A stretch of DNA of 59,585 bases from Bacillota bacterium. Lineage in GTDB: Bacteria > Bacillota > Sulfobacillia > JAJZYS01 > JAJYTV01. Made by a program: the position numbers and the translations under genes. The notes beneath the pieces were generated by a model that ran no database searches, had not been told where the DNA came from, and saw only the letters and a program-made list of their open reading frames with translations. The DNA is taken from positions 1 to 59,585 of the forward strand of contig JAJZAT010000020.1 of assembly GCA_021799275.1 (NCBI GenBank), read 5' to 3'. Below are positions 1 through 59,585 of the stretch, one piece after another (the stretch's first letter is position 1; each line of letters opens with the position of its first letter).

Positions 1-771
1 TGGGTGTTCGTCGGGCAACGCACGGCGGTCTTCATCGCTGCGGCCACGCGCAGCGGCAAGGTGGTGCTGGACCACCTTGCACCTGAGGGCAAGCTGGACG
101 AGGGCGCAGGGCGGACGGTACAGAGCGACTTCTTCGCTGCTTACAACGCCCTGGCGAAGCGGGGGTTCACGCTCGCCGGCTGCTGGGTGCATGCCAGGCG
201 CCCCATCCTGCGCGTGGCGCAGGCCGTGTCCGCGCTTGGGGACTGGGGTGAGACCTGGCAGGGGCGCATCGCCGAACTCTATCGGCTGCGCCGGGCCTGG
301 CTTGCAGAGCAGGCGGGCACCCCTGCGTACGAAACCGCCAGGACGCTGGTGAGCGCGCACGTCGAGGCGATTCGCCAGACCCTGCTCGCCGAGCTGACGG
401 ATCCCAAGCTCCCGCAGCAGGCCCACAAGGCGCTCTCCCTGATGGCCAAAGGCTGGCCGAGGCTGACCCACTTCCTTGAAGACCCGAACGCTGCCCTGGA
501 CAACAACGCCGCCGAACGTTCCCTGCGCACACCGGTCGTCGGGCGCAAGAACTTCTACGGTAGCGGCACGGGCTGGTCTGCCGAACTCGCGGCTGTGACC
601 TTCACGATCGCCGAGACGGCCAAGAAGAACGGCGTCGACCCACTGCACTTCCTGCAGGAGTACCTTGGGGCCTGCGCCGAACAGGGTGGCAAACCACCGC
701 AAGGCGAGGCCCTCGCCCGCTTCCGCTGCTGGCTGAGGCCTGCCGTGCGGCAAGGAGACGACACTTCCTGA
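1..771 (+). CDS. IS66 family transposase, 3' part (5' end outside the window)
   Basis: Cut-and-paste transposase of an IS66-type insertion sequence; only the C-terminal 255 or so residues are in the window and the frame is open through base 1. The diagnostic IS66 C-terminal block is present at about residues 165-205: LDNNAAERSLRTPVVGRKNF followed by a YGSGTGWSAE stretch and an AETAKKNGVDP helix. An earlier QSDFFAAYNAL segment with a conserved WVHARR motif matches the catalytic core of the family. The stop codon TGA (769-771) overlaps the probable CTG start of the following DruA-like gene, so both are probably translated from one transcript. The left end of the element cannot be seen. Confidence 0.9.
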   Translation, partial: WVFVGQRTAVFIAAATRSGKVVLDHLAPEGKLDEGAGRTVQSDFFAAYNALAKRGFTLAGCWVHARRPILRVAQAVSALGDWGETWQGRIAELYRLRRAWLAEQAGTPAYETARTLVSAHVEAIRQTLLAELTDPKLPQQAHKALSLMAKGWPRLTHFLEDPNAALDNNAAERSLRTPVVGRKNFYGSGTGWSAELAAVTFTIAETAKKNGVDPLHFLQEYLGACAEQGGKPPQGEALARFRCWLRPAVRQGDDTS

Positions 772-1643
772 GCGCTATCCGCTACTGCGGCCGCCTGTTT
801 ACAGATCAAGACCTCGAACTCCTCCAAGGACTGCTCGCCGACCGCGAAACCTACCCCAACCGCGCGGCGATCGCGCGTGCTCTGTGCGAGGCCCTCGACT
901 GGCGTCAGGGAAACGGCCGCCTCAAGGATATGTCCGCGCGCCAGGCGCTCCTGCGGATGCAGAGCGACGGCCTCATCGTCCTGCCTCCGTCCACCCGTCA
1001 GCACGCCAACAACGTCCCCAAAAACCCTGCCTTCACGCCGGCATCCGACCCGCGGGAGCAGATCACCGGCTCCCGGCACGATCTCAAATCTCTGCGCCTT
1101 GATCTTGTCGTCCGCCGCAGCGACATGCTGCTTTGGCGCGAGCTGATCGCACGCTACCACTACCTCGGCTACACGCCTCTGACCGGGGCCCGCATGCACT
1201 ACCTGATCTACGATGGCGACCGGCTACTCGGCGCCATCGGCTTCGGCGCCTCCGCCTGGAAGCTCGCCCCGCGCGACCGCTTCATCGGCTGGACCCCTGC
1301 CCAGCGTGAGCACAACCTGCACCTCGTCGTCAACAACGCCCGCTTCCTGCTGCTGCCTTGGGTACACGTCAAATACCTGGCCTCGTCCGTCCTCGCCCTG
1401 GCCGCCCGTCGCATGCAGCAGGACTGGATCGAGCGTCACAACTACCGCCCCGTGCTGCTTGAGACCTTCGTCGACCATCGCCTCTACCCCGGCACCTGCT
1501 ACAAGGCATCCAACTGGACCTACGTTGGCGACACCCAGGGCCGCGGCAAGCTCGATCGCCACACCCTCCGCGACAAGCCGATCAAGGCCATCTTCCTATA
1601 CCCGTTGGCCAAGGACTTCCGCACTCAACTCACAGCGATCTGA
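768..1643 (+). CDS. DruA-like protein (DUF4338), transposon-associated
   Basis: DUF4338 is the domain of DruA from the Druantia anti-phage systems and is also found as a companion of transposases; its biochemical role is not settled. The ATG at 930 is too far downstream: the same frame upstream encodes the family's N-terminal block (IRYCGRLFTDQDLELL, then LCEALDWRQGNGRLKD). I therefore start it at CTG 768, which has an AAGGAG site (752-757) about 10 bases upstream and overlaps the transposase stop as CTGA. This gives 291 residues. The core has WRELIARYHYLGYTPLTGAR and ends KASNWTYVGDTQGRGK, as expected for the family. No druB-E genes are nearby, so it looks like IS66 cargo rather than a Druantia locus. 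Confidence 0.8.
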   Translation: MSAIRYCGRLFTDQDLELLQGLLADRETYPNRAAIARALCEALDWRQGNGRLKDMSARQALLRMQSDGLIVLPPSTRQHANNVPKNPAFTPASDPREQITGSRHDLKSLRLDLVVRRSDMLLWRELIARYHYLGYTPLTGARMHYLIYDGDRLLGAIGFGASAWKLAPRDRFIGWTPAQREHNLHLVVNNARFLLLPWVHVKYLASSVLALAARRMQQDWIERHNYRPVLLETFVDHRLYPGTCYKASNWTYVGDTQGRGKLDRHTLRDKPIKAIFLYPLAKDFRTQLTAI

Positions 1644-1664
1644 ACCCTCTCCGCATGGGGTTCA
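1641..1664 (+). terminator. Hairpin at the end of the IS66/DruA pair
   Basis: Perfect 7-bp inverted repeat TGAACCC (1641-1647) and GGGTTCA (1658-1664). It begins at the DruA stop codon. There is no U-tract, so it may be a weak terminator or a structure belonging to the element end. Confidence 0.35.
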
Positions 1665-1786
1665 GTGAATGTGTACTAAGCAAGCTGTTTAAACCCTAGC
1701 GTTCGGATCGTGCATCGCCAGGCTGTCTCGAGACGTCTGCCGACCGACGATGGGCTCCATGCCCCCACAAGTATGGGTAAGCAATC

Positions 1787-1862
1787 TTGACTGCCGTACT
1801 TGTATTTTCTATGCTACCCTGGCTGGTATGCCGATAGGATACGTGCTAGGAGGTGATCTTTG
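1787..1862 (+). promoter_or_regulatory. Sigma-A-like promoter and strong ribosome site upstream of the rhodanese operon
   Basis: TTGACT (1787-1792), a 17-base spacer and TATGCT (1810-1815) make a near-consensus promoter in the 460-base gap before the rhodanese gene. AGGAGGTGATC (1848-1858) follows, only 2 bases before a TTG at 1860 that opens a 15-codon frame (reading GLGGLPLYAADHRP after the start) closed at 1905-1907. The rest of the gap (1908-2101) shows nothing recognisable apart from one frame left open up to about 2059. The tiny frame could be a leader peptide or the remains of a lost gene. Confidence 0.5.
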
Positions 1863-2101
1863 GGCCTAGGCGGCCTACCGCTCTACGCCGCCGATCATCG
1901 CCCTTGACCTGCCGGCGGGGCAAATCGTGACCACCTCCGCAACGCGGGCGGCGTGCCCTGACACCATGCAGGCGAAGCGGGTTCGCAGAACTGCCGAGTT
2001 CGTCCGGCTCGGCGAAGGCTCGCCCATCTCGAAATGTACGCCCAGCTCCGATGCTTGATAGAAGATCGGGCGGGCTTCAACACATTGGGGGAGAATGACA
2101 C

Positions 2102-2725
2102 TTGAGCGACCTTGCCATATCCGTCGCCGACCTGCGCGAAGCGCAGGCAGCGGGCGCCCAGATTGTCGACGTTCGCCAGTCCGTTTCGTACATAAGGGAA
2201 CATGTCCCGGATTCGATCAACATCCCGTACGCCCGGCAGGGCTTCACCGAGCAGGCCGCCTTCTACCTGCAGCGTGACAGGGCGGTGGTGCTCCTGGCGG
2301 CCAGCATGCCGATCGCAGACGTTGCCGGGCAAGCTCTCCGCAATGCCGGCTTTTCGGTGCTGGGGGCACTAGAAGGAGGCATCTCAGCGTGGAAGCAGGC
2401 CGGCGGCGCGATAGCGGCGATCGGCGAGATCACGGCCACCGAACTCGAGAACTTCATCGAGCAGGGCGATGCACCCCTGATCGTCGACGTTCGCGAGACA
2501 TGGGAATTCAACGCGGGTCACATCCGTGGGTCGAAGCACATGCCGCTGTCGCAGTTCGGGAGGACCTACCGGGAACTTCCTCAGGACGCACCGGTCGTCT
2601 TCGTCTGCGCAAGCGGCGCGCGAAGCGGCGATGTGGTGCAGTTCCTCTACCGCCTCGGCTACCGGCAGGTCTACAACCTTACGGGTGGCATGGCGGCCTG
2701 GCTCTCAGAACGACGCCGGGCCTGA
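2102..2725 (+). CDS. Tandem-domain rhodanese-like sulfurtransferase
   Basis: Two rhodanese folds in one 207-residue cytoplasmic protein. The second domain (about residues 115-205) has the active-site loop CASGARS with the persulfide-carrying cysteine. The equivalent loop in the first domain reads LAASMPIADVAG and lacks cysteine, so that domain should be catalytically inert. The TTG start at 2102 follows a GGGGGA site; the ATG at 2095 is out of frame. The downstream TauE/SafE exporter suggests a role in handling sulfane sulfur, for example making sulfite or thiosulfate that the exporter removes. The physiological donor cannot be read from the sequence. Confidence 0.85.
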   Translation: MSDLAISVADLREAQAAGAQIVDVRQSVSYIREHVPDSINIPYARQGFTEQAAFYLQRDRAVVLLAASMPIADVAGQALRNAGFSVLGALEGGISAWKQAGGAIAAIGEITATELENFIEQGDAPLIVDVRETWEFNAGHIRGSKHMPLSQFGRTYRELPQDAPVVFVCASGARSGDVVQFLYRLGYRQVYNLTGGMAAWLSERRRA

Positions 2726-2849
2726 CCGCACGGAGAACCGGCGGCAGGCATCCGGTGCCCTCGACATCGCCCGCGACCGTCTGCCCGGCCGCGGCAATGT
2801 TCTGGGTGGCCTCGAAGATCTCAATGCAACGCAGCCTGGAGTTGATGTC

Positions 2850-3635
2850 GTGTACGCGCTCTCGCTCGCGATGGCGGTCAAGGCCGTCATCTCCGGAGCA
2901 CTCGTCGGATTCACGCTTGGCGTCATCGGCGGTGGCGGATCCATCCTGGCGGTGCCACTGCTCGTCTACTTCGTCGGATACGCGAGGCACCCGCACACCG
3001 CGATCGGCACCACCGCCATCGCCGTGGCGGTCAATGCCCTGATCGCCGCCGTCCCGCACATACGGGCGAAGACCGTGCAGTTCAGGGTAGGTGCCTACTT
3101 TGCCCTCGCGGGAATCCTGGGGGCGACTCTCGGCTCGAAGCTCGGGCTCATGGTACAGGGACAGCGTCTGCTCCTGCTCTTCGCTCTTCTCATGGTCGTG
3201 ATCAGCGTGCTCATGTGGCGGCGGGGTGATCGCCGCACGCCAGAGATCCAGACAGGCGGCGACGTCCGCTTCTCGCTTGCGCTCGTCACCGGGACCGGTT
3301 TCGCTGTCGGCGCGGCCTCCGGGTTCTTCGGTATTGGCGGAGGGTTCCTGATCGTCCCGGGCCTCATCATGTCCGCAGGCCTCTCGATGATCGCCGCGGT
3401 CGGCACGTCGCTGCTTTCAGTGTTCGTCTTCGGCGCGACGACTGCCGTGCAGTACGCGCTGGCAGGGAAGATCGACTTCCCGGTCGCCCTCCTCTTCATC
3501 GTCGGCGGTCTCCTCGGCGGCGGACTAGGGGCCGCTGCAGGGCGCAGGATTGGCAGCACTCGCCTCAACCGCGTCTTTGCCGTCGCCCTGGTCGTCATCG
3601 CCATCTACATGATCCTGCGGCAGGTTCTTGGTTAG
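2850..3635 (+). CDS. TauE/SafE family sulfite/anion exporter
   Basis: Integral membrane protein of 261 residues with about eight hydrophobic helices and the two family repeats: GALVGFTLGVIGGGGSILAV near the N-terminus and GAASGFFGIGGGFLIVP in the middle. The family exports sulfite, sulfoacetate or related organosulfur anions. The GTG start at 2850 has a TGGAGT site about 8 bases upstream; the same frame is open further upstream but that part overlaps the rhodanese gene and carries no family sequence. It lies 124 bases after the rhodanese gene and probably shares its transcript. Confidence 0.85.
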   Translation: MYALSLAMAVKAVISGALVGFTLGVIGGGGSILAVPLLVYFVGYARHPHTAIGTTAIAVAVNALIAAVPHIRAKTVQFRVGAYFALAGILGATLGSKLGLMVQGQRLLLLFALLMVVISVLMWRRGDRRTPEIQTGGDVRFSLALVTGTGFAVGAASGFFGIGGGFLIVPGLIMSAGLSMIAAVGTSLLSVFVFGATTAVQYALAGKIDFPVALLFIVGGLLGGGLGAAAGRRIGSTRLNRVFAVALVVIAIYMILRQVLG

Positions 3636-3739
3636 GCCCGAGTCCCATCTGTTGGCCGTCTAGCCAGGCCCGGCCACTTGACCGCACTACCCCTTTTTCT
3701 GTTCTCCAACAGCCCTTCTCGTTACCGACACACACTGAA

Positions 3740-3778
3740 AGCCCCGGACCTCGCCACCACGGCTGAGTCCGGGGCTTC
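3740..3778 (+). terminator. Strong hairpin terminator after the TauE/SafE gene
   Basis: AGCCCCGGAC (3740-3749) pairs perfectly with GTCCGGGGCT (3767-3776). It lies in the 325-base gap between the exporter and a convergent minus-strand gene and could serve both strands. Nothing else was recognised in 3636-3960. Confidence 0.75.
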
Positions 3779-3960
3779 GCACGCCCACGGTTAGGTCAGG
3801 AGACCCCTTTAATCACTAGCATGCATGAAGTTAATGCGATGGGGTCACCTTTCGTTTGCCAGGTGTATCGCCGTATAACCTCTGCCTCTGCCCAAGAAAT
3901 AACGGCGACGAGGCTTGCCTCGCCTCCGTACCGGGCTTGGACCGCTATGCGTGCTGCGAT

Positions 3961-4497
3961 CTAGGGGAGTGGGGGAGTATCGGTCACGTTGTAGCTGTCG
4001 AGGTGGAATGTCGCGGTACCGCTCTGTAGCCCTACGCCATTGGCAAAGCAGCAGCCGCCGCCAAACGCCAATCCGATCATCGTCACATTGGACGCTGCGT
4101 GCTCGAAGCCTGACGCATATGTCCCGGTCCCGAAATGGCCATAGAGGTCACTCCAGTTGGCTCCGCTAACGACGGCATTCAGTGTGATCGCTGTACCATC
4201 CGAGGCGAGCTGATAGGAAATGGGATTCGACCACCAGTAGTTGGTCTCCACGAACGAGCCGCCTTTATTCCGCGTCTGGAAGAACAACCGAACGGAGGAC
4301 GGCGTGCCGCAGGGGTTATCGGCGGTGTTGTACCAGAACACAGGAGAGGTGCCCGTGACGGTGAATGTGGCGGACACTGTCTTGCCATAGATGTCGCCGA
4401 GCAGCCCGCTCTTGCTCTGGGAGCCCTGGGTCGTCGCAAGGTACGCTGCGCCAAGCCTTCTACGTTGTGCGTGGCATTCCTGCCAACATGTGGGCAT
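3961..4497 (-). CDS. Hypothetical protein with beta-sandwich-like composition
   Basis: 178 residues, unknown function. From about residue 35 it is a run of beta-strand-like segments rich in Thr, Ser, Gly and aromatics (KTVSATFTVTGT, PSSVRLFFQTRNKGGSF, YWWSNPISYQL), ending with an SNVTMIGLAFGGGCCFANG motif. That composition resembles secreted adhesive or carbohydrate-binding beta-sandwich domains. The annotated ATG has a GAGGGGGA site upstream, but the first 30 residues (MPTCWQECHAQRRRL) look unlike a signal peptide, so the N-terminus may be degraded or frameshifted. It is isolated between a terminator and an oppositely oriented gene. Confidence 0.5.
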   Translation of the reverse strand: MPTCWQECHAQRRRLGAAYLATTQGSQSKSGLLGDIYGKTVSATFTVTGTSPVFWYNTADNPCGTPSSVRLFFQTRNKGGSFVETNYWWSNPISYQLASDGTAITLNAVVSGANWSDLYGHFGTGTYASGFEHAASNVTMIGLAFGGGCCFANGVGLQSGTATFHLDSYNVTDTPPLP

Positions 4498-4628
4498 ACC
4501 CCATTCCCCCTCACGTTAGCAGCGGCACCCCTTGATCGAACATCACGAGGTCACAAAGTCGCAGCTCTGCTCTGCTCCCGAGGACCGTAAAGGAAGATGC
4601 CGTGCACTCCCAGAACTCAAGATTTTAG

Positions 4629-4987
4629 GTGATCGGGTTGCCACTTCCCGCTTTGATCAAGGAACTCGCCGCTACCAAGCTACGGGCGTTCCGCGGGAGT
4701 CAGGTTCCACAACACAGCAGGGGTGCCCTGCGCCTTGCATTCGGTTTCCGTGCCATGTCGGTGATACTCTGCGAGCGGCACCCCCTTGGCAACCCCAACT
4801 GGATCCAGAGTGGACGAAGATCCCGGTGGCGCAGTTCCGGTATGCTGTGGAGTCGAGCTTATGGACAGTCTATTGGGCAGATCGCAATAGTCGCTGGCGC
4901 GAAGACTACGAGACACAACCATCGCACAATCTCGAGGACCTAATTGCAGAAGTCGCGGACGACGTCACAGGTATCTCTTGGGGGTAG
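4629..4987 (+). pseudogene. DUF3024 family gene broken by a one-base frameshift
   Basis: Two adjacent frames together make one DUF3024-type protein of about 110-120 residues. The first frame supplies VPQHSRGALRLAFGFRAM and then SVILCERHP; the second, from about 4780, supplies PPWQPQLDPEWTKIPVAQF and ends in the family's typical tail LIAEVADDVTGISWG. Adding one C to the C-run at 4780-4785 restores a continuous frame (CERHPPW). DUF3024 has no established function. The break may be a true mutation or a homopolymer error. The gene lies just upstream of the AbiEii-like pair. Confidence 0.65.
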
Positions 4988-5020
4988 TACGCAGACGATC
5001 ATCGAGGAGGGGGACCGGAC

Positions 5021-5305
5021 GTGGCCAAAGGCGACATCGACACACTAGTGCTCGGCTCCGCCAACACATGCTGGCGAGATCCCATTGACCTGCCGACACT
5101 TCTAAGTCTCTTGCAGAAGCGTGAGGATCCCGGGCGGTGGATAGGTCCTGTAGCTCAGTTGTTTTCGGACGTCCCGCTGTCCGCACTGAAGCGCTTTGCA
5201 GAACGGCATCAACTGTCCAGATCCGACCTGAGTGCGTATTTCGCTCTCTACATGGGACAGCGCGGAGACGCGAATCCCGAAGTTGAGGCATGGCTAGATG
5301 GATAG
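5021..5305 (+). CDS. Small protein paired with AbiEii-like nucleotidyltransferase (putative antitoxin)
   Basis: 94-residue, mostly helical soluble protein starting with GTG 5021 behind a GAGGAGGGGG site. It overlaps the start of the nucleotidyltransferase gene by 8 bases, the arrangement seen in toxin-antitoxin pairs. It contains SALKRFAERHQLSRSDLSAY, which could be a short helix-turn-helix or helical bundle, but I do not recognise the family. It is much shorter than the usual AbiEi antitoxin, which is a winged-helix protein of roughly 200 residues or more. The antitoxin role is inferred from position only. Confidence 0.6.
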   Translation: MAKGDIDTLVLGSANTCWRDPIDLPTLLSLLQKREDPGRWIGPVAQLFSDVPLSALKRFAERHQLSRSDLSAYFALYMGQRGDANPEVEAWLDG

Positions 5306-5948
5306 CTGGGAGTACCTATTCGATCGAGCCATGGAGGCTCTGGACAGCGTGGATCGCAGTCTCCTGCCAAAGCCACAATGGACCTTCGGTGGCGGGACGG
5401 CTTTAATGCTCACCTATCGCCATCGTATCAGCCGGGACATCGATATTTTTCTTGACAGACCGGAATGGTTGACGGTTCTGTCGCCACGCTTGAACGATGT
5501 GACCGATGGCTTCTGCGTAGATTACGTAGAAGACACCCGGTTCCTGAAGCTCTCCCTCAGCGAAGGTGAAATCGATTTCATCGTGGCGCCATTACTGACC
5601 CATCCTGGCGCCGTAGTTGGCGAGCTTCGCGGCCGTAACATCGCCGTGGAGACTCCCGTTGAGATTGTCGCAAAGAAGCTCCGCTACCGCGGAACTCGGC
5701 TGCGGAGTCGTGACGTGATCGACTTGGCGATGGTGTGTTCATCATTGGCGGACTCGCGGAATCTGGCACGCTTCGCTGAGCTTTGGGCCCCCCAGCTACC
5801 GGCCATCCTCGGGCATCTTGAGAGCATGCGTGCTCACTTCAGCGAAGAGGTCGCGGGGCTTGCCCTTCTCCCTTCGGGCGAGCGGCTGCGGGCAAACGCC
5901 CTGCAGATTGCCATAGACTTCCTTAGCAGGCCGAATAAAGTCTATTAG
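5298..5948 (+). CDS. AbiEii/AbiGii-type nucleotidyltransferase (putative toxin)
   Basis: 216-residue protein of the DUF1814 nucleotidyltransferase family, whose AbiEii members act as toxins in abortive-infection systems, with MenT-type members modifying tRNA. The core motif is visible at about residues 31-52: FGGGTALMLTYRHRISRDID, followed by IFL, with the GG-T and D-D elements expected for the catalytic site. ETPVEIVAKKLRYRG and RSRDVIDLAM follow, as in the family. The ATG start lies inside the end of the upstream 94-residue gene, so the two are translationally coupled. Confidence 0.8.
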   Translation: MDSWEYLFDRAMEALDSVDRSLLPKPQWTFGGGTALMLTYRHRISRDIDIFLDRPEWLTVLSPRLNDVTDGFCVDYVEDTRFLKLSLSEGEIDFIVAPLLTHPGAVVGELRGRNIAVETPVEIVAKKLRYRGTRLRSRDVIDLAMVCSSLADSRNLARFAELWAPQLPAILGHLESMRAHFSEEVAGLALLPSGERLRANALQIAIDFLSRPNKVY

Positions 5949-6152
5949 CAGACCCTCGGATGAGCCGGGGTCAGCTTCGAGCGCCACGCTCTTAACGCCT
6001 GCCTCACCGTACCGCGTATACTTGCTGTTAAGGTCCAAGTTCCCTCGGTCGCCCGCAGGCAGGACCAACGCGCCGAGTTCGCGCCGTCGGGAATGGGCCA
6101 AGGGCGCATGACGCGGGCTTACGGCCGCGTTCACGAACAGGGAAAGAAGGTG

Positions 6153-6272
6153 ATGGCCAATGCAGCATTGCGCCGGACGGGCAGCGGACCGTCAACACCG
6201 CCAGCAGGCCGTCGCCTTCCTCGTGCCGCAATGGCGCGGCATAACGCATGGAACATGGGCGCAGACGCGTGA
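6153..6272 (+). CDS. Possible 39-codon upstream ORF coupled to the DUF2127 gene
   Basis: ATG 6153 is preceded by GGAAAGAAGGTG and opens a 39-codon frame whose TGA overlaps the GTG start of the next gene as GTGA. It has no recognisable domain and is Arg/Ala rich. It may be a translated leader or coincidence. The gap before it (5949-6152) shows nothing recognisable. Confidence 0.3.
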   Translation: MANAALRRTGSGPSTPPAGRRLPRAAMARHNAWNMGADA

Positions 6273-6790
6273 GTGACGCTGGCAAGTCCACGCGATCGCG
6301 GCTTCACGGCATTAAGCTTTTGGGTCGCCCCCTGCCCCTGATGCTCATCATCGCGGAGAAGGCAATCGTAGCGGTCGTTCTTGCGGCGGCGGCCGTGGTA
6401 GCGTTCGTGGTGCGCGGCCGGGTGGTCGATCCGCTGCACCTGCTCTTCGCCGACGAACTCACGGAAGACCCGCACGACGTCTACCTCCACTGGGTGATAT
6501 CGCACGCCCCTCACCTGACCACATACGTTGGGCCATGGGTGGCAGTCGCTTTGGCCCTCTGGTGTCTGCTGTACGCCGTCGAGGGAATCGGTCTTTGGCG
6601 CGAGCGCACGTGGGCTGAGCTTCTCGTCATCGTGGAAACGGCCTCGTTCTTGCCGATCGAAATCTGGGACCTCGTCAAGAAGTTCCACCTGCTCAGCCTC
6701 GGCACCCTCATCGTCAACCTCGCGGTGCTGCTGTACGTGGTGTATTTCTACCGCCGCACTCATCCCAGACGCCATCCGACGAGTCCTTAG
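6269..6790 (+). CDS. DUF2127 family membrane protein
   Basis: About 173 residues with four predicted membrane helices: AIVAVVLAAAAVVAFVV, PWVAVALALWCLLYAVEGI, a short third segment ELLVIVETASFLP, and LIVNLAVLLYVVYFYRR at the C-terminus. The spacing and the EGIGLWRERTWAE segment match DUF2127, a family of unknown function. I prefer GTG 6269, which overlaps the upstream small frame as GTGA; ATG 6248 is an in-frame alternative with no clear ribosome site. Confidence 0.75.
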   Translation: MSDAGKSTRSRLHGIKLLGRPLPLMLIIAEKAIVAVVLAAAAVVAFVVRGRVVDPLHLLFADELTEDPHDVYLHWVISHAPHLTTYVGPWVAVALALWCLLYAVEGIGLWRERTWAELLVIVETASFLPIEIWDLVKKFHLLSLGTLIVNLAVLLYVVYFYRRTHPRRHPTSP

Positions 6791-6801
6791 AGTCCAACGG
6801 C

Positions 6802-6833
6802 AAGGGAGCGTCCCCAAGCGGCGACGCTCCCTT
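6802..6833 (+). terminator. Hairpin after the DUF2127 gene
   Basis: AAGGGAGCGTC (6802-6812) and GACGCTCCCTT (6823-6833) are perfect complements just after the stop codon. The U-tract is poor. Confidence 0.6.
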
Positions 6834-6913
6834 GTGGCGGGAATGGTACCGAACTGGCCTCACCGCTCGCGGAAAGGAATATGTATCTCCAGGCGGAAGT
6901 TTCCACCTAGAGA

Positions 6914-7186
6914 GTGCCTACGGGGCGGGTGCGCAAGATGTTCGTCGCGGCGACCGGCATGTTCTTGGCCGTGGTGGTGGCGCTCGAGTGGGGGCTTGTG
7001 AAGTTTCTGCGAGACGAGTTCTTCTACGAGCGCCGCCGCAAGGGCTTTCGCAACCGGCGGCTACATAGGGTTGGCCTTGTCTGCTGGGGCATCGCCAGCG
7101 TGGGCCTTGCCGTGGTCGGCCTCTTTCTCATCCGCGCCATCATCGTGCTCTCCTGGACGACGCCCATGCCCACGCTGGGCCACTGA
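6914..7186 (+). CDS. Small two-helix membrane protein, hypothetical
   Basis: About 90 residues. Hydrophobic segments FVAATGMFLAVVVALEWGLV and LVCWGIASVGLAVVGLFLIR flank a strongly basic loop (YERRRKGFRNRRLHR). No family is recognised. GTG 6914 is the longest start; ATG 6938 (MFVAATG) is also possible. No strong ribosome site is visible. The gap to the next gene (7187-7417) contains nothing recognisable. Confidence 0.5.
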   Translation: MPTGRVRKMFVAATGMFLAVVVALEWGLVKFLRDEFFYERRRKGFRNRRLHRVGLVCWGIASVGLAVVGLFLIRAIIVLSWTTPMPTLGH

Positions 7187-7417
7187 CCGTCCGGCCGTCG
7201 CCGCCAGCCGTGATTCCCGGCGCCGAGCGGACTTCTGCAAACGTGAACCGGGGCACCTCCCCGAGCAAACTAAAAGCCGCGCTGCCCATTGACAGCACGA
7301 CCACGCATGCGCGAATCTATAGTGGTTGGAACGCAGTCAACCCAATGATTAGACCTATCCAACTTGATTCTACACCGGGTGGCCTTCGGAAGTCAACCCA
7401 CTGAAGGAGGAGTTGTC

Positions 7418-9748
7418 CTGGAGCAGGGCGACTGGATCGAGGAAACCGAACGCCTCCATCTTGTCCTGGCCGAGGTGCGCGCCCAGCAGGATCGCGCGCG
7501 TGCCGAGTTCAGCGACGTACGCGAGGACATGGTCCGCGATCGCCGTGAGTTCTGGGATGAGTTCCGGTTCAAGCCGGGCGAGCTCTACGAGACCCTCGGT
7601 GCGGTCCTGCAGCAGAACAAGATGCTGGCGGAGGGTGAACGCCGCTTCCGGCAGGCCGCCCAGACCTTGCGGGATCTCGGTCGGCTTGAGCGTTCTCCCT
7701 ACTTCGGTCGGGTGGACTTCGCCGAGCGCGGAGCGGGCGAACCCGAGAAGATCTACATCGGGGTCGCGTCGCTGCGCACCGCCGACGACGACTTCCTCGT
7801 CTACGACTGGCGCGCCCCGATCGCGAGCCTCTACTACGACCAGGGCCCCGGCACCGCGAGCTACATGTCGCCGATGGGCGAGGTCTCCGGCCAGATGCAC
7901 CTGAAGCGCCAGTACGTCATCTCCGAGGGACAACTCCGCATGATGTTCGACACCGGCGTCACGATCGGCGACGAACTCCTGATGGAAGCGCTCAGCGGAC
8001 ACTCGGACGCCGCGATGCACGCCATCGTGGCGACGATCCAGCGCGAGCAGAACCTGGTCATCCGCGACGACCGACATCGCCTGCTGATCGTCCTCGGCTC
8101 CGCCGGCAGCGGCAAGACGTCGGTCGCCCTGCAGCGCGTCGCCTACCTGCTCTACCGGCACCGCGACACCTTGCGGGCGGACCAGATGGTGCTCTTCTCC
8201 CCCAACGCCCTCTTCAACAGCTACGTCGCCACGGTGCTGCCGGAACTCGGCGAAGAGCCGCTCCAGCAGACCACCTTCCAGCAGCTTCTGGGGCACAGGC
8301 TTGGCCGGACCTACCGCCTAGAGGATGCCTACGATCAGCTCGAAGACCTCATGGCCACCCCGGACCAGGAAGCTCGTTCGGTGAGGCTTGAAGGGATCCG
8401 CTACAAGTCGTCGCCCGCGTTCCGGCACGTCCTGGACCGCTACGCGGAAGGCCTGCGGCGGGAGGGTCTCGTCTTCGTGCCCGTCCGCTTCCGTGGCAAG
8501 GAGATCGTCTCCGCACGCGCGATGCAGTCGCGGTTCGAAGCCTTCGGTCCTGACGTCCCCGTCTCGACCCGCGTCAGCGTGATCCATGACTGGATCGTCG
8601 AAAAGGTGGCGGCGTTCGAGAAGCGGGAGTCCCAGGAGGACTGGGTGGACGAGGAGGTGCAGCTGCTCGGGCCCGAGGAGTTCCAACGGGCCGATCTCAA
8701 GGTGGGCCGCGGGCGCGCGGGCGCCCCCGTCGACCAGGTGGAGGAGGTGCGCGGACACCTTGGCGCCAAGATCGTGCACAGGAACCTGCAATCGGCGAAG
8801 CAATGGGTCGAGCAGCGCCAGTACGTCGATCTCGAAGGCCTCTACCTGCGCCTCTTCAAGGACCGGGACCTACTGTCGGCGGTCGCAGCGAAGGAGCCAC
8901 TTCCGCGTCGTTGGGACGCGATCCGCCGCGACACGCTCGCCCGCCTCGAGCTGACCATCCTGCCCTACGAGGACGCGACGCCGCTTCTCTACCTCGACAC
9001 GCTGGTGCGCGGCGCCCGCGTCAACCGGAGCGCCCGCCACGTGATCGTAGACGAGGCCCAGGACTACTCCCCGCTTCAGTTCGAGGTCCTGCGCCGGCTC
9101 TTCCCTTCCGCCCGCCTCACGCTGCTCGGAGACCCGCACCAGACGGTGTCGGCGGCGCCGTCCGCGCTTACCTCACCGGAGGACCTGCAGGAACACGTCG
9201 GCCCTGGCGAGACGGAAGTCGTGCGGCTGCGTCAGAGCTACCGCTCCACGCGCGAGATTGTGGAGTTCACGCGGAGCCTCCTCCCCACCGGCGCAGACAT
9301 CGTGCCGTTCGAGCGCCGCGGCGAAAAGCCCCGGATCGTCCGCGTCGCCAACCGCCAGGACCTCGCAGAGCGGATCGCGCTCGACATCGCCGGCCTGCGG
9401 CGGGAGGGTCTCGAGACGATCGCGGTGATCTGCAAGACGGCGCGCGAGAGCCGCGAGGCGTTCTCCGCGCTCCAGTCGAGGGTCGACCTGCAGCTCATCG
9501 AGAAGGACGCGTCGTCCTTCAGCCGCGGCGTCCTCGTCCTGCCCGGCTACCTCGCGAAGGGACTCGAATTCGACGCCGTCATCATCTTCGACGCCTCGGC
9601 GGAGGTGTACCGGGGCCTGGAGGAACTGGGCCTTCTCTACACGGCCTGCACCCGGGCGATGCACCGCCTGCACCTCTACACGGCGGGAGACCTCTCGCCC
9701 CTCCTGGCGGCCGCGGATCCCGGAACCTACGTGGAGAGCGCGCGCTAG
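7418..9748 (+). CDS. helD: HelD-type UvrD-like ATPase/helicase (RNA polymerase recycling factor)
   Basis: HelD proteins of Gram-positive bacteria bind RNA polymerase and free stalled enzyme using an SF1-type motor. Visible features: a long N-terminal coiled-coil arm (about residues 5-90), the HelD-specific block DFLVYDWRAPIASLYYDQG, Walker A GSAGSGKTSVALQ near residue 226, and Walker B VIVDEAQDYSPLQ near 543. Near the C-terminus come GYLAKGLEFDAV and LYTACTRAMHRL. The length of about 776 residues fits the family. The start is taken as CTG 7418 because AAGGAGG (7404-7410) lies 7 bases upstream. TTG 7364 and GTG 7379 are in frame but have no ribosome site. Confidence 0.88.
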   Translation: MEQGDWIEETERLHLVLAEVRAQQDRARAEFSDVREDMVRDRREFWDEFRFKPGELYETLGAVLQQNKMLAEGERRFRQAAQTLRDLGRLERSPYFGRVDFAERGAGEPEKIYIGVASLRTADDDFLVYDWRAPIASLYYDQGPGTASYMSPMGEVSGQMHLKRQYVISEGQLRMMFDTGVTIGDELLMEALSGHSDAAMHAIVATIQREQNLVIRDDRHRLLIVLGSAGSGKTSVALQRVAYLLYRHRDTLRADQMVLFSPNALFNSYVATVLPELGEEPLQQTTFQQLLGHRLGRTYRLEDAYDQLEDLMATPDQEARSVRLEGIRYKSSPAFRHVLDRYAEGLRREGLVFVPVRFRGKEIVSARAMQSRFEAFGPDVPVSTRVSVIHDWIVEKVAAFEKRESQEDWVDEEVQLLGPEEFQRADLKVGRGRAGAPVDQVEEVRGHLGAKIVHRNLQSAKQWVEQRQYVDLEGLYLRLFKDRDLLSAVAAKEPLPRRWDAIRRDTLARLELTILPYEDATPLLYLDTLVRGARVNRSARHVIVDEAQDYSPLQFEVLRRLFPSARLTLLGDPHQTVSAAPSALTSPEDLQEHVGPGETEVVRLRQSYRSTREIVEFTRSLLPTGADIVPFERRGEKPRIVRVANRQDLAERIALDIAGLRREGLETIAVICKTARESREAFSALQSRVDLQLIEKDASSFSRGVLVLPGYLAKGLEFDAVIIFDASAEVYRGLEELGLLYTACTRAMHRLHLYTAGDLSPLLAAADPGTYVESAR

Positions 9749-9799
9749 GCCCGTTCCGCTTCGCTGCCCGCCGACACGCGAGCCGCCTCCGAAAAGCCC

Positions 9800-9827
9800 G
9801 GGAGCGCCACCGCTGGGTGGCGCTCCC
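9800..9827. terminator. Bidirectional terminator between convergent genes
   Basis: GGGAGCGCCACC (9800-9811), a GCTG loop and GGTGGCGCTCCC (9816-9827) form a 12-bp perfect stem between helD and the convergent peptidoglycan-binding protein gene. Confidence 0.8.
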
Positions 9828-9834
9828 GACCGCT

Positions 9835-11091
9835 TCATTCGCCTTCCGGCTGATCGTCCGCGGGCTCCATGTCGCTGCCCGCGATGCAGTGGCCGACCGT
9901 GCCCTGGAGAACGATCGGTCCGGTGGCCTCCGCGTGGTCGCCGGCCTGCACGTAGACCCTGGCCGTCGGCGGCACGGGCAAGGCGATGTCGGTCCCGGTG
10001 TGGATGCCCTGCCACATGTGGAAGTTCGGGTCCACCTCGACCATCTGGCGCATGATCTCGCCCTGGATCGTGTACCAGTACCGGTCGTACTGCGGACCGA
10101 AGGTCGACGGGCTGGGAAGATTGATGCCCGTGATCACGATCGCCGAGCCGCTGCCCGGGCCCTGGCGCAACCAGAGCGATCCGCCGGGAATGAACGTCGG
10201 CGTGAGCGGGCTCGCCGTATCGAAAAAGCTCGCCCGACATTCCGGCGCGGGCCCCGGTTCCGGCTGTCCCGCCACAGGCCACGCCACCATGAGCGGGCCG
10301 GGCGCCGCCATCTGGTTGTGCAGGCCGATCTTTCGGAACGTGACCGGCCCCACGACGCCGTCCGCCGAGATCGCATTCGCGGTCTGGAAGGCGATGACGG
10401 CCGCGCGCGTCCCCGCGTCGTAGTACCCCTGCACGCGACCGCTGTAGTAGCCGAGGCGCTGCAGGATGGTCTGCAGGAAGACGACGTCGAAGCCGTTGCG
10501 CCCTGTCTGGATCGCGCGCCCGCCCGCGAACGTGTAGAGCCAGCTGGCGTCCAAGGAGCCGTTGCCGACCGTCGCCGTGTTGTCGAGGCCCGTGGCGCCG
10601 TTGTTGGCGGCGTCGCGCTTGAACGCCAGCACGGCCTGGGCGGTCGCCGCGTCGAAGTTGCCATCGGCCGGACGTCCGATCAGGGCAGCGTAGCCGAAGC
10701 AGTTGAGCCGGTTCTGCAGGATCGTCACGTCCCCGCCCGTGAGGCCGGGGCTCAGGCTGCGGCTGCCGTACACCGGCCCGCCGTAGGTCGTGTTCGGGCC
10801 CACGCCCTGGCCGTAGACGAAGTAGGTGTTGGGTCCGACGACGCCGTCGACCGCGAGCCCGAAGAAGCTCTGGATGTTGCGCACGGCGCCCTGCGTCTGC
10901 GGGCCGAAGATGCCGTCCACCGTGATCGGAGTGCCCATCGGGCCCTCAGGCGGGTTCATCGTCGTAAGCATCAGATTGTAGATCGCCTGGGCAATGGCCA
11001 CGTCCGTACCGCGCAGGTTCGGCGACTGCAACGACAGCGTGCGGCTGCCGAACGCCACGTACGGCGGGAACGTGTCCTCGAAACGTGCCAT
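9835..11091 (-). CDS. Peptidoglycan-binding (PG_binding_1) repeat protein
   Basis: 418 residues with three PG_binding_1-like repeats in the first two thirds. Examples are VDGIFGPQTQGAVRNIQSFF (about 58-77), PADGNFDAATAQAVLAFK, and YYDAGTRAAVIAFQ followed by ISADGVVGPVTF (about 220-255). The C-terminal 150 residues have no recognised domain and end in an acidic tail. No signal peptide is visible, so how it reaches the wall or spore is unclear. The start is ATG 11091, preceded by GAGGAGGAG; an ATG 15 bases upstream lies inside that ribosome site. Confidence 0.8.
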   Translation of the reverse strand: MARFEDTFPPYVAFGSRTLSLQSPNLRGTDVAIAQAIYNLMLTTMNPPEGPMGTPITVDGIFGPQTQGAVRNIQSFFGLAVDGVVGPNTYFVYGQGVGPNTTYGGPVYGSRSLSPGLTGGDVTILQNRLNCFGYAALIGRPADGNFDAATAQAVLAFKRDAANNGATGLDNTATVGNGSLDASWLYTFAGGRAIQTGRNGFDVVFLQTILQRLGYYSGRVQGYYDAGTRAAVIAFQTANAISADGVVGPVTFRKIGLHNQMAAPGPLMVAWPVAGQPEPGPAPECRASFFDTASPLTPTFIPGGSLWLRQGPGSGSAIVITGINLPSPSTFGPQYDRYWYTIQGEIMRQMVEVDPNFHMWQGIHTGTDIALPVPPTARVYVQAGDHAEATGPIVLQGTVGHCIAGSDMEPADDQPEGE

Positions 11092-11187
11092 GGAGCTCCT
11101 CCTCATGGACCCTGCTTCTACAGACTATTCAGGGGAGGCTGTGCGTGCCTCCGCTCCGCCCGCTCCCCGGCGGCCACCCGGTAAGAG

Positions 11188-11227
11188 AGAGCCAGGGCCC
11201 CTCCCGCTAAGGAGAGACCCTGGCTCT
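11188..11227 (-). terminator. Terminator after the Ser/Thr-rich lipoprotein gene
   Basis: AGAGCCAGGG (11188-11197) and CCCTGGCTCT (11218-11227) form a 10-bp stem just downstream (minus strand) of the lipoprotein stop codon, followed on that strand by a T/C-rich stretch. Confidence 0.65.
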
Positions 11228-11259
11228 ATGCGAGGTCGTGCGGAACCGGGTCCGAGGGC

Positions 11260-12231
11260 TTACCTATAGCTCTCCATCGAGATCGCCATCCGCATGGCGG
11301 TCTGCGCCGGCGACGCGGCCCCTGGGTAGGCACGCACGACCAGGAGGTCGTCGCCGCTCGTCCAGGTCACCGTCGCCTGCGTTCCAGCGGACGTTACATC
11401 GACCGAGATGCCTCCCGAGGTGGTCGGCACCGGCATGAAGTAGCGGTGCAGGAAGGCCGCCACCTGGGAAGCCTCCGCGACTGGCGCCGAACTGCTCCCG
11501 TTCACCCGCACGGTCCAGCGCCCTTCCTGCCAGACGATCTCGGTCGTGCCGAGAAGGCCGTTCGGAAACTCCCTGGCCGTGATGCCGTAGCCGAGGTCCA
11601 CGGTCTCTGCGCTCGCCGGTACCTGCTGGTCGCCGAATCCCTGCGCCAAGGCGCCCTGCGCATGCGCGGAAGAGTCGAAGAGCGAGCGGGTGAAGGCCGC
11701 AAGCTGGTGCTCAGGCGACGAGAGCGTCACGCTGTAGGTCGACTGAAAGCCCGCATAGCCCATGATCGGCGCGGTCGAGTAGCTCGGCTTGTAGTACATG
11801 TCCGCCGAACCCGCGGCGTCTAAGGGCAGCACGGTCGGGGCCATCGCGCCGGTCAGCACCGACTGCGGCAGCGACGACATGGCCATGCGGATGATGGTCG
11901 GGAACGGCGACGGGGCGGCCGTCGCGGAAGGGCCCGTGGCGGCGCCGGAACCGGTGGACCCGGTGCTGGAACCGGGCGATGCGGCCGACCCTGAACCGGA
12001 CGTCGACGCGGAACTCGACCCTGAGCCCGTGGTGGAAGTCGAGGATCCTCCCAAACTGAGCGACGTCGTCGAAGCGCCGCTCGTACCGGATGAAGACGAC
12101 GTACTCGTCTTATGATGTGTCGCGCCTTGGCTCGATGCGGACGCTCCGGTCAGCGCGCCGCATCCGGCCGCGATCAGCGACAGCGATGCCACGACTCCGG
12201 CAACGACGGCGATCCGTCGCAGGTTCTGCAT
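11260..12231 (-). CDS. Lipoprotein with Ser/Thr/Gly-rich linker, function unknown
   Basis: 323 residues. The N-terminus is a lipoprotein signal: MQNLRRIAVVAGVVASLSLI followed by the lipobox AAGCG. An 80-residue low-complexity Ser/Thr/Gly linker (about 30-108) spans from the membrane to a C-terminal domain of about 200 residues that is probably extracytoplasmic. It contains REFPNGLLGTTEIVWQEGRW and AQATVTW-like beta segments; I do not recognise the family. ATG 12231 follows AAGGAGG on the minus strand. The gap 12232-12480 is a divergent promoter region with the epimerase gene. Confidence 0.8.
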   Translation of the reverse strand: MQNLRRIAVVAGVVASLSLIAAGCGALTGASASSQGATHHKTSTSSSSGTSGASTTSLSLGGSSTSTTGSGSSSASTSGSGSAASPGSSTGSTGSGAATGPSATAAPSPFPTIIRMAMSSLPQSVLTGAMAPTVLPLDAAGSADMYYKPSYSTAPIMGYAGFQSTYSVTLSSPEHQLAAFTRSLFDSSAHAQGALAQGFGDQQVPASAETVDLGYGITAREFPNGLLGTTEIVWQEGRWTVRVNGSSSAPVAEASQVAAFLHRYFMPVPTTSGGISVDVTSAGTQATVTWTSGDDLLVVRAYPGAASPAQTAMRMAISMESYR

Positions 12232-12480
12232 GTGTTCTTGTCCTCCTTGGGTTGGGGCAAGTCCCTTGGTTCCGGGTCCACCCAAGAAAACGCCAGCTTG
12301 CTTCGTTCGGTTTCTGGCGTGTTCTGGCAGCAGCGGCCTGCCGGCAGATGAACGCGAACGCCCGCATCGTTGGCGAATCTGGTCGCAGCGTCCTAGAGCC
12401 GCCGGGCGATGCCAGGATTCCGCAAGGAATTCGCTCAGGCAGGGCGGAAGTGACCGAGCCTTGAGGGAGGTCGGTCGCCC

Positions 12481-13482
12481 GTGCGTCTTTTGCTCCTCGG
12501 CGGCACCGTGTTTCTCGGCAAGCACATCGCGGAGGCCGCTCTTGCGGCTGGACATGACGTCACCTTGTTCCACCGCGGGCAGCACGGACGGGATCTCTTC
12601 CCCACCGCGCGCCATGTGTTCGGCGACCGCGACGGCGGGCTCGGGGTTCTGGCCGGACAAAGCTTCGACGCCGTCATCGACACGTCGGGCTACCTGCCGC
12701 GCGTGGTACGCCAGTCCCTGCGGCAGCTCAAGGGGACGTGCCCGCACTACACCTTCATCTCCAGCATCAACGCGTACGCCTCTCTGGTCGAGATCGGCGT
12801 GACGGAAGACGCCCTGCGCGCGCAGCTTCCTTCCGAGACCGAGGAGGACGTCTCCACCTGGTATGGCGCACTCAAGGCGCGATGCGAACTCGACGTAGAG
12901 GAAGCCTTCGGCGATCGCGCCCTCGTGATCCGGCCCGGGCTGATCGTCGGTCCGGACGACGCGAGCGATCGCTTCACCTACTGGGTCGCGCGCGGCGCGC
13001 GCGACGGCGAGATGCTGGCGCCGGGCCGACCCGATCGGCCGGTCCAGGTGATCGACGTACGCGACCTCGCCGCATGGACGCTCGCCATGGTGGAGCACGG
13101 CGCGTCCGGGACGTACAACGCCGCCGGCCCCGAATCGCCCCTGACCATGGGCGAGGTTCTCGCCGCCTGCCGCGAGGTCGGGGGCGGCCAAGGGCCCACC
13201 ACCTGGGTCACAGAAGAATTCCTCGCCGCTCAAGGCGTGGCGCCGTGGACAGAACTGCCGCTCTACGTGCCCTCGAGCGAACCGGACGCGATCGGCTTCG
13301 AGTCCGTGTCGATCCGCAAGGCGCTCGCGGCAGGCCTTTCGTTGCGTCCCCTGCGAGACACCGTGCGCGACACCCTGGCCTGGGAGCGCTCGCGGCCAGG
13401 GGACGTCCCACGTCGCGCCGGGATCAGCGCCGCCCGGGAACAGGAACTCCTCTCGGCGTGGCATGCATACACGCCGGCCTAG
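12481..13482 (+). CDS. NAD-dependent epimerase/dehydratase (extended SDR)
   Basis: 333-residue Rossmann-fold enzyme acting on a nucleotide sugar or similar substrate. The N-terminal cofactor motif reads LLLGGTVFLGKHIAEAAL (GGxxFLG form). The catalytic YxxxK is in TWYGALKARCE, around residue 125. RPGLIVGPDD and VQVIDVRDLAAWTL are typical of extended SDRs. The GTG start at 12481 has a GGGAGGT site. It stands alone, so the substrate cannot be inferred from neighbours. Confidence 0.8.
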   Translation: MRLLLLGGTVFLGKHIAEAALAAGHDVTLFHRGQHGRDLFPTARHVFGDRDGGLGVLAGQSFDAVIDTSGYLPRVVRQSLRQLKGTCPHYTFISSINAYASLVEIGVTEDALRAQLPSETEEDVSTWYGALKARCELDVEEAFGDRALVIRPGLIVGPDDASDRFTYWVARGARDGEMLAPGRPDRPVQVIDVRDLAAWTLAMVEHGASGTYNAAGPESPLTMGEVLAACREVGGGQGPTTWVTEEFLAAQGVAPWTELPLYVPSSEPDAIGFESVSIRKALAAGLSLRPLRDTVRDTLAWERSRPGDVPRRAGISAAREQELLSAWHAYTPA

Positions 13483-13613
13483 GCCTGCACGTGGACGCCT
13501 TAACGCCACGACGGGGCTTACGCTGGTCTGTTTGGACCGGCTCGTTACACTCCGCCTGAGCCTAGAGGACGGCCACCGGTCGCCGTAGGATCGTGGTGAT
13601 CAAGGAGGCGCCC

Positions 13614-14795
13614 ATGGCCAACACGACGATCCCAGCTCCGAGGCAGGCAACAGCCCCGGCCCATCCCACCGGTTTTCCGGCGCTGATCTGGGGCCACCTT
13701 GCGAACGACGCGCTCGCCAACTACCTTCCCGGCCTGTTGCCGCTGATCGCGATCGAGCGGCACGTTCCCCTGGTCCTTCTCACATCCCTCGTGACCATCC
13801 TGATGTTCGGCCAGGCGCTTCAGCCCCTCGCGGGGCTGTTCGCCGATCGCGTCGGCGGGCGCTGGTTCGTCCTTGGCGGCCCCATCCTCTCGACCGTGGG
13901 CGTCACGCTGGTCGCGCTCTCGCCTGCCTACATCGGCATGGCGATCGGCCTCTTTCTCTCGGGCCTCGGCACGACCCTCTTCCACCCCCAGGCCATGGCC
14001 CTGACGCGCAGCCTCGCGGGCAAGCGGCCCGGTCTCACCATGTCGACCTTCATGATCGGCGGTGAGTTCGGGCGGGCGATCGGCCCGCTTGTGGCCACGC
14101 TGCTGGCCACGGCGCTCGGCCTGGGTCACCTCTGGCTCGTAGGGGTCTTCGTCGTCCTCACCTGGCCCTGGCTTCTGAGGGTCGTCCCTCCCCTCGCGAG
14201 GCGCACGGCCAAGCAGGCTCCCGTGCAGTTCCGCCGCCACCTGCGCCCAGCTCTGGCCCTCGTCGCCTTCAACAGCCTCAGGGCTGGCGCCATCTCGACC
14301 GTGACCACCCTGGTGCCGCTGCTCTGGCGCCACCATGGCGGTTCGTTCATCCTGGGCGCATCGCTCGTGACCACCATGATCGGCATCGGCATCATCGGCA
14401 ACCTCGCGGGCGGCCTCATGCGGGACCGCTACGGTAGCGGCATGGTGCTCTGGGTGGCCTCGATCGCTGGCACCCTGCTCCTGATCGTTCTGCCTTTCGC
14501 CCGCGGCGTCGCGCTTTGGCCCGTTCTGGCGCTCGTCGGCATCGCGCTGTTCAGCGCGTCGCCCGTCACCACGTTGATCGGGCAGGACATCTTCAAGGAG
14601 AACCCCGCCCTCGGCTCCGGCGTTTCCGCCGGTGTGGGCAACGCCGTGGGCGCCCTGCTGATCCTTCCCATCGGCTACGCGGCCTCTCGCATCGGCCTCA
14701 GCCTGGGGCTCGAACTCGGCGCAGTCCTGCTCGTTCTCGCCTTCTTCAGCATCCGGCCCCTGCTTGCGGCGACCGCCGAGCACCGCACCGCGTGA
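13614..14795 (+). CDS. MFS transporter, fosmidomycin-resistance-like
   Basis: 393 residues with about twelve membrane helices. The sequence GHLANDALANYLPGLLPLIA in helix 1, the conserved loop FADRVGGRWFVLGGP, and FHPQAMALTRSLAG resemble the Fsr subgroup of MFS efflux pumps. ATG 13614 follows AAGGAGG at ideal spacing; an upstream in-frame GTG is less likely. The substrate is unknown. The 220 bases after it (14796-15016) hold no recognisable gene. Confidence 0.85.
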   Translation: MANTTIPAPRQATAPAHPTGFPALIWGHLANDALANYLPGLLPLIAIERHVPLVLLTSLVTILMFGQALQPLAGLFADRVGGRWFVLGGPILSTVGVTLVALSPAYIGMAIGLFLSGLGTTLFHPQAMALTRSLAGKRPGLTMSTFMIGGEFGRAIGPLVATLLATALGLGHLWLVGVFVVLTWPWLLRVVPPLARRTAKQAPVQFRRHLRPALALVAFNSLRAGAISTVTTLVPLLWRHHGGSFILGASLVTTMIGIGIIGNLAGGLMRDRYGSGMVLWVASIAGTLLLIVLPFARGVALWPVLALVGIALFSASPVTTLIGQDIFKENPALGSGVSAGVGNAVGALLILPIGYAASRIGLSLGLELGAVLLVLAFFSIRPLLAATAEHRTA

Positions 14796-15016
14796 GAACG
14801 ACTCTCTGACGCAGGCACAAGGCGCCCCCAGGGCCCAGGCGGCCGGCCGCGGAGCATCGCACGCCTTGGCAAGGTTTGCGGCTCCTGTGTCCGGAGCGGC
14901 CCCGACCGGCAACACCGCAGCGAGGCAGTGCGTCGTGCCCGCAGGCCCATCGAGACTCCGTGTCGAAGGGCCCGCACGCATGCGCTGCAGCGACACCGCC
15001 TGATGGGAGGATGCCG

Positions 15017-15763
15017 ATGCTCCAGGAAGTCCGTCTGCTCTGCGCGGGTTACTCGCGGGTCGACTGGTCGATCTACAAGATGGGCAATCCGGCGGGCAGG
15101 CTCGTGCGCGCACCCGCCTGGATGTATCTCCTGCGCTCCACGGATGGCCTCATGCTGGTCGACACCGGCATGCCCAAGGCCTGCATCGACAATGAGCACT
15201 ACTTCGACGAGCCGGGCCAACCGCCGATGATCGTACCCGAGATGCGTCCGGACGATTGGGTGGAACGTGTGCTGGCTCGTCAGGGGCTGACGGTTCAGGA
15301 CATCGACGCGCTCGTCAGCACCCACTGGCATTTCGACCACGCCGGCGGGATGCAGGTCTTCCGGCGCCAGCCGATCTACGTGCATCCGCTCGAGATGGAA
15401 GCGGGTCGAACCGGCGCCTACCCTCCCGAGTGCTCGGACCCTACGCTGAACTACCGCCCGATCGGCGACGGCCACCAGCCGACGCCCGGCGTGACGCTGC
15501 TGCACACGCCCGGTCACACGCCAGGCCACCTCTCCGTCTACCTGGAGCCTGCAGGGGGGCGGCCAATCCTTTTGACGATCGACGCCGTCTACACCCTCGA
15601 CAACTGGCAGAGCGATGTTCCCGGCGAACAGCAAGACCCCGAGACAGGACGCCGCAGCGTCGCGCGTCTCAAGGATGTCGCGCAGGCCGGCGACGCCGCG
15701 GTCTTCTTCGGACACGACCCGGAGCAGGAGCACGAGCCGTTCTGGCGGACGCTGATGGGCTAG
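15017..15763 (+). CDS. Metallo-beta-lactamase-fold hydrolase, N-acyl-homoserine-lactonase-like
   Basis: 248-residue zinc hydrolase. The metal-binding motif STHWHFDHAGG is at about residues 100-110, a second ligand block HTPGHTPGHLSVYL follows, and FFGHDPEQ ends the site. This pattern, with the late FGHD, matches the AttM/AiiA-like lactonase branch, but activity on homoserine lactones is only an inference. ATG 15017 is 6 bases from GGGAGG; ATG 15011 is in frame but too close. A decayed, internally deleted copy of this gene lies at about 18.62-18.79 kb. Confidence 0.8.
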   Translation: MLQEVRLLCAGYSRVDWSIYKMGNPAGRLVRAPAWMYLLRSTDGLMLVDTGMPKACIDNEHYFDEPGQPPMIVPEMRPDDWVERVLARQGLTVQDIDALVSTHWHFDHAGGMQVFRRQPIYVHPLEMEAGRTGAYPPECSDPTLNYRPIGDGHQPTPGVTLLHTPGHTPGHLSVYLEPAGGRPILLTIDAVYTLDNWQSDVPGEQQDPETGRRSVARLKDVAQAGDAAVFFGHDPEQEHEPFWRTLMG

Positions 15764-15859
15764 GTTCGGTAAGGATCCTCAGATCTGAAGGCCGACAGGT
15801 CCTCGGGTGGGCTTCTCTCGGGCTGCTGCGGGTCTGCCCGCCAGCCTGCCGCCAGGGTA

Positions 15860-16237
15860 TCATCGGCGGCTGCCCGCCGCCACAGCCCTTCCCAGGAGCA
15901 GACTCGCCACTGCCAGGGCCAGAACCAACACAAGTGCCACGGACCACTCGCTGAACGCCGCGGCCCAGGTGTCATGCCTCATCCACACCAGATACACAGG
16001 CACTCCGATCACGATGCCGGTAGCCACGGAAAACCCGCTGCGCGACATCGCCATCAGTGCCTTGGCCGCGCCACCATGAAGGACCGTGGCCACGCCGAGC
16101 GGGATGATCGTGGCGCAGAACAGCGCGACGGGCAGCCAGAGGGATTGCTTCTCCAGCAGCGCCCAGACAACCCACGCGGCCTCGGCCGTGAGAACAGCTA
16201 CGGCAATTCGAAAGGACGGACGTTGCAGCCCAGCCAT
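15860..16237 (-). CDS. Small integral membrane protein, hypothetical
   Basis: 125 residues with four hydrophobic helices (for example AVAVLTAEAAWVVWALL, LWLPVALFCATIIPLGVATV, GIVIGVPVYLVW, VALVLVLALAVASLLLG). No family is recognised. ATG 16237 has GGAGGTGAG upstream on the minus strand. It is convergent with the hydrolase gene. Confidence 0.65.
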   Translation of the reverse strand: MAGLQRPSFRIAVAVLTAEAAWVVWALLEKQSLWLPVALFCATIIPLGVATVLHGGAAKALMAMSRSGFSVATGIVIGVPVYLVWMRHDTWAAAFSEWSVALVLVLALAVASLLLGRAVAAGSRR

Positions 16238-16446
16238 GTAGCTCACCTCCATCAGTCGCGATCGGTCGGGAGGCCAGCACTAGGGCGTACGCCCGATGCC
16301 ATGCTGGCGGCGCGGCCTCGCAGGATGCCGGCAATGAGACCACAACTCAATCGCAGACGCATGACTTGCGCAGTGCCCCCATCACGGCCCGCCATACCCA
16401 AGCCACCTCCCCGATTGGAGTATACTGGCAGTTGGGGGACGTGCGG

Positions 16447-17784
16447 ATGAAGTACCTGGGATTCGGAGCAGCTGTCCTTACGATCGTCGTGGCCGGCTGC
16501 GGGTCCGCGAGTCACCAGGCGGAGACCGCAGCAATCTCCACCCCGAGGTACGCACATCCGGAGCATGTCGATGGCCTCCCGGTGCACTACCTCGCATGGA
16601 CGGCCCGCCTGCCCGGCATTGATGGCCGGTCATGGCAGTCCACGCGCCCGGGGTCGTTCCGCATCACACCGCAAGCGGCAATTTCGCGAGCTCTAAGCGA
16701 TGCTTTCATGCGGCGACACACGCAGGTCATTTACGTGCAGACCGCCGGCGTCCTGGGCGGACGAACGGGAAATCCCCGATCTGCCTACATCGTGGAGACC
16801 ATCGGGCACTACGGCTTTCACGGAGCCGGACCGATCCAGCCGCAGCCTCCCATCGAGAGCTTCGCCGTGATGCTGGTCAACGGGCGCACCGGACAGTCGG
16901 AGCTTCTGATGTCCGGGCAGGAGCACGGGGTCGTACGCGACGGGAAGGCCATGCTCACCAGGATCAGGATCATCTCCCAAGATGGATTCTGGCTGGCCGT
17001 GCCGGCCTCGTGGTCGCTGGGGAAAGATGTCAAGATCGACGCGACGTCCGGTACCGACTTGGGCGCTGGGGATCTTTTGCCGAAGATGCTTGCCGACAGG
17101 GGCCCAGGCATCTCGGCGGACCCTAGAAACCAGAGTCCCTTCTTCTCGGAGCAGATGAGCGTCGATGGCAGGAAAGCCGATCTGCAAGTCGGTGAGTTGG
17201 GCGCTGATGGACACTACTACACTCTTGCCATCACGGTCGGTGCGAGCGGACTGCCAAACCTGCGCGAGGCGGCAGACTCGCTCCAGACCCCACCGATCGC
17301 GAATGCGACCGATGATGTGCACCTGATTCAGCGCTACGACCAATCCGCGGGTCTGGCACTCACCATCGCTCAAGTCGGCGGTGCCGACCGATGGATTCTC
17401 GTGTCCGGTAACGTCGCGACCGCTCAGGAGCAGTACGCACTGTTCGGATCGACGGACGGGGGCAGCCGGTGGACGCTCTTGCACTGGACTCCCCAGGCCA
17501 ATTCCCCTGGCCTGGCCGGGGAGCCCACCATGCTCTTCTGGTCTGCCTCGGATGGTCTCCTCGTGCTCAGCACCGCCTTCCTCTCGCACCTCCAGATCTA
17601 CCGCACAACGAACGGCGGAGCCACCTTCATCTACAGCGCCTTGCCGGTCGCGGGCGAGCCCTCCGGGGCCGCCGTGCTCGCCCGATCGCCGCGGGGAGTC
17701 CTTACGGTCACAGTCCCGCTCACATCCGGTACGTTCAGTGCTTCCAGCGCCGACAACGGCCAAACGTGGTTACCAACCCGGTAG
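16447..17784 (+). CDS. Lipoprotein with BNR/sialidase-type repeats
   Basis: 445 residues. The signal MKYLGFGAAVLTIVVAGCG ends in a lipobox (VAGC), so the mature protein is probably membrane-anchored outside the cell. The C-terminal third carries BNR-like blades: FGSTDGGSRWTLLHW, YRTTNGGATFIYS and SSADNGQTWLPTR. The central domain (about residues 40-280) is not recognised. A larger paralogous architecture occurs at 27.8 kb. The start is supported by the signal peptide; the ribosome site is weak. Divergent from the upstream small membrane protein. Confidence 0.75.
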   Translation: MKYLGFGAAVLTIVVAGCGSASHQAETAAISTPRYAHPEHVDGLPVHYLAWTARLPGIDGRSWQSTRPGSFRITPQAAISRALSDAFMRRHTQVIYVQTAGVLGGRTGNPRSAYIVETIGHYGFHGAGPIQPQPPIESFAVMLVNGRTGQSELLMSGQEHGVVRDGKAMLTRIRIISQDGFWLAVPASWSLGKDVKIDATSGTDLGAGDLLPKMLADRGPGISADPRNQSPFFSEQMSVDGRKADLQVGELGADGHYYTLAITVGASGLPNLREAADSLQTPPIANATDDVHLIQRYDQSAGLALTIAQVGGADRWILVSGNVATAQEQYALFGSTDGGSRWTLLHWTPQANSPGLAGEPTMLFWSASDGLLVLSTAFLSHLQIYRTTNGGATFIYSALPVAGEPSGAAVLARSPRGVLTVTVPLTSGTFSASSADNGQTWLPTR

Positions 17785-17808
17785 GACGGCTAAAGAGGAG
17801 ACAGGGCA

Positions 17809-18051
17809 GTGCAACGATCTCTTTCGGCTGTGGCCGTTGCGGCAACGATCCAACGCGTCGGGAAGTCTCACGACGACAGTGCGGAGAGCGGCGCTGGACC
17901 GCCTGCGGAAGTTCCCAAACAGGGCGGCGTCGGTAGACGTCTCAAGGCCGTTGGCCTTGCCGCGTATGCCCGATCGGCCCGGGAGGTAACCCGCGCCTGG
18001 GTGTCCAATCCGAGTGGAGCCATTTTGGGCGCCCGAGGTAGCCGCAGGTAA
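17809..18051 (+). CDS. Doubtful 80-residue ORF
   Basis: GTG 17809 has a good GAGGAG site and the frame fills the 280-base gap between two real genes. The product is basic with no recognisable domain. It may be real or chance; no homology can be claimed. Confidence 0.25.
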   Translation: MQRSLSAVAVAATIQRVGKSHDDSAESGAGPPAEVPKQGGVGRRLKAVGLAAYARSAREVTRAWVSNPSGAILGARGSRR

Positions 18052-18066
18052 GGAGCGAACGCTTTC

Positions 18067-18540
18067 GTGTCACATCCCCCTTCCCTCGCCTGGCGGCGAC
18101 TCAGCACCCAACACCTCGAGCAGTGGGTCGAGCTGCTGCACGCGGCATACGCCGGAAATCTCGCCATGGGCATGAACTTCACGGCAGCGACGATGCCCTT
18201 GCAGCAGGGTGCGCAGTTTCTCGCAGACAGGCTTGTGTGGGGCGGCTTCGCCCAGACGCAACTTGTCGCCACGTTCACGCTGAGACACGATGGCGAGGGC
18301 TGGCATCTCAACCTGCTGGCCGTCCGCCCTGATGAGAGTCGCAAAGGCTACGGGAAGCTCGCGCTGTTGGAAGCGGAGCGCCACGCTCTCGATGCAGGCG
18401 CCGCAGAACTGCTGCTCGACACCGCCGATCAGCATCCGTGGCTACTCGAGTTCTACCGATCACGCGGGTACGTCGAGTACGGCTGCGTTCAGAAGCCGGG
18501 AAAGACGTACCGGTCGGTGCTGTTCCGCAAGCCGCTGTGA
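18067..18540 (+). CDS. GNAT family N-acetyltransferase
   Basis: 157 residues. The acetyl-CoA-binding region is visible as LNLLAVRPDESRKGYGKLAL (R-x-x-x-G-K/Y-G type) near residues 80-100. FYRSRGYVEYGCVQ near the C-terminus is the usual final strand motif. GTG 18067 follows AAGGAG. The substrate is unknown. Confidence 0.8.
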   Translation: MSHPPSLAWRRLSTQHLEQWVELLHAAYAGNLAMGMNFTAATMPLQQGAQFLADRLVWGGFAQTQLVATFTLRHDGEGWHLNLLAVRPDESRKGYGKLALLEAERHALDAGAAELLLDTADQHPWLLEFYRSRGYVEYGCVQKPGKTYRSVLFRKPL

Positions 18541-18617
18541 CGTTATGGTTGCAGGCGCCCGCTCGGGTGGGCCTGCGTACGCGAGGCAGGCCGGGACCGC
18601 CGGGTGGGGCGTCCGCT

Positions 18618-18790
18618 GGGCGCCAGGGGCTGGCGGTCCAAGACATCGACGCGGTTTCCACGTTCGACAACTCGCGGAGCGATGTTCCGAGCGAGCATGA
18701 GGATCCCGATGCCGGACGCCAGCCCGCACGCGAGCCGTGCCGATGCCGCCGCGGGCGCGACCTGCCGAGAGCCTCCTGCCACCGCGGTGC
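18618..18790 (+). pseudogene. Relic of a metallo-beta-lactamase-fold hydrolase gene
   Basis: Translation reads RQGLAVQDIDA and, almost directly after it, FDNSRSDVPSEHEDPDAGRQ. These match two separated parts of the intact hydrolase at 15.0-15.8 kb (RQGLTVQDIDA, then LDNWQSDVPGEQQDPETGRR). About 280 bp, including the zinc-binding region, are missing in between. Nucleotide identity is obvious, for example CAGGGGCTG and GACATCGACGCG in both. It is a dead, internally deleted duplicate. Confidence 0.7.
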
Positions 18791-18809
18791 TCAGGTGCGC
18801 GTCCGCGTT

Positions 18810-20054
18810 CTAAGCGGATCCTGCAGCGCAACAGTAGCCGGCGTCGATCCGGCGGATATCGGTGCCGCTCGCCACCAGAACTTCCGCAGCCTTGGCGGCG
18901 GCGGCGGCGAGGAAGAGGACCGGTATGCCAGCCAGCGGCCCGCATGCGGCCACGACGATCCCGGCGACCGGCACGATGGCGTTTGAGAGCAGACGCGACG
19001 CCGTAAGAACCTGCGTGCGCTCTCCCTCCGGTATGAGCTGAAGCCTCAGGCCGGTGCTCATCACCACCCAGGCCGTATCGCACAGCCCCACGATCGCTTC
19101 CCCCACCGCGGGCGCCCAGGGTTGACGGATCTGCAGAAGCAGCAGCCCCACGAGTCCTCCCGTCAGAAACAGGGGGTAGAGCGTGCCGCGCCGCCAGCGG
19201 CGTAGGAGCGGCATGACGGTGAACGTGCCGAGGAATCTGCCGAGGGCGATCGCCGCGAACGTCAGGGATACCCCCGCGGCGGACAGATGCAGCGAGGCGC
19301 GTAGGTAGAAGAGAAGCGTACTCATGACGAGCGTGTTGCCGAAGTTGCCCACCATGGCCTGCAAGGCCAGCGACCGGATCGGCCCGAGCTGCCAGAGCCT
19401 GCGGAGCCCCGCCGTCGCCCGGACGGCCCGCGCGGGCATGGCGTGCTCCGTGTGCGCCGCGGGCAGCACGGAAGCATAGGCTCCAGACGCCATCGCAAGC
19501 ATCAGCAGAAGAAGCAGAATGCCGCGGGCGCCGAAGGCAACAAGCGCAACGCCCGCTATGGGGAGGGCCGTCAGCCGAACGAGCGCGCCGACGCGTTCGA
19601 GTCCGCCGACATAGGTCGTCGACGCGATCCCGCCCACCGGTATGGCGGCCCGCAGCGACGCCTCGCCCATCACGCTGCTTAGGCCGATCACGCCTGCGCT
19701 CGCGAAGAGCCAGACCCACAGCAGGGCGCGCCAGCCGCTAAAGGACAGCGCCAGCACGCCCGTCAACATGAGGGCGCGGCCCCACTGGCTCGCCGACAGG
19801 GCCCGGATGGGCCCCACCCGCGAGACCCACGGGGTGATCCCGATCCCAAGCACGAGCGGCACCAGGGACTCGACCACATAGAGAACGGCCATGAGCGGCA
19901 GCGACCGGCTGAGGTCGTAGGCGATCCAGGGTAGCGCAAGCGGCATGACCGCGTCACTGAAGGTGACGGCACCTTGGAGTCCGAGAAGGCCCCCATACGT
20001 TTTGCGCGCACGACGGTCCACGCTTGGCGGTCTCCTCCGTAGTCCAGGGTTCAC
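18810..20054 (-). CDS. MFS transporter
   Basis: 414 residues with about twelve hydrophobic helices; drug-efflux-like. Key stretches are FSDAVMPLALPWIAYDLSRS in helix 1 and the ALGRFLGTFTVMPLLRRWRRG loop. The GTG start overlaps the stop of the upstream MarR gene as GTGA, so the regulator and pump form a coupled two-gene operon, the usual arrangement for a drug-responsive pump. The exported compound is unknown. Confidence 0.8.
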   Translation of the reverse strand: MNPGLRRRPPSVDRRARKTYGGLLGLQGAVTFSDAVMPLALPWIAYDLSRSLPLMAVLYVVESLVPLVLGIGITPWVSRVGPIRALSASQWGRALMLTGVLALSFSGWRALLWVWLFASAGVIGLSSVMGEASLRAAIPVGGIASTTYVGGLERVGALVRLTALPIAGVALVAFGARGILLLLLMLAMASGAYASVLPAAHTEHAMPARAVRATAGLRRLWQLGPIRSLALQAMVGNFGNTLVMSTLLFYLRASLHLSAAGVSLTFAAIALGRFLGTFTVMPLLRRWRRGTLYPLFLTGGLVGLLLLQIRQPWAPAVGEAIVGLCDTAWVVMSTGLRLQLIPEGERTQVLTASRLLSNAIVPVAGIVVAACGPLAGIPVLFLAAAAAKAAEVLVASGTDIRRIDAGYCCAAGSA

Positions 20055-20512
20055 TGGAGCTCCACCGGCGGGGCGGCGTCCCGCTCGACCGACCTGAGCG
20101 CTCCTTGCAGCACCCGTAGAGCCTCCAGCACGGCCTCTCGGCGCTCCTCCGGGATCGCGCGCAGGATGGCCTCCGCGTGGTCGTCCAGCGCCTGCTGAAG
20201 CTCGCTTGCGCGATGCTCCCCAGCTGGCGTCAGCCTGACCCGGGCGACTCTGCGATCAGACGGGTCCGCAAGCCGCTCCACGTCACCGGAACGATGGAGT
20301 TGCTCCACGGTCCGGCTCGCCCAGGCGACGTCCGTGCCAAGGCGCGTCGCGAGTTCGGACACGGGCAGCGCCTCCCCAGGACCGAGAGCGGTAAGGGCGA
20401 GACACTGCGTCTCGGACGCGGGTCCGCAGCAGCTGAACGCTCGCCGCTGCACGCGGGCGAACGTCCTGGTGACGTCTCTGAGCAGATGCATCGTGGACGG
20501 TCCCGATTCCAT
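20051..20512 (-). CDS. MarR family transcriptional regulator
   Basis: About 153 residues with a winged helix-turn-helix: LPVSELATRLGTDVAWASRT then VEQLHRSGDVERLADPSDRR, ending in the wing (VARVRLTPAG). Three cysteines sit ahead of the HTH in the stretch FSCCGPASETQCL, which might sense thiol-reactive compounds or metalloids; that is inference. ATG 20512 is chosen because the longer frame adds residues not typical of the family. A short inverted repeat TACA-N5-TGTA (about 20550-20562) upstream could be part of an operator. Confidence 0.8.
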   Translation of the reverse strand: MESGPSTMHLLRDVTRTFARVQRRAFSCCGPASETQCLALTALGPGEALPVSELATRLGTDVAWASRTVEQLHRSGDVERLADPSDRRVARVRLTPAGEHRASELQQALDDHAEAILRAIPEERREAVLEALRVLQGALRSVERDAAPPVELQ

Positions 20513-20791
20513 GGACTGCACCCCATCCTCACGATTCGCTTGCCAACTACAGTCTTTGTACCACACAATCATTACGGACGTGAAGGCTTTGCTGAGCGCG
20601 GGTATGCCTCAAGATCTTGGCACGCTGCCCCGCTCCCGCGCGACGCCGGGCAGCAAGATCGCCCGCGTTTCATCCGTGGCTCCAAGGGATGCCAACCCGC
20701 TCGATCCCCACGATGACGCGCAGGGCGCTCGAAGCTTCGCCAGGACTTGATCTGAGTCGACGGCAGTGGAGCGGAAAGGGGAAACATCATC

Positions 20792-21744
20792 GTGAACATG
20801 CGTGCACCCGACCCCCGTGTCCCGTCCCCTCGTCGGGCCGCCCCGAACGACTGGCCCGCGATCGCGGACCTGCTTACCTCCGTTCAACTCCCGCTCGACG
20901 GCGCAAGGGAGCACCTCTCCCGCTTCCAGGTAATCGAACGGGAAGGCAGCCTGCTTGGCTGTGCGGCGACCGAGGCTTATGACGACGCCGTCCTCCTGCG
21001 CTCGCTGGCCGTGCGCCCCGCGTATCGAGGGCAGGGATACGCCGAGCGCCTTTGCGTCACGGTGCTCGAGGAAGCCGCCACGGAAGGGTTTGGGCAGGCA
21101 TACCTGCTGACGACCACAGCTGACGGCTTCTTCTCTCGATTCGGCTTTGCCCGTGTGGCGAGGGCCGACGTGCCACCCTCTTTGCAGCGCTCAGCGGAGT
21201 TCCGGGAAGCCTGTCCAGAGTCGGCCCTGGTGATGGGAACCGCGCTGAGGCACCCCTCCCCTGGGCCCGGCGCGCCCTCGCCGAGCACGTCCCCGCGATC
21301 ACGCGCATCCACAATCAGGGCATCGAGGATCGCATCGCCACCCTCGACGAGTCCCCACACACAGAAGACGAGCGGAAGGCATGGCTCACCGGCCGCCAAA
21401 CCCGGCACCCTGTCATCGTCGCGGTGGTCTCGGGCCAGGTGGCAGGGTGGGCGTCGCTCAATCCGTTCAATGTCCGTGGGGCCTACCGCTACGTCGCCGA
21501 CCTGTCGGTGTACGTGGCGCGGGACGTGCGCGGGAACGGCGTCGGCACCCTGCTGCTCGCGGAACTCGTACGCCGAGCGCGGACGCTGGGGTACCACAAA
21601 CTCGTGCTCACAGCCTTCCCCTTCAACGTGCCGGGAATGGCCCTCTACACCCGTATGGGCTTTCAGACGGTCGGTGTCCTGCACGAGCAGGGACAGCTCG
21701 ACGGGCACTGGGTCGACACGGTCATGATGGAACTGCTGCTATGA
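20792..21744 (+). pseudogene. ArsN2-ArsN1-like double GNAT acetyltransferase, frameshifted
   Basis: The first frame encodes a complete ArsN2-like GNAT (about 150 residues: LLRSLAVRPAYRGQGYAERL, AYLLTTTADGFFSRFGF). The second frame, from about 21256, encodes an ArsN1-like GNAT related to phosphinothricin/arsinothricin acetyltransferases (ITRIHNQGIEDRIATLDESP, SVYVARDVRGNGVG, HKLVLTAFPFNVPGMALY). The second frame has no ATG, GTG or TTG at its beginning. One added C in the C-run at 21256-21261 fuses both into one protein of about 317 residues. Resistance to organoarsenical or glutamate-analogue antibiotics is inferred from the families. GTG 20792 follows AAAGGGGA. Confidence 0.65.
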
Positions 21745-21800
21745 GGCATCTGGGTCTGGCTAGCGAGGTGATCGTCCAAGGTCGCTCCTAGTGCCGCTCA

Positions 21801-22421
21801 ATGCGGGAATACCACACTTGGGTCAATGGGCGTCCAGCAGGTATCTGCGCATGGACGCAAAAGAGCAGGAACGCAGTTCCCCTTATCGGCAAGCGGTTGT
21901 CGCGTACGGTCTGCACCACCAAACGCGCTTACCATGACCTTCCACGTGGCGCCGTGGATCTCGCATCCATCCTCGAACAGGGGCTGGCCCCACTCAGCGG
22001 CAGACCGGACAGCGCTCGCTGGAAAGAAATCGAGGCTTGGCGCCCAGGCTTCTACAGGCAGATCTACCAAGACTTCGCGGCGCCAGTCCTCCACGTCCCC
22101 TACACGAACTCCGGGGTCTTCCTGACCCCCATCGACTTTCGCTCCATGTCGAGGGCTAAACTGCGTGAGACGCCGCGCTTCGCCATACCGCTTGACGCGG
22201 TGGACCCCGCCACCTCAGCCTTGACCTATTATCTCACCGGCCGCAGGGTCGTGCGGCCGCTGACGCCGGATGCCCTCGCCGAGACGGCGGCCATCTGGTC
22301 CGACGATCTGGTCTGGGCGTGGTTCGGGAAGGATCCATCCATGATGTTTTTCTATGTGCCGCAGGTTACCGCGTACCAGGAAGGTGGCATCCGCGTTCGT
22401 CCGGAATGGCTTGAATCCTGA
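21801..22421 (+). CDS. Hypothetical protein
   Basis: About 206 residues. From residue 70 on it looks like a genuine globular protein (WRPGFYRQIYQDFAAPVLHV, NSGVFLTPIDFRSMSRAKL, AIWSDDLVWAWFGKDPSMMF). No family is recognised. The N-terminal 50 residues are less convincing, so the true start may be downstream of ATG 21801. Confidence 0.5.
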   Translation: MREYHTWVNGRPAGICAWTQKSRNAVPLIGKRLSRTVCTTKRAYHDLPRGAVDLASILEQGLAPLSGRPDSARWKEIEAWRPGFYRQIYQDFAAPVLHVPYTNSGVFLTPIDFRSMSRAKLRETPRFAIPLDAVDPATSALTYYLTGRRVVRPLTPDALAETAAIWSDDLVWAWFGKDPSMMFFYVPQVTAYQEGGIRVRPEWLES

Positions 22422-23082
22422 GCCGTCGGCCCCGGGGAAGCATGCGCCCGGCCAAGATGTGGACTACGCCACGCCTAGGCTAGCGACGGCACGGGACACG
22501 GCTTCATGAAGAAGGAGAACGAAATCGCCGCCTACACGAGCGCGCCCTGCCCGCACATCGAACGAGCCCGACACCCAACGCCGGTCAAGTCGGCAGGCGA
22601 CGCCCAAGTCGCAACCATCGTCGACGCCGACTCGTCGAGTTCTCCATCGGTCGAAGTGCTCTTCCCGCGATCTGTTGTGCCGGGCCAACGTGCTCCTTCA
22701 GGTGGCTGCCCCTGGGTCGGGCATCAAGAGCGCGTTCCTGTCGGGGCGGAATGTGATATCTGGCAGAGCCGTGTCCGCCAAGCAAGCGGTTCCCTCCCCA
22801 GGCTCGACATTGCGCCGCAACCGAGCCCGCCCTGCGATAGCGCGGTGGGTTTTCAGGCTCGCCGCATCCGGCGACTTACCTATTGACCGCCGGTCAAGAG
22901 GTCCACCATGTGCGCCGGCTCCCTCTCTCGACGCGGTATGCATCCATCGTCGCGCAAGGGTAAGCCTCTCTCCACGCGCTGAACGCCTGCGGCCAACTCC
23001 TTGCTGCGCCAACGGACTTCTCAGTGGCGGACGGATCGGAGCCAGTAGCGTGACCACGGCGTACAGCGCTAGCTTCCAAAGT
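22422..23082. other. 660-base gap without a recognisable gene
   Basis: Open frames on both strands have shadow-like composition (Pro/Arg/Ser rich) and no domain. The stretch contains one copy of the 27-bp inverted repeat described below and may be decayed accessory DNA. Confidence 0.5.
22877..22903. repeat. 27-bp imperfect inverted repeat, copy A
   Basis: Arms TACCTATTGAC (22877-22887) and GTCAAGAGGTC (22893-22903), spacer of 5 bases. The same 11-5-11 design recurs at 45.0, 46.0 and 58.7 kb. Confidence 0.6.
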
Positions 23083-23994
23083 CTACGGGCGCACTGGGCA
23101 CATCCTGATGCGCGGCGCGCTGGTGCTGAGGGACTCCGTCAGCGTCAGCCCATGGCGCGCGTACCACGCCAGCATCGTGCCCCATCCCGCGGCCAGTGGT
23201 ACATGTCCACCGCCAACAAAGACCAAGCGGACGTGCTTGTCGTGAACGCTCAGAACCTGGGCGGTCCACCGCGCGATCTCGGGCAGCACGGTCGTGTCCT
23301 GCGTTCCCGCGATGATGAGAACGGGCAATTGCACATCGTAGGTCTGGGTGGCCCATGTCGGGCTATTGAAGATCGCCGGGCTGAAGAGCACCGCGCCTCG
23401 GATCTGCTTGTCGCGCTCGGCGACGTAGACCGCGACCCCTCCGCCCATGGACTCGCCCAGAAGATACGTGGCGTCGGGCTTGATCCTGAGACCGCAGATC
23501 TGCCGCAGGGCAGCTATCCCGTTGAGCACGTCCGAAGCGTTTGGGCCAAGGGTGTTGACCGTGCCGTCGCTCGGACCGTAGCCGGCATAGTTGGGCAGGA
23601 AGACAATCGCGTTGTAGGGAGCCCACTGAGATGCCGAGACGGGCGAGTCCGCGACCCAGAGGGGGCCGGCATAGTCGTCGTGCCGGTACGGCATGGGGTA
23701 GAGCCAGCCACCATGAAGGAAGACGAGCAGAGGGAAAGGGCCCTTTCCCGACGGCACATCGATATACCCCTGCACCAGAATGCCTTTGCTCCAGTACTTG
23801 ATGCTGTACACGCTCACCCCCGGGATGCCGTACCTGGGCACGTCCACCGTGGACATGGAGGCAAGCGCGCCATCTTGGTGTGCCGAGACCGGGGCAGGGG
23901 CGATCGACGTTCGCCCGCCGGCGCCCCAAAGAGCTGCCGCCAAAAGGACCACGGAAGCCACAGCAGTGGCCACGTGCCGTGCACCTTCGCGCAT
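23083..23994 (-). CDS. Secreted alpha/beta hydrolase (prolyl oligopeptidase-like)
   Basis: 303 residues with an N-terminal signal or anchor (GARHVATAVASVVLLAAALW). The nucleophile elbow is GESMGGG near residue 180, the oxyanion region is LLVFLHGGW, the acid is in IIAGTQDTTV and the catalytic histidine is in GGGHVPLAAG. This is the fold of peptidase S9 or esterase-type hydrolases. ATG 23994 is chosen because it directly precedes the signal sequence and has a GAGGTG site. It ends 32 bases before the end of the S41-like gene's frame, in the same direction, so the two probably form an operon. Confidence 0.8.
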   Translation of the reverse strand: MREGARHVATAVASVVLLAAALWGAGGRTSIAPAPVSAHQDGALASMSTVDVPRYGIPGVSVYSIKYWSKGILVQGYIDVPSGKGPFPLLVFLHGGWLYPMPYRHDDYAGPLWVADSPVSASQWAPYNAIVFLPNYAGYGPSDGTVNTLGPNASDVLNGIAALRQICGLRIKPDATYLLGESMGGGVAVYVAERDKQIRGAVLFSPAIFNSPTWATQTYDVQLPVLIIAGTQDTTVLPEIARWTAQVLSVHDKHVRLVFVGGGHVPLAAGWGTMLAWYARHGLTLTESLSTSAPRIRMCPVRP

Positions 23995-24114
23995 CTCCGT
24001 CACCTCTAGCTCAAGTCGCTGCGCGATCATGCGCGTGCGATTACACCAACGCCTCGGCCGTCGGCTGCGTGCACCGACGCACCTGAACATGCCCCGGCGC
24101 GATCTGGACCGCAC

Positions 24115-25500
24115 CTAGGGCAAGGTCCCCAGCCAGCGAGCCACCGGATTTACGCCCTGCTGCACGTCCGCCACCGTGACCGGCAGCTGGATCTGCGCCG
24201 GCAGGTCAGGCTGCGGCGGACCCTTGGGCGGCGGGAAGAAGACCTGGGATACCTGGAACGGGACGTGGAACTCCGGCGTCACGTACTGCTTGACGTTGCC
24301 ATATCCCGCCGTCGGTTCGCCGATCGCCGTTCCGACCCTCGTACCGAGACCCGGTCCCGTGAGGGCATCGGAGAGCCACATGGCGGAGCTGAAGGTCATG
24401 CCGGACTGCAGCACATAGACCTTGCCGTGGAAGATCGGCTCCTTCTGCGGCACGAGTGCCGCGGAGCCGTACATGGTGCCCATGCGCCAGTCGGCGAGCT
24501 TGTACTTCGCGGGCAGGTGCTCGAGCCAGGCGTCCGCGACGTCCGAGTCGCCGCCGCCGTTCTCCTGCAGGTCCAGCACCACTACCGGGGCGTGCTGCGC
24601 CGCGACGGCACGGAAGAAGGCGTTCACCGCCGCGGTGTATCCTGCCGTGAGGTTGCACTGGTCCAGGAGGAAGAAGCCGTAACGCGTTGTGACCTCCCAG
24701 GTCCAGAAGCTTCCGGTCTGTCCTCGCTGGAATAGGCCCGGCGGCACCAGGTAGCGGTTCTGGAAACGCTCGGCCGAAGCCGTCAGCGGCTGCTGCCGCA
24801 CCGGACCGAAGTCCACGGTTACCGTCGACGTCGTCCCGCCAGGGCCCTGGAGCTTCAGGGCGACGGTCCCGTTCCCTTCGACGGCGCCCACCGCCTGGAG
24901 CACGGTAGAAAACGGTAGCAGAGACGCGGCGATATTTCGCCGCGCTGGCGTCTCTTCGGCCAGCAGGGCGGCCAGACGCTTGTCGATCTCGGAGGGCGTG
25001 ACCCCGGAGATGGCGACCACGCGGTCGCCGGTGCGAATGGCGGCTGGAGAGGCGGACGTGCGGACGGTGACGAGGCCGTCGGATAGCCAGTAGAAGTCCA
25101 CGGGCAACTCGCGCACCCACGGCTCGTCGGCCGTCAAGTAAGTCAAGGTGTGCGGATCGTGGAACCACGCGGCCAGACGGTCCTCGAGCGCCACCATGCG
25201 CCAGCCGGCGAGCGGCCGCTGGGCCTGCCCAAGGATGGACTGGGCGTACGCCTCGAACGCCTGGCGCTCGCCGGGCTTGGAAAGCTCAGGATGTGACTCC
25301 AGCTTGCCAATCATGTAGCGCAGGTCCTGTTGCTGGGCCTGCACACTGGGACTTGCCGCCGCCGCCCCCACAGGCAGCAAGAACGTCGCGGCGACGGCGA
25401 GTGTCGTGGTAGCGACACGCAGCGTCTGGCGCCAGGGACACTCTCCCCGATTCCGATCGCCTGATGACTCGAATTGCCCATCTGAAAGGTCTCGACACAT
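24115..25500 (-). CDS. Secreted S41-family peptidase-like protein
   Basis: 461 residues. A signal peptide is seen at about residues 26-50 (TTTLAVAATFLLPVGAAAAS). The C-terminal half has S41 features: LDLQENGGGDS near 310 (the DLRxNGGG motif), SGMTFSSAMWLSDAL near 368 with the probable nucleophilic serine, and GEPTAGYG. The middle contains a PDZ-like stretch (IRTGDRVVAISGVTPSEIDK). It is probably a C-terminal-processing-type protease or a non-processing relative. ATG 25500 follows GAGGTGAG. It lies upstream of the alpha/beta hydrolase. Confidence 0.75.
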   Translation of the reverse strand: MCRDLSDGQFESSGDRNRGECPWRQTLRVATTTLAVAATFLLPVGAAAASPSVQAQQQDLRYMIGKLESHPELSKPGERQAFEAYAQSILGQAQRPLAGWRMVALEDRLAAWFHDPHTLTYLTADEPWVRELPVDFYWLSDGLVTVRTSASPAAIRTGDRVVAISGVTPSEIDKRLAALLAEETPARRNIAASLLPFSTVLQAVGAVEGNGTVALKLQGPGGTTSTVTVDFGPVRQQPLTASAERFQNRYLVPPGLFQRGQTGSFWTWEVTTRYGFFLLDQCNLTAGYTAAVNAFFRAVAAQHAPVVVLDLQENGGGDSDVADAWLEHLPAKYKLADWRMGTMYGSAALVPQKEPIFHGKVYVLQSGMTFSSAMWLSDALTGPGLGTRVGTAIGEPTAGYGNVKQYVTPEFHVPFQVSQVFFPPPKGPPQPDLPAQIQLPVTVADVQQGVNPVARWLGTLP

Positions 25501-25779
25501 GCATCTCACCTCAGCGTGTCGCACAAATTCCGCATTTCTCAAGCTCCACAAGGCATCTCTGCTCCTGCCTAGGCGACCAGTTCCGGCCGACGCGACCTGC
25601 CGAACGAGGACCATGAACCCGCCGGCGCCTGAGGCCCACCCTTGCGCCACGGCCACGCTTCGCGCGGCGCCGATCCGCACTGCCCCGCCGCCCGGACTTC
25701 AGTGCTCCACGTTACGATGCCGCCCACCCAACGCAGAGCACCTGGCAGCAGCTGTCCGGGAATCCTCCCCGAAAGGACG

Positions 25780-26088
25780 TCAGAGCAGGTGCGCCAACTT
25801 GGCCGACGATTGAACCAGGACGACAGCAGTTACCGCGGCCATGAATCCACCGATGAAGAACGCGGTGACGGGGCCCATAAGGCCGCGTTGCGGTCGCTCG
25901 ACCAAACTGGCGACACCGACTCCGAGGAGCGCGGCCACGACGGGCAGCAGCATGACGGGTGCCGGATGACTGAACTGCCGAAGACTGCGATGATGCCATA
26001 GCGCCTGAAGAAGAACCTCGAGCACAAACGCCGCGATGAATCCTCGCCTGGTGAAGAGCCGTTCGCTGCTCCGGTCTTGCCCCGCCAC
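25780..26088 (-). CDS. Small membrane protein, hypothetical
   Basis: 102 residues with three hydrophobic helices (GFIAAFVLEVLLQALW, VMLLPVVAALLGVGVASLV, GPVTAFFIGGFMAAVTAVVL). GTG start behind GAGGGTGG. No family is recognised. The gap 25501-25779 before the S41-like gene shows no other gene. Confidence 0.5.
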   Translation of the reverse strand: MAGQDRSSERLFTRRGFIAAFVLEVLLQALWHHRSLRQFSHPAPVMLLPVVAALLGVGVASLVERPQRGLMGPVTAFFIGGFMAAVTAVVLVQSSAKLAHLL

Positions 26089-26136
26089 ATCGCAGCCACC
26101 CTCTCGAACAGGCTGGTTACGTGTTCCACAGGTCTC

Positions 26137-26253
26137 TCATGCTTCCTTCTTCCAGGAATGGAAGACCACCTTCCCGAGATGGCTCCCTGACGGCCACGTT
26201 GTCGGCCCAAGTCTGTCAAGCGCCCCAAACAGAGCCTGCAGGGGATCGCTCAT
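26137..26253 (-). CDS. Possible 38-codon ORF
   Basis: ATG 26253 opens a frame encoding MSDPLQALFGALDRLGPTTW and a further 18 residues. It looks protein-like but has no recognisable domain and only a weak ribosome site. It could be the tail of a lost gene. The rest of 26089-26403 shows nothing. Confidence 0.25.
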   Translation of the reverse strand: MSDPLQALFGALDRLGPTTWPSGSHLGKVVFHSWKKEA

Positions 26254-26403
26254 CTTCTTGCGGCGCGTGGGCGTCATGCGCGTACTGGACTCGAGGACAA
26301 CCGCGCATGTGTACCAGAGCACGCTCCGCATCTTCGCATGCCTCCCGTAAGATGACGGCGAACCGGGCGCCGCCCGGTCAGAACGGACCGGGGGGCTGCA
26401 TGG

Positions 26404-27681
26404 ATGGGCACACTCAGACGCTACGCCGGACTGCGCTGGATCTGGATCGGTCAGCTCCTGTCGCAGCTCGGCAACGCCGTATTCCAGGTGATGGGCCTCT
26501 GGGAGCTCCAGCTCCGCTCGCCCTATCTCCTCTCCGCCGCCGCTCTCGCCATGGTCGTCCCGTCCCTTCTGGCCGCCGTGGGCGGCGTCATCGTAGACCG
26601 CTACGACGCGGCGAGAATCATGCTCTGGACGGACGTTCTGCGCGGCACGGCCGTTCTGCTCGGGATCGCCGCGCTCGTCCTGCCGGGCAGCCTCGTCCCC
26701 GTGGTCATCGCCCTTCTCGCGGTGAACAGTCTCGGCAACGCCCTCTTCGGCCCGGCCGAGTCCCTGCTCGTGCCACGCCTGGTCAAGGACGAAGACCTCC
26801 CGGCCGCCAATGGCGTCTACAGCCTCACGCAGCAGATCTCCCCCGCGATCGGTTCCGCCATCGGTGGTGCCGCCATCGCGGCGCTCGGCGTCGGCCTGGT
26901 ATTCGGCTTCGACATGGCGTCCTTCTGGGTCTCGGCACTCGCGATCTGGCTGATGATCCGCGTCCTCTCAGCCCGCCCACCTAGACCAGCGTCCGCGCCC
27001 GCAGCTGATCCGTCCGCGGCGGATGCAGACCCGGCCACGTCAGACGGGCAAGGCACGGTTGGACTCGTCGCGAGCATGCGCGAGGGATTCACATCGCTCC
27101 GCGGGTTGCCGGCTCTGCTGCCGCTGCTGCCGATCATCCTGCTCGGCAACCTCGCGTTCATGGCTGCGTTTACGCTCCTGCCGTACTGGATTCGCGGGAC
27201 GCTCCATGGCGACGCGTTCGCCTACGGCCTGATCACCGCTGCCTTCGCGGCCGGCATGGTCCTAGGCGGGCTGACAACCGGCTTCTTCGGCAAATGGCCG
27301 ATCCGCGTCTCCTCGGCTCTGATGTTCACCGTCTCGAGTCTCGCCATCGGCATGCTCGCGTTCACCCGCTCGGTGCCCATCACCGCGGCGCTCATGCTGT
27401 TCGCGGGCGTCACGAACGGAATCGGCAACGCGCTCCTCTTCACCCTTATCCAGCGTCTGACTCCCGACGCCATGCGCGGCCGTGTGTTCGGGCTCATCTT
27501 CACGCTCTTCGGCCTAGCGAGTCCGGTGGGTGCCGTCTTGTCCAACCTCTTCATTCACGCGATCCCGATCGCGCTCTCCTGGATCTTCGGCGCTGTCTGT
27601 GGCGTCGCGAACGGCGTCGGGCTCTGGAGGACGGTCCCGCGCGACCTCGCGGTCACCGGCGAGCCGACGCCCGCCGATTGA
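26404..27681 (+). CDS. MFS transporter, DHA3 (macrolide-efflux-like) group
   Basis: 425 residues and about twelve helices. The N-terminal RWIWIGQLLSQLGNAVFQV, the loop VDRYDAARIMLWTDVLRGTA and PAANGVYSLTQQISPAIGSA are typical of MefA-like DHA3 pumps. A Pro/Ala-rich cytoplasmic loop of about 35 residues separates the halves. The substrate is unknown. ATG 26404 has another ATG 4 bases upstream that is out of frame. Confidence 0.85.
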   Translation: MGTLRRYAGLRWIWIGQLLSQLGNAVFQVMGLWELQLRSPYLLSAAALAMVVPSLLAAVGGVIVDRYDAARIMLWTDVLRGTAVLLGIAALVLPGSLVPVVIALLAVNSLGNALFGPAESLLVPRLVKDEDLPAANGVYSLTQQISPAIGSAIGGAAIAALGVGLVFGFDMASFWVSALAIWLMIRVLSARPPRPASAPAADPSAADADPATSDGQGTVGLVASMREGFTSLRGLPALLPLLPIILLGNLAFMAAFTLLPYWIRGTLHGDAFAYGLITAAFAAGMVLGGLTTGFFGKWPIRVSSALMFTVSSLAIGMLAFTRSVPITAALMLFAGVTNGIGNALLFTLIQRLTPDAMRGRVFGLIFTLFGLASPVGAVLSNLFIHAIPIALSWIFGAVCGVANGVGLWRTVPRDLAVTGEPTPAD

Positions 27682-27778
27682 GGCGCCTTGGGACACGGTT
27701 CGCCGCATGCGCGCGCAGGCCGGCCACGCCACGGCAGGACCGGCTGCTACCCTAGGGAATCCCTCCATAATTGGAGTG

Positions 27779-29716
27779 ATGATCATGCCGAGGCTGCGAG
27801 CCCTCATGCTGGCAGCCGCCGCGGCCATCGCCCTGTCCGGCTGTACGACCGCCGCCGCGCCGCACCAGGATCCGAAGCCCCTGCGACCGATCACGGCACG
27901 GTTCCTAGGCTCGGTCAGCGCACTCTCGGTCACGGCGGTGCAGTTCATCGGGCCCCGCCGCGGCTGGATCGGCGTCGTGGGAACGCCCTACGTCCAGGGC
28001 CAGAACGTGTCCTTCTCGAGCGCGCTCCTGCGGACCAGCGACGGCGGCCGCACTTGGCAGGTCGTCGCGCATACGAAGCTGCCCATCCAGGCGATCGACT
28101 TCTCGTCGCCTCAGGATGGCTTCGTCCTGGCCGGCGCGTGGGTCGACACGACGACGCAGTTCACGCTCTACCGAAGCTCGGACGGCGGGGATACCCTGAC
28201 GCAGCTCTCCCACCCCCAGGCGGACGCGGGCAAAGCCGTTCTGCAGTTCTCCTCCCCGACGCAGGGCTTCGTCGTCAGCCAGAACACCCTCGACATCACC
28301 ACGGACGGGGGCCACACCTGGCGGACGGCCGCCGCCCAGCCGAAGCCCGGCTTCTTCGGCGGTCCGATGCCGTTCGCGCCCGCCTTCCTTTCGGCCAGCA
28401 CCGGGTTCGTCGCCTGGGGAAGCCGCCTCCTGCGCACCACCGACAGCGGCCAGACCTGGCACACGGTCTACGCCCTGCCGGGTTCCGTCAACATCTACGG
28501 CCCCGTCGCCTTCGCGACGCCCGAGGTCGGCTATGCGGCCGTCTGGGCGAGCTCGACCGCGCCCTACCAAACCAGCAGCCTTGTCTTGCGCACCGATGAC
28601 GGAGGCGCGTCCTGGCGCATCGTATCAGGCGCCCTGCCCGGAGCGGCGGCGATCGGCACGCCACCCCCGGACGGCGCGCCGGACGAACTGACCGCCTGGG
28701 GCGAGGACGGCGTGGCCATGGAGGAACAGGGCGACCTCTACATCAGCCGGGACGGCGGCGTGACCTGGCAGTCCGCGGGACCTCAGGTGGGCACCACCAT
28801 GTTTTCGGACGTATTCACCTACGTCCCCGGCCTCGGACTCCTCGCGGACACCCTGGACGGCAATCTTGCCCGCCTCGGCGAAGGCGGCACGTGGAAGATC
28901 CTGTGGCCGGCCCTCTCCGTCGCCCAGGCGGACTTCTTCACGGCCAGGAAAGGCTACGGCCTGGCGCGGGTGGACGGAGAAAGCCGCCTCGTGCGCACGG
29001 TCGACGCGGGCCGGACCTGGCGCACGGTTCGCCTCCCGGCCACGAGCAGCCCGCTGACGCAAGTCTCGTTCTCCGACGCCCGCCACGGCTGGATCCTGCG
29101 CGGCCATGTCGCGCTGGCGACGGAGAACGGCGGCAGAACGTGGCATGCGCTCGCGCTGCGCTCCCCGATCTCCCTGCAGCTCCTCGCGGGCGGGGCGGGC
29201 TTCGCGCTTACGCAGAAAGACGCGTCGTGGCCGCCCGTCCTGCTCGCCACGGCGGACGGCGGCAGGCACTTCACGCGGCGCCGCGTTCCCCGGCAACTGC
29301 CCAGCATCGGCGGCATGATCCGCTTCGCGACGCCGCGGGTGGGATACGCGCTGTCGCCCATCGCCCTCTGGCGAACGGACGACGGCGGGCGGCACTGGCG
29401 GTACGTCCCGATGCCGGCGGGACTCGCGGGGTTCCAGCGCGTTGTGGCGCTCCAGACCGACCCTTCGGGCGACCTCTGGTTCCTCGCCGCCTTCGATCGC
29501 AGTGGCGGCTCCATCACGCCGCAGGGGCTCTGGATCCTGCACCCGGACGGGGCCTGGCAGGCGGTCCGCCTGCCAGGTGTCTACCTGCCCTTCGACGCGA
29601 CGGAGGAGTCGCTCGGCGTCCACTCGCGGACCCAGGCCTGGCTCGTGCTACCCGCCGGAATGTTTGAGACGAAGGACGGCGGCCGCACTTGGCGGCCGGT
29701 CGCCCCCGCGCTCTGA
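27779..29716 (+). CDS. Lipoprotein with BNR/Ycf48-like beta-propeller repeats
   Basis: 645 residues. The signal ends in the lipobox SGCTT (MPRLRALMLAAAAAIALSGC). About ten blades carry the Asp-box-type motif: TSDGGRTWQ, TTDGGHTWR, TTDSGQTWH, TDDGGASWR, SRDGGVTWQ, TVDAGRTWR, TENGGRTWH, TADGGRHF, TDDGGRHWR and TKDGGRTWR. They are spread evenly, suggesting one or two propellers exposed outside the membrane. Members are often annotated as sialidase- or photosystem-assembly-like, but no enzyme activity is implied. A cluster of starts (GTG 27776, ATG 27779, ATG 27785) lies behind TTGGAG. Confidence 0.8.
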   Translation: MIMPRLRALMLAAAAAIALSGCTTAAAPHQDPKPLRPITARFLGSVSALSVTAVQFIGPRRGWIGVVGTPYVQGQNVSFSSALLRTSDGGRTWQVVAHTKLPIQAIDFSSPQDGFVLAGAWVDTTTQFTLYRSSDGGDTLTQLSHPQADAGKAVLQFSSPTQGFVVSQNTLDITTDGGHTWRTAAAQPKPGFFGGPMPFAPAFLSASTGFVAWGSRLLRTTDSGQTWHTVYALPGSVNIYGPVAFATPEVGYAAVWASSTAPYQTSSLVLRTDDGGASWRIVSGALPGAAAIGTPPPDGAPDELTAWGEDGVAMEEQGDLYISRDGGVTWQSAGPQVGTTMFSDVFTYVPGLGLLADTLDGNLARLGEGGTWKILWPALSVAQADFFTARKGYGLARVDGESRLVRTVDAGRTWRTVRLPATSSPLTQVSFSDARHGWILRGHVALATENGGRTWHALALRSPISLQLLAGGAGFALTQKDASWPPVLLATADGGRHFTRRRVPRQLPSIGGMIRFATPRVGYALSPIALWRTDDGGRHWRYVPMPAGLAGFQRVVALQTDPSGDLWFLAAFDRSGGSITPQGLWILHPDGAWQAVRLPGVYLPFDATEESLGVHSRTQAWLVLPAGMFETKDGGRTWRPVAPAL

Positions 29717-29762
29717 TTCCCGCGGTTACATGTCTGGACCTCTCCGTCCCCTCCTTAATTGT

Positions 29763-31427
29763 CTACCGAAGCACCGCTCCCTGGTCCGCGGACGTGACAT
29801 CCCGCGCGTAGCGGCGCAGGTAGCCGCCCTTGGCCCGCGTGGGCGGCGCCTGCCACTCGGCTTGCCGGCGAGCGAGTTCCTCTACCGGTACCTCAAGCGT
29901 CAGCGTGCGTCCGGCGATGTCGACCTCGATGATGTCCCCCGGCCGCACCAGGGCGAGAGGGCCGCCCTCGGCCGCCTCGGGCGAGATGTGGCCGAGGCAG
30001 ATGCCGCGCGTTCCGCCGGAGAAACGCCCGTCGGTGATCAGGGCCACCTCCTTGCCGAGCCCCATTCCCTGGAGCGCCGAGGTCGGGGCCAGCATCTCGG
30101 GCATGCCGGGGCCACCGCGCGGCCCTTCGTAGCGGATCACGACCACGTCGCCCGCCTTCACCATGCCCTCCTCGATGCCGCGCCCCGCCTCCTCCTGCGA
30201 CTCGAAGATGACCGCTGGACCGCGGTGCCGCCGAATCTCGGGATCCACCGCCGCCACCTTGAGCACCGCGCCGCGCGGGGCGAGATTGCCGTAGAGGATG
30301 GCGAGGCCGCCCTCCTTGTCGTGCGGATCCTGGGCGGACCGGATCACTTCGCGATCGAGGGTCCGGACGCCCGCGAGCTTTTCGGCGAGGGTCCTACCCG
30401 ACACGTCGACCGTGTCGAGGTGCAGCAGGCCCGGAACGGCCTCCAGTTCCTTCAGGATCGCGGAGATGCCCCCGGCGCGGTCGACGTCCTCGAGGTGCCA
30501 CTGCGACGCCGGACTCACGCGGCAGATGTTCGGCGTCCTGCGCGAGATCTCGTCGATGCGGCCAAGAGGGTAGTCGATGCCGCCCTCCTTGGCGATCGCC
30601 ATGCCGTGCAGGACGGTGTTGGTCGACCCGCCCATCGCCATGTCGAGCGCGAACGCGTTGTCGAGCGAGGCCTGCGTCACGATGCGCGAGGGGCGCAGGT
30701 CCTGCTTGACGAGTTCGAGGACGGTCTCGGCCGTCCGCCGCGCCAGCTCCTCGCGTCCCTCGGTCTTGGCGAGGATGGTGCCGTTGCCGGGGAGCGCGAG
30801 ACCCAGCGCCTCCGTGAGGCAGTTCATCGAGTTCGCGGTGAACATCCCCGAGCACGAGCCGCAGGTCGGACAGGCGACCGCCTCGAGCTCCTCGAGCTGC
30901 GCCTCCCCCATGCGGCCGCTGCGGTACGCCCCGACCCCCTCGAACACGGAGATGAGGTCGACCGCCTTGCCCTGCGCGGTGCGCCCGGCCGCCATCGGGC
31001 CGCCCGAGACGAAGATCGTCGGGATGTCGAGGCGCATCGTGGCCATCAGCATGCCGGGGGTGATCTTGTCGCAGTTCGGGATGCAGATCATGCCGTCGAA
31101 CCAGTGCGCCATCACCATGGTCTCCACGGCGTCCGCGATCAGTTCGCGGCTCGGCAGGGAGTAGCGCATGCCGATATGTCCCATCGCGATGCCGTCGTCG
31201 ACCCCGATCGTGTTGAACTCGAACGGCACCCCGCCCGCGGCCCGCACCGCCTCCTTGACGATGCGGCCGAACTCCTGCAGGTGCACGTGACCCGGCACGA
31301 TGTCGACGTACGAGTTCGCGATCGCGATGAACGGCTTGCCGAAGTCGGCGGGCTTGACGCCCGCGGCGCGCAGGAGCGCCCTGTGCGGGGCGCGGTCGGT
31401 GCCCTGCTTGATCATGTCCGAACGCAT
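29763..31427 (-). CDS. ilvD: Dihydroxy-acid dehydratase
   Basis: Iron-sulfur enzyme that dehydrates 2,3-dihydroxy-isovalerate and 2,3-dihydroxy-3-methylvalerate to the keto acids of valine and isoleucine. 554 residues, the usual length. Cluster-ligand motifs are clear: [11 protein letters not shown] and [27 protein letters not shown] and [17 protein letters not shown] also match. It is the last gene of the T-box-controlled operon; its ATG is 3 bases after the ilvB stop and its GAGGAG site lies inside ilvB. Confidence 0.96.
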
Positions 31428-31430
31428 ACG

Positions 31431-33170
31431 TCAGCTCCTCTCGACGGCGGACTCGGGCTTCTCCAGGATCACGTCCACGAGGCTCGCGCCGGCCGGCACC
31501 ATAGGGAAGACGTTCTCCTGCTGCTCCACGACGACGTCGAGGATGATCGGCCCGGGGCAGCTCCGGCACGCTTCGAGGGCCTCCCGCAGTTCCTCGGCGG
31601 TCTCGACGCGCATGCCCTTCCAGCCGTAGGCCTCCGCCAGCAGGCGATAGTCCGGCAGGTCGGTCATGGCGACGGCGCTGTAGCGCTCCTGGTGGAAGAG
31701 CTCCTGCCACTGGCGCACCATGCCGAGCTGGTGGTTGTTGATCACGACGACCCGCACCGGCAGGCCGTAGTTCGTGGCGGTCGCCATCTCCTGGATGTTC
31801 ATCTGGATGCTCCCGTCGCCCGAGATCAGCCAGACGCTCTCGTCGGGTTTCGCCATCTGCGCCCCGAGCGCCGCCGGCAGACCGAAACCCATCGTGCCGA
31901 GCCCGCCCGACGTCACCAACTGGCGCGTCCGCGCGAAGGGGTAGAGGAGCGCCGTCCACATCTGGTGCTGGCCGACGTCCGTGACGATCACCGCGTCCCC
32001 CTGCGTCGCCCTGTAGACGGCCTGGATCACGGCCTGCGGCCGGAGAGGCCGCCCGCCGCTGCCGCCGAGTTCCATCGGCGTCAGGGCGGTCCAGCCCTGG
32101 TGCCCTTCCCAGGCCCGGATCTCGTCCCACCAGGCCTTGCAGGCCTCGTCGTCGGCGGCGCGCGGCTGGCGCCCGACGGCATCGAGGAAGGCCGGCAGCG
32201 CATAGCGCAGATCGCCGAGCACCGGGTAGTCGACAGGCACGATCTTCCCCACTTCCGCCTCGTCGATCTCCATGTGCACGATCTTCGCCTTCGGCGCGAA
32301 GTGCGGCGCGGAACCCGTCACGCGATCGTCGAAGCGCAACCCGATGCCGACGACAAGGTCGGCGTGCGCCGTGGCCCGGTTCGCCGCGTAGGTGCCGTGC
32401 ATGCCGAGCAGGCCGAGGTGGCGCGGGTTCGTGCCGACGACCGCGCCGAGGCCCATCAGGGTGCTCGCAGCGGGGACGTCCTGCTCCGCCATCAGACGGC
32501 GCACGAACTCCTCCGTCCCGGACCGCACCACTCCCCCGCCGACGATCAGCAGCGGGCGCTCGGCCGCAGCGAAGGCCTCGGCCGCCGCCTCGACGGCCAT
32601 GGGCTCCGCCTCCTTGTGGAAGCGATAGCCGCGCCGGCCGGGGGGGTCCGTCGGGTGGGGAAACGTCCCCCGCTGCAGGGCGACGTTCTTCGGGATGTCG
32701 ATCAGCACCGGGCCAGGCCGGCCCGTACGCGCGATGTGGAACGCCTCGTGGACGATCCGCGCGATGTCGGCGGCGTCCTCGACAAGATAGCTGTGCTTCG
32801 TGATCGCGCGGGTGACGCCGATCGTGTCGACCTCCTGGAAGGCGTCGGTGCCGATGAGGGGCCGCGCCACCTGCCCCGTGACCGCGACGATCGGGATGGA
32901 GTCCATGAGGGCCGTCGCGAGGCCCGTCACGAGGTTGGTCGCGCCGGGACCCGACGTCGCGAGGCAGACCCCCACCTTGCCCGAGACCCTCGCGTAGCCG
33001 TCGGCGGCATGCACCGCCCCCTGCTCGTGGCGGACGAGGACGTGCCGGATCGGTGAATCGTAGAGCGCGTCGTAGATCGGCAGCACCGCCCCGCCGGGAT
33101 ACCCGAAGATGACCTCGACGCCTTCCTCCTGCAGACACTGCAGGAGCGTCTTCGCGCCGGTCTCGCCCAT
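31431..33170 (-). CDS. ilvB: Acetolactate synthase large (catalytic) subunit
   Basis: Thiamine-diphosphate enzyme making acetolactate or acetohydroxybutyrate, the first common step of valine, leucine and isoleucine synthesis. 579 residues. Visible are FGYPGGAVLPIYDALY with the RHEQGAVHAADGYAR block around the catalytic glutamate, the ATSGPGATNLVTGLA motif, and the cofactor-binding GDGSIQMNIQEM followed by VVINN. It sits second to last in the operon, separated from its regulatory subunit ilvN by five genes, which is an unusual order. Confidence 0.96.
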   Translation of the reverse strand: MGETGAKTLLQCLQEEGVEVIFGYPGGAVLPIYDALYDSPIRHVLVRHEQGAVHAADGYARVSGKVGVCLATSGPGATNLVTGLATALMDSIPIVAVTGQVARPLIGTDAFQEVDTIGVTRAITKHSYLVEDAADIARIVHEAFHIARTGRPGPVLIDIPKNVALQRGTFPHPTDPPGRRGYRFHKEAEPMAVEAAAEAFAAAERPLLIVGGGVVRSGTEEFVRRLMAEQDVPAASTLMGLGAVVGTNPRHLGLLGMHGTYAANRATAHADLVVGIGLRFDDRVTGSAPHFAPKAKIVHMEIDEAEVGKIVPVDYPVLGDLRYALPAFLDAVGRQPRAADDEACKAWWDEIRAWEGHQGWTALTPMELGGSGGRPLRPQAVIQAVYRATQGDAVIVTDVGQHQMWTALLYPFARTRQLVTSGGLGTMGFGLPAALGAQMAKPDESVWLISGDGSIQMNIQEMATATNYGLPVRVVVINNHQLGMVRQWQELFHQERYSAVAMTDLPDYRLLAEAYGWKGMRVETAEELREALEACRSCPGPIILDVVVEQQENVFPMVPAGASLVDVILEKPESAVERS

Positions 33171-33188
33171 CGTCGTCCGCCCCCTTTC

Positions 33189-34334
33189 CTAGAAGTAGGC
33201 CGCGTTCAGGGCCTGTCGCGTATGGAGGTCCTGCGCGAGCGCGTCCGCGACCCGCTCCGCCATCTCACGGGTGCCGACGACCCGCTCGCCCTGGCTGCCG
33301 TCCGCGATGTCCCGCGTCCTGAGTCCCTGCCTCAGGACCTCCTTGACGGCGCCCTCGATCGCGCGGGCGAGCAGGGGAAGCTCCAGGCTGTGCTCCGCGA
33401 GCATCGCGAGGGAGAGGATCGCCCCCAGGGGATTGGCCATGTCCTTGCCGGCGATGTCGGGCGCGGAGCCGTGCACCGGCTCATAGAGGCCGGGGCCCCC
33501 GTCGCCGAGGCTCGCGGACGCCATCACGCCGAGGCTGCCGACGACCCCTCCGAGCTCGTCGCTCAGGATGTCGCCGAACATGTTTTCCGTGAGCACGACG
33601 TCGAAGGCGTGCGGCTTCAGCACGAGCAGCATCGCCATCGAGTCGACGAGCTGGTGCTCGAGCCGCACGTCCGGGTAATCGGTAGCCACGTCCTCCACCA
33701 CCTCGCGCCACAGGCGCGAGGTCTCGAGCACGTTGCGCTTGTCGACCGACGTCACGCGCCGCTGGCGCCGCCGCGCCGCGCGAAAGGCGACGTGCGCCAC
33801 CCGCCGGATCTCGCCCTCCTGGTAGGCCATGGTGTCGAGGGCCTGACGGCTGGGCGCGTCGCCCGCCCGGCCTCGCGGCTCGCCGAAGTAGACGCCCCCC
33901 GTCAGTTCGCGCACCAGCAGCACGTCGAGCCCTTGCAGCGCCCGCGACTTGAGCGGGGACTGCCCGCCGAGACCCGGCAGCATGGTCGCGGGCCGCAGGT
34001 TCGCGTACACCGATAGCGCGCGCCTGAGGCCGAGGAGCCCGGCCTCAGGCCGGTCGCCAGGCGCGAGGCCATCCCACTCGGGTCCCCCGACCGCCCCGAG
34101 CAGCACCGCCTTCGCCCCCTGGGCGGCGGCGAGCGTGTCATCCGGGAGGGGCTTGCCCACCTGGTCGATCGCGGCCCCGCCGATCGGCTTGGCCTGCCAG
34201 GAGAGCTCGATGCCCTCGTGGCGCAGATACTCGCGGGCGGTGGCGAGCACGGTCTCGGCCGCCTTGATCACCTCGGGACCGATCCCGTCGCCCGGCAGGA
34301 GCACCAGCTGATGCGTCTCCCTCTGCTCGTTCAC
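33189..34334 (-). CDS. leuB: 3-isopropylmalate dehydrogenase
   Basis: NAD-dependent oxidative decarboxylation of 3-isopropylmalate in leucine synthesis. 381 residues from a GTG start that overlaps the leuD stop as GTGA. Diagnostic motifs are LLPGDGIGPEV at the N-terminus, RELTGGVYFGEPRG, SVDKRNVLETSRLWR and ENMFGDILSDE. The frame is open further upstream, but that part overlaps leuD and is not LeuB sequence. Confidence 0.95.
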   Translation of the reverse strand: MNEQRETHQLVLLPGDGIGPEVIKAAETVLATAREYLRHEGIELSWQAKPIGGAAIDQVGKPLPDDTLAAAQGAKAVLLGAVGGPEWDGLAPGDRPEAGLLGLRRALSVYANLRPATMLPGLGGQSPLKSRALQGLDVLLVRELTGGVYFGEPRGRAGDAPSRQALDTMAYQEGEIRRVAHVAFRAARRRQRRVTSVDKRNVLETSRLWREVVEDVATDYPDVRLEHQLVDSMAMLLVLKPHAFDVVLTENMFGDILSDELGGVVGSLGVMASASLGDGGPGLYEPVHGSAPDIAGKDMANPLGAILSLAMLAEHSLELPLLARAIEGAVKEVLRQGLRTRDIADGSQGERVVGTREMAERVADALAQDLHTRQALNAAYF

Positions 34335-34831
34335 GCCCCCGCGCCCCCTTCCTCGAGTTCCTTCCTGAGCTTCGCCATGAGGCCGCCCGCCGCGACGATC
34401 TCCTGCACGAACGGCGGCAGCGGAGCGATTCCGTAGCGCTCGCCGCGCGTGCGGTTGACGATCGCGGCCCCGCCCTCGTCGATCTCCACCTCGTCGCCCA
34501 TCGCGATGCCCCTCGCCGCCGCCGGCGACTCGTAGACGCGAAGGCCGATGTTGATCGCGTTGCGGAAGAAGATGCGCGCGAAGGACTCCGCGATCACCGC
34601 GGAGACTCCCGCGCCCTTGATCGCCAGGGGGGCGTGCTCGCGCGAGCTGCCGCAGCCGAAGTTGCGTCCCCCGACGATCACGTCGCCTGGCGCCTTGCCC
34701 GCGAGGAACCCGGGATCGAGGTTCTCGAGGCAGTGCTGGCCGAGGCGCTCGGGGTCTCCCGTCACGAGATAGCGAGCCGGGATGATGACGTCCGTGTCGA
34801 CGTTGTCGCCGTACTTCCAGGCCCTCGCCAT
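34331..34831 (-). CDS. leuD: 3-isopropylmalate dehydratase small subunit
   Basis: Forms the isopropylmalate isomerase with LeuC. 166 residues, with [14 protein letters not shown] at the start and [15 protein letters not shown], the substrate-specificity block. The ATG overlaps the leuC stop (ATGA), and the stop overlaps the leuB start, so all three are translationally coupled. Confidence 0.95.
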
Positions 34832-36102
34832 CAGACCGCCTCCTCCTTGGCCATCTCGCGAGGATCGGTGATCCTGCCACGGACCGCGGTTGCGGCGGCG
34901 ACGGCGGGGCTCGCGAGGAAGACCTCGGCCTCGCGGTCGCCCATACGGCCGACGTAGTTGCGGTTCGAGGTGGAAAGGCAGCGTTCGCCCTTGCCGAGGA
35001 CGCCCATGTGGCCGCCGAGGCAGGGGCCGCAGGTGGAGGTGCTCACGGAGGCCCCGGCGTCGAGGAAGACCTCGATCAGGCCCTCACGCAGCGCCGCCCT
35101 GTAGACGTCCTGCGTCGCCGGGATGACGATGAGGCGCGTCTCCGGGTGGACCCTCTTCCCGCGCAGGATCGAGGCCGCCGTGCGCAGGTCGGAGAGGCGG
35201 CCGTTCGTGCAGGAGCCGATGAAGACCTGGTCGATCGCGACCTCCCCGACATCCGAGATACCGCGGGTCAGGGACGGGAGCGACGGGAACGCCACCTGCG
35301 GCTCCAGCTCCGAGACGTCGAACTCGTACTCCTCGGCGTAGCGCGCGCCGGGATCGGCCGCGTAGAGGCGCCAGGGCCGCTGCGCCCTGCCCTCCTCGTA
35401 GCGCAGGGTGAGCTGATCCGTCGGCACGATCCCGACCTTCCCCCCGGCCTCGATCGTCATGTTGGACATCGTCAGGCGGTCTTCCATCGGCAGATCGGCG
35501 ATCGCCTCGCCCGTGAACTCCATCGCCCGGTAGAGGGCGCCGTCGTCGCCGATCGTCTTGATCGTGCGCAGGATGAGGTCCTTGCCCGTGACGAAGGGCG
35601 GGCGCCTGCCGTAGTAGACGAAGCGCATCGACTCCGGCACCTTGAACCAGGTGCGGCCGGTCGCCATGGCATAGGCGAGGTCGGTCGAGCCGACGCCGGT
35701 CGCGAAGGCCCCGAGGCCGCCGTAGGTGCAGGTGTGGGAGTCGGCGCCGATCACGATGTCCCCCGGCACGACGATACCGCGCTCGGGCAGGAGCGTGTGC
35801 TCGATGCCGCCCTGGCCCTCGGGGTAGTAGTGCCTGATCGCGTGCCGCTTCGCGAACTGGCGCATGATGCGGGACTGGTCGGCCGAGCTTATGTCCTTCG
35901 CCGGCACGAAGTGGCTCATGACGAGCGCGACCCGGTCGGGATCGAAGACCCTGGTCGCCCCCGCCGCCTCGAACTCCCGGATGGCGATCGGGGCGGTGAT
36001 GTCGTTGCCCATCACGAGATCGACCGGCGTCTCGACGATCTGGCCCGGCTCGACTTCCCTCAGGCCCGAGCGGTCCGCGAGCATCTTTTCCGCAAGGGTC
36101 AT
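34831..36102 (-). CDS. leuC: 3-isopropylmalate dehydratase large subunit
   Basis: Aconitase-superfamily subunit carrying the 4Fe-4S cluster; 423 residues. Cluster cysteines are in FIGSCTNGR and TCGPCLGGH. GADSHTCTYGGLGAFATGVG is the conserved active-site block. The short length and sequence fit the LeuC group of thermophilic and Gram-positive bacteria rather than the enterobacterial type. ATG 36102 has GGGAGG inside the leuA tail. Confidence 0.95.
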   Translation of the reverse strand: MTLAEKMLADRSGLREVEPGQIVETPVDLVMGNDITAPIAIREFEAAGATRVFDPDRVALVMSHFVPAKDISSADQSRIMRQFAKRHAIRHYYPEGQGGIEHTLLPERGIVVPGDIVIGADSHTCTYGGLGAFATGVGSTDLAYAMATGRTWFKVPESMRFVYYGRRPPFVTGKDLILRTIKTIGDDGALYRAMEFTGEAIADLPMEDRLTMSNMTIEAGGKVGIVPTDQLTLRYEEGRAQRPWRLYAADPGARYAEEYEFDVSELEPQVAFPSLPSLTRGISDVGEVAIDQVFIGSCTNGRLSDLRTAASILRGKRVHPETRLIVIPATQDVYRAALREGLIEVFLDAGASVSTSTCGPCLGGHMGVLGKGERCLSTSNRNYVGRMGDREAEVFLASPAVAAATAVRGRITDPREMAKEEAV

Positions 36103-36107
36103 CGCCA

Positions 36108-37667
36108 CTAGATCGCCTCCCTTCCGCTCGGTTCCTGCGCCGCCGCCTGGGCCTGCAAGGCGGCCGCCTTGTTGAGCGCGTGCAGGTAGGCGAGGGCGCT
36201 CGCCTCGAGGATGTCGGTCGAGACCCCTGACCCGACCAGCACCTGACCCTGGTGGGCGATGCTGCAGCGCACCTCCCCCTGGGCGTCGGAGCCGCCCCCG
36301 ACCGACTGGATCGCGTAATCCCTCAGCTCGGCCTCGACGCCCGTCGCGCGCTGGAGAGCGCGGTAGAGCGCCTCGATCGGTCCCTGCCCGACCGCCGCCT
36401 CGCGCGTCACCCTGCCGGCCGCGGCGCCGCTCTTCGTCGCCACTCCGACGGTCGCCGTCGAGGGGGCGCCGCCGGCGCTCGAGACGTGGTAGTGGACGAG
36501 CTCGTAGGCGTCGTCGCAGCGGTAGATCTCGTCCTCGACGAGCGACTGGATGTCCTGGTCCGAGACCTGCTTCTTCTTGTCCGTCAGGGCCTTGAACCGC
36601 CGGAAGAGCTCCTGCTGCTCGTCGTCCGGCAGCTCGTAGCCGAGGGCCACGAGCTTCTTCTGGAAGGCGTGGCGGCCGGAGTGCTTGCCCATGACGAGCT
36701 GCGTCTCGCCCTGGCCGATGTCCTGGGGGTTCATGATCTCGTAGGTGGTGCGCTCCTTGAGGACGCCGTCCTGGTGGATCCCCGCCTCGTGGGCGAAGGC
36801 GTTCGCCCCGACGATCGCCTTGTTCGGCTGGACCGGCATGCCCGTGAGACGACTGACGAGCCGGCTCGTGCGCCCGATCTCCTGCGCCTGGATCCCCGTC
36901 TCCAGCCCGAAGAAGTCCCGGCGGGTCCGGATCGCCATCGCGACCTCCTCGAGCGAGGTGTTGCCCGCCCGCTCGCCGATCCCGTTCACCGCCACCTCGC
37001 ACTGGTCCGCGCCGGCCATGAGGCCCGCGAGCGTATTGGCGACGGCGAGGCCGAGGTCGTTGTGGCAGTGGACCGAGATGTGCACCCGCTCGGCCCCTGG
37101 CACCTCCCGCACGCCCCGGATCAGGGCCGCGAACTCCTCAGGCGCCGTGTAGCCCACGGTGTCCGGGATGTTGATCGTCGTGGCCCCCGCCGCGATCGCC
37201 GCGGCAATCGCCCGAAAGACGAATCCGGGGTCGGAGCGCATGGCGTCCTGGCCGGAGAACTCGACGTCGTCGACATACCGCCTGGCCGCCTCGATGGAGG
37301 CCACGCTCATCGCGACGACCTCGTCCTCCGACTTGCGCAGCATGTGCTGGAGATGAACCGGCGAGAACGAGGTGAAGACGTGGATGCGCGGCTTCTCCGC
37401 GTGCTCGAGCGCCTGCGCGGCCGCCTCGATGTCGGCCCGGTGGGTGCGCGCCAAGGCGGCGATCACCGGGGTGCGGACCTCGCGGGCGATCGCCCGCACC
37501 GCCTCCATGTCGCCCTCCGAGGTGATCGGGAAGCCCGCCTCGATGATGTCGACGCCGAGGCGTTCCAGCTGTCGCGCGATCTCGATCTTCTCCTCGCGCA
37601 TCAGGTTGACGCCGGGAGACTGCTCGCCGTCGCGCAGAGTGGTGTCGAAGATCCGGATGCGGCGCAA
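36108..37667 (-). CDS. leuA: 2-isopropylmalate synthase
   Basis: Condenses acetyl-CoA with 2-oxoisovalerate, the committed step to leucine. 519 residues. FDTTLRDGEQSPGVNL is the N-terminal catalytic motif, HCHNDLGLAVANTLAG binds metal, and the C-terminal 130 residues form the leucine-feedback domain (SSAGGAPSTATVGV, then GGGSDAQGEV). The start is TTG 37667, preceded by GAGGGGGGAG; the frame is open upstream but non-homologous there. Confidence 0.95.
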   Translation of the reverse strand: MRRIRIFDTTLRDGEQSPGVNLMREEKIEIARQLERLGVDIIEAGFPITSEGDMEAVRAIAREVRTPVIAALARTHRADIEAAAQALEHAEKPRIHVFTSFSPVHLQHMLRKSEDEVVAMSVASIEAARRYVDDVEFSGQDAMRSDPGFVFRAIAAAIAAGATTINIPDTVGYTAPEEFAALIRGVREVPGAERVHISVHCHNDLGLAVANTLAGLMAGADQCEVAVNGIGERAGNTSLEEVAMAIRTRRDFFGLETGIQAQEIGRTSRLVSRLTGMPVQPNKAIVGANAFAHEAGIHQDGVLKERTTYEIMNPQDIGQGETQLVMGKHSGRHAFQKKLVALGYELPDDEQQELFRRFKALTDKKKQVSDQDIQSLVEDEIYRCDDAYELVHYHVSSAGGAPSTATVGVATKSGAAAGRVTREAAVGQGPIEALYRALQRATGVEAELRDYAIQSVGGGSDAQGEVRCSIAHQGQVLVGSGVSTDILEASALAYLHALNKAAALQAQAAAQEPSGREAI

Positions 37668-37696
37668 CGCGCTCCCCCCTCTTGCCCTGCTGGCCG

Positions 37697-38731
<1,035 letters not shown>

Positions 38732-38752
38732 GTCCTGCGCCTCCCCCTTGAA

Positions 38753-39289
38753 CTAGTGGGCCTGAGCCTGTGGCCGGTCCCCCTCCGCCTCCTCGCCATC
38801 GCCCCGGAAGACCCCGGGACCGCGGAGCATGGCCACCGCGCCTGCGCGCGCCACCTCGAGCACCCCGAAGTCCCGCATGACTTCGATCAGCGCGTTCACC
38901 TTGGCGCTGTCCCCTGTCGTCTCCAGCACGACCGATCGCGGACTCACGTCGATCACCGCGGCCCGGAAGGTCTGGGCGATCTGCATCACTTCCGCCCGGC
39001 GGCCCCCATCGGTGCGCACCTTGATGAGAGCGAGCTCGCGCTCCACCGACGCGCCCTCCGCCATGTGATAGACCGCGACCACCTCGACGAGCTTGTCGAG
39101 CTGGCGCTGCATCTGGATCCGGACCCCGTCCCCTCCCTCCGCGCGCAGCGTGATCCAAGAGGTCCCCGGGTCGTCGGTCGGGCCGACGGCGAGGCTCTGG
39201 ATGTTGTAGCCGCGCCGGCTGAAGAGGCTCGCGACCCGTGCCAGCACGCCCGCCTCGTTGTCGACCAGGATGCCAAGGGTGAACTCCAT
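38753..39289 (-). CDS. ilvN: Acetolactate synthase small (regulatory) subunit
   Basis: ACT-domain subunit that stimulates IlvB and confers valine feedback. 178 residues. LGILVDNEAGVLARVASLFS then RRGYNIQSLAVGPTDD is the ACT domain. The C-terminal half matches ALS_ss_C. ATG 39289 has GGGAGG upstream. It is the first gene after the T-box leader, unusually far from ilvB. Also named ilvH in other species. Confidence 0.94.
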   Translation of the reverse strand: MEFTLGILVDNEAGVLARVASLFSRRGYNIQSLAVGPTDDPGTSWITLRAEGGDGVRIQMQRQLDKLVEVVAVYHMAEGASVERELALIKVRTDGGRRAEVMQIAQTFRAAVIDVSPRSVVLETTGDSAKVNALIEVMRDFGVLEVARAGAVAMLRGPGVFRGDGEEAEGDRPQAQAH

Positions 39290-39317
39290 CGCCACCACCT
39301 CCCACCCGAAATTGGGT

Positions 39318-39363
39318 AAAAGAAACACACCGGCCCGCCCATCAAGGGCGAGCCGGTGTCGCG
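39318..39363 (-). terminator. T-box-controlled terminator
   Basis: On the minus strand GACACCGGCTCGCCC pairs with GGGCGGGCCGGTGT, followed by GTTTCTTTT. The 5' arm overlaps the end of the antiterminator, as in classical T-boxes. Confidence 0.88.
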
Positions 39364-39806
39364 GTACCACCTTGTTCACCTTCCGGCCCGCACGCAGCGG
39401 TTTCCATCAGGCCTTGACCACGGATAACGGCTTTTGTTCGCCGGTCCGCCTAGTTGTCCCGGGAATCACAAACCGGGATGTTCAGCGCACTGCTCCGGGA
39501 GGAGTGACATCCCGCCCTACGGCGCCGGCTTTCAGCCAGGGCCGGCTCTCTTTGGCCCTCGGGCGAGGATGCGCGTCCCGTCATCGCACAAAGCTGTTCG
39601 TTTGTCTCGAGCCCCAGGCAACAAAATCGCCCGGCGCAGGCTCCGCGCAAGCAGAGCTTGCGTGGAACTTGCCGCCAGGCCTTTTGCGCCAGCGGTGTAC
39701 CCGGTTTCCCGGGCTTGCACTGCTCGGACCAGCCACCCCTTGGGGTGCGGAACCCTAAGTGCACTTCCACAATACCGAGTCGCCTCTTGGCGGCGGCGGT
39801 ATATTT
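39322..39806 (-). promoter_or_regulatory. T-box riboswitch leader of the ilv-leu operon
   Basis: The conserved T-box sequence AAGGTGGTACCGCG lies at about 39360-39373 (minus strand), followed by the terminator. Upstream, stem I features are recognisable: the AGAGAG bulge followed by a GGCTGAAAGCC distal loop at about 39526-39555. A helix (ATCCTCGCCC with GGGCGGGAT) borders the specifier loop, whose 3' side reads GTCACTCC. Uncharged tRNA should stabilise the antiterminator. Whether the specifier is GUC (valine) or a CUC (leucine) is not certain. The leader is about 485 nt, with about 200 nt of extra structured RNA before stem I, including a GTGGAA/TTCCAC long-range pairing. Confidence 0.9.
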
Positions 39807-39813
39807 AGGCGCC

Positions 39814-39843
39814 ACTATACAGGAGGTCCCGATGATCCGTCAA
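39814..39843 (-). promoter_or_regulatory. Promoter of the T-box/ilv-leu operon
   Basis: Minus-strand TTGACG (39843-39838), an 18-base spacer and TATAGT (39819-39814). Transcription would start near 39806. Confidence 0.65.
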
Positions 39844-40026
39844 CCCCATCGGCCAAAAAGTTTGCGTAGAAGATCGGAACCGATCGGTCGACGGGCGACG
39901 GAGGCCGCTCCGGGGAAAAGCCGGGGAGGTCGCTCGGCCCTGTCCGTCGTAGGAGCTATGTGGTTGGTGAACCGATGTGACGGTTGTCCCAGTAGGCGAT
40001 GGCGGCAGGGCTGGGAGGTCCGGAGG

Positions 40027-41276
40027 GTGGCGAAGCAGGCGGTCGTGATCGGTGCGGGGATGATCGGGCTCATGACAGCGTACCACCTTCGCCGGCATGG
40101 CCTGGATGTCACGGTCTTGGACGCCGGGGAACCCGGCATGGGCTGCTCGCTCGGCAACGCTGGATTCATCTGCCCTTCACTGTCCGCGCCCTTGCCCGGC
40201 CCGGGTCTCGTCACGCAGTCCCTCCTCTGGGCCCTGCACGGCGACAGTCCCCTCTACATCAAGCCGAGCGCCATGCCAGGCTCCTACCCTGGCTGCTGGC
40301 CTTCTGGAGGCATTGCAACCAGCACGAGCAGGACCGGGGACTCGCCGCGATGCTGGCCCTCAACCTGCGCACGGTCGAACTCTACGACCGGCTTCGGGCC
40401 GACGGTGTCGAGTTCGAGATGCACGACGATGGGCTCCTCGTCGCCTTCCTCGATGAACAGGGTCTGCAGAGTGAGTTCGCGGAGCTGCGCAAGGTCGAGC
40501 GGTACGGCTTTCCCGCGCCACAGCGCCTGGGTCGGGATGCGGTGCGCACCCTGGAGCCGAGCCTTGCGGACCAAGTCGTCGGCGGCATGCTGCTTCCCGC
40601 CGAACGTCACGTCCAGCCGCGCAGCCTCAGCCTGGGCCTCATGCGCCATCTCGAGAGGGCGGGCGTCGAGTTCCGCAGCCACACCAGCGTGGACGGCTTC
40701 GACCTGCGCAATGGCAAGATCGCAGCCGCGACTGCGCAGCGTGAGCGCATCGGCGGAGATCTCTTCGTCCTGACCGCGGGGGTCTGGACGCGCCGGCTCG
40801 CCGCGATGGTCCACGTGCCCCTGCCACTCGAGGCCGGCAAGGGTTATAGCCTGATGCTGCCGGCGACGGGGGAACCCTTCCGCCACGCGCTCTACTTCGG
40901 CGACACGAAGGTTGTCCTGAGCCAATACCGGGACGAGCTGCGCATCGCTGGGACCATGGAGTTTTCCGGCTACAACGCGACCCTCGACACAAGGCGCGTC
41001 CAGGGCCTACGGAAGGCGGCCGCGAGGTACCTGCGGGCGGAGCTCCCCGACGAGCGGGGGCAGGCATGGACGGGCATGCGTCCGATGACGCCGGACGGGC
41101 TGCCGGTCATCGGCAGGCTGCCTGGGGTGGAGAACGCGTTTGTCTCTACAGGCCATTCGATGAACGGTGTGTTCATGGCGCCGGTTTCCGGCGAGGCGCT
41201 CGCCGAACTCATTCTCGACGGCAAGACCAGAGCGGACATCGGGGCCTTCGATCCCCGCCGCTTCGTGCGGCACTGA
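40027..41276 (+). pseudogene. DadA-like FAD-dependent amino acid oxidoreductase, frameshifted
   Basis: The first frame has the FAD-binding N-terminus (AVVIGAGMIGLMTAYHLRRH, GCSLGNAGFICPSL) up to SAMPGSYP. The second frame, from about 40296, continues WLLAFWRHCNQHEQDRGLAA and ends in the family C-terminus (TGMRPMTPDGLPVIGR, STGHSMNGVFMAP). One added C at the ACCC run (40295-40298) restores a single protein of about 416 residues, the normal length for a D-amino-acid dehydrogenase. GTG 40027 follows GGGAGGTC. It is divergent from the ilv-leu operon, but a functional link is not shown. Confidence 0.75.
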
Positions 41277-41615
41277 CGCCGCCGCTTGGCCTGCAATTAG
41301 CACCATGGTGTTCGTGAGTCGTCGCCTAGGGCCACCCGCCGAGCGCGGCTCCTTGCGGTGAGGCAACCGCGAGGTCCGGGCCTTGGCCCCGCCTTGGGCC
41401 CACCACGCATCGTCTTCGAGGGACGCGGCACAGACCGGAGCGCCCGCATACGATGGCGGCGTGCGCCCCACGGTGATCGGCACCGGCCCCGACGTCCAAC
41501 CACGAATCTCTCTACGTCGGACCTGGCGAAAACCGACCTCTCGACTTATATATACCTTCTAGTCAGAATATCTATGGGTCGGGACACACTTCTCTCGGAA
41601 GGGCAGGCGATCAGA

Positions 41616-41825
41616 ATGCAGCGCAAGGCACTGCTTTGGCTCGGCACGGCTTTCGTCCCCATCGGAGGCCTGGCCTGTGGTCTCGTGGGCCCCGCCCACT
41701 TTGGCCTCGCCATCACCGCACCCGGCAACATCGCGACCGCAGTCCGCGCGCTCTCCGCTCTGGTCGCCGTCGCGGCGTTGGTTCAGCGACTGGCCATATC
41801 CCGCCGCGGGGCGGAGGTTCGCTGA
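41616..41825 (+). CDS. Small membrane protein ahead of an ABC exporter
   Basis: 69 residues with two hydrophobic helices (LLWLGTAFVPIGGLACGLVG, ALSALVAVAALVQRL). ATG 41616 follows GGAAGGG. The stop overlaps the start of the ATPase gene (TGATG), indicating coupling. The upstream gap (41277-41615) has an AT-rich patch at about 41540-41575 that may hold the promoter, and no other gene. Confidence 0.55.
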   Translation: MQRKALLWLGTAFVPIGGLACGLVGPAHFGLAITAPGNIATAVRALSALVAVAALVQRLAISRRGAEVR

Positions 41826-42856
41826 TGGCCACCCTAGCGGTCCTGCACGGCCAGGACGACTCCGAGCAGACCCGCCACTCGCCCGCTGCGCTGGGAAGCG
41901 GCTTCGCGCTCGCTGCACAGGGCCTCAGGAAGCGGTACGGCGACGGCGCGGAGGCGCTCTGCGGCGTCGACTTCGCGGTGCGCGAAGGCGAGATCTACGG
42001 CCTGCTGGGCCCGAACGGGGCCGGCAAGAGCACAGCGGTGCAGATCCTGACGACGCTCCTCCTGCCGACCGACGGCAGCGCGCAGGTCTTCGGCCGGGAC
42101 ATCGTCCGCGACCAGGACGCCGTGCGGCGGTCGATCGGGGTGGCCTTGCAGGAGACGGGAGTCGACCCGCTTCTGACGGGATCCGAGGCGCTCGAATTGC
42201 AGGGCCGCCTGTATGGCGCCACGCGGCGTGCCGCGCGCGAGCGGGCGCATGAGCTCTCCGGCATGCTTCAGCTCGAGGACTTCGCCCATCGGCGCATCGC
42301 GAACTATTCCGGTGGCATGCGACGCAGGCTGGACCTGGCGCTCGGCCTTGTGCACCGCCCGAGGCTCCTCTTCCTCGACGAACCCACGACCGGGCTCGAT
42401 CCCCTGAGCCGCAACGCCCTCTGGGACCTCGTGCGGACGGTCCGCAGCGAGTCCGGGACGACGGTCTTCCTGACGACGCAGTACCTGGAAGAGGCGGATA
42501 CCCTGTGCGACCGCATCGCCATCCTCCGCGCGGGGACCGTGGTCGCCGAGGACACCCCGTCGCGCCTCAAGCGACGCATGCGGCGCGACGTGATCGAGCT
42601 CGAGCCCGAGGACCCCGCGCAGCTGGCGACACTCCTTCGCCTGGTGCGCCGCAGCCAGCCCTCGGCCACGCTGGAGCGCGAGGCGGTGCGAGTCCATGTC
42701 AGCCATGGGGCGACCATCGCGCAGGAGCTGCTGGCGGCGGCGGCCGGGGCCGGAATCGCGCTGGGCGGACTGCGGGTCGCGCCACCGACGCTGGACGACG
42801 TGTTCCTCGAGCTGACGCGCGAGGACGGCGTTACCGACGCGGGAGAGGAGGCCTGA
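41825..42856 (+). CDS. ABC exporter ATPase, DrrA-like
   Basis: 343 residues. Walker A is GPNGAGKST near residue 63, the signature is YSGGMRRRLDLAL, and Walker B is LLFLDEPTTGLDP. The C-terminal extension of about 110 residues (LKRRMRRDVIELEPEDPAQL onward) is the DrrA-type regulatory tail. The next gene encodes its permease 2 bases after the stop. The probable role is export of a drug or secondary metabolite. Confidence 0.88.
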   Translation: MATLAVLHGQDDSEQTRHSPAALGSGFALAAQGLRKRYGDGAEALCGVDFAVREGEIYGLLGPNGAGKSTAVQILTTLLLPTDGSAQVFGRDIVRDQDAVRRSIGVALQETGVDPLLTGSEALELQGRLYGATRRAARERAHELSGMLQLEDFAHRRIANYSGGMRRRLDLALGLVHRPRLLFLDEPTTGLDPLSRNALWDLVRTVRSESGTTVFLTTQYLEEADTLCDRIAILRAGTVVAEDTPSRLKRRMRRDVIELEPEDPAQLATLLRLVRRSQPSATLEREAVRVHVSHGATIAQELLAAAAGAGIALGGLRVAPPTLDDVFLELTREDGVTDAGEEA

Positions 42857-42858
42857 CG

Positions 42859-43635
42859 ATGCTGCGCTTTCTCGAGGAGCTCTGGCTCCTGACCGGCCGC
42901 TCTCTCAAGGTGACCTTGCGCGAGCCCTGGGCGGTGATACCGAACATCGGCATCAGCCTCTTCTTCCTGTTCGTCTACAACGCGGGCCTCAGCGGCATCG
43001 GGCAGTTGCCCGCCTTCGGCGGTGTCCCCTATCTGGCGTTCATCCTGCCCGTCGCGCTGGTCTCCGGATCTGTCGGCGGCGCCGGCGCCGCCGGCCAGGC
43101 GCTGATCCGCGACCTCGAGTCCCGCTACTTCACCAAGCTTCGCCTGACCCCGGTCTCGCGCACGGCCCTCGTCATGGCGCCGATGCTCTCGGGCATGATC
43201 CAGCTCGTCGCGCAGACGGTCCTGATCCTGCTCGTCGCCCTCGCGCTCGGCCTGAAGCTCCCGGGCGGCCTGCTCGCGGCCGTCGGTGTGGTGGTGCTCG
43301 CGGCCGGGTGGGGTCTCGGCTTCGCGGGCTACGCCGTGGGCACGGCCTTGCGCTCGCGCTCGGGCCGCACCGCGCAGGCGGCCACCTTCATCTTCTTCCC
43401 GCTGCTCTTCCTGAGCGACACGTTCGTTCCCCTGACCCTGATCAAGGCAGGCTGGATGCGCGTCGCTGCCCATGTCAACCCGACGACCTACGTCTTCGAC
43501 GCCATGCGTTCCCTCCTGGCGCACGGCCTCGTCGCGGCGCCCCTCTTGCGCGGCCTTGCGGCGATCGTCGCACTGGCCGTGGTCACGCTGGGCTTCGCCG
43601 TGTACACCGCACAGCGCACCTTGCGCGACGCCTGA
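42859..43635 (+). CDS. ABC-2 type permease, DrrB-like
   Basis: 258 residues with six membrane helices. RDLESRYFTKLRLTPVSR is the coupling segment, and LLFLSDTFVPLTLIKAGWMR then VAAHVNPTTYVFDAMRSL is the typical DrrB signature. It forms the exporter with the upstream ATPase. Confidence 0.87.
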   Translation: MLRFLEELWLLTGRSLKVTLREPWAVIPNIGISLFFLFVYNAGLSGIGQLPAFGGVPYLAFILPVALVSGSVGGAGAAGQALIRDLESRYFTKLRLTPVSRTALVMAPMLSGMIQLVAQTVLILLVALALGLKLPGGLLAAVGVVVLAAGWGLGFAGYAVGTALRSRSGRTAQAATFIFFPLLFLSDTFVPLTLIKAGWMRVAAHVNPTTYVFDAMRSLLAHGLVAAPLLRGLAAIVALAVVTLGFAVYTAQRTLRDA

Positions 43636-43689
43636 CGCCACGGACATGTCCCAGCCGTTTTGAGGGAAGGTCTCGGGAGTCCTTACTAA

Positions 43690-44345
43690 ACCGGCCACCG
43701 GCTAAAGCCGGTGGGTTTCTTCGGCGACTGAAAGTCGCGGTTCAGGCTAAAGCCTGCTGGAAGACCAGTGGCTGAAGCCACCTGAAGCCGCAGGACTGAA
43801 AGTCATTCGTGAATCTTGAACGCATCTCCGGGCCCTTCGTCCAACTGGTTCTCCACGTATTCCTTGATCATCTCTTCGGTCACAGCTCCAACGGTCGCGC
43901 AGAAGTAACCTCGGGCCCAGAGATGCTGTCCCCAGAACTTCTTTTGCAGATGCGGGAACTCTTCTTGTAGCATCTTCGATGACCGACCCTTGATGTATTG
44001 AACGACGGATGCGGGCGACATCGTTGGTGGGCACGATATCAGCAGATGGATATGATCCCGGCTTATGCTCCCACGCACGATGGTTATCTCTCGCCTCGCA
44101 CACGTCTGCCGTATCAACTCTCGCGCCCGTTGCGCTACCTCGCCCGCTAGCACCGCGTATCGGTACTTCGTCACCCATACCACGTGATACTCAATGTTGT
44201 AGACCGTGTGGCTCCCTCGTCGGTACTCCACAACTCCCACCCCTCACCCCCATCTTAGGTCAACTGTGCCTGCCCTTGCCGGACTGCTGAAAGCTCTTCG
44301 CCTGAAGGCGAAGGCTTCAGACCTGTCGGTTGGAAAGTGAAAGCC
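43690..44345 (-). mobile_element. IS200/IS605-type insertion sequence
   Basis: A single tnpA flanked by runs of small hairpins, with no inverted terminal repeats. At the 43.7 kb side there are CCACCGGC-TAAA-GCCGGTGG, GCGACT-GAAAGTCGC, CAGGC-TAAA-GCCTG and TGGCTGAAGCCA in series. At the other side CTTCGCCTGAAGGCGAAG lies at about 44295-44312. Such subterminal hairpins are the recognition structures of single-strand HUH transposition. Exact ends are not determined. Confidence 0.75.
43803..44240 (-). CDS. tnpA: IS200-type Y1 HUH transposase TnpA
   Basis: 145 residues. The metal-binding HUH motif is in ISRDHIHLLISCPP. The catalytic tyrosine is in VTEEMIKEYVENQ. The N-terminal NIEYHVVWVTKYRYAVL is characteristic. 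The length is normal, so the element may be active. Confidence 0.93.
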   Translation of the reverse strand: MGVVEYRRGSHTVYNIEYHVVWVTKYRYAVLAGEVAQRARELIRQTCARREITIVRGSISRDHIHLLISCPPTMSPASVVQYIKGRSSKMLQEEFPHLQKKFWGQHLWARGYFCATVGAVTEEMIKEYVENQLDEGPGDAFKIHE

Positions 44346-44456
44346 GAATCGCGCAGCGGTGGGCCGCCCGGAGGCAATCCCGGCCGCAGGCGGCCCACTC
44401 CAGTGTCCAGGCACGCCTCCGCTATGTCATCATGAGTGGCGAGGGGAGGCTTTTCC

Positions 44457-44894
44457 ATGGACAAGTTTCCGCCGGTCGCGGCCGTGACGGCCAAGGGCCC
44501 ACTGGGCATCGTCCACCTGCCACGCATGTGGGCCAAGGCTCTGCAGCACGCCACAGGCCACCTGAACGACGACTACATCGTGGGGTGTGGGCTGGACCGC
44601 GCCATTGCCAAGGCTCTGGGCATCGACATGGAGAAGGCGCTCAGGTACATCCAGTCCGAGCGCCCCACCTACCACGAGTTCGAGAACTGGATCGTGGCCG
44701 AATGCGGTGGCAGCATCTCCGCGGACACGGTCGAGGCGGCGAACGATGCCATCCTCAACATCCAGTTCGATGCCGAGCACGCCAAGGAGTTCCGCGAAGA
44801 ACTCGGGCTGCCGGAGGAAAGCAATCTCAGCGGAGCGGCGGACCTCGATACACTGGACGACTGGGCGCAGTTCCACCGCTGGATGACCGCATAG
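44457..44894 (+). CDS. DUF5069 family protein
   Basis: 145-residue soluble protein. GIVHLPRMWAKALQHATGHL near the N-terminus and the WIVAECGG segment match the DUF5069 pattern. Function unknown. ATG 44457 has a strong GAGGGGAGG site. It is the first gene after the IS element. Confidence 0.75.
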   Translation: MDKFPPVAAVTAKGPLGIVHLPRMWAKALQHATGHLNDDYIVGCGLDRAIAKALGIDMEKALRYIQSERPTYHEFENWIVAECGGSISADTVEAANDAILNIQFDAEHAKEFREELGLPEESNLSGAADLDTLDDWAQFHRWMTA

Positions 44895-45004
44895 CCCGCG
44901 ACTCGGGCACTTTACCGGCCACGCATGCGTCGCCACCCCGGTCACCTCTACCGATGTCTGGGCCCTGCCCATCACGGCAGTGCGCGGACTTTCGTGCGGC
45001 CGTA

Positions 45005-45031
45005 GACCTCTTGACCTCCTGTCAAGGGGTC
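45005..45031. repeat. 27-bp imperfect inverted repeat, copy B
   Basis: Arms GACCTCTTGAC (45005-45015) and GTCAAGGGGTC (45021-45031), spacer CTCCT. It lies upstream of TacAT; copy D lies just downstream of the same pair. Confidence 0.7.
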
Positions 45032-45068
45032 AAAATACGTCCTAACACCAGAGTCCGCTCATGGTTCA

Positions 45069-45131
45069 CCTCTGCCCAGCCGCACATACTGGCAGAGGGA
45101 GGTTGACGTGTGTGGCAAAGCGCCGTACATT
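45069..45131 (+). promoter_or_regulatory. Promoter and inverted repeat upstream of TacAT
   Basis: TTGACG (45103-45108), a 17-base spacer and TACATT (45126-45131) make a good promoter. Immediately upstream, CCTCTGCC (45069-45076) and GGCAGAGG (45091-45098) form an inverted repeat that could be an autoregulatory operator. Confidence 0.5.
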
Positions 45132-45165
45132 AGAGAGGCGGAACGTCAGGAGAAGGAGGTGCAGC

Positions 45166-45447
45166 ATGTCCCCCGAAACGCTGAAGACAGAGCGTATCGA
45201 GGCCAGAGTGCGCCCATCTGACAAGGCGTTCATTGAGGACGCCGCGAACCACCTTGGCATCAGTGTAGCGGACTTCCTCGTATCCAGTGCTAAGGAACGC
45301 GCGGAGGAGGTCATACGGCGCAGGGATCAGATACAGCTAAGTCGTAGGGACCAACAGGCGTTTGTCGAGAGCTTGCTTCATCCCGCGGCGGCAGGCCCAG
45401 CACTAAAGGCAGCGGTGAAAGCGTATGACGAGTCCGTTGAGCACTAA
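45166..45447 (+). CDS. DUF1778/TacA-type antitoxin
   Basis: 93-residue ribbon-helix-helix antitoxin (ERIEARVRPSDKAFIEDAAN, LGISVADFLVSSAKERAEEV). It should neutralise the GNAT toxin and repress the operon. ATG 45166 follows AGAAGGAGG. It overlaps the toxin gene by 23 bases. Confidence 0.88.
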   Translation: MSPETLKTERIEARVRPSDKAFIEDAANHLGISVADFLVSSAKERAEEVIRRRDQIQLSRRDQQAFVESLLHPAAAGPALKAAVKAYDESVEH

Positions 45448-45979
45448 GGACTATCGCATTGAGCCACTTGGCGCCGCGCATAATCGCGGCGCCTTCTCGT
45501 GCGGGGACGACACCTTGGACCGATACCTGAGAGCTGTGGCGTCCCAGGACATGCGCCGAGGTACGACAGTGGTCCACGTACTTGTGCCGACGGCCAGGCC
45601 GCAGGTCGTCGCAGGGTTCTACACTCTTTCCGCCTCGAGTGTTGCTCTTGCAGATCTCCCTGAGTCCGTCCGTCGCCATCTGCCCAAGTATCCGACGGTC
45701 CCCGTTGCACTGATTGGCCGTCTCGCTACAGATCTCAGATTTCGCGGCAAGAAGCTTGGGACATTCCTACTGGTCGACGCACTGCGTCGGATCTGCCGCG
45801 TCAGCGACGAGTCTATGGGTGTCTTTGCAGTTATCGTAGACGCTAAGAACCCCGTAGCGGCTGACTTCTATCAGCACTTTGGCTTCTTGCCCTTCCCTGA
45901 CGGTCCACTCCGCCTGTTCATACCGACCGCCACGGTGAGACCTGCCTTCCGCGATCTTGATCAGGGCGTCAAGGATTGA
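45425..45979 (+). CDS. TacT-type GNAT toxin
   Basis: 184 residues. The family acetylates aminoacyl-tRNA and stops translation. SCGDDTLDRYLRAVASQDM at the N-terminus and RLATDLRFRGKKLGTFLLVD (acetyl-CoA loop) followed by FYQHFGFLPFPDGPLRLF are characteristic. The pair with the DUF1778 antitoxin is complete and looks intact. Copies B and D of the 27-bp repeat bracket it. Confidence 0.88.
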   Translation: MTSPLSTKDYRIEPLGAAHNRGAFSCGDDTLDRYLRAVASQDMRRGTTVVHVLVPTARPQVVAGFYTLSASSVALADLPESVRRHLPKYPTVPVALIGRLATDLRFRGKKLGTFLLVDALRRICRVSDESMGVFAVIVDAKNPVAADFYQHFGFLPFPDGPLRLFIPTATVRPAFRDLDQGVKD

Positions 45980-46004
45980 CCCAGTGACCACTAGTCACGA
46001 GGTC
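45978..46004. repeat. 27-bp imperfect inverted repeat, copy D
   Basis: Arms GACCCAGTGAC (45978-45988) and GTCACGAGGTC (45994-46004), spacer CACTA. It starts at the last codons of the TacT gene. Confidence 0.6.
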
Positions 46005-46198
46005 AGCCTAACGCATCGCACCGCTTACCGATTGGCCGATCTCACAAGCCACTTGCCGGCAGGGCGTAGTGACGATCAGCGGGAGGCCGCCTTCTTACCC
46101 TGCGATGGCTATCGTCTTGCAGTATTTTCTATTTAAGTGCAGAAACGGTACTAGACTGTAAGACAAAGTGATACACTAGGAACGGTGAGTCGCGGAAC

Positions 46199-46489
46199 AT
46201 GCCGATTAAGGTCCACACGGCCACCATCGTGGGCTTCTTCTGGGACCACCCGGAAGCCGCCAAACCTCGCTATGAGCACAACGTATTCCACATGCTCGAC
46301 AGGCACGGTGTGACGACCGATGAAGTTGAGCACGTCCTCGAAGGTGTTCCAGTGCTTTTGGACGCGCAAGTGTCTGACGTCAGAAACCCTGTCTTCGGAG
46401 TTGTCGGCATCACCGCTGACGGAAGGATGCTGGAGGTCTGGGGGATCATCTTTCACCGCCGCCGTACCAAGGTATGTGGAGCACAATAA
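46199..46489 (+). CDS. BrnT-like toxin, possibly frameshifted at the C-terminus
   Basis: 96 residues as read. RYEHNVFHMLDRHGVTTDEV and VFGVVGITADGRMLEVWGII resemble the BrnT ribonuclease fold. The expected C-terminal part (WSTITAMDADGTAQARYFKE) is found in another frame just downstream; one extra base near 46461-46470 would join them. ATG 46199 is used. The next gene is a small protein with an RHH-like C-terminus, as in BrnTA modules. Confidence 0.55.
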   Translation: MPIKVHTATIVGFFWDHPEAAKPRYEHNVFHMLDRHGVTTDEVEHVLEGVPVLLDAQVSDVRNPVFGVVGITADGRMLEVWGIIFHRRRTKVCGAQ

Positions 46490-46549
46490 CAGCCATGGAC
46501 GCCGACGGGACAGCACAGGCGCGTTACTTCAAAGAAAGGGGACGACGTA

Positions 46550-46801
46550 GTGGAGGCGGACCGTACCTTCGCGGAGTTGTTGAGTCTCATTGAAAACCAT
46601 CGTCAAGATTGGCTGGAGCACGCACCCATCGCCGAGCATGTTAGGGTGGAACGCCGAACGGCGAGCTTGACCGTTCGGTTGTCCAAGGAGGAAGACACGG
46701 CTCTGGACGCCGCGGCGAAGGGTATCGGGATTGCGAAGTCCACATTACTTCGGGTCATCATACGGCATTACCTGGGGCTCGGCAGTCCGGCGGCGAAGTA
46801 G
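46550..46801 (+). CDS. Small RHH-type putative antitoxin
   Basis: 83 residues with GTG start. The C-terminal VRLSKEEDTALDAAAKGIGI and AKSTLLRVIIRHYLG resemble a ribbon-helix-helix domain. Toxin-then-antitoxin order fits BrnT/BrnA. The N-terminal half is not recognised. Confidence 0.6.
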   Translation: MEADRTFAELLSLIENHRQDWLEHAPIAEHVRVERRTASLTVRLSKEEDTALDAAAKGIGIAKSTLLRVIIRHYLGLGSPAAK

Positions 46802-47109
46802 CCTCCAGAGTCGCACCTCGCCGCCGGACTGTCACCGTCGGGAAGTCCTTTGCCACTCTTATCACAGGCTCGAAGAGAAGCAAGTCCCGCCGGTCGGGTA
46901 CCCATGTCAAGTCTGGTAGCGCCTAGAGGAACCAAGCAGCGGTGAAACCTAATTGTTCTGGCGACTCCTGTCGACGCTCATCGAGGAGCGCACCATGTGA
47001 TCTGCGAAAAGCGCACCACGTCCTGAGGTGAACGAGGGGCACATCGGGTTCCATTCGGCTCCTGGTACGCTGAGGTTGCACAGCCAAAGCGTGGTCAGGA
47101 GGGAAGGAG

Positions 47110-47367
47110 ATGCTCGACGTGCCCGATATCCAGTCTATCCGGGTTTTGCACCAGCGTGGACATTCCGAGCGGGCAATTGCCCGGATTCTGCGGATCAACC
47201 GCCGCACCGTGCGGCGGTACCTGGCGGAAGAGGTTATCGAGCCGGAACGGCGGATGCACCTGAAGGAACCGCGGCCGTCGCCGAAGATGGATCCCTGGAA
47301 AGGCGTCGTGGCCGAGTGGGTGGCGGCCGTTCACGCGTGGCCTTCCCGGACAGCCGCCGCCGGATAA
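47110..47367 (+). pseudogene. IS21-type IstA transposase fragment
   Basis: The first 75 or so residues are an IstA N-terminus: VPDIQSIRVLHQRGHSERAI, then a helix-turn-helix (ARILRINRRTVRRYLAEE) and PSPKMDPWKGVVAEWVAA. The frame then runs off into unrelated sequence and stops; the rest of istA and istB is absent. The upstream gap (46802-47109) probably contains the element's left end but no gene. Confidence 0.8.
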
Positions 47368-47479
47368 GGCGTCCACGCGGCGGCTCCCATGGAGCTACAG
47401 AATTGCCGCGTCCCTAGCGTAGTGGCCCCAACCGGGACAGCGGCAACAGCGCATGCGAACGTGAAGGCGTTGCAACACC

Positions 47480-48094
47480 CTAGCCCCACTCGTAGAAAGC
47501 TTCCCTTGGCCCGTTGGGCCCCAAGCGCCTCGCCGCTCCGCGCGCCGCCGGCGCAAGCAGCCTGTCCCACTCTACTGGCAGCCAACCCTCATCGCCAGAG
47601 TACACGCGCCGTTCGACGTCAAATGTGCGCCGCGTCTTATCGCTCAGGACGAACCGCACGAGAGGGCTGTACGTGGCCGTGCTCGCCGTCAAACTCCTCA
47701 CCCTGCGCATGATGTCCTCGAAGTATGGGAACTCCCGGGTAAGTGCGTTCAGTTCGAGTGGACGCATGGAAGGTTCGTAGATTACGACAGCGTTACCCAC
47801 GATCGCGGCGCGGTACGACTGGCACCCAGAAGTCGAGGCGAGAGTCTTGCGTACCGTCTCAAGCTCCTCCGGTGCGATGAGCGGCGGACGTGTCCTGCGC
47901 ACCGACACCTGCCCGTTAACGTTCTCGGCAAACTCATACCCCTCAGGCATGGCAGACAGTGGAGTCCCGACAACCGTTCTCGAGGCGACCAGCCGCGTCT
48001 TGCCGGCTTTGGTGGCGATGGAGCAGAGAACGTATGTGACGCCTCGCCAATTCGTGAAACAAACCCGCCCGGCGGCATGGGCATCGTCCGTCAT
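47480..48094 (-). CDS. Hypothetical protein downstream of an AbrB-type gene
   Basis: 204 residues; no family recognised. It has a beta-rich N-terminal part (FTNWRGVTYVLCSIATKAGK, TRLVASRTVVGT) and a basic C-terminus. ATG 48094 follows GAGGGGG. It is encoded 94 bases after the AbrB-type gene on the same strand, so the two may form an uncharacterised toxin-antitoxin-like or regulatory pair. Confidence 0.6.
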   Translation of the reverse strand: MTDDAHAAGRVCFTNWRGVTYVLCSIATKAGKTRLVASRTVVGTPLSAMPEGYEFAENVNGQVSVRRTRPPLIAPEELETVRKTLASTSGCQSYRAAIVGNAVVIYEPSMRPLELNALTREFPYFEDIMRRVRSLTASTATYSPLVRFVLSDKTRRTFDVERRVYSGDEGWLPVEWDRLLAPAARGAARRLGPNGPREAFYEWG

Positions 48095-48188
48095 GGATAG
48101 GACCCCCTCGACGCGAAGCGCTGTGACGGCATCCAAGGTATCATGTATCAAAGGGGGCGTGAACAGGCGGGAGCCGGTCCCCCCGCGG

Positions 48189-48446
48189 TTACGTCCTCTC
48201 GTCGGGCTCGATGTCCCTAAGAGCCTGCTGCGCAATCTCCCGCCCCATCGCATCGCGTATCTCACCCATGCTGACGTCGAACGTCGGGAAGTCCTCCGGC
48301 ACACGCCTCGGAATGACTTCGACGGCGAATATCCGGGGCGCCAACTGCACACACATGAGCCTGCACCCCGGTTCCATGTACAGGGCCCCGCGAAACGCTG
48401 ACGGGATCGTCAACTCCCCACAGTTTCGCGCCTTGATGAGCGCCAT
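48189..48446 (-). CDS. AbrB/MazE-type DNA-binding protein (putative antitoxin)
   Basis: 85 residues. MALIKARNCGELTIPSAFRG then ALYMEPGCRLMCVQL is a swapped-hairpin AbrB domain. The tail is acidic and helical, as in antitoxins. ATG 48446 has GGGGGAG upstream. Divergent from the 105-residue gene at 48544 with about 97 bases between. Confidence 0.7.
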   Translation of the reverse strand: MALIKARNCGELTIPSAFRGALYMEPGCRLMCVQLAPRIFAVEVIPRRVPEDFPTFDVSMGEIRDAMGREIAQQALRDIEPDERT

Positions 48447-48543
48447 GCTTGCGCTCCCCCATTCGTTGGCGCGATATATCCACCCTGCTACCGCGATCAC
48501 ATCCCCCCTCTTAGAAAGTGTAAGCGCAAGGAGGTTGCGCACG

Positions 48544-48861
48544 GTGGATCTGCCGGAGTCTGATTGGAAGACGCTTCGCAAGTTGCAGCCTGTCGCGCTC
48601 GATCGCTTCTGCTGGCGCGTCCTGGATGAGTGTCGCGCTGTGTGCGACAACGATTCGAAGACCTCCCATGAACGCTATCTGGATCTCTACAGGCTGCTGC
48701 GTACGCGAGACAAGGAACTTGCTGACGCCTTCGACGACATGCGTCGCTCGGTTGCGCTACTTCGCCTCGTGACGATGTATCGGCGGGACTTGCTTACAGA
48801 AGAGGAAGTGGCTCGTTTTAGCCCGGAGACCAGAAAGCTGGTGACACAGTTCCCTGGCTAG
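48544..48861 (+). CDS. Conserved-looking helical protein, function unknown
   Basis: 105 residues, all-alpha: DWKTLRKLQPVALDRFCWRV, then HERYLDLYRLLRTRDKELAD and AFDDMRRSVALLRLV, ending FSPETRKLVTQF. The regularity suggests a real conserved family, but I cannot name it. GTG 48544 follows AAGGAGG. Divergent from the AbrB-type gene. Confidence 0.65.
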   Translation: MDLPESDWKTLRKLQPVALDRFCWRVLDECRAVCDNDSKTSHERYLDLYRLLRTRDKELADAFDDMRRSVALLRLVTMYRRDLLTEEEVARFSPETRKLVTQFPG

Positions 48862-48903
48862 TTCCCCAACCTGAACGCGCAAGCGGTAAGGGCTCGCCGT
48901 CCG

Positions 48904-49198
48904 ATGCAGGCGTCACAATCTCAACGACTCGCAGCTTCACACCGAAAGGCACTCATCCATCGGTGGGCTCTCGCACTTGGATGATCGGCAGCTTTTCCAG
49001 TTCATCGTCAGGGACCATGACCATGCGAACGCCCCACCCCTCCTGGTCAAGTCCGACCGTATTGTGTTCAACATCAAGGGCAACGCCTATCGTTTGGTAA
49101 TGTCCGTCGACTCTGAACTCGCTATCGTCTGGATAAAGTGGATCGGAACTCACCAGGACTACGATCGCATCAATGTCAAGGAGGTCGAACATGAGTGA
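48904..49198 (+). pseudogene. higB: HigB-type mRNA interferase, N-terminus out of frame
   Basis: The C-terminal part is a clear HigB toxin: DRIVFNIKGNAYRLVMSVDS, then IVWIKWIGTHQDYDRINV. The matching N-terminal helix (QRLAASHRKALIHRWALAL) lies just upstream in another frame. Removing one T at about 48977-48978 gives a normal-length protein starting at ATG 48904. As it stands, only an N-truncated form from TTG 48977 could be made. It overlaps higA by 8 bases. Confidence 0.65.
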
Positions 49199-49633
49199 CG
49201 AGGTAAGGCCGATTAGGACGCCGGCAGACTACGAGAAATCTCTCACGGAAGTCGAGCGACTTTGGGGCTCAAAGGCTGGCACCCCCGATGGAGATCGTCT
49301 GGATGTTCTCGTCACACTTATTGAGCAGTATGAGGCCGAGCACTTTCCCATCGACAGCCCGGATCCTATCGAGGCATAGAATTCAGAATGGAACAGCAGG
49401 GGCTTACACGAAGAGACCTTGAGTCTCTGATTGGAACTCGCAGTCGAGTTGCGGAGGTTCTGAATCGGCGCCGTAGTTTATCCGCGCGGATGATCCGAAG
49501 ACTTCACGATGGCCTAGGCATTCCAGCCAAGATCCTGATCCGTCCATCCTTGCCTGCCGCAAAGAGCGACTCATTTTGTCGCAGCGAAAAGCGGGGTGCT
49601 CATCCAACCTCAAAACATGCCGACCACGCCTAG
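49191..49633 (+). pseudogene. higA: HigA antitoxin split by a one-base frameshift
   Basis: The first frame (ATG 49191, AAGGAGG site) encodes MSDEVRPIRTPADYEKSLTE and ends DSPDPIEA with a TAG. The second frame begins at once with the HTH domain (MEQQGLTRRDLESLIGTRSR, VAEVLNRRRSLSARMIRRL). One added A at 49376-49378 gives DPIEAIEFRMEQQ, the normal HigA sequence. With the HigB defect, the locus is probably dead, or both are sequence errors. Confidence 0.75.
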
Positions 49634-49770
49634 GTGTAAGAGGCGCTTGCGGCGTCGAATCCAGCCAGGACGCAGGTTTCTCAAGTCAAGTCCCGCTGTC
49701 TCCTCGGTCTGAGGTGCTGAGTTCGGTGGTGAGCGCTCCGTCGCGACCTTCGAGTGGACATGTAACGTGT

Positions 49771-49812
49771 CGAAAGCCCGACAAAGAGGGCTTAAGCCTC
49801 CTGCGGCTTTCG
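49771..49812 (-). terminator. Hairpin downstream of the MFS gene
   Basis: CGAAAGCC (49771-49778) and GGCTTTCG (49805-49812) with a long loop, downstream of the minus-strand MFS stop. No clear U-tract. Confidence 0.35.
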
Positions 49813-49883
49813 ACTTCGACCCGTTGACTTGTAATCAATAGGTCCAGAGGGGTTAGGTACGCGCATCCTGATGGTCCTCGATC

Positions 49884-51143
49884 TCACGCGTCGATCGCCG
49901 CTCGTTTTGCCTCCGCACCAGAGGACAGACGGCGAATGTCTCTGGTCGCAAAGCCCAAGGCCACACAGCCGCCCATCAGGCCACCCGCCATCGCGAAGCA
50001 GCCCCGCGCGCCGATCGCGTCGCCCAGCATGCCAATGCCACCGTAGCTCAGCGGGATGGTAACCGTGTTGAGCATGCCACCAAGACCGGTGATCCGCCCG
50101 CGCATGCTGTCTGGAACCATGCTCTGCAAGAGTGTCGCAGTAGGGAGGTTCGCGGCCACCAGGCCCAGCCCGAGGACAAAGTTCCCGGCGTACGCCACGA
50201 AGACGGCGTGCGCCGTCGAGATGATGCCCAAGGCGAGCCCCTCGAGTCCGAGCCCCGCAAGGAACAGCGGTCCGACCCGCTCCGACGGCAGCGACCCGAG
50301 AACGAGTCCGCCTACGATCACGCCAAGGCCTATGCTCGCGTCGAAGATGCCAAGGGCCTGCGCACCAGCGTGGAGCGCGTCGCGGATCAGCATCGGAGGG
50401 AGCACGTTGGAAGGACCGATCGCGATGTTGCTCAAGGCGCCGATGATGATCAGGACCAGAAGTGCCGTGTGCCTGCGCAGCCACTGCCACGCCACCTGCA
50501 GGTCACGGGCCACGGAGGATCCAGAGTCACTGGCTCTTTCCGCAGACCGCGCCCTGACGGGCATGAGAAGGACCACCGACACGACGAATGTGAGCGCGTC
50601 GAAGGCGATCGCAAGGGGAGCGCCGGCCAGCGCCACCAGCGCGCCTCCCGCCGTCGACCCCACCACCCGCGCGATCTGTCGGGACACGGTGAACATGGCG
50701 TTGCCGCTGAACAGGTCCTCGGAGTCGACCAGATCCGGGAAGAGTCCTGCGCGTGCCGGACTGTACGCCAGATCGACCACCGACATGAGAACGGTCACGA
50801 GGTAGATCTCCCAAAGCGCGATGTGGTGTGCGAACACGAACAGTGCCAACGCACCGGTCAGCAGCGCCTGGATGCCGCTCGCCGCCTGCATGAGGCGCTT
50901 GCGATCCACACGGTCGGCAAGCACCCCGAGGAGCGGCCCGACTGCGACCTGAGGCACAAACGCGGCGATCAGCACGAGCCCGGTGTCCAAACCCGAGCCG
51001 GTGCGCGAGAAGACGTACCACATGATGGCGACGTCGTAGAACATGTCTCCGAAGTACGAGGAGGTCTCCCCGATCCAGAGGTATCGCACCTGGCGGTTCC
51101 TCTGCAGAAGCTGGAACGGGAACCGGAAGCCCGCCTTGGCCAT
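49884..51143 (-). CDS. MFS transporter, DHA3-type
   Basis: 419 residues with about twelve helices. YLWIGETSSYFGDMFYDVAI in helix 1, ADRVDRKRLMQAASGIQALL, and PDSMRGRITGLGGMLNT are typical of enterobactin-exporter or MefA-like DHA3 proteins. ATG 51143 is chosen with a GAGGGA site. It lies downstream of an ArsR-type regulator on the same strand, probably its controller. Confidence 0.85.
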   Translation of the reverse strand: MAKAGFRFPFQLLQRNRQVRYLWIGETSSYFGDMFYDVAIMWYVFSRTGSGLDTGLVLIAAFVPQVAVGPLLGVLADRVDRKRLMQAASGIQALLTGALALFVFAHHIALWEIYLVTVLMSVVDLAYSPARAGLFPDLVDSEDLFSGNAMFTVSRQIARVVGSTAGGALVALAGAPLAIAFDALTFVVSVVLLMPVRARSAERASDSGSSVARDLQVAWQWLRRHTALLVLIIIGALSNIAIGPSNVLPPMLIRDALHAGAQALGIFDASIGLGVIVGGLVLGSLPSERVGPLFLAGLGLEGLALGIISTAHAVFVAYAGNFVLGLGLVAANLPTATLLQSMVPDSMRGRITGLGGMLNTVTIPLSYGGIGMLGDAIGARGCFAMAGGLMGGCVALGFATRDIRRLSSGAEAKRAAIDA

Positions 51144-51219
51144 CACGTGTCCCTCGCTCTCTTTTGATATGTATCTCGCATTAGACTTCACCGTTATCTA
51201 ACAGCCAGGCACAAAGAAA

Positions 51220-52248
51220 TCACCCCCCGAGTTCCTGGGCGAGCACCGCCAGGAGCTGGCGCATGCGCTTCACGTCAAGCCTGTAGTAGACGCGGTTCTC
51301 CTCCCGTTCTCCCACAACAAGTCCGACCGACGCTAGATGCCCCAGGTGGTGCGACACTGTGGAGCTCGAGAGGCCCAGCCGCTCGGCGAGCTCGTAGCCG
51401 AACTTCTCGCCGCCATGAAGCGCCTTGATGATCTTGATCCTCGTCTCGTCGGCAAGCACCTTGAGGAGGGGGACAATCTCGACCTGGCCCGCCCAGAGGC
51501 CCGCCATGTGGATGCCGTACACAGTGATGAAGAAGTTCCCATCGCCATCATCCGCGGAGAGGCTGTCGACATGGTAGAAGACGGAGGGCGCCAGCACGAC
51601 CCTCGTCTCGGCGTCCCTCAAGTAAAGGTAGGGGAACTCCCGCTTGAGATCCTGGCGGCTGCGCACCTTGGCCCGCAGTTCCGCGATGTTCGCGGCCTGG
51701 ATCTGCGAGAGCCGGTCCCACTCCGCGCTGAAGTACAAGGCATTGCACTGTTCCACCAACGTGATGAATTGCTGCTTTGTCCCTTCACGTTCGAGGTAAA
51801 GATAGGCGAGCTTCCACTTCTCTTTCGGGGGGAGCGCGGCACGCGCAATGTAGGCGCGCACCCTTTCGGTGTCCTCCACGGCGGGGAAATCTGCCGGACT
51901 GAAGCCGGTCTGCAGAAAGGACTCGAACAGCGCATGGGGCGAGGCGGCCCTAAGCGCCGTCAGGAATGCGTCGACGGACCGCCACGCGTCGGTCTTCCAA
52001 GCGAACCCAACCATGGAGAGCCCGATGAAGCTCTCGAAGTCGAAGAAGACCTCAAGACCTTGCTTGACGTCGTCAGGCAGGGTGCCACGGACCCGGTCCA
52101 CCCAAAGGTCCAGGTCAAACTCCGCAAGTCCCGCGAAATCGCCCTTCGTCAGCCGCTCGTGGGACTGCAGGCGGAACATGGAAGCCAGGAGCTCGAAGAC
52201 AGGCGATTGAACCGCAAAGACGCCGGGCAGAAGCTCCTCCACGGCCAC
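51220..52248 (-). CDS. ArsR-type regulator with long N-terminal domain
   Basis: 342 residues. The C-terminal 90 residues are a winged helix (LKVLADETRIKIIKALHGGE, LAERLGLSSSTVSHHLGHLA, EENRVYYRLD). The N-terminal 240 residues are an alpha-rich effector domain of the kind seen in DUF5937-like ArsR regulators. GTG 52248 follows AGGAAG. A palindrome-like GATACATATC at about 51166-51175, between this gene and the MFS gene, is a candidate operator. Confidence 0.75.
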   Translation of the reverse strand: MAVEELLPGVFAVQSPVFELLASMFRLQSHERLTKGDFAGLAEFDLDLWVDRVRGTLPDDVKQGLEVFFDFESFIGLSMVGFAWKTDAWRSVDAFLTALRAASPHALFESFLQTGFSPADFPAVEDTERVRAYIARAALPPKEKWKLAYLYLEREGTKQQFITLVEQCNALYFSAEWDRLSQIQAANIAELRAKVRSRQDLKREFPYLYLRDAETRVVLAPSVFYHVDSLSADDGDGNFFITVYGIHMAGLWAGQVEIVPLLKVLADETRIKIIKALHGGEKFGYELAERLGLSSSTVSHHLGHLASVGLVVGEREENRVYYRLDVKRMRQLLAVLAQELGG

Positions 52249-52276
52249 ACTTCCTTCCTGGCGTCACTACGCGAAC

Positions 52277-52305
52277 AGAGTACCTGGTTGTTTTACGTCC
52301 GTCAA
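52277..52305 (-). promoter_or_regulatory. Promoter of the ArsR-type regulator
   Basis: Minus-strand TTGACG (52305-52300), a 17-base spacer and TACTCT (52282-52277). Confidence 0.55.
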
Positions 52306-52534
52306 CTCATACATACGATAGCTGTCGAGTCTCCTCGCCTCGCCTTTGGGTTGTGGAGTCCGCCCCTGTCACAGGAAGCTCGGTCGCAGGCGGGCGACAG
52401 CCTGCTGCAGGACCTGTGGCTGTCCTCCTTGTGACACAAAAGGGGCTGGATATAAACTGGAAGTTGTCTGGGGGGGCCTGGCTCGTCCCGCGCGGCAGAC
52501 CGCTCTCACATCTTGTCCTCTGGAGGTGAGCCCC

Positions 52535-54775
52535 CTGCTCAAAGCGGCCGTCGGTATAGCCCTGGCGTCCCTATTGTTAGCCATCGAGCCCGCTTCCTTC
52601 GCCTCTGCTTCTGACAGCAGCGGTACGGCAACCCTGACCACTCTGTATTCTGACGCCACGCCGAGCCCCACGCCGACCATCCCGCAGAATCAGGCGCTGG
52701 CCAAGTTGGCCGCCCTCTTCCCCCAGGTGAACCAAATGGGCAGCCCGCAAGTTCAGACCTCGTCGGATCCCTTCTCCGGCAATCCTCTTTGGATGTTCCA
52801 GTGGCCCAGCCAGGCCGCGCCGGGGGCCTTCGCCTCCGTCGACGGCGATACGGGGCAGCTGGTCATGGCGACATTTCCGCCTGCGGGCAAGGCCAGGGCC
52901 AATCCATTGACCTTGACGGCGGCGCAGTCTCTGGCCACGGCGTTCCTCGCCAAGGCGACCGGCGGTACGGCCAACCTTATGCCGATGGCGCCGGCAGTCA
53001 CGCTGCAGGGCGCAGGCGGCTCGCTGCACGTCGCCTACCAGCTGGGTTGGCACGAGACCGTAGAGGGCCTCCCGGTGCTCGACGCGGGCGTGTCGGTGCA
53101 AATCGACGCGCTGACCGGCTCGGTCACGAGCTTCAACGACCAGATCATCCCGAACGTGACCTTCCCTCCCGCGTCGCAGACGCTTCCCGCCGACCGCGCC
53201 GCAGCCGCTGAGTTTGCCGGTGAGGGTCTGGTTCTCGCCTACGACGCCGCAGGATCCGCATCGATCGTCACGAGCGGCGGTGGTCCCACGACCTTGCGTC
53301 CCGTGTGGGAGCTAGCACCCACGAACGGCGCATGGGACGCGACCACCGGCGGCACGGCTGGAACGGGTGAACCCATCATAGGCACGGAGTTGCCGCAGGT
53401 GCCGAGTGTGGCGGCCGCTCCGGCTGAACTGACGGCCACGCCCGAATCCCAGCAAGGCGCGCCGATCTCGGAGGATCAGGCGCGCAGCGAAGCAGAACAG
53501 ATCGTTCAAGAGGCCGGTTTCACCGGCTGGACCGCAACGGGGTCAGGTACCGGAGAGATCACGGGCCAAGGGGTGACGGAGCAGTTGTGGGACATCCAGT
53601 TCCAGCCGCCGGGGCAGTCGCAGTCGGGAGCACCGGGGCTGAGCGTGGAGATCGCACAGAATGGCGGGCAGCTTAGTCAGCTGTTCCTGCCAGAGCCCGC
53701 ACAGTCCTCAGCGGCTTCGGGATCGACTGAGGTCAACGATGCCCAGCAGGCGGCGAGCGTGGCCGCGGCCTTTGTCAAGGCGGTCGATCCCCAGGAGCTT
53801 GCGGACACCGTCGCGATGCCGGCTACAAAGTCTGTGACCCAGCCCGGGAACGATTGGCAGGTGCGGTTCGTGCGGCTCTATGACGGGATCCCGGTCGCCC
53901 AGGACTCGGTCGTCGTCAACGTGGACCCGCAAGGGAGGATCGTGAACTATTACCGCAACTGGCACACCCTCACGGCCAGCGGCGGCACCATGTCCCTACT
54001 CACGCAGGCCGCCGCCGAGAAGGCCCTTGCGGCCTTGCCCGTCCAGCTCGCTTACGAGCTTCAGTGGACGCCATCCAGCCCGCCAAGTGGAACACCCCAG
54101 TTGCAGGCACCGGAGCTCGTCTATGTTTTCCGTAATCCGCGCAATGAGCTTGGGCAAGTGCAGTTCGACGCAGTAAGCGGGCAGGTTTACGGTGCCGATG
54201 GCCTGGCGTTTGACTCCCCCAGCGGACCATCCGCGTCGATCGCTGGCAGTTGGGCTGAGACGCCCCTCTGGGCCTTCTCTCAGGCGGGCCTCCTGCCTGC
54301 CGGAGTTGGCCCGAACGATACGGTGACGCTCGGACCGGCTATCCACGCGCTACTGCAGATCCTGCCGACGCCAACGTTTGGTGGCTCCTCGGCGAACGTG
54401 CCGCCACCCCCGGGGCCGTACGGCATGGACATCGCCAGAGCTGTCGCAGCTGACATCCTCCCACCGAGCGCAGCTAACCAAGCGAGCCAAGCGAGCCAAG
54501 CGAGCCAAACAGTGACGCGGGAGGAGTTGGCCGACTGGACGGTGCGGGCGCTTGGCTATGGCGCGCTTATCGGCATGTCGAACAAGGTGGACGTGAAGTT
54601 TGCCGATGCCTCGCAGATCGCTCCCACGTACGTGAACGCCGTAGGCATCGCCCAGGGGCTCGGCATCGTGACGGGCGACACCGGTGACCGCTTCGAGCCC
54701 CAGCAGCCCGTCACTTGGGCGCAGTTCGCAACAATCCTGATGCGTGCGGCGACGCGGGCGTCCGCAAGCCCCTGA
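52535..54775 (+). CDS. Exported YcdB/PepSY-like protein with S-layer-homology-like C-terminus
   Basis: About 746 residues. Signal peptide: AAVGIALASLLLAIEPASFA. Two large repeats follow with PepSY/YcdB-type units (ANPLTLTAAQSLATAFLAKA, LDAGVSVQIDALTGSVTSFN; later DGIPVAQDSVVVNVDPQGRI, VNYYRNWHTL). The last 75 residues (VTREELADWTVRALGY, FEPQQPVTWAQFATILMRAA) resemble SLH domains that bind the cell wall. The start is uncertain: CTG 52535 has GGAGGTGA 5 bases upstream, while GTG 52526 overlaps that site. Function unknown. Confidence 0.75.
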   Translation: MLKAAVGIALASLLLAIEPASFASASDSSGTATLTTLYSDATPSPTPTIPQNQALAKLAALFPQVNQMGSPQVQTSSDPFSGNPLWMFQWPSQAAPGAFASVDGDTGQLVMATFPPAGKARANPLTLTAAQSLATAFLAKATGGTANLMPMAPAVTLQGAGGSLHVAYQLGWHETVEGLPVLDAGVSVQIDALTGSVTSFNDQIIPNVTFPPASQTLPADRAAAAEFAGEGLVLAYDAAGSASIVTSGGGPTTLRPVWELAPTNGAWDATTGGTAGTGEPIIGTELPQVPSVAAAPAELTATPESQQGAPISEDQARSEAEQIVQEAGFTGWTATGSGTGEITGQGVTEQLWDIQFQPPGQSQSGAPGLSVEIAQNGGQLSQLFLPEPAQSSAASGSTEVNDAQQAASVAAAFVKAVDPQELADTVAMPATKSVTQPGNDWQVRFVRLYDGIPVAQDSVVVNVDPQGRIVNYYRNWHTLTASGGTMSLLTQAAAEKALAALPVQLAYELQWTPSSPPSGTPQLQAPELVYVFRNPRNELGQVQFDAVSGQVYGADGLAFDSPSGPSASIAGSWAETPLWAFSQAGLLPAGVGPNDTVTLGPAIHALLQILPTPTFGGSSANVPPPPGPYGMDIARAVAADILPPSAANQASQASQASQTVTREELADWTVRALGYGALIGMSNKVDVKFADASQIAPTYVNAVGIAQGLGIVTGDTGDRFEPQQPVTWAQFATILMRAATRASASP
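54479..54507 (+). repeat. Short tandem repeat inside the YcdB-like gene
   Basis: Three copies of the 9-base unit CAAGCGAGC encode a QAS-QAS-QAS linker just before the SLH-like region. Copy number may vary between strains. Confidence 0.8.
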
Positions 54776-54971
54776 GAGGCTTCGGTGATCGCATGGTGAT
54801 TTTATGCCCAGTGGGCCGCTCATCCTGAACCATCACTGCGAACGGCCGCTGTTCGGCCCCGCCAGGTCATTTCCCGTCGTCGGTCGGCGGCCGCCATCAG
54901 CCCCACCTGCTTTACACTTTCCGAGGCGCCACGACCGATTGACACGCTCGAAGGGTGCGGCTAGACTCACA

Positions 54972-55057
54972 GTGCCTAGGGGAGCGGGAGCTGAGAGTGC
55001 GCCGCACGGCGCAGACCCTACCAACCTGAACTGGGTAATGCCAGCGGAGGGAAGGCA
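54972..55057 (+). promoter_or_regulatory. TPP riboswitch (THI box)
   Basis: The conserved elements are present: GGAGCTGAGAGTGCG-type 5' core (GCTGAGA at about 54990), ACCCTACCAACCTGA, then CTGGGTAATGCCAGCG and GGAGGGAA. The outer helix TGCCT/AGGCA encloses it. TPP binding should promote termination ahead of ykoE. Confidence 0.93.
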
Positions 55058-55083
55058 GAGCGGAACGTAGGTGTGCGAACGCC

Positions 55084-55118
55084 ACGCGTCCGACTCCTAG
55101 GGAGTCGGACGCGTTTTC
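55084..55118 (+). terminator. Riboswitch terminator
   Basis: ACGCGTCCGACTCC (55084-55097), a TAG loop, GGAGTCGGACGCGT (55101-55114), then TTTT: a 14-bp perfect stem between the THI box and ykoE. Confidence 0.9.
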
Positions 55119-55165
55119 CGTCGCCGCCGCCGCGCCCCAGGCCATCGCGCGAGGAGGGACCGGGT

Positions 55166-55735
55166 GTGCAGTGGAAGCTCAGGGACATCGTGGTCGCGTC
55201 GGTGCTGGCGGTGGTGGCGGGCGCCATCTACCTCGGCTGGGACATCATCTTCAAGTTCGTGCCGTCGTCCGTCAACCCGGTCCTGCTCGCGCTGTTCAAC
55301 GGACTTTGGTGGATCGCGGCCGGCATCGTTCCCTACATCGTGCGCCGTCCCGGCGCGGCCTTGCTGGCGGAAGCGGTCGGCGGCCTCATCGAGTTTCTGC
55401 TCGGCAGTCCTTACGGCATTCAGGCGTTCACCATTGGCATCGCGCAGGGCCTGGGTGTCGAGGTGGGGTTCGCGCTCGGGGGCTGGAAGCGCTACGGCTG
55501 GGGCTTCATGCTGCTCGCGACCGCGCTCGGCGGGATCGGGAACTACGTCTACTCCTACTTCTATTACGGCGTGAACGACTACTCGGCGGCTTTGCAGACC
55601 GGGTACCTGGTCGCCTCGATGGTCTCCGGCGCGATCCTCGCGGGGGCGCTTTCGAAGCTGGTCGGCGACGCTTTACGTCGCACTGGCGTGCTGCGCAATT
55701 TCGCGATCGCGAAGGAGCAGGCTCACGCCTCCTGA
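55166..55735 (+). CDS. ykoE: Thiamine-precursor ECF transporter S component, YkoE-like
   Basis: 189-residue membrane protein, about six helices (DIVVASVLAVVAGAIYLGWD, then LFNGLWWIAAGIVPYIV, GVNDYSAALQTGYLVASMVS). The family binds hydroxymethylpyrimidine or thiamine. GTG 55166 follows GAGGAGG. Its position after a TPP riboswitch and before the energising module supports the call. Confidence 0.88.
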   Translation: MQWKLRDIVVASVLAVVAGAIYLGWDIIFKFVPSSVNPVLLALFNGLWWIAAGIVPYIVRRPGAALLAEAVGGLIEFLLGSPYGIQAFTIGIAQGLGVEVGFALGGWKRYGWGFMLLATALGGIGNYVYSYFYYGVNDYSAALQTGYLVASMVSGAILAGALSKLVGDALRRTGVLRNFAIAKEQAHAS

Positions 55736-55736
55736 A

Positions 55737-58100
55737 GTGGCGGTCGACGTGCCGGCCGACCATCCAGGGGAGTTGCTGCTGCGCCTGAGGGACGTGGCGT
55801 TGTCCTATGGCGATCGCCCGCCCGTGATCGAAGGGGCCGACTTCGAGCTGCGGCGGGGCGACGCGGTGCTCCTCGTGGGCCCGAGCGGCTGCGGCAAGTC
55901 GACGCTGGCCCAGATCGCCGTAGGCCTCATACCGGGCGTCGTGGAGGCGGAGGTGCGCGGCGAGGTCTGGCGTTCGCCGCGCCTCCTCCGCCCGGGTGCG
56001 GTCGGCTATGTGTTCCAGGACCCGGCGGCGCAGCTCTGCCAGCTCACCGTCGGGCGGGAGGTCGCGTTCGGCCCCGAGAACCTGCGCGTGCCGACAGAGG
56101 CGATGCCTGAGCGCATTGCGCAGGCGCTTCGGGATGTCGGCCTCGCGGTCGATCCGGAGGAGTTCGACGGGGTGCTCTCGGGGGGCATGCAGCAGAAGCT
56201 CGCCATCGCCAGCGCGCTCGCGCAGCGCCCGGAACTTCTGGTGCTCGACGAGCCGACGGCTAACCTCGACCCGCGGGCGACCGCGGAGATCTTTCGCCTG
56301 ATCGCGCGGCTGTGCGAGATGGGCCACACGCTGCTCGTCATCGAGCACAAGTTCGCCGGACTGATGGGCAGCCTCGACTACGTGGTGGCGCTGGGCCCGG
56401 GAGGCAGGGAGGTATTCGCGGGGCCCCTCCCTGCCACCGTCGAGGAGCGCTTCGGGCAGATGCGGGAACTCGGCGTCGTGCCCGACTGGGCCAGCTCGCC
56501 CGGAGCGCAGCCGTCTCCTCCGGCCAGACCGGTCGCCGACTCGGCTACGACCGTGACGTTTAGCGCCGAGGGACTGGGCTACACCTACGTGGCGGCGGCC
56601 CTGCGCCGGAGACTCCGCCGGCGCGGTCAGGAGCCGCGCTTCGCCTTTCGTGACCTGAGCTTCGCGATCCCGCGCGGGAGCCTGACCGCGATCGTCGGTC
56701 CGAACGGCTCCGGCAAGTCGACGCTGCTGCGCGTCCTGGCGGGGTTCGAAAGGCCCACCGAGGGGACATTGGAGCGCCCGACCGGTCGGGGCGAGATCGC
56801 CTTCGCTTTCCAGAACCCCGAGCACCAGTTCGTCTACGAATCGGTGGCGGAGGAACTCGCGAACCGCTACCTAGGCGACGGACAGGTGCCGGACGACGTG
56901 CTCGAGCTGCTCCGCGAATTCGGCCTCGCTGGCCACGAGCGGCAAAGTCCGTTCGCGCTCAGCCAGGGGCAGAAGCGCCGTCTCTCGGTCGCGGCGATGC
57001 TTGTGCAGCAGCACGAGGCCTACCTGCTCGACGAGCCGACCTTCGGCCAGGACGCGCGCACGCAGGAGGCGATCATGCAGCGTCTTCTGGCCCTGCAGGC
57101 CTCCGGGCGGACGGTTGTGGTGACGACGCACGACATGGACCTGGTGCGGCGCTATGCGACGCAGGTGGTGGCGCTCTCGGAGGGCCGCCTGCTCTTTTCC
57201 GGATCACCTCAGGAACTCGTCGAGCGATCAGATATCCTGCGCGCCGCCAACCTCGTCGCGGACCAGGAAGAACCCCCCGCCGCGGAGGACGCACCGGATG
57301 TATCGCCCGGTGGCGTCACCGCGAGATTCGTGCGCATCGCGCCGGCCCAGGCGCTCTCTCCCATCGGTCGACTCCATCCGGCGATGCAGCTCCTCGCTAC
57401 CCTGCTGGCGATGGTTGTGCTGGCCTTCACGGTGAACGTGCGCCAGGGTGCCTACCTGACGCTGCTGCCGCTCTTGCTGCTCGTCCTAGGCGCAAGACTC
57501 ACCCTACGCCAAGTGGCCACGCGGATGTTGCCGTTCCTTATCTTTTTCGCCATGTACACGTGGACGCTCACGGCATACGCCCACGTGCCGCCCGGCGCGC
57601 CGGCCGTGCACTTCCTGTTCTTCCGTTTGAGCCTCCCAGGCCTCTACGCGGGACTCGCGCTCGGCATGCGGATGCTGGCCACCGTGACCTTCGCCGTCCT
57701 CTTCGTCTCCACGGCTGACGTCACGGATCTGCTGTCCAGTCTGGCGCAGAACTTCCGGGTCCCACCGAAGTTCGCATACGGCACGCTGGCCGGGCTGCGC
57801 TTCTTCCCCCTCTTCGAGGAGGAATGGAATCGGCTGCGGCGAGCGCGGGCCCTGCGCCAGCGGGACGGCCGCTTCCGCGTCACTCGCGTCGTGACCTACG
57901 CGCTGCCGCTGCTCGGGCAGGCGATCCGCACCGGTGAACGGGTCGCGATCGCCATGCAGGCGCGGGGCTTCACGGGAGACGCCATGGAGCGTGCAAAGGC
58001 ACGCAGCTACTATCGGCGCCTGCGTGTCCGCCTGGTGGATGTCGCCTACGTCGTCATGCTCGTATCCCTGAGCGTGTTCCTGCTCTGGCTGGGCCGCTGA
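55737..58100 (+). CDS. Fused double ATPase plus EcfT transmembrane protein (YkoD-YkoC fusion)
   Basis: 787-residue three-part protein. ATPase 1: GPSGCGKST near 47, LSGGMQQKLA near 147, LLVLDEPTANLDP. ATPase 2: GPNGSGKST near 320, LSQGQKRRLS near 407, YLLDEPTFGQD. From about 530 on there is an EcfT/CbiQ-like membrane domain with several helices and the coupling motifs AIAMQARGF and LRRARALRQR. In Bacillus these are separate ykoD and ykoC genes. With ykoE it makes a complete energised HMP/thiamine importer. Confidence 0.9.
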   Translation: MAVDVPADHPGELLLRLRDVALSYGDRPPVIEGADFELRRGDAVLLVGPSGCGKSTLAQIAVGLIPGVVEAEVRGEVWRSPRLLRPGAVGYVFQDPAAQLCQLTVGREVAFGPENLRVPTEAMPERIAQALRDVGLAVDPEEFDGVLSGGMQQKLAIASALAQRPELLVLDEPTANLDPRATAEIFRLIARLCEMGHTLLVIEHKFAGLMGSLDYVVALGPGGREVFAGPLPATVEERFGQMRELGVVPDWASSPGAQPSPPARPVADSATTVTFSAEGLGYTYVAAALRRRLRRRGQEPRFAFRDLSFAIPRGSLTAIVGPNGSGKSTLLRVLAGFERPTEGTLERPTGRGEIAFAFQNPEHQFVYESVAEELANRYLGDGQVPDDVLELLREFGLAGHERQSPFALSQGQKRRLSVAAMLVQQHEAYLLDEPTFGQDARTQEAIMQRLLALQASGRTVVVTTHDMDLVRRYATQVVALSEGRLLFSGSPQELVERSDILRAANLVADQEEPPAAEDAPDVSPGGVTARFVRIAPAQALSPIGRLHPAMQLLATLLAMVVLAFTVNVRQGAYLTLLPLLLLVLGARLTLRQVATRMLPFLIFFAMYTWTLTAYAHVPPGAPAVHFLFFRLSLPGLYAGLALGMRMLATVTFAVLFVSTADVTDLLSSLAQNFRVPPKFAYGTLAGLRFFPLFEEEWNRLRRARALRQRDGRFRVTRVVTYALPLLGQAIRTGERVAIAMQARGFTGDAMERAKARSYYRRLRVRLVDVAYVVMLVSLSVFLLWLGR

Positions 58101-58216
58101 GCGCACGGCATGGAGAGAGAGAGGACATGGGGAACCCTTCCCACATTCGGCTCGGCCCTGACGCGATGTTCAGACCGCTCCGTCCTTACCGAGGCGAGCG
58201 AACCAGCATTGCACTC

Positions 58217-58279
58217 CTAGGACGGCGCCTCATCGTCAGCCTTGCCGGTAGCCGTGGTATGGAGCTCGAAGGTCGCCAT
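58217..58279 (-). pseudogene. Possible VapC-type toxin stub (20 codons)
   Basis: ATG 58279 overlaps the antitoxin stop as TAATG, the usual vapBC junction. It reads MATFELHTTATGKADDEAPS then TAG. The first ten residues resemble a PIN-domain start (M-A-x-F-x-L-D-T-S-A), but the catalytic Asp is His. The rest of the toxin is absent. The gap 58101-58216 contains nothing else. Confidence 0.35.
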
Positions 58280-58536
58280 TAGTCGCCCCTATCCCACCCG
58301 GCTCGCACCGACCGAACCCATGCGTCGGTTTCTTCCTCGCTTCGCCAATGCGGCGGAAGGTCGTTCGTAAGCATTCCCTTGCCTGACCGCACGGCCTGCA
58401 ATTGCCGAAGTCGGTGCACGTACTCTCTTAGTGCCTCAGTGACAATAGCCCCTCGCGTCTCATCAGCTCGAAGATCGTCAATCTCCTTCACGACTTCAGC
58501 TGGGACACGAACGTGAATCATCACGCTCTTTGCCAT
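58279..58536 (-). CDS. VapB/CopG-like RHH antitoxin
   Basis: 85 residues: VMIHVRVPAEVVKEIDDLRA then GAIVTEALREYVHRLRQLQA is a ribbon-helix-helix domain, followed by an acidic tail (EEETDAWVRSVRAGWDRG) that would bind a toxin. ATG 58536. Its toxin seems to be lost. Confidence 0.75.
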   Translation of the reverse strand: MAKSVMIHVRVPAEVVKEIDDLRADETRGAIVTEALREYVHRLRQLQAVRSGKGMLTNDLPPHWRSEEETDAWVRSVRAGWDRGD

Positions 58537-58679
58537 AGCATTACCGTTCTCATTGTGCGATGGCATTGTGCTCCACAGCGCGCTGCGCCTCACATGTGCG
58601 GTCCTCTGGTCGGTAGATCTGACTCACGGCCAGAAGGTGTGCGATCCAGCAGTGATGAGCCTCTTCCGCCACGGTTCCG

Positions 58680-58706
58680 AACCTCCTGATCACCAGTCAA
58701 GGGGTC
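58680..58706. repeat. 27-bp imperfect inverted repeat, copy C
   Basis: Arms AACCTCCTGAT (58680-58690) and GTCAAGGGGTC (58696-58706), spacer CACCA. It lies in the 390-base gap upstream of the VapB-like gene, which has no other recognised feature. Confidence 0.65.
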
Positions 58707-58928
58707 TCGAGCCCTCACGCTTCTCTTTCAGTCCAACCGATTGCATCTGGTCACGCCGTACCCTTCCACCGCCCGCAGGCCGATCGTGCTTCGCGTCGGC
58801 CGCGTAAGGCTTTTCGGGCACCCGCGCGAGCCCTTGCGATTGATCCGCCCGGCTACCCTCCCTCGCCCAGCAACAGCGACGCATGATGGCTCCGTAATTG
58901 TCAAGACACGGACGCCTTTTCGATGTCG

Positions 58929-59470
58929 CTACTCCCGATTGCCAGGCCGCGCAGGTCTAAAGTCAACAAGGTGCTCAGGAAACAGAATCCCCAACTTCTG
59001 TGTGGACTTATTCAAACCCAATTCATATTTGTCAGCAATCATCCCAAATTCCTTTCTTACATCCTTCTCAAGGCAACCCATCAGATACGCAGTGAATTCT
59101 CCTACTACCGTGACTTCCTCACGGACCTTTTCCAGCCCCACAGCTCTCATAACGACTCCAAGGCTTCGTTCCCACATCGTCCGGTACTCCTGAAATATCG
59201 GCACAGTCCCTTGGAAGTAGACGTCGTTGAACCGAAGTTTTTCGACCACTACGTTACCATGGAGCATATCGTTACGCTCATTGACCAGCGAACTGTATTC
59301 CGAGCACTGCGGCGAGGACCAGTCAGGGGAGCGCTCGAACCCGATGCAATTTATCCGAAGAGACTTAACCGTGGACTTTTAGACTTTTCAGCGGCCCAGG
59401 CGGACTGCATAAACGCATAGTCCAACTCCGCGAGGTATAGGGCATAGGAAAAAGCCCTTTGTTCTCCCAT
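58929..59470 (-). pseudogene. HEPN-like protein gene with a one-base frameshift
   Basis: The first frame, from ATG 59470, reads GEQRAFSYALYLAELDYAFM and on to SPRLSLFG, then a stop. The second continues INCIGFERSPDWSSPQ and EYSSLVNERNDMLHGNVVVE to a normal end at 58929. One extra base at about 59355 joins them into about 180 residues. ERNDMLHG has the R-x4-H spacing of HEPN ribonucleases, and the rest is helical. The HEPN call is tentative. Base composition is lower in GC than in the neighbours, suggesting transfer. Confidence 0.5.
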
Positions 59471-59585
59471 AACTGGTAGCAAGGTAAATCGGGTGTCTGT
59501 GTAAAACCTTTCTCGATGACCTGCGTGCTACTTGGCAGGGCAACCAGGTCAGGGAGAAAGGCAGGATGAGCGTACAAGAGCGCCG
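59471..59585. other. Right edge of the window, nothing recognised
   Basis: AT-richer 115 bases upstream of the HEPN-like gene; probably its promoter region. Confidence 0.4.

Follow-up and report, generated by a model that had tools for sequence, protein, structure and literature searches.

As far as we know, defence and toxin–antitoxin (TA) genes move constantly, yet little is known of how defence islands are built. In chromosomal integrons, many of the cassettes hold TA genes. In Acinetobacter, pdif sites combine constant arms with variable spacers, and rearrangements take place between sites whose spacers are identical or nearly so (PMC13141974); in addition, chromosomal islands of dif modules with TA genes are known in this genus (PMC12907356). 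Integrative islands of Islander class A, finally, use attachment sites centred on the tRNA anticodon (PMC4383910).

The 59,585-bp stretch of DNA analysed here (the window) comes from an uncultivated Bacillota family and carries members of a 27-bp inverted-repeat family, in which two 10-bp arms flank a variable 7-bp core, GACCTCTTGA-N7-TCAAGAGGTC. As in the dif/pdif modules of Acinetobacter, the arms of these short inverted repeats are constant and their spacers variable, TA and other accessory modules lie between them, an island has several sites, identical or near-identical spacers meet at some of the junctions and, as we infer here, a recombinase acts in trans. By contrast, they measure 27 bp in a 10-7-10 layout and not 28 bp in an 11-6-11 layout, they have the arms GACCTCTTGA/TCAAGAGGTC in place of XerC/XerD arms, and many of them carry two identical arms, so that no C/D polarity is visible. 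Unlike the Acinetobacter modules, they have IetAS, BREX, type III restriction-modification and Cas I-C genes beside them. Their behaviour is dif-module-like, yet they do not fit the sequence definition of dif/pdif. With chromosomal integrons and their attC sites they share small, presumably mobile cassettes, palindromic recombination sites and some covariation within sites; they depart from integrons in having symmetric 27-bp sites, no adjoining integron integrase, genes in both orientations and cassettes dispersed among chromosomal operons. An integron was rejected, because among the sites examined only the C7 locus of the same genome has an integrase next to it, and the proteins there are phage-type.

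In an alignment of 30 sites the arms are constant, reading ACC...TGA on the left and TCA...GGT on the right, with inner ends TTGA/TCAA. Positions 11 and 17 are paired in just 22 of the 30, and the 10-7-10 architecture therefore fits the family better than the 11-5-11 one given in the initial annotation, whose shared inverted-repeat design is otherwise confirmed. That annotation had also remarked that the arms do not follow the dif consensus, which agrees with TTGA/TCAA standing where dif has ATAA/TTAT. Allowing up to three mismatches, the pattern was found at 14 places in the whole genome and its reversed control at none; among the 14, C7:24725 is a tRNA-Val gene, and some of the three-mismatch places are probably chance. 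Similarly, 406 kb of reversed sequence contained no match, at a cut-off of 11 bits, to a profile (PSSM) built from 25 sites. A loose 12-base pattern was dropped, since its output was mostly noise.

The genome (3.14 Mb in 61 contigs) contains about nine good sites, spread over three contigs: six lie in the window and the others at C51:25325, C51:31830 and C57:4223. The four sites initially reported were all recovered, and we refer to them as A to D. Specifically, site A lies at 22877–22903 (TACCTATTGA-CCGCCGG-TCAAGAGGTC), site B at 45005–45031 (GACCTCTTGA-CCTCCTG-TCAAGGGGTC), site C at 45978–46004 (GACCCAGTGA-CCACTAG-TCACGAGGTC) and site D at 58680–58706 (AACCTCCTGA-TCACCAG-TCAAGGGGTC). A fifth site occupies 49818–49844 (on the reverse complement, GACCTATTGA-TTACAAG-TCAACGGGTC), and a weak, possibly decayed one 4526–4552 (CACCCCTTGA-TCGAACA-TCACGAGGTC). 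A covariance model whose training set included most of these sites gave E-values per genome of 2.6e-5 (45005), 4.5e-4 (49818), 4.8e-4 (58680), 5.5e-4 (22877), 2.2e-3 (45978) and 0.2 (4526). Some of the intervals are long and hold ordinary operons, namely 22.1 kb from site A to site B and 8.9 kb from 49818 to 58680, so that an interval between sites need not be a cassette. The GC skew shows no switch in the window, which therefore does not look like a replication terminus.

Two alternatives had been raised at the outset, transposon (MITE-like) ends and binding sites of one regulator, and both are left unsupported. At the loci compared, the DNA between the sites is different each time and the 27-bp site is the only repeat, which does not support MITE or transposon ends. 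That the sites serve to bind one regulator would suit their palindromic form, intergenic position and conserved arms, but about nine copies per 3.1 Mb, clustered on three contigs, are not the hundreds in front of ordinary orthologous genes that a regulator would suggest; few of the genes beside the sites are orthologous from one genome to another, and one flank switches at the site. We therefore regard this explanation as highly improbable.

A TacAT pair fills the 946-bp interval from site B to site C, and its identity as TacA–TacT, proposed from the sequence at the start, is upheld. The antitoxin gene tacA (45166–45447, + strand; PF08681, 8e-22) lies in a reading frame open from 45061, with a likely ATG start at 45166, and is followed by tacT (45425–45979, + strand), which encodes a GNAT acetyltransferase toxin with homologues 57–63% identical in G007:C38 and G008:C328 (loci are given as genome and contig, G000 being the genome of the window). 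The stop codon of tacT (45977–45979) shares its final two bases with site C. The initial annotation was right that sites flank the pair, though they are the second and third sites and not those that it had lettered B and D. The cores of sites B and C agree at four of seven positions at best; that of site B recurs in different contexts at G005:C50:3050 and G007:C66:707.

Among the relatives, TacAT homologues are present in G008:C328, where a site follows the homology at a distance of 78 bp downstream, and in G007:C38, where there is no site. In G001 and G005 the left neighbour gene is present, and site B and TacAT are both absent. In G004:C112 the left flank, a decayed site B and the tacA promoter are followed by an IS1182-like transposase that replaces tacA; this transposase (locus L143, 3100–5357) begins at the expected tacA start, the TacAT promoter and ribosome-binding region being kept upstream. 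No clean empty-site counterpart of the TacAT cassette was present in the relatives compared (G001, G004 and G005), and its mobility is plausible by analogy with the other cassettes.

A putative second TA pair (46199–46801, + strand) consists of a ribbon-helix-helix open reading frame, for which PF01402 fell below the cut-off, and another without a Pfam match, which we take to be BrnT-like from our own reading. It is adjoined by an IS21-type transposase fragment (47095–47376), part of which is 100% identical to G004:C179 and is a recent transfer or a repeat.

The association of the sites with TA and defence genes extends across the family. A genome-wide search of the family gave 72 PIN genes, of which we counted 13 within 1 kb of a site, against 0.28 expected, and 15 of 48 sites have a PIN gene. 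This unbiased, genome-wide count is the one on which we rely, because the set of near-site genes was partly picked by conservation between loci; in that set, the genes within 1.6 kb include 14 PIN, 10 Phd/YefM and five HEPN genes as well as nucleotidyltransferases, none of which is among the most frequent families more than 5 kb away. A nearly exact fit between two sites was seen for IetAS, VapBC, a methyltransferase and TacAT. At locus L059, for instance, the IetAS genes (5176–8768) lie between sites at 5133–5159 and 8777–8803, and VapBC then extends up to a site at 9834. PADLOC assigned the paired AAA and subtilase genes of L059 and L056 to IetAS; beside other sites it detected BrxL/BrxD, type III restriction-modification and type I-C cas genes.

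In the window, an AbiEii nucleotidyltransferase gene (5298–5945, + strand; PF08843, 1e-16) lies 0.75 kb from the weak site at 4526, and its homologue in G008:C328 ends about 21 bp from a site. Beside site D there is a decayed VapBC remnant (58537–58668, − strand), which has its homologues in the VapC-side sequences of G002:C176 and G004:C31; a copy beside a decayed VapB-like locus had been pointed out before, under the letter C, and it is in fact the fourth site. Genes of an HNH_2 endonuclease family also recur by sites of different genomes (L068, in G007:C26, 3853–7192; L058, 4279–5250; L059, 9966–10271), and the homology between L058 and L059 in these genes begins exactly at the site.

We then compared loci of different genomes by BLASTN and recorded where the alignments end. 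Alignment ends fell inside 10 of 52 sites, against 1.5 expected for uniform random positions and 2.3 for local positions shifted by 60–1000 bp (2000 permutations each; p ≤ 0.0005). Related genomes thus switch sequence inside the sites, which favours the initial suggestion that they may be pdif-like recombination sites bounding TA cassettes. One such switch is that between G003:C77 and G004:C94, which are 99.9% identical from the site over at least 9.5 kb in one direction and unrelated in the other; the right arm is identical, the cores agree at six of seven positions (GAGGCAA and GAGGGAA) and the left arms differ. At site D the left flank is common to G000, G001 and G004, followed by three different right flanks, and the core is TCACCAG in all. 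The sites G000:C7:12250 and G001:C187:12072 have in common a HEPN-MNT module, 97% identical, that extends rightwards from the first bases of the site.

A further junction involves a HigB-like toxin gene and a HigA-like HTH antitoxin gene (48934–49633, + strand) that adjoin site 49818. This module (48934–49827) aligns at 85% with G002:C54, and the alignment stops inside the site in both; the flank beyond site 49818 has no homology with G002:C54. There, the next site outward lies 976 bp away and encloses a SAM methyltransferase gene, and its core, TTACAAG, is exactly that of window site 49818. Because of this match, the window looks like the HigBA arrangement without the methyltransferase cassette.

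Presence or absence of the DNA between two sites, a comparison envisaged in the initial annotation, was seen for a 6.5-kb block, though not in fully clean form; TacAT gave no clean case. In G000:C51 two sites enclose this block, and the syntenic G003:C42 has one site and lacks the block. On the left, conservation extends to 245 bp before the site, with a further difference of about 0.85 kb; on the right, the flanks are nearly identical, but just 35 bp remain past the site before the contig end. In a comparison set of one draft genome per species, this pair alone came close to a clean two-sided empty/occupied pair, none being found at sites A, B, C57 or C77/C94. Sites A, B and C77/C94 have no orthologous flanks on both sides in the genomes compared (at site A, the right-hand gene, 23083–24030, is conserved in congeners and the left flank is not), and the C57 site is present in G000 and G004 only, with the same flanks in both. 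Some sites lie close to the end of a contig, 35 bp from it in G000:C51 and 7 bp in G007:C32, and variants at the sites within a population may be the reason.

The cores themselves recur. Nine exact 7-mer core classes are common to at least two sites, most of them across unrelated contexts, and junction partners usually have the same core, as in the site D orthologues (TCACCAG) and the C7/C187 pair (ATGTGAG). The two sites that flank one cassette usually differ in their cores, and neighbouring sites are not clearly more similar than random pairs from the same genome (3.5 against 3.0 of seven positions); we therefore do not claim as a rule that flanking sites share a core.

These observations can be set against a passive role of the sites, that is, hairpins (terminators, REP-like or MITE-derived sequences) marking intergenic ends at which unrelated insertions gather. 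Intergenic inverted repeats would be expected in such a case, and the two arms do covary within a site (similarity 8.38 of 10, where chance would give 8.10; p=0.002), which might reflect a folded hairpin as in integrons or arms that co-evolve under one enzyme. On the other hand, no T-run follows any site in the window, the sites number about nine per genome and are concentrated at TA genes, breakpoints inside the 27 bp exceed those of the local shifted-position control, and the recurring cores would be left unexplained. We thus consider passive hairpins rather improbable.

Constant arms, a variable core, junction changes located in the core and recurring core classes lead us instead to read the sites as substrates of a trans-acting tyrosine recombinase, and dif-module-like core sites of such an enzyme, bordering TA and defence cassettes, are on present sequence evidence the probable explanation. 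The two 10-bp inverted arms would bind the recombinase, and strand exchange would take place in the 7-bp core. TA and defence genes would be carried as cassettes between sites, and recombination between sites with matching cores would lead to the gain, loss or exchange of a cassette, leaving a hybrid site at the junction. In the window, the TacAT pair (45005–46004) would represent one cassette, while 49818 and 58680 would bound others. Such recombination would be enzymatic, may be going on at present, and might involve cassette circles.

The origin of the sites may lie in tRNA genes. The profile also matches the anticodon arms of tRNA-Val(CAC), tRNA-Ala(GGC) and tRNA-Arg(ACG), and the geometry of arms and 7-base core is that of the anticodon stem-loop. 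At G001:C187:12072 the core ATGTGAG equals the tRNA-Val anticodon loop and the left flank is a decayed 3' half of tRNA-Val; G000:C7:12250 has the same core and lies 12.5 kb from an intact tRNA-Val, in the orientation expected for an inserted island. The stretch G000:C7:12250–24771 (L053, L054) has the appearance of a 12.5-kb island at tRNA-Val(CAC), with the HEPN-MNT module at its far end and type III restriction-modification genes just outside. This tRNA link is suggestive. In a narrower form of the recombinase explanation, the sites would be attachment sites of integrases that target the tRNA anticodon loop, made by integrase-bearing elements and then multiplied and diverged; the 7-bp crossover would fall in the loop, and the arms would derive from anticodon stem and variable loop. 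The geometry, the three tRNA genes, the C187 and C7 sites and the existence of a known class of anticodon-centred attP sites (PMC4383910) all speak for it; against it, a clear anticodon loop is seen in a single one of the 37 core classes (the other classes being judged by eye), nearly all sites stand without an adjoining integrase, and no integrase of this type common to the family was found. A further difference from tRNA-anticodon attachment sites is that those described here border small cassettes of genes as well as cassette islands. Since most cores are not anticodon loops, they must have diversified if a tRNA was the origin. We hold this form to be possible, short of an even chance.

As for the enzyme, the linked tyrosine recombinase that the initial annotation had looked to was missing: beside the sites examined no recombinase gene was found except near the C7 locus, and only two of the nine tyrosine-recombinase genes of the genome are on a site-bearing contig (C7), both encoding phage-type proteins. 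Of the tyrosine recombinases that occur throughout the family, only XerC and XerD look active, XerC being unseen in the 76%-complete G003. This fits another narrower form of the recombinase explanation, in which the host XerC/XerD would use the sites as lineage-specific dif-like (pdif-like) sites. The TA cassettes, variable spacers, spacer match at junctions and clustering in islands mirror the Acinetobacter dif modules, and a convincing canonical dif was found under the same pattern in just one of ten family genomes, the other nine giving none. That one genome also counts against it, as G002:C216:600–625 bears a normal-looking dif, GTCCGATAATAGATATTATGTTAAAT, and so do the arm ends unlike those of published dif/pdif, the core of seven and not six bases, and the many sites without C/D asymmetry. 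Use by XerC/XerD therefore seems possible to us, though less likely than not.

A dedicated shuffling system, neither Xer/dif nor integron, would go further: a single recombinase acting on fully symmetric 10-7-10 sites would assemble and exchange anti-phage and TA cassettes, with the 7-bp core as a compatibility code, a tRNA anticodon arm as ancestor and perhaps, in view of the covarying arms, folded hairpins as substrate. We judge this version unlikely.

A Xer-like protein of about 271 aa was also noted in nine of ten family genomes (G000:C5:113561–114001, L050, L258; L259–L266). Its first Arg is replaced by Ser/Thr and its His by Gln, the C-terminal tyrosine is absent, and most catalytic residues are lost; it is apparently a conserved, dead recombinase paralogue.

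The site family is restricted to this lineage. The covariance model found matches in all ten genomes of the GTDB family and, outside it, in four of 141 sampled genomes of the class, at one place each. An exact-pattern scan of all GTDB genomes recovered the family isolates DX1.bin73, DX1.bin42, YF1.bin87, SKS1.bin49 and DBS2-4.bin93, titled 'Bacillota bacterium', which we presume from the isolate codes to be mine-drainage assemblies; over all GTDB genomes and viral contigs it revealed no second clear cassette system. Searches of the open-access literature turned up no description of sites of this kind in Bacillota. Short sites with arms unrelated to dif mark the borders of chromosomal cassettes in an uncultivated Bacillota lineage. 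If the recombinase explanation is true, dif-module-like shuffling would not be peculiar to Acinetobacter, and the arms or cores of the sites could serve as border marks by which to locate complete defence cassettes, unknown ones among them. The sites further suggest how tRNA attachment sites could give rise to dispersed cassette sites.

Outside the family, the exact scan matched scattered hairpins and tRNA-linked sites. Specifically, at six loci of unrelated bacteria (L085, L096, L100, L120, L121 and L122), 10-7-10 palindromes lie beside tRNA-like T-arm sequence with the full tRNA absent; possibly, these are island attachment sites with a symmetrised anticodon arm.
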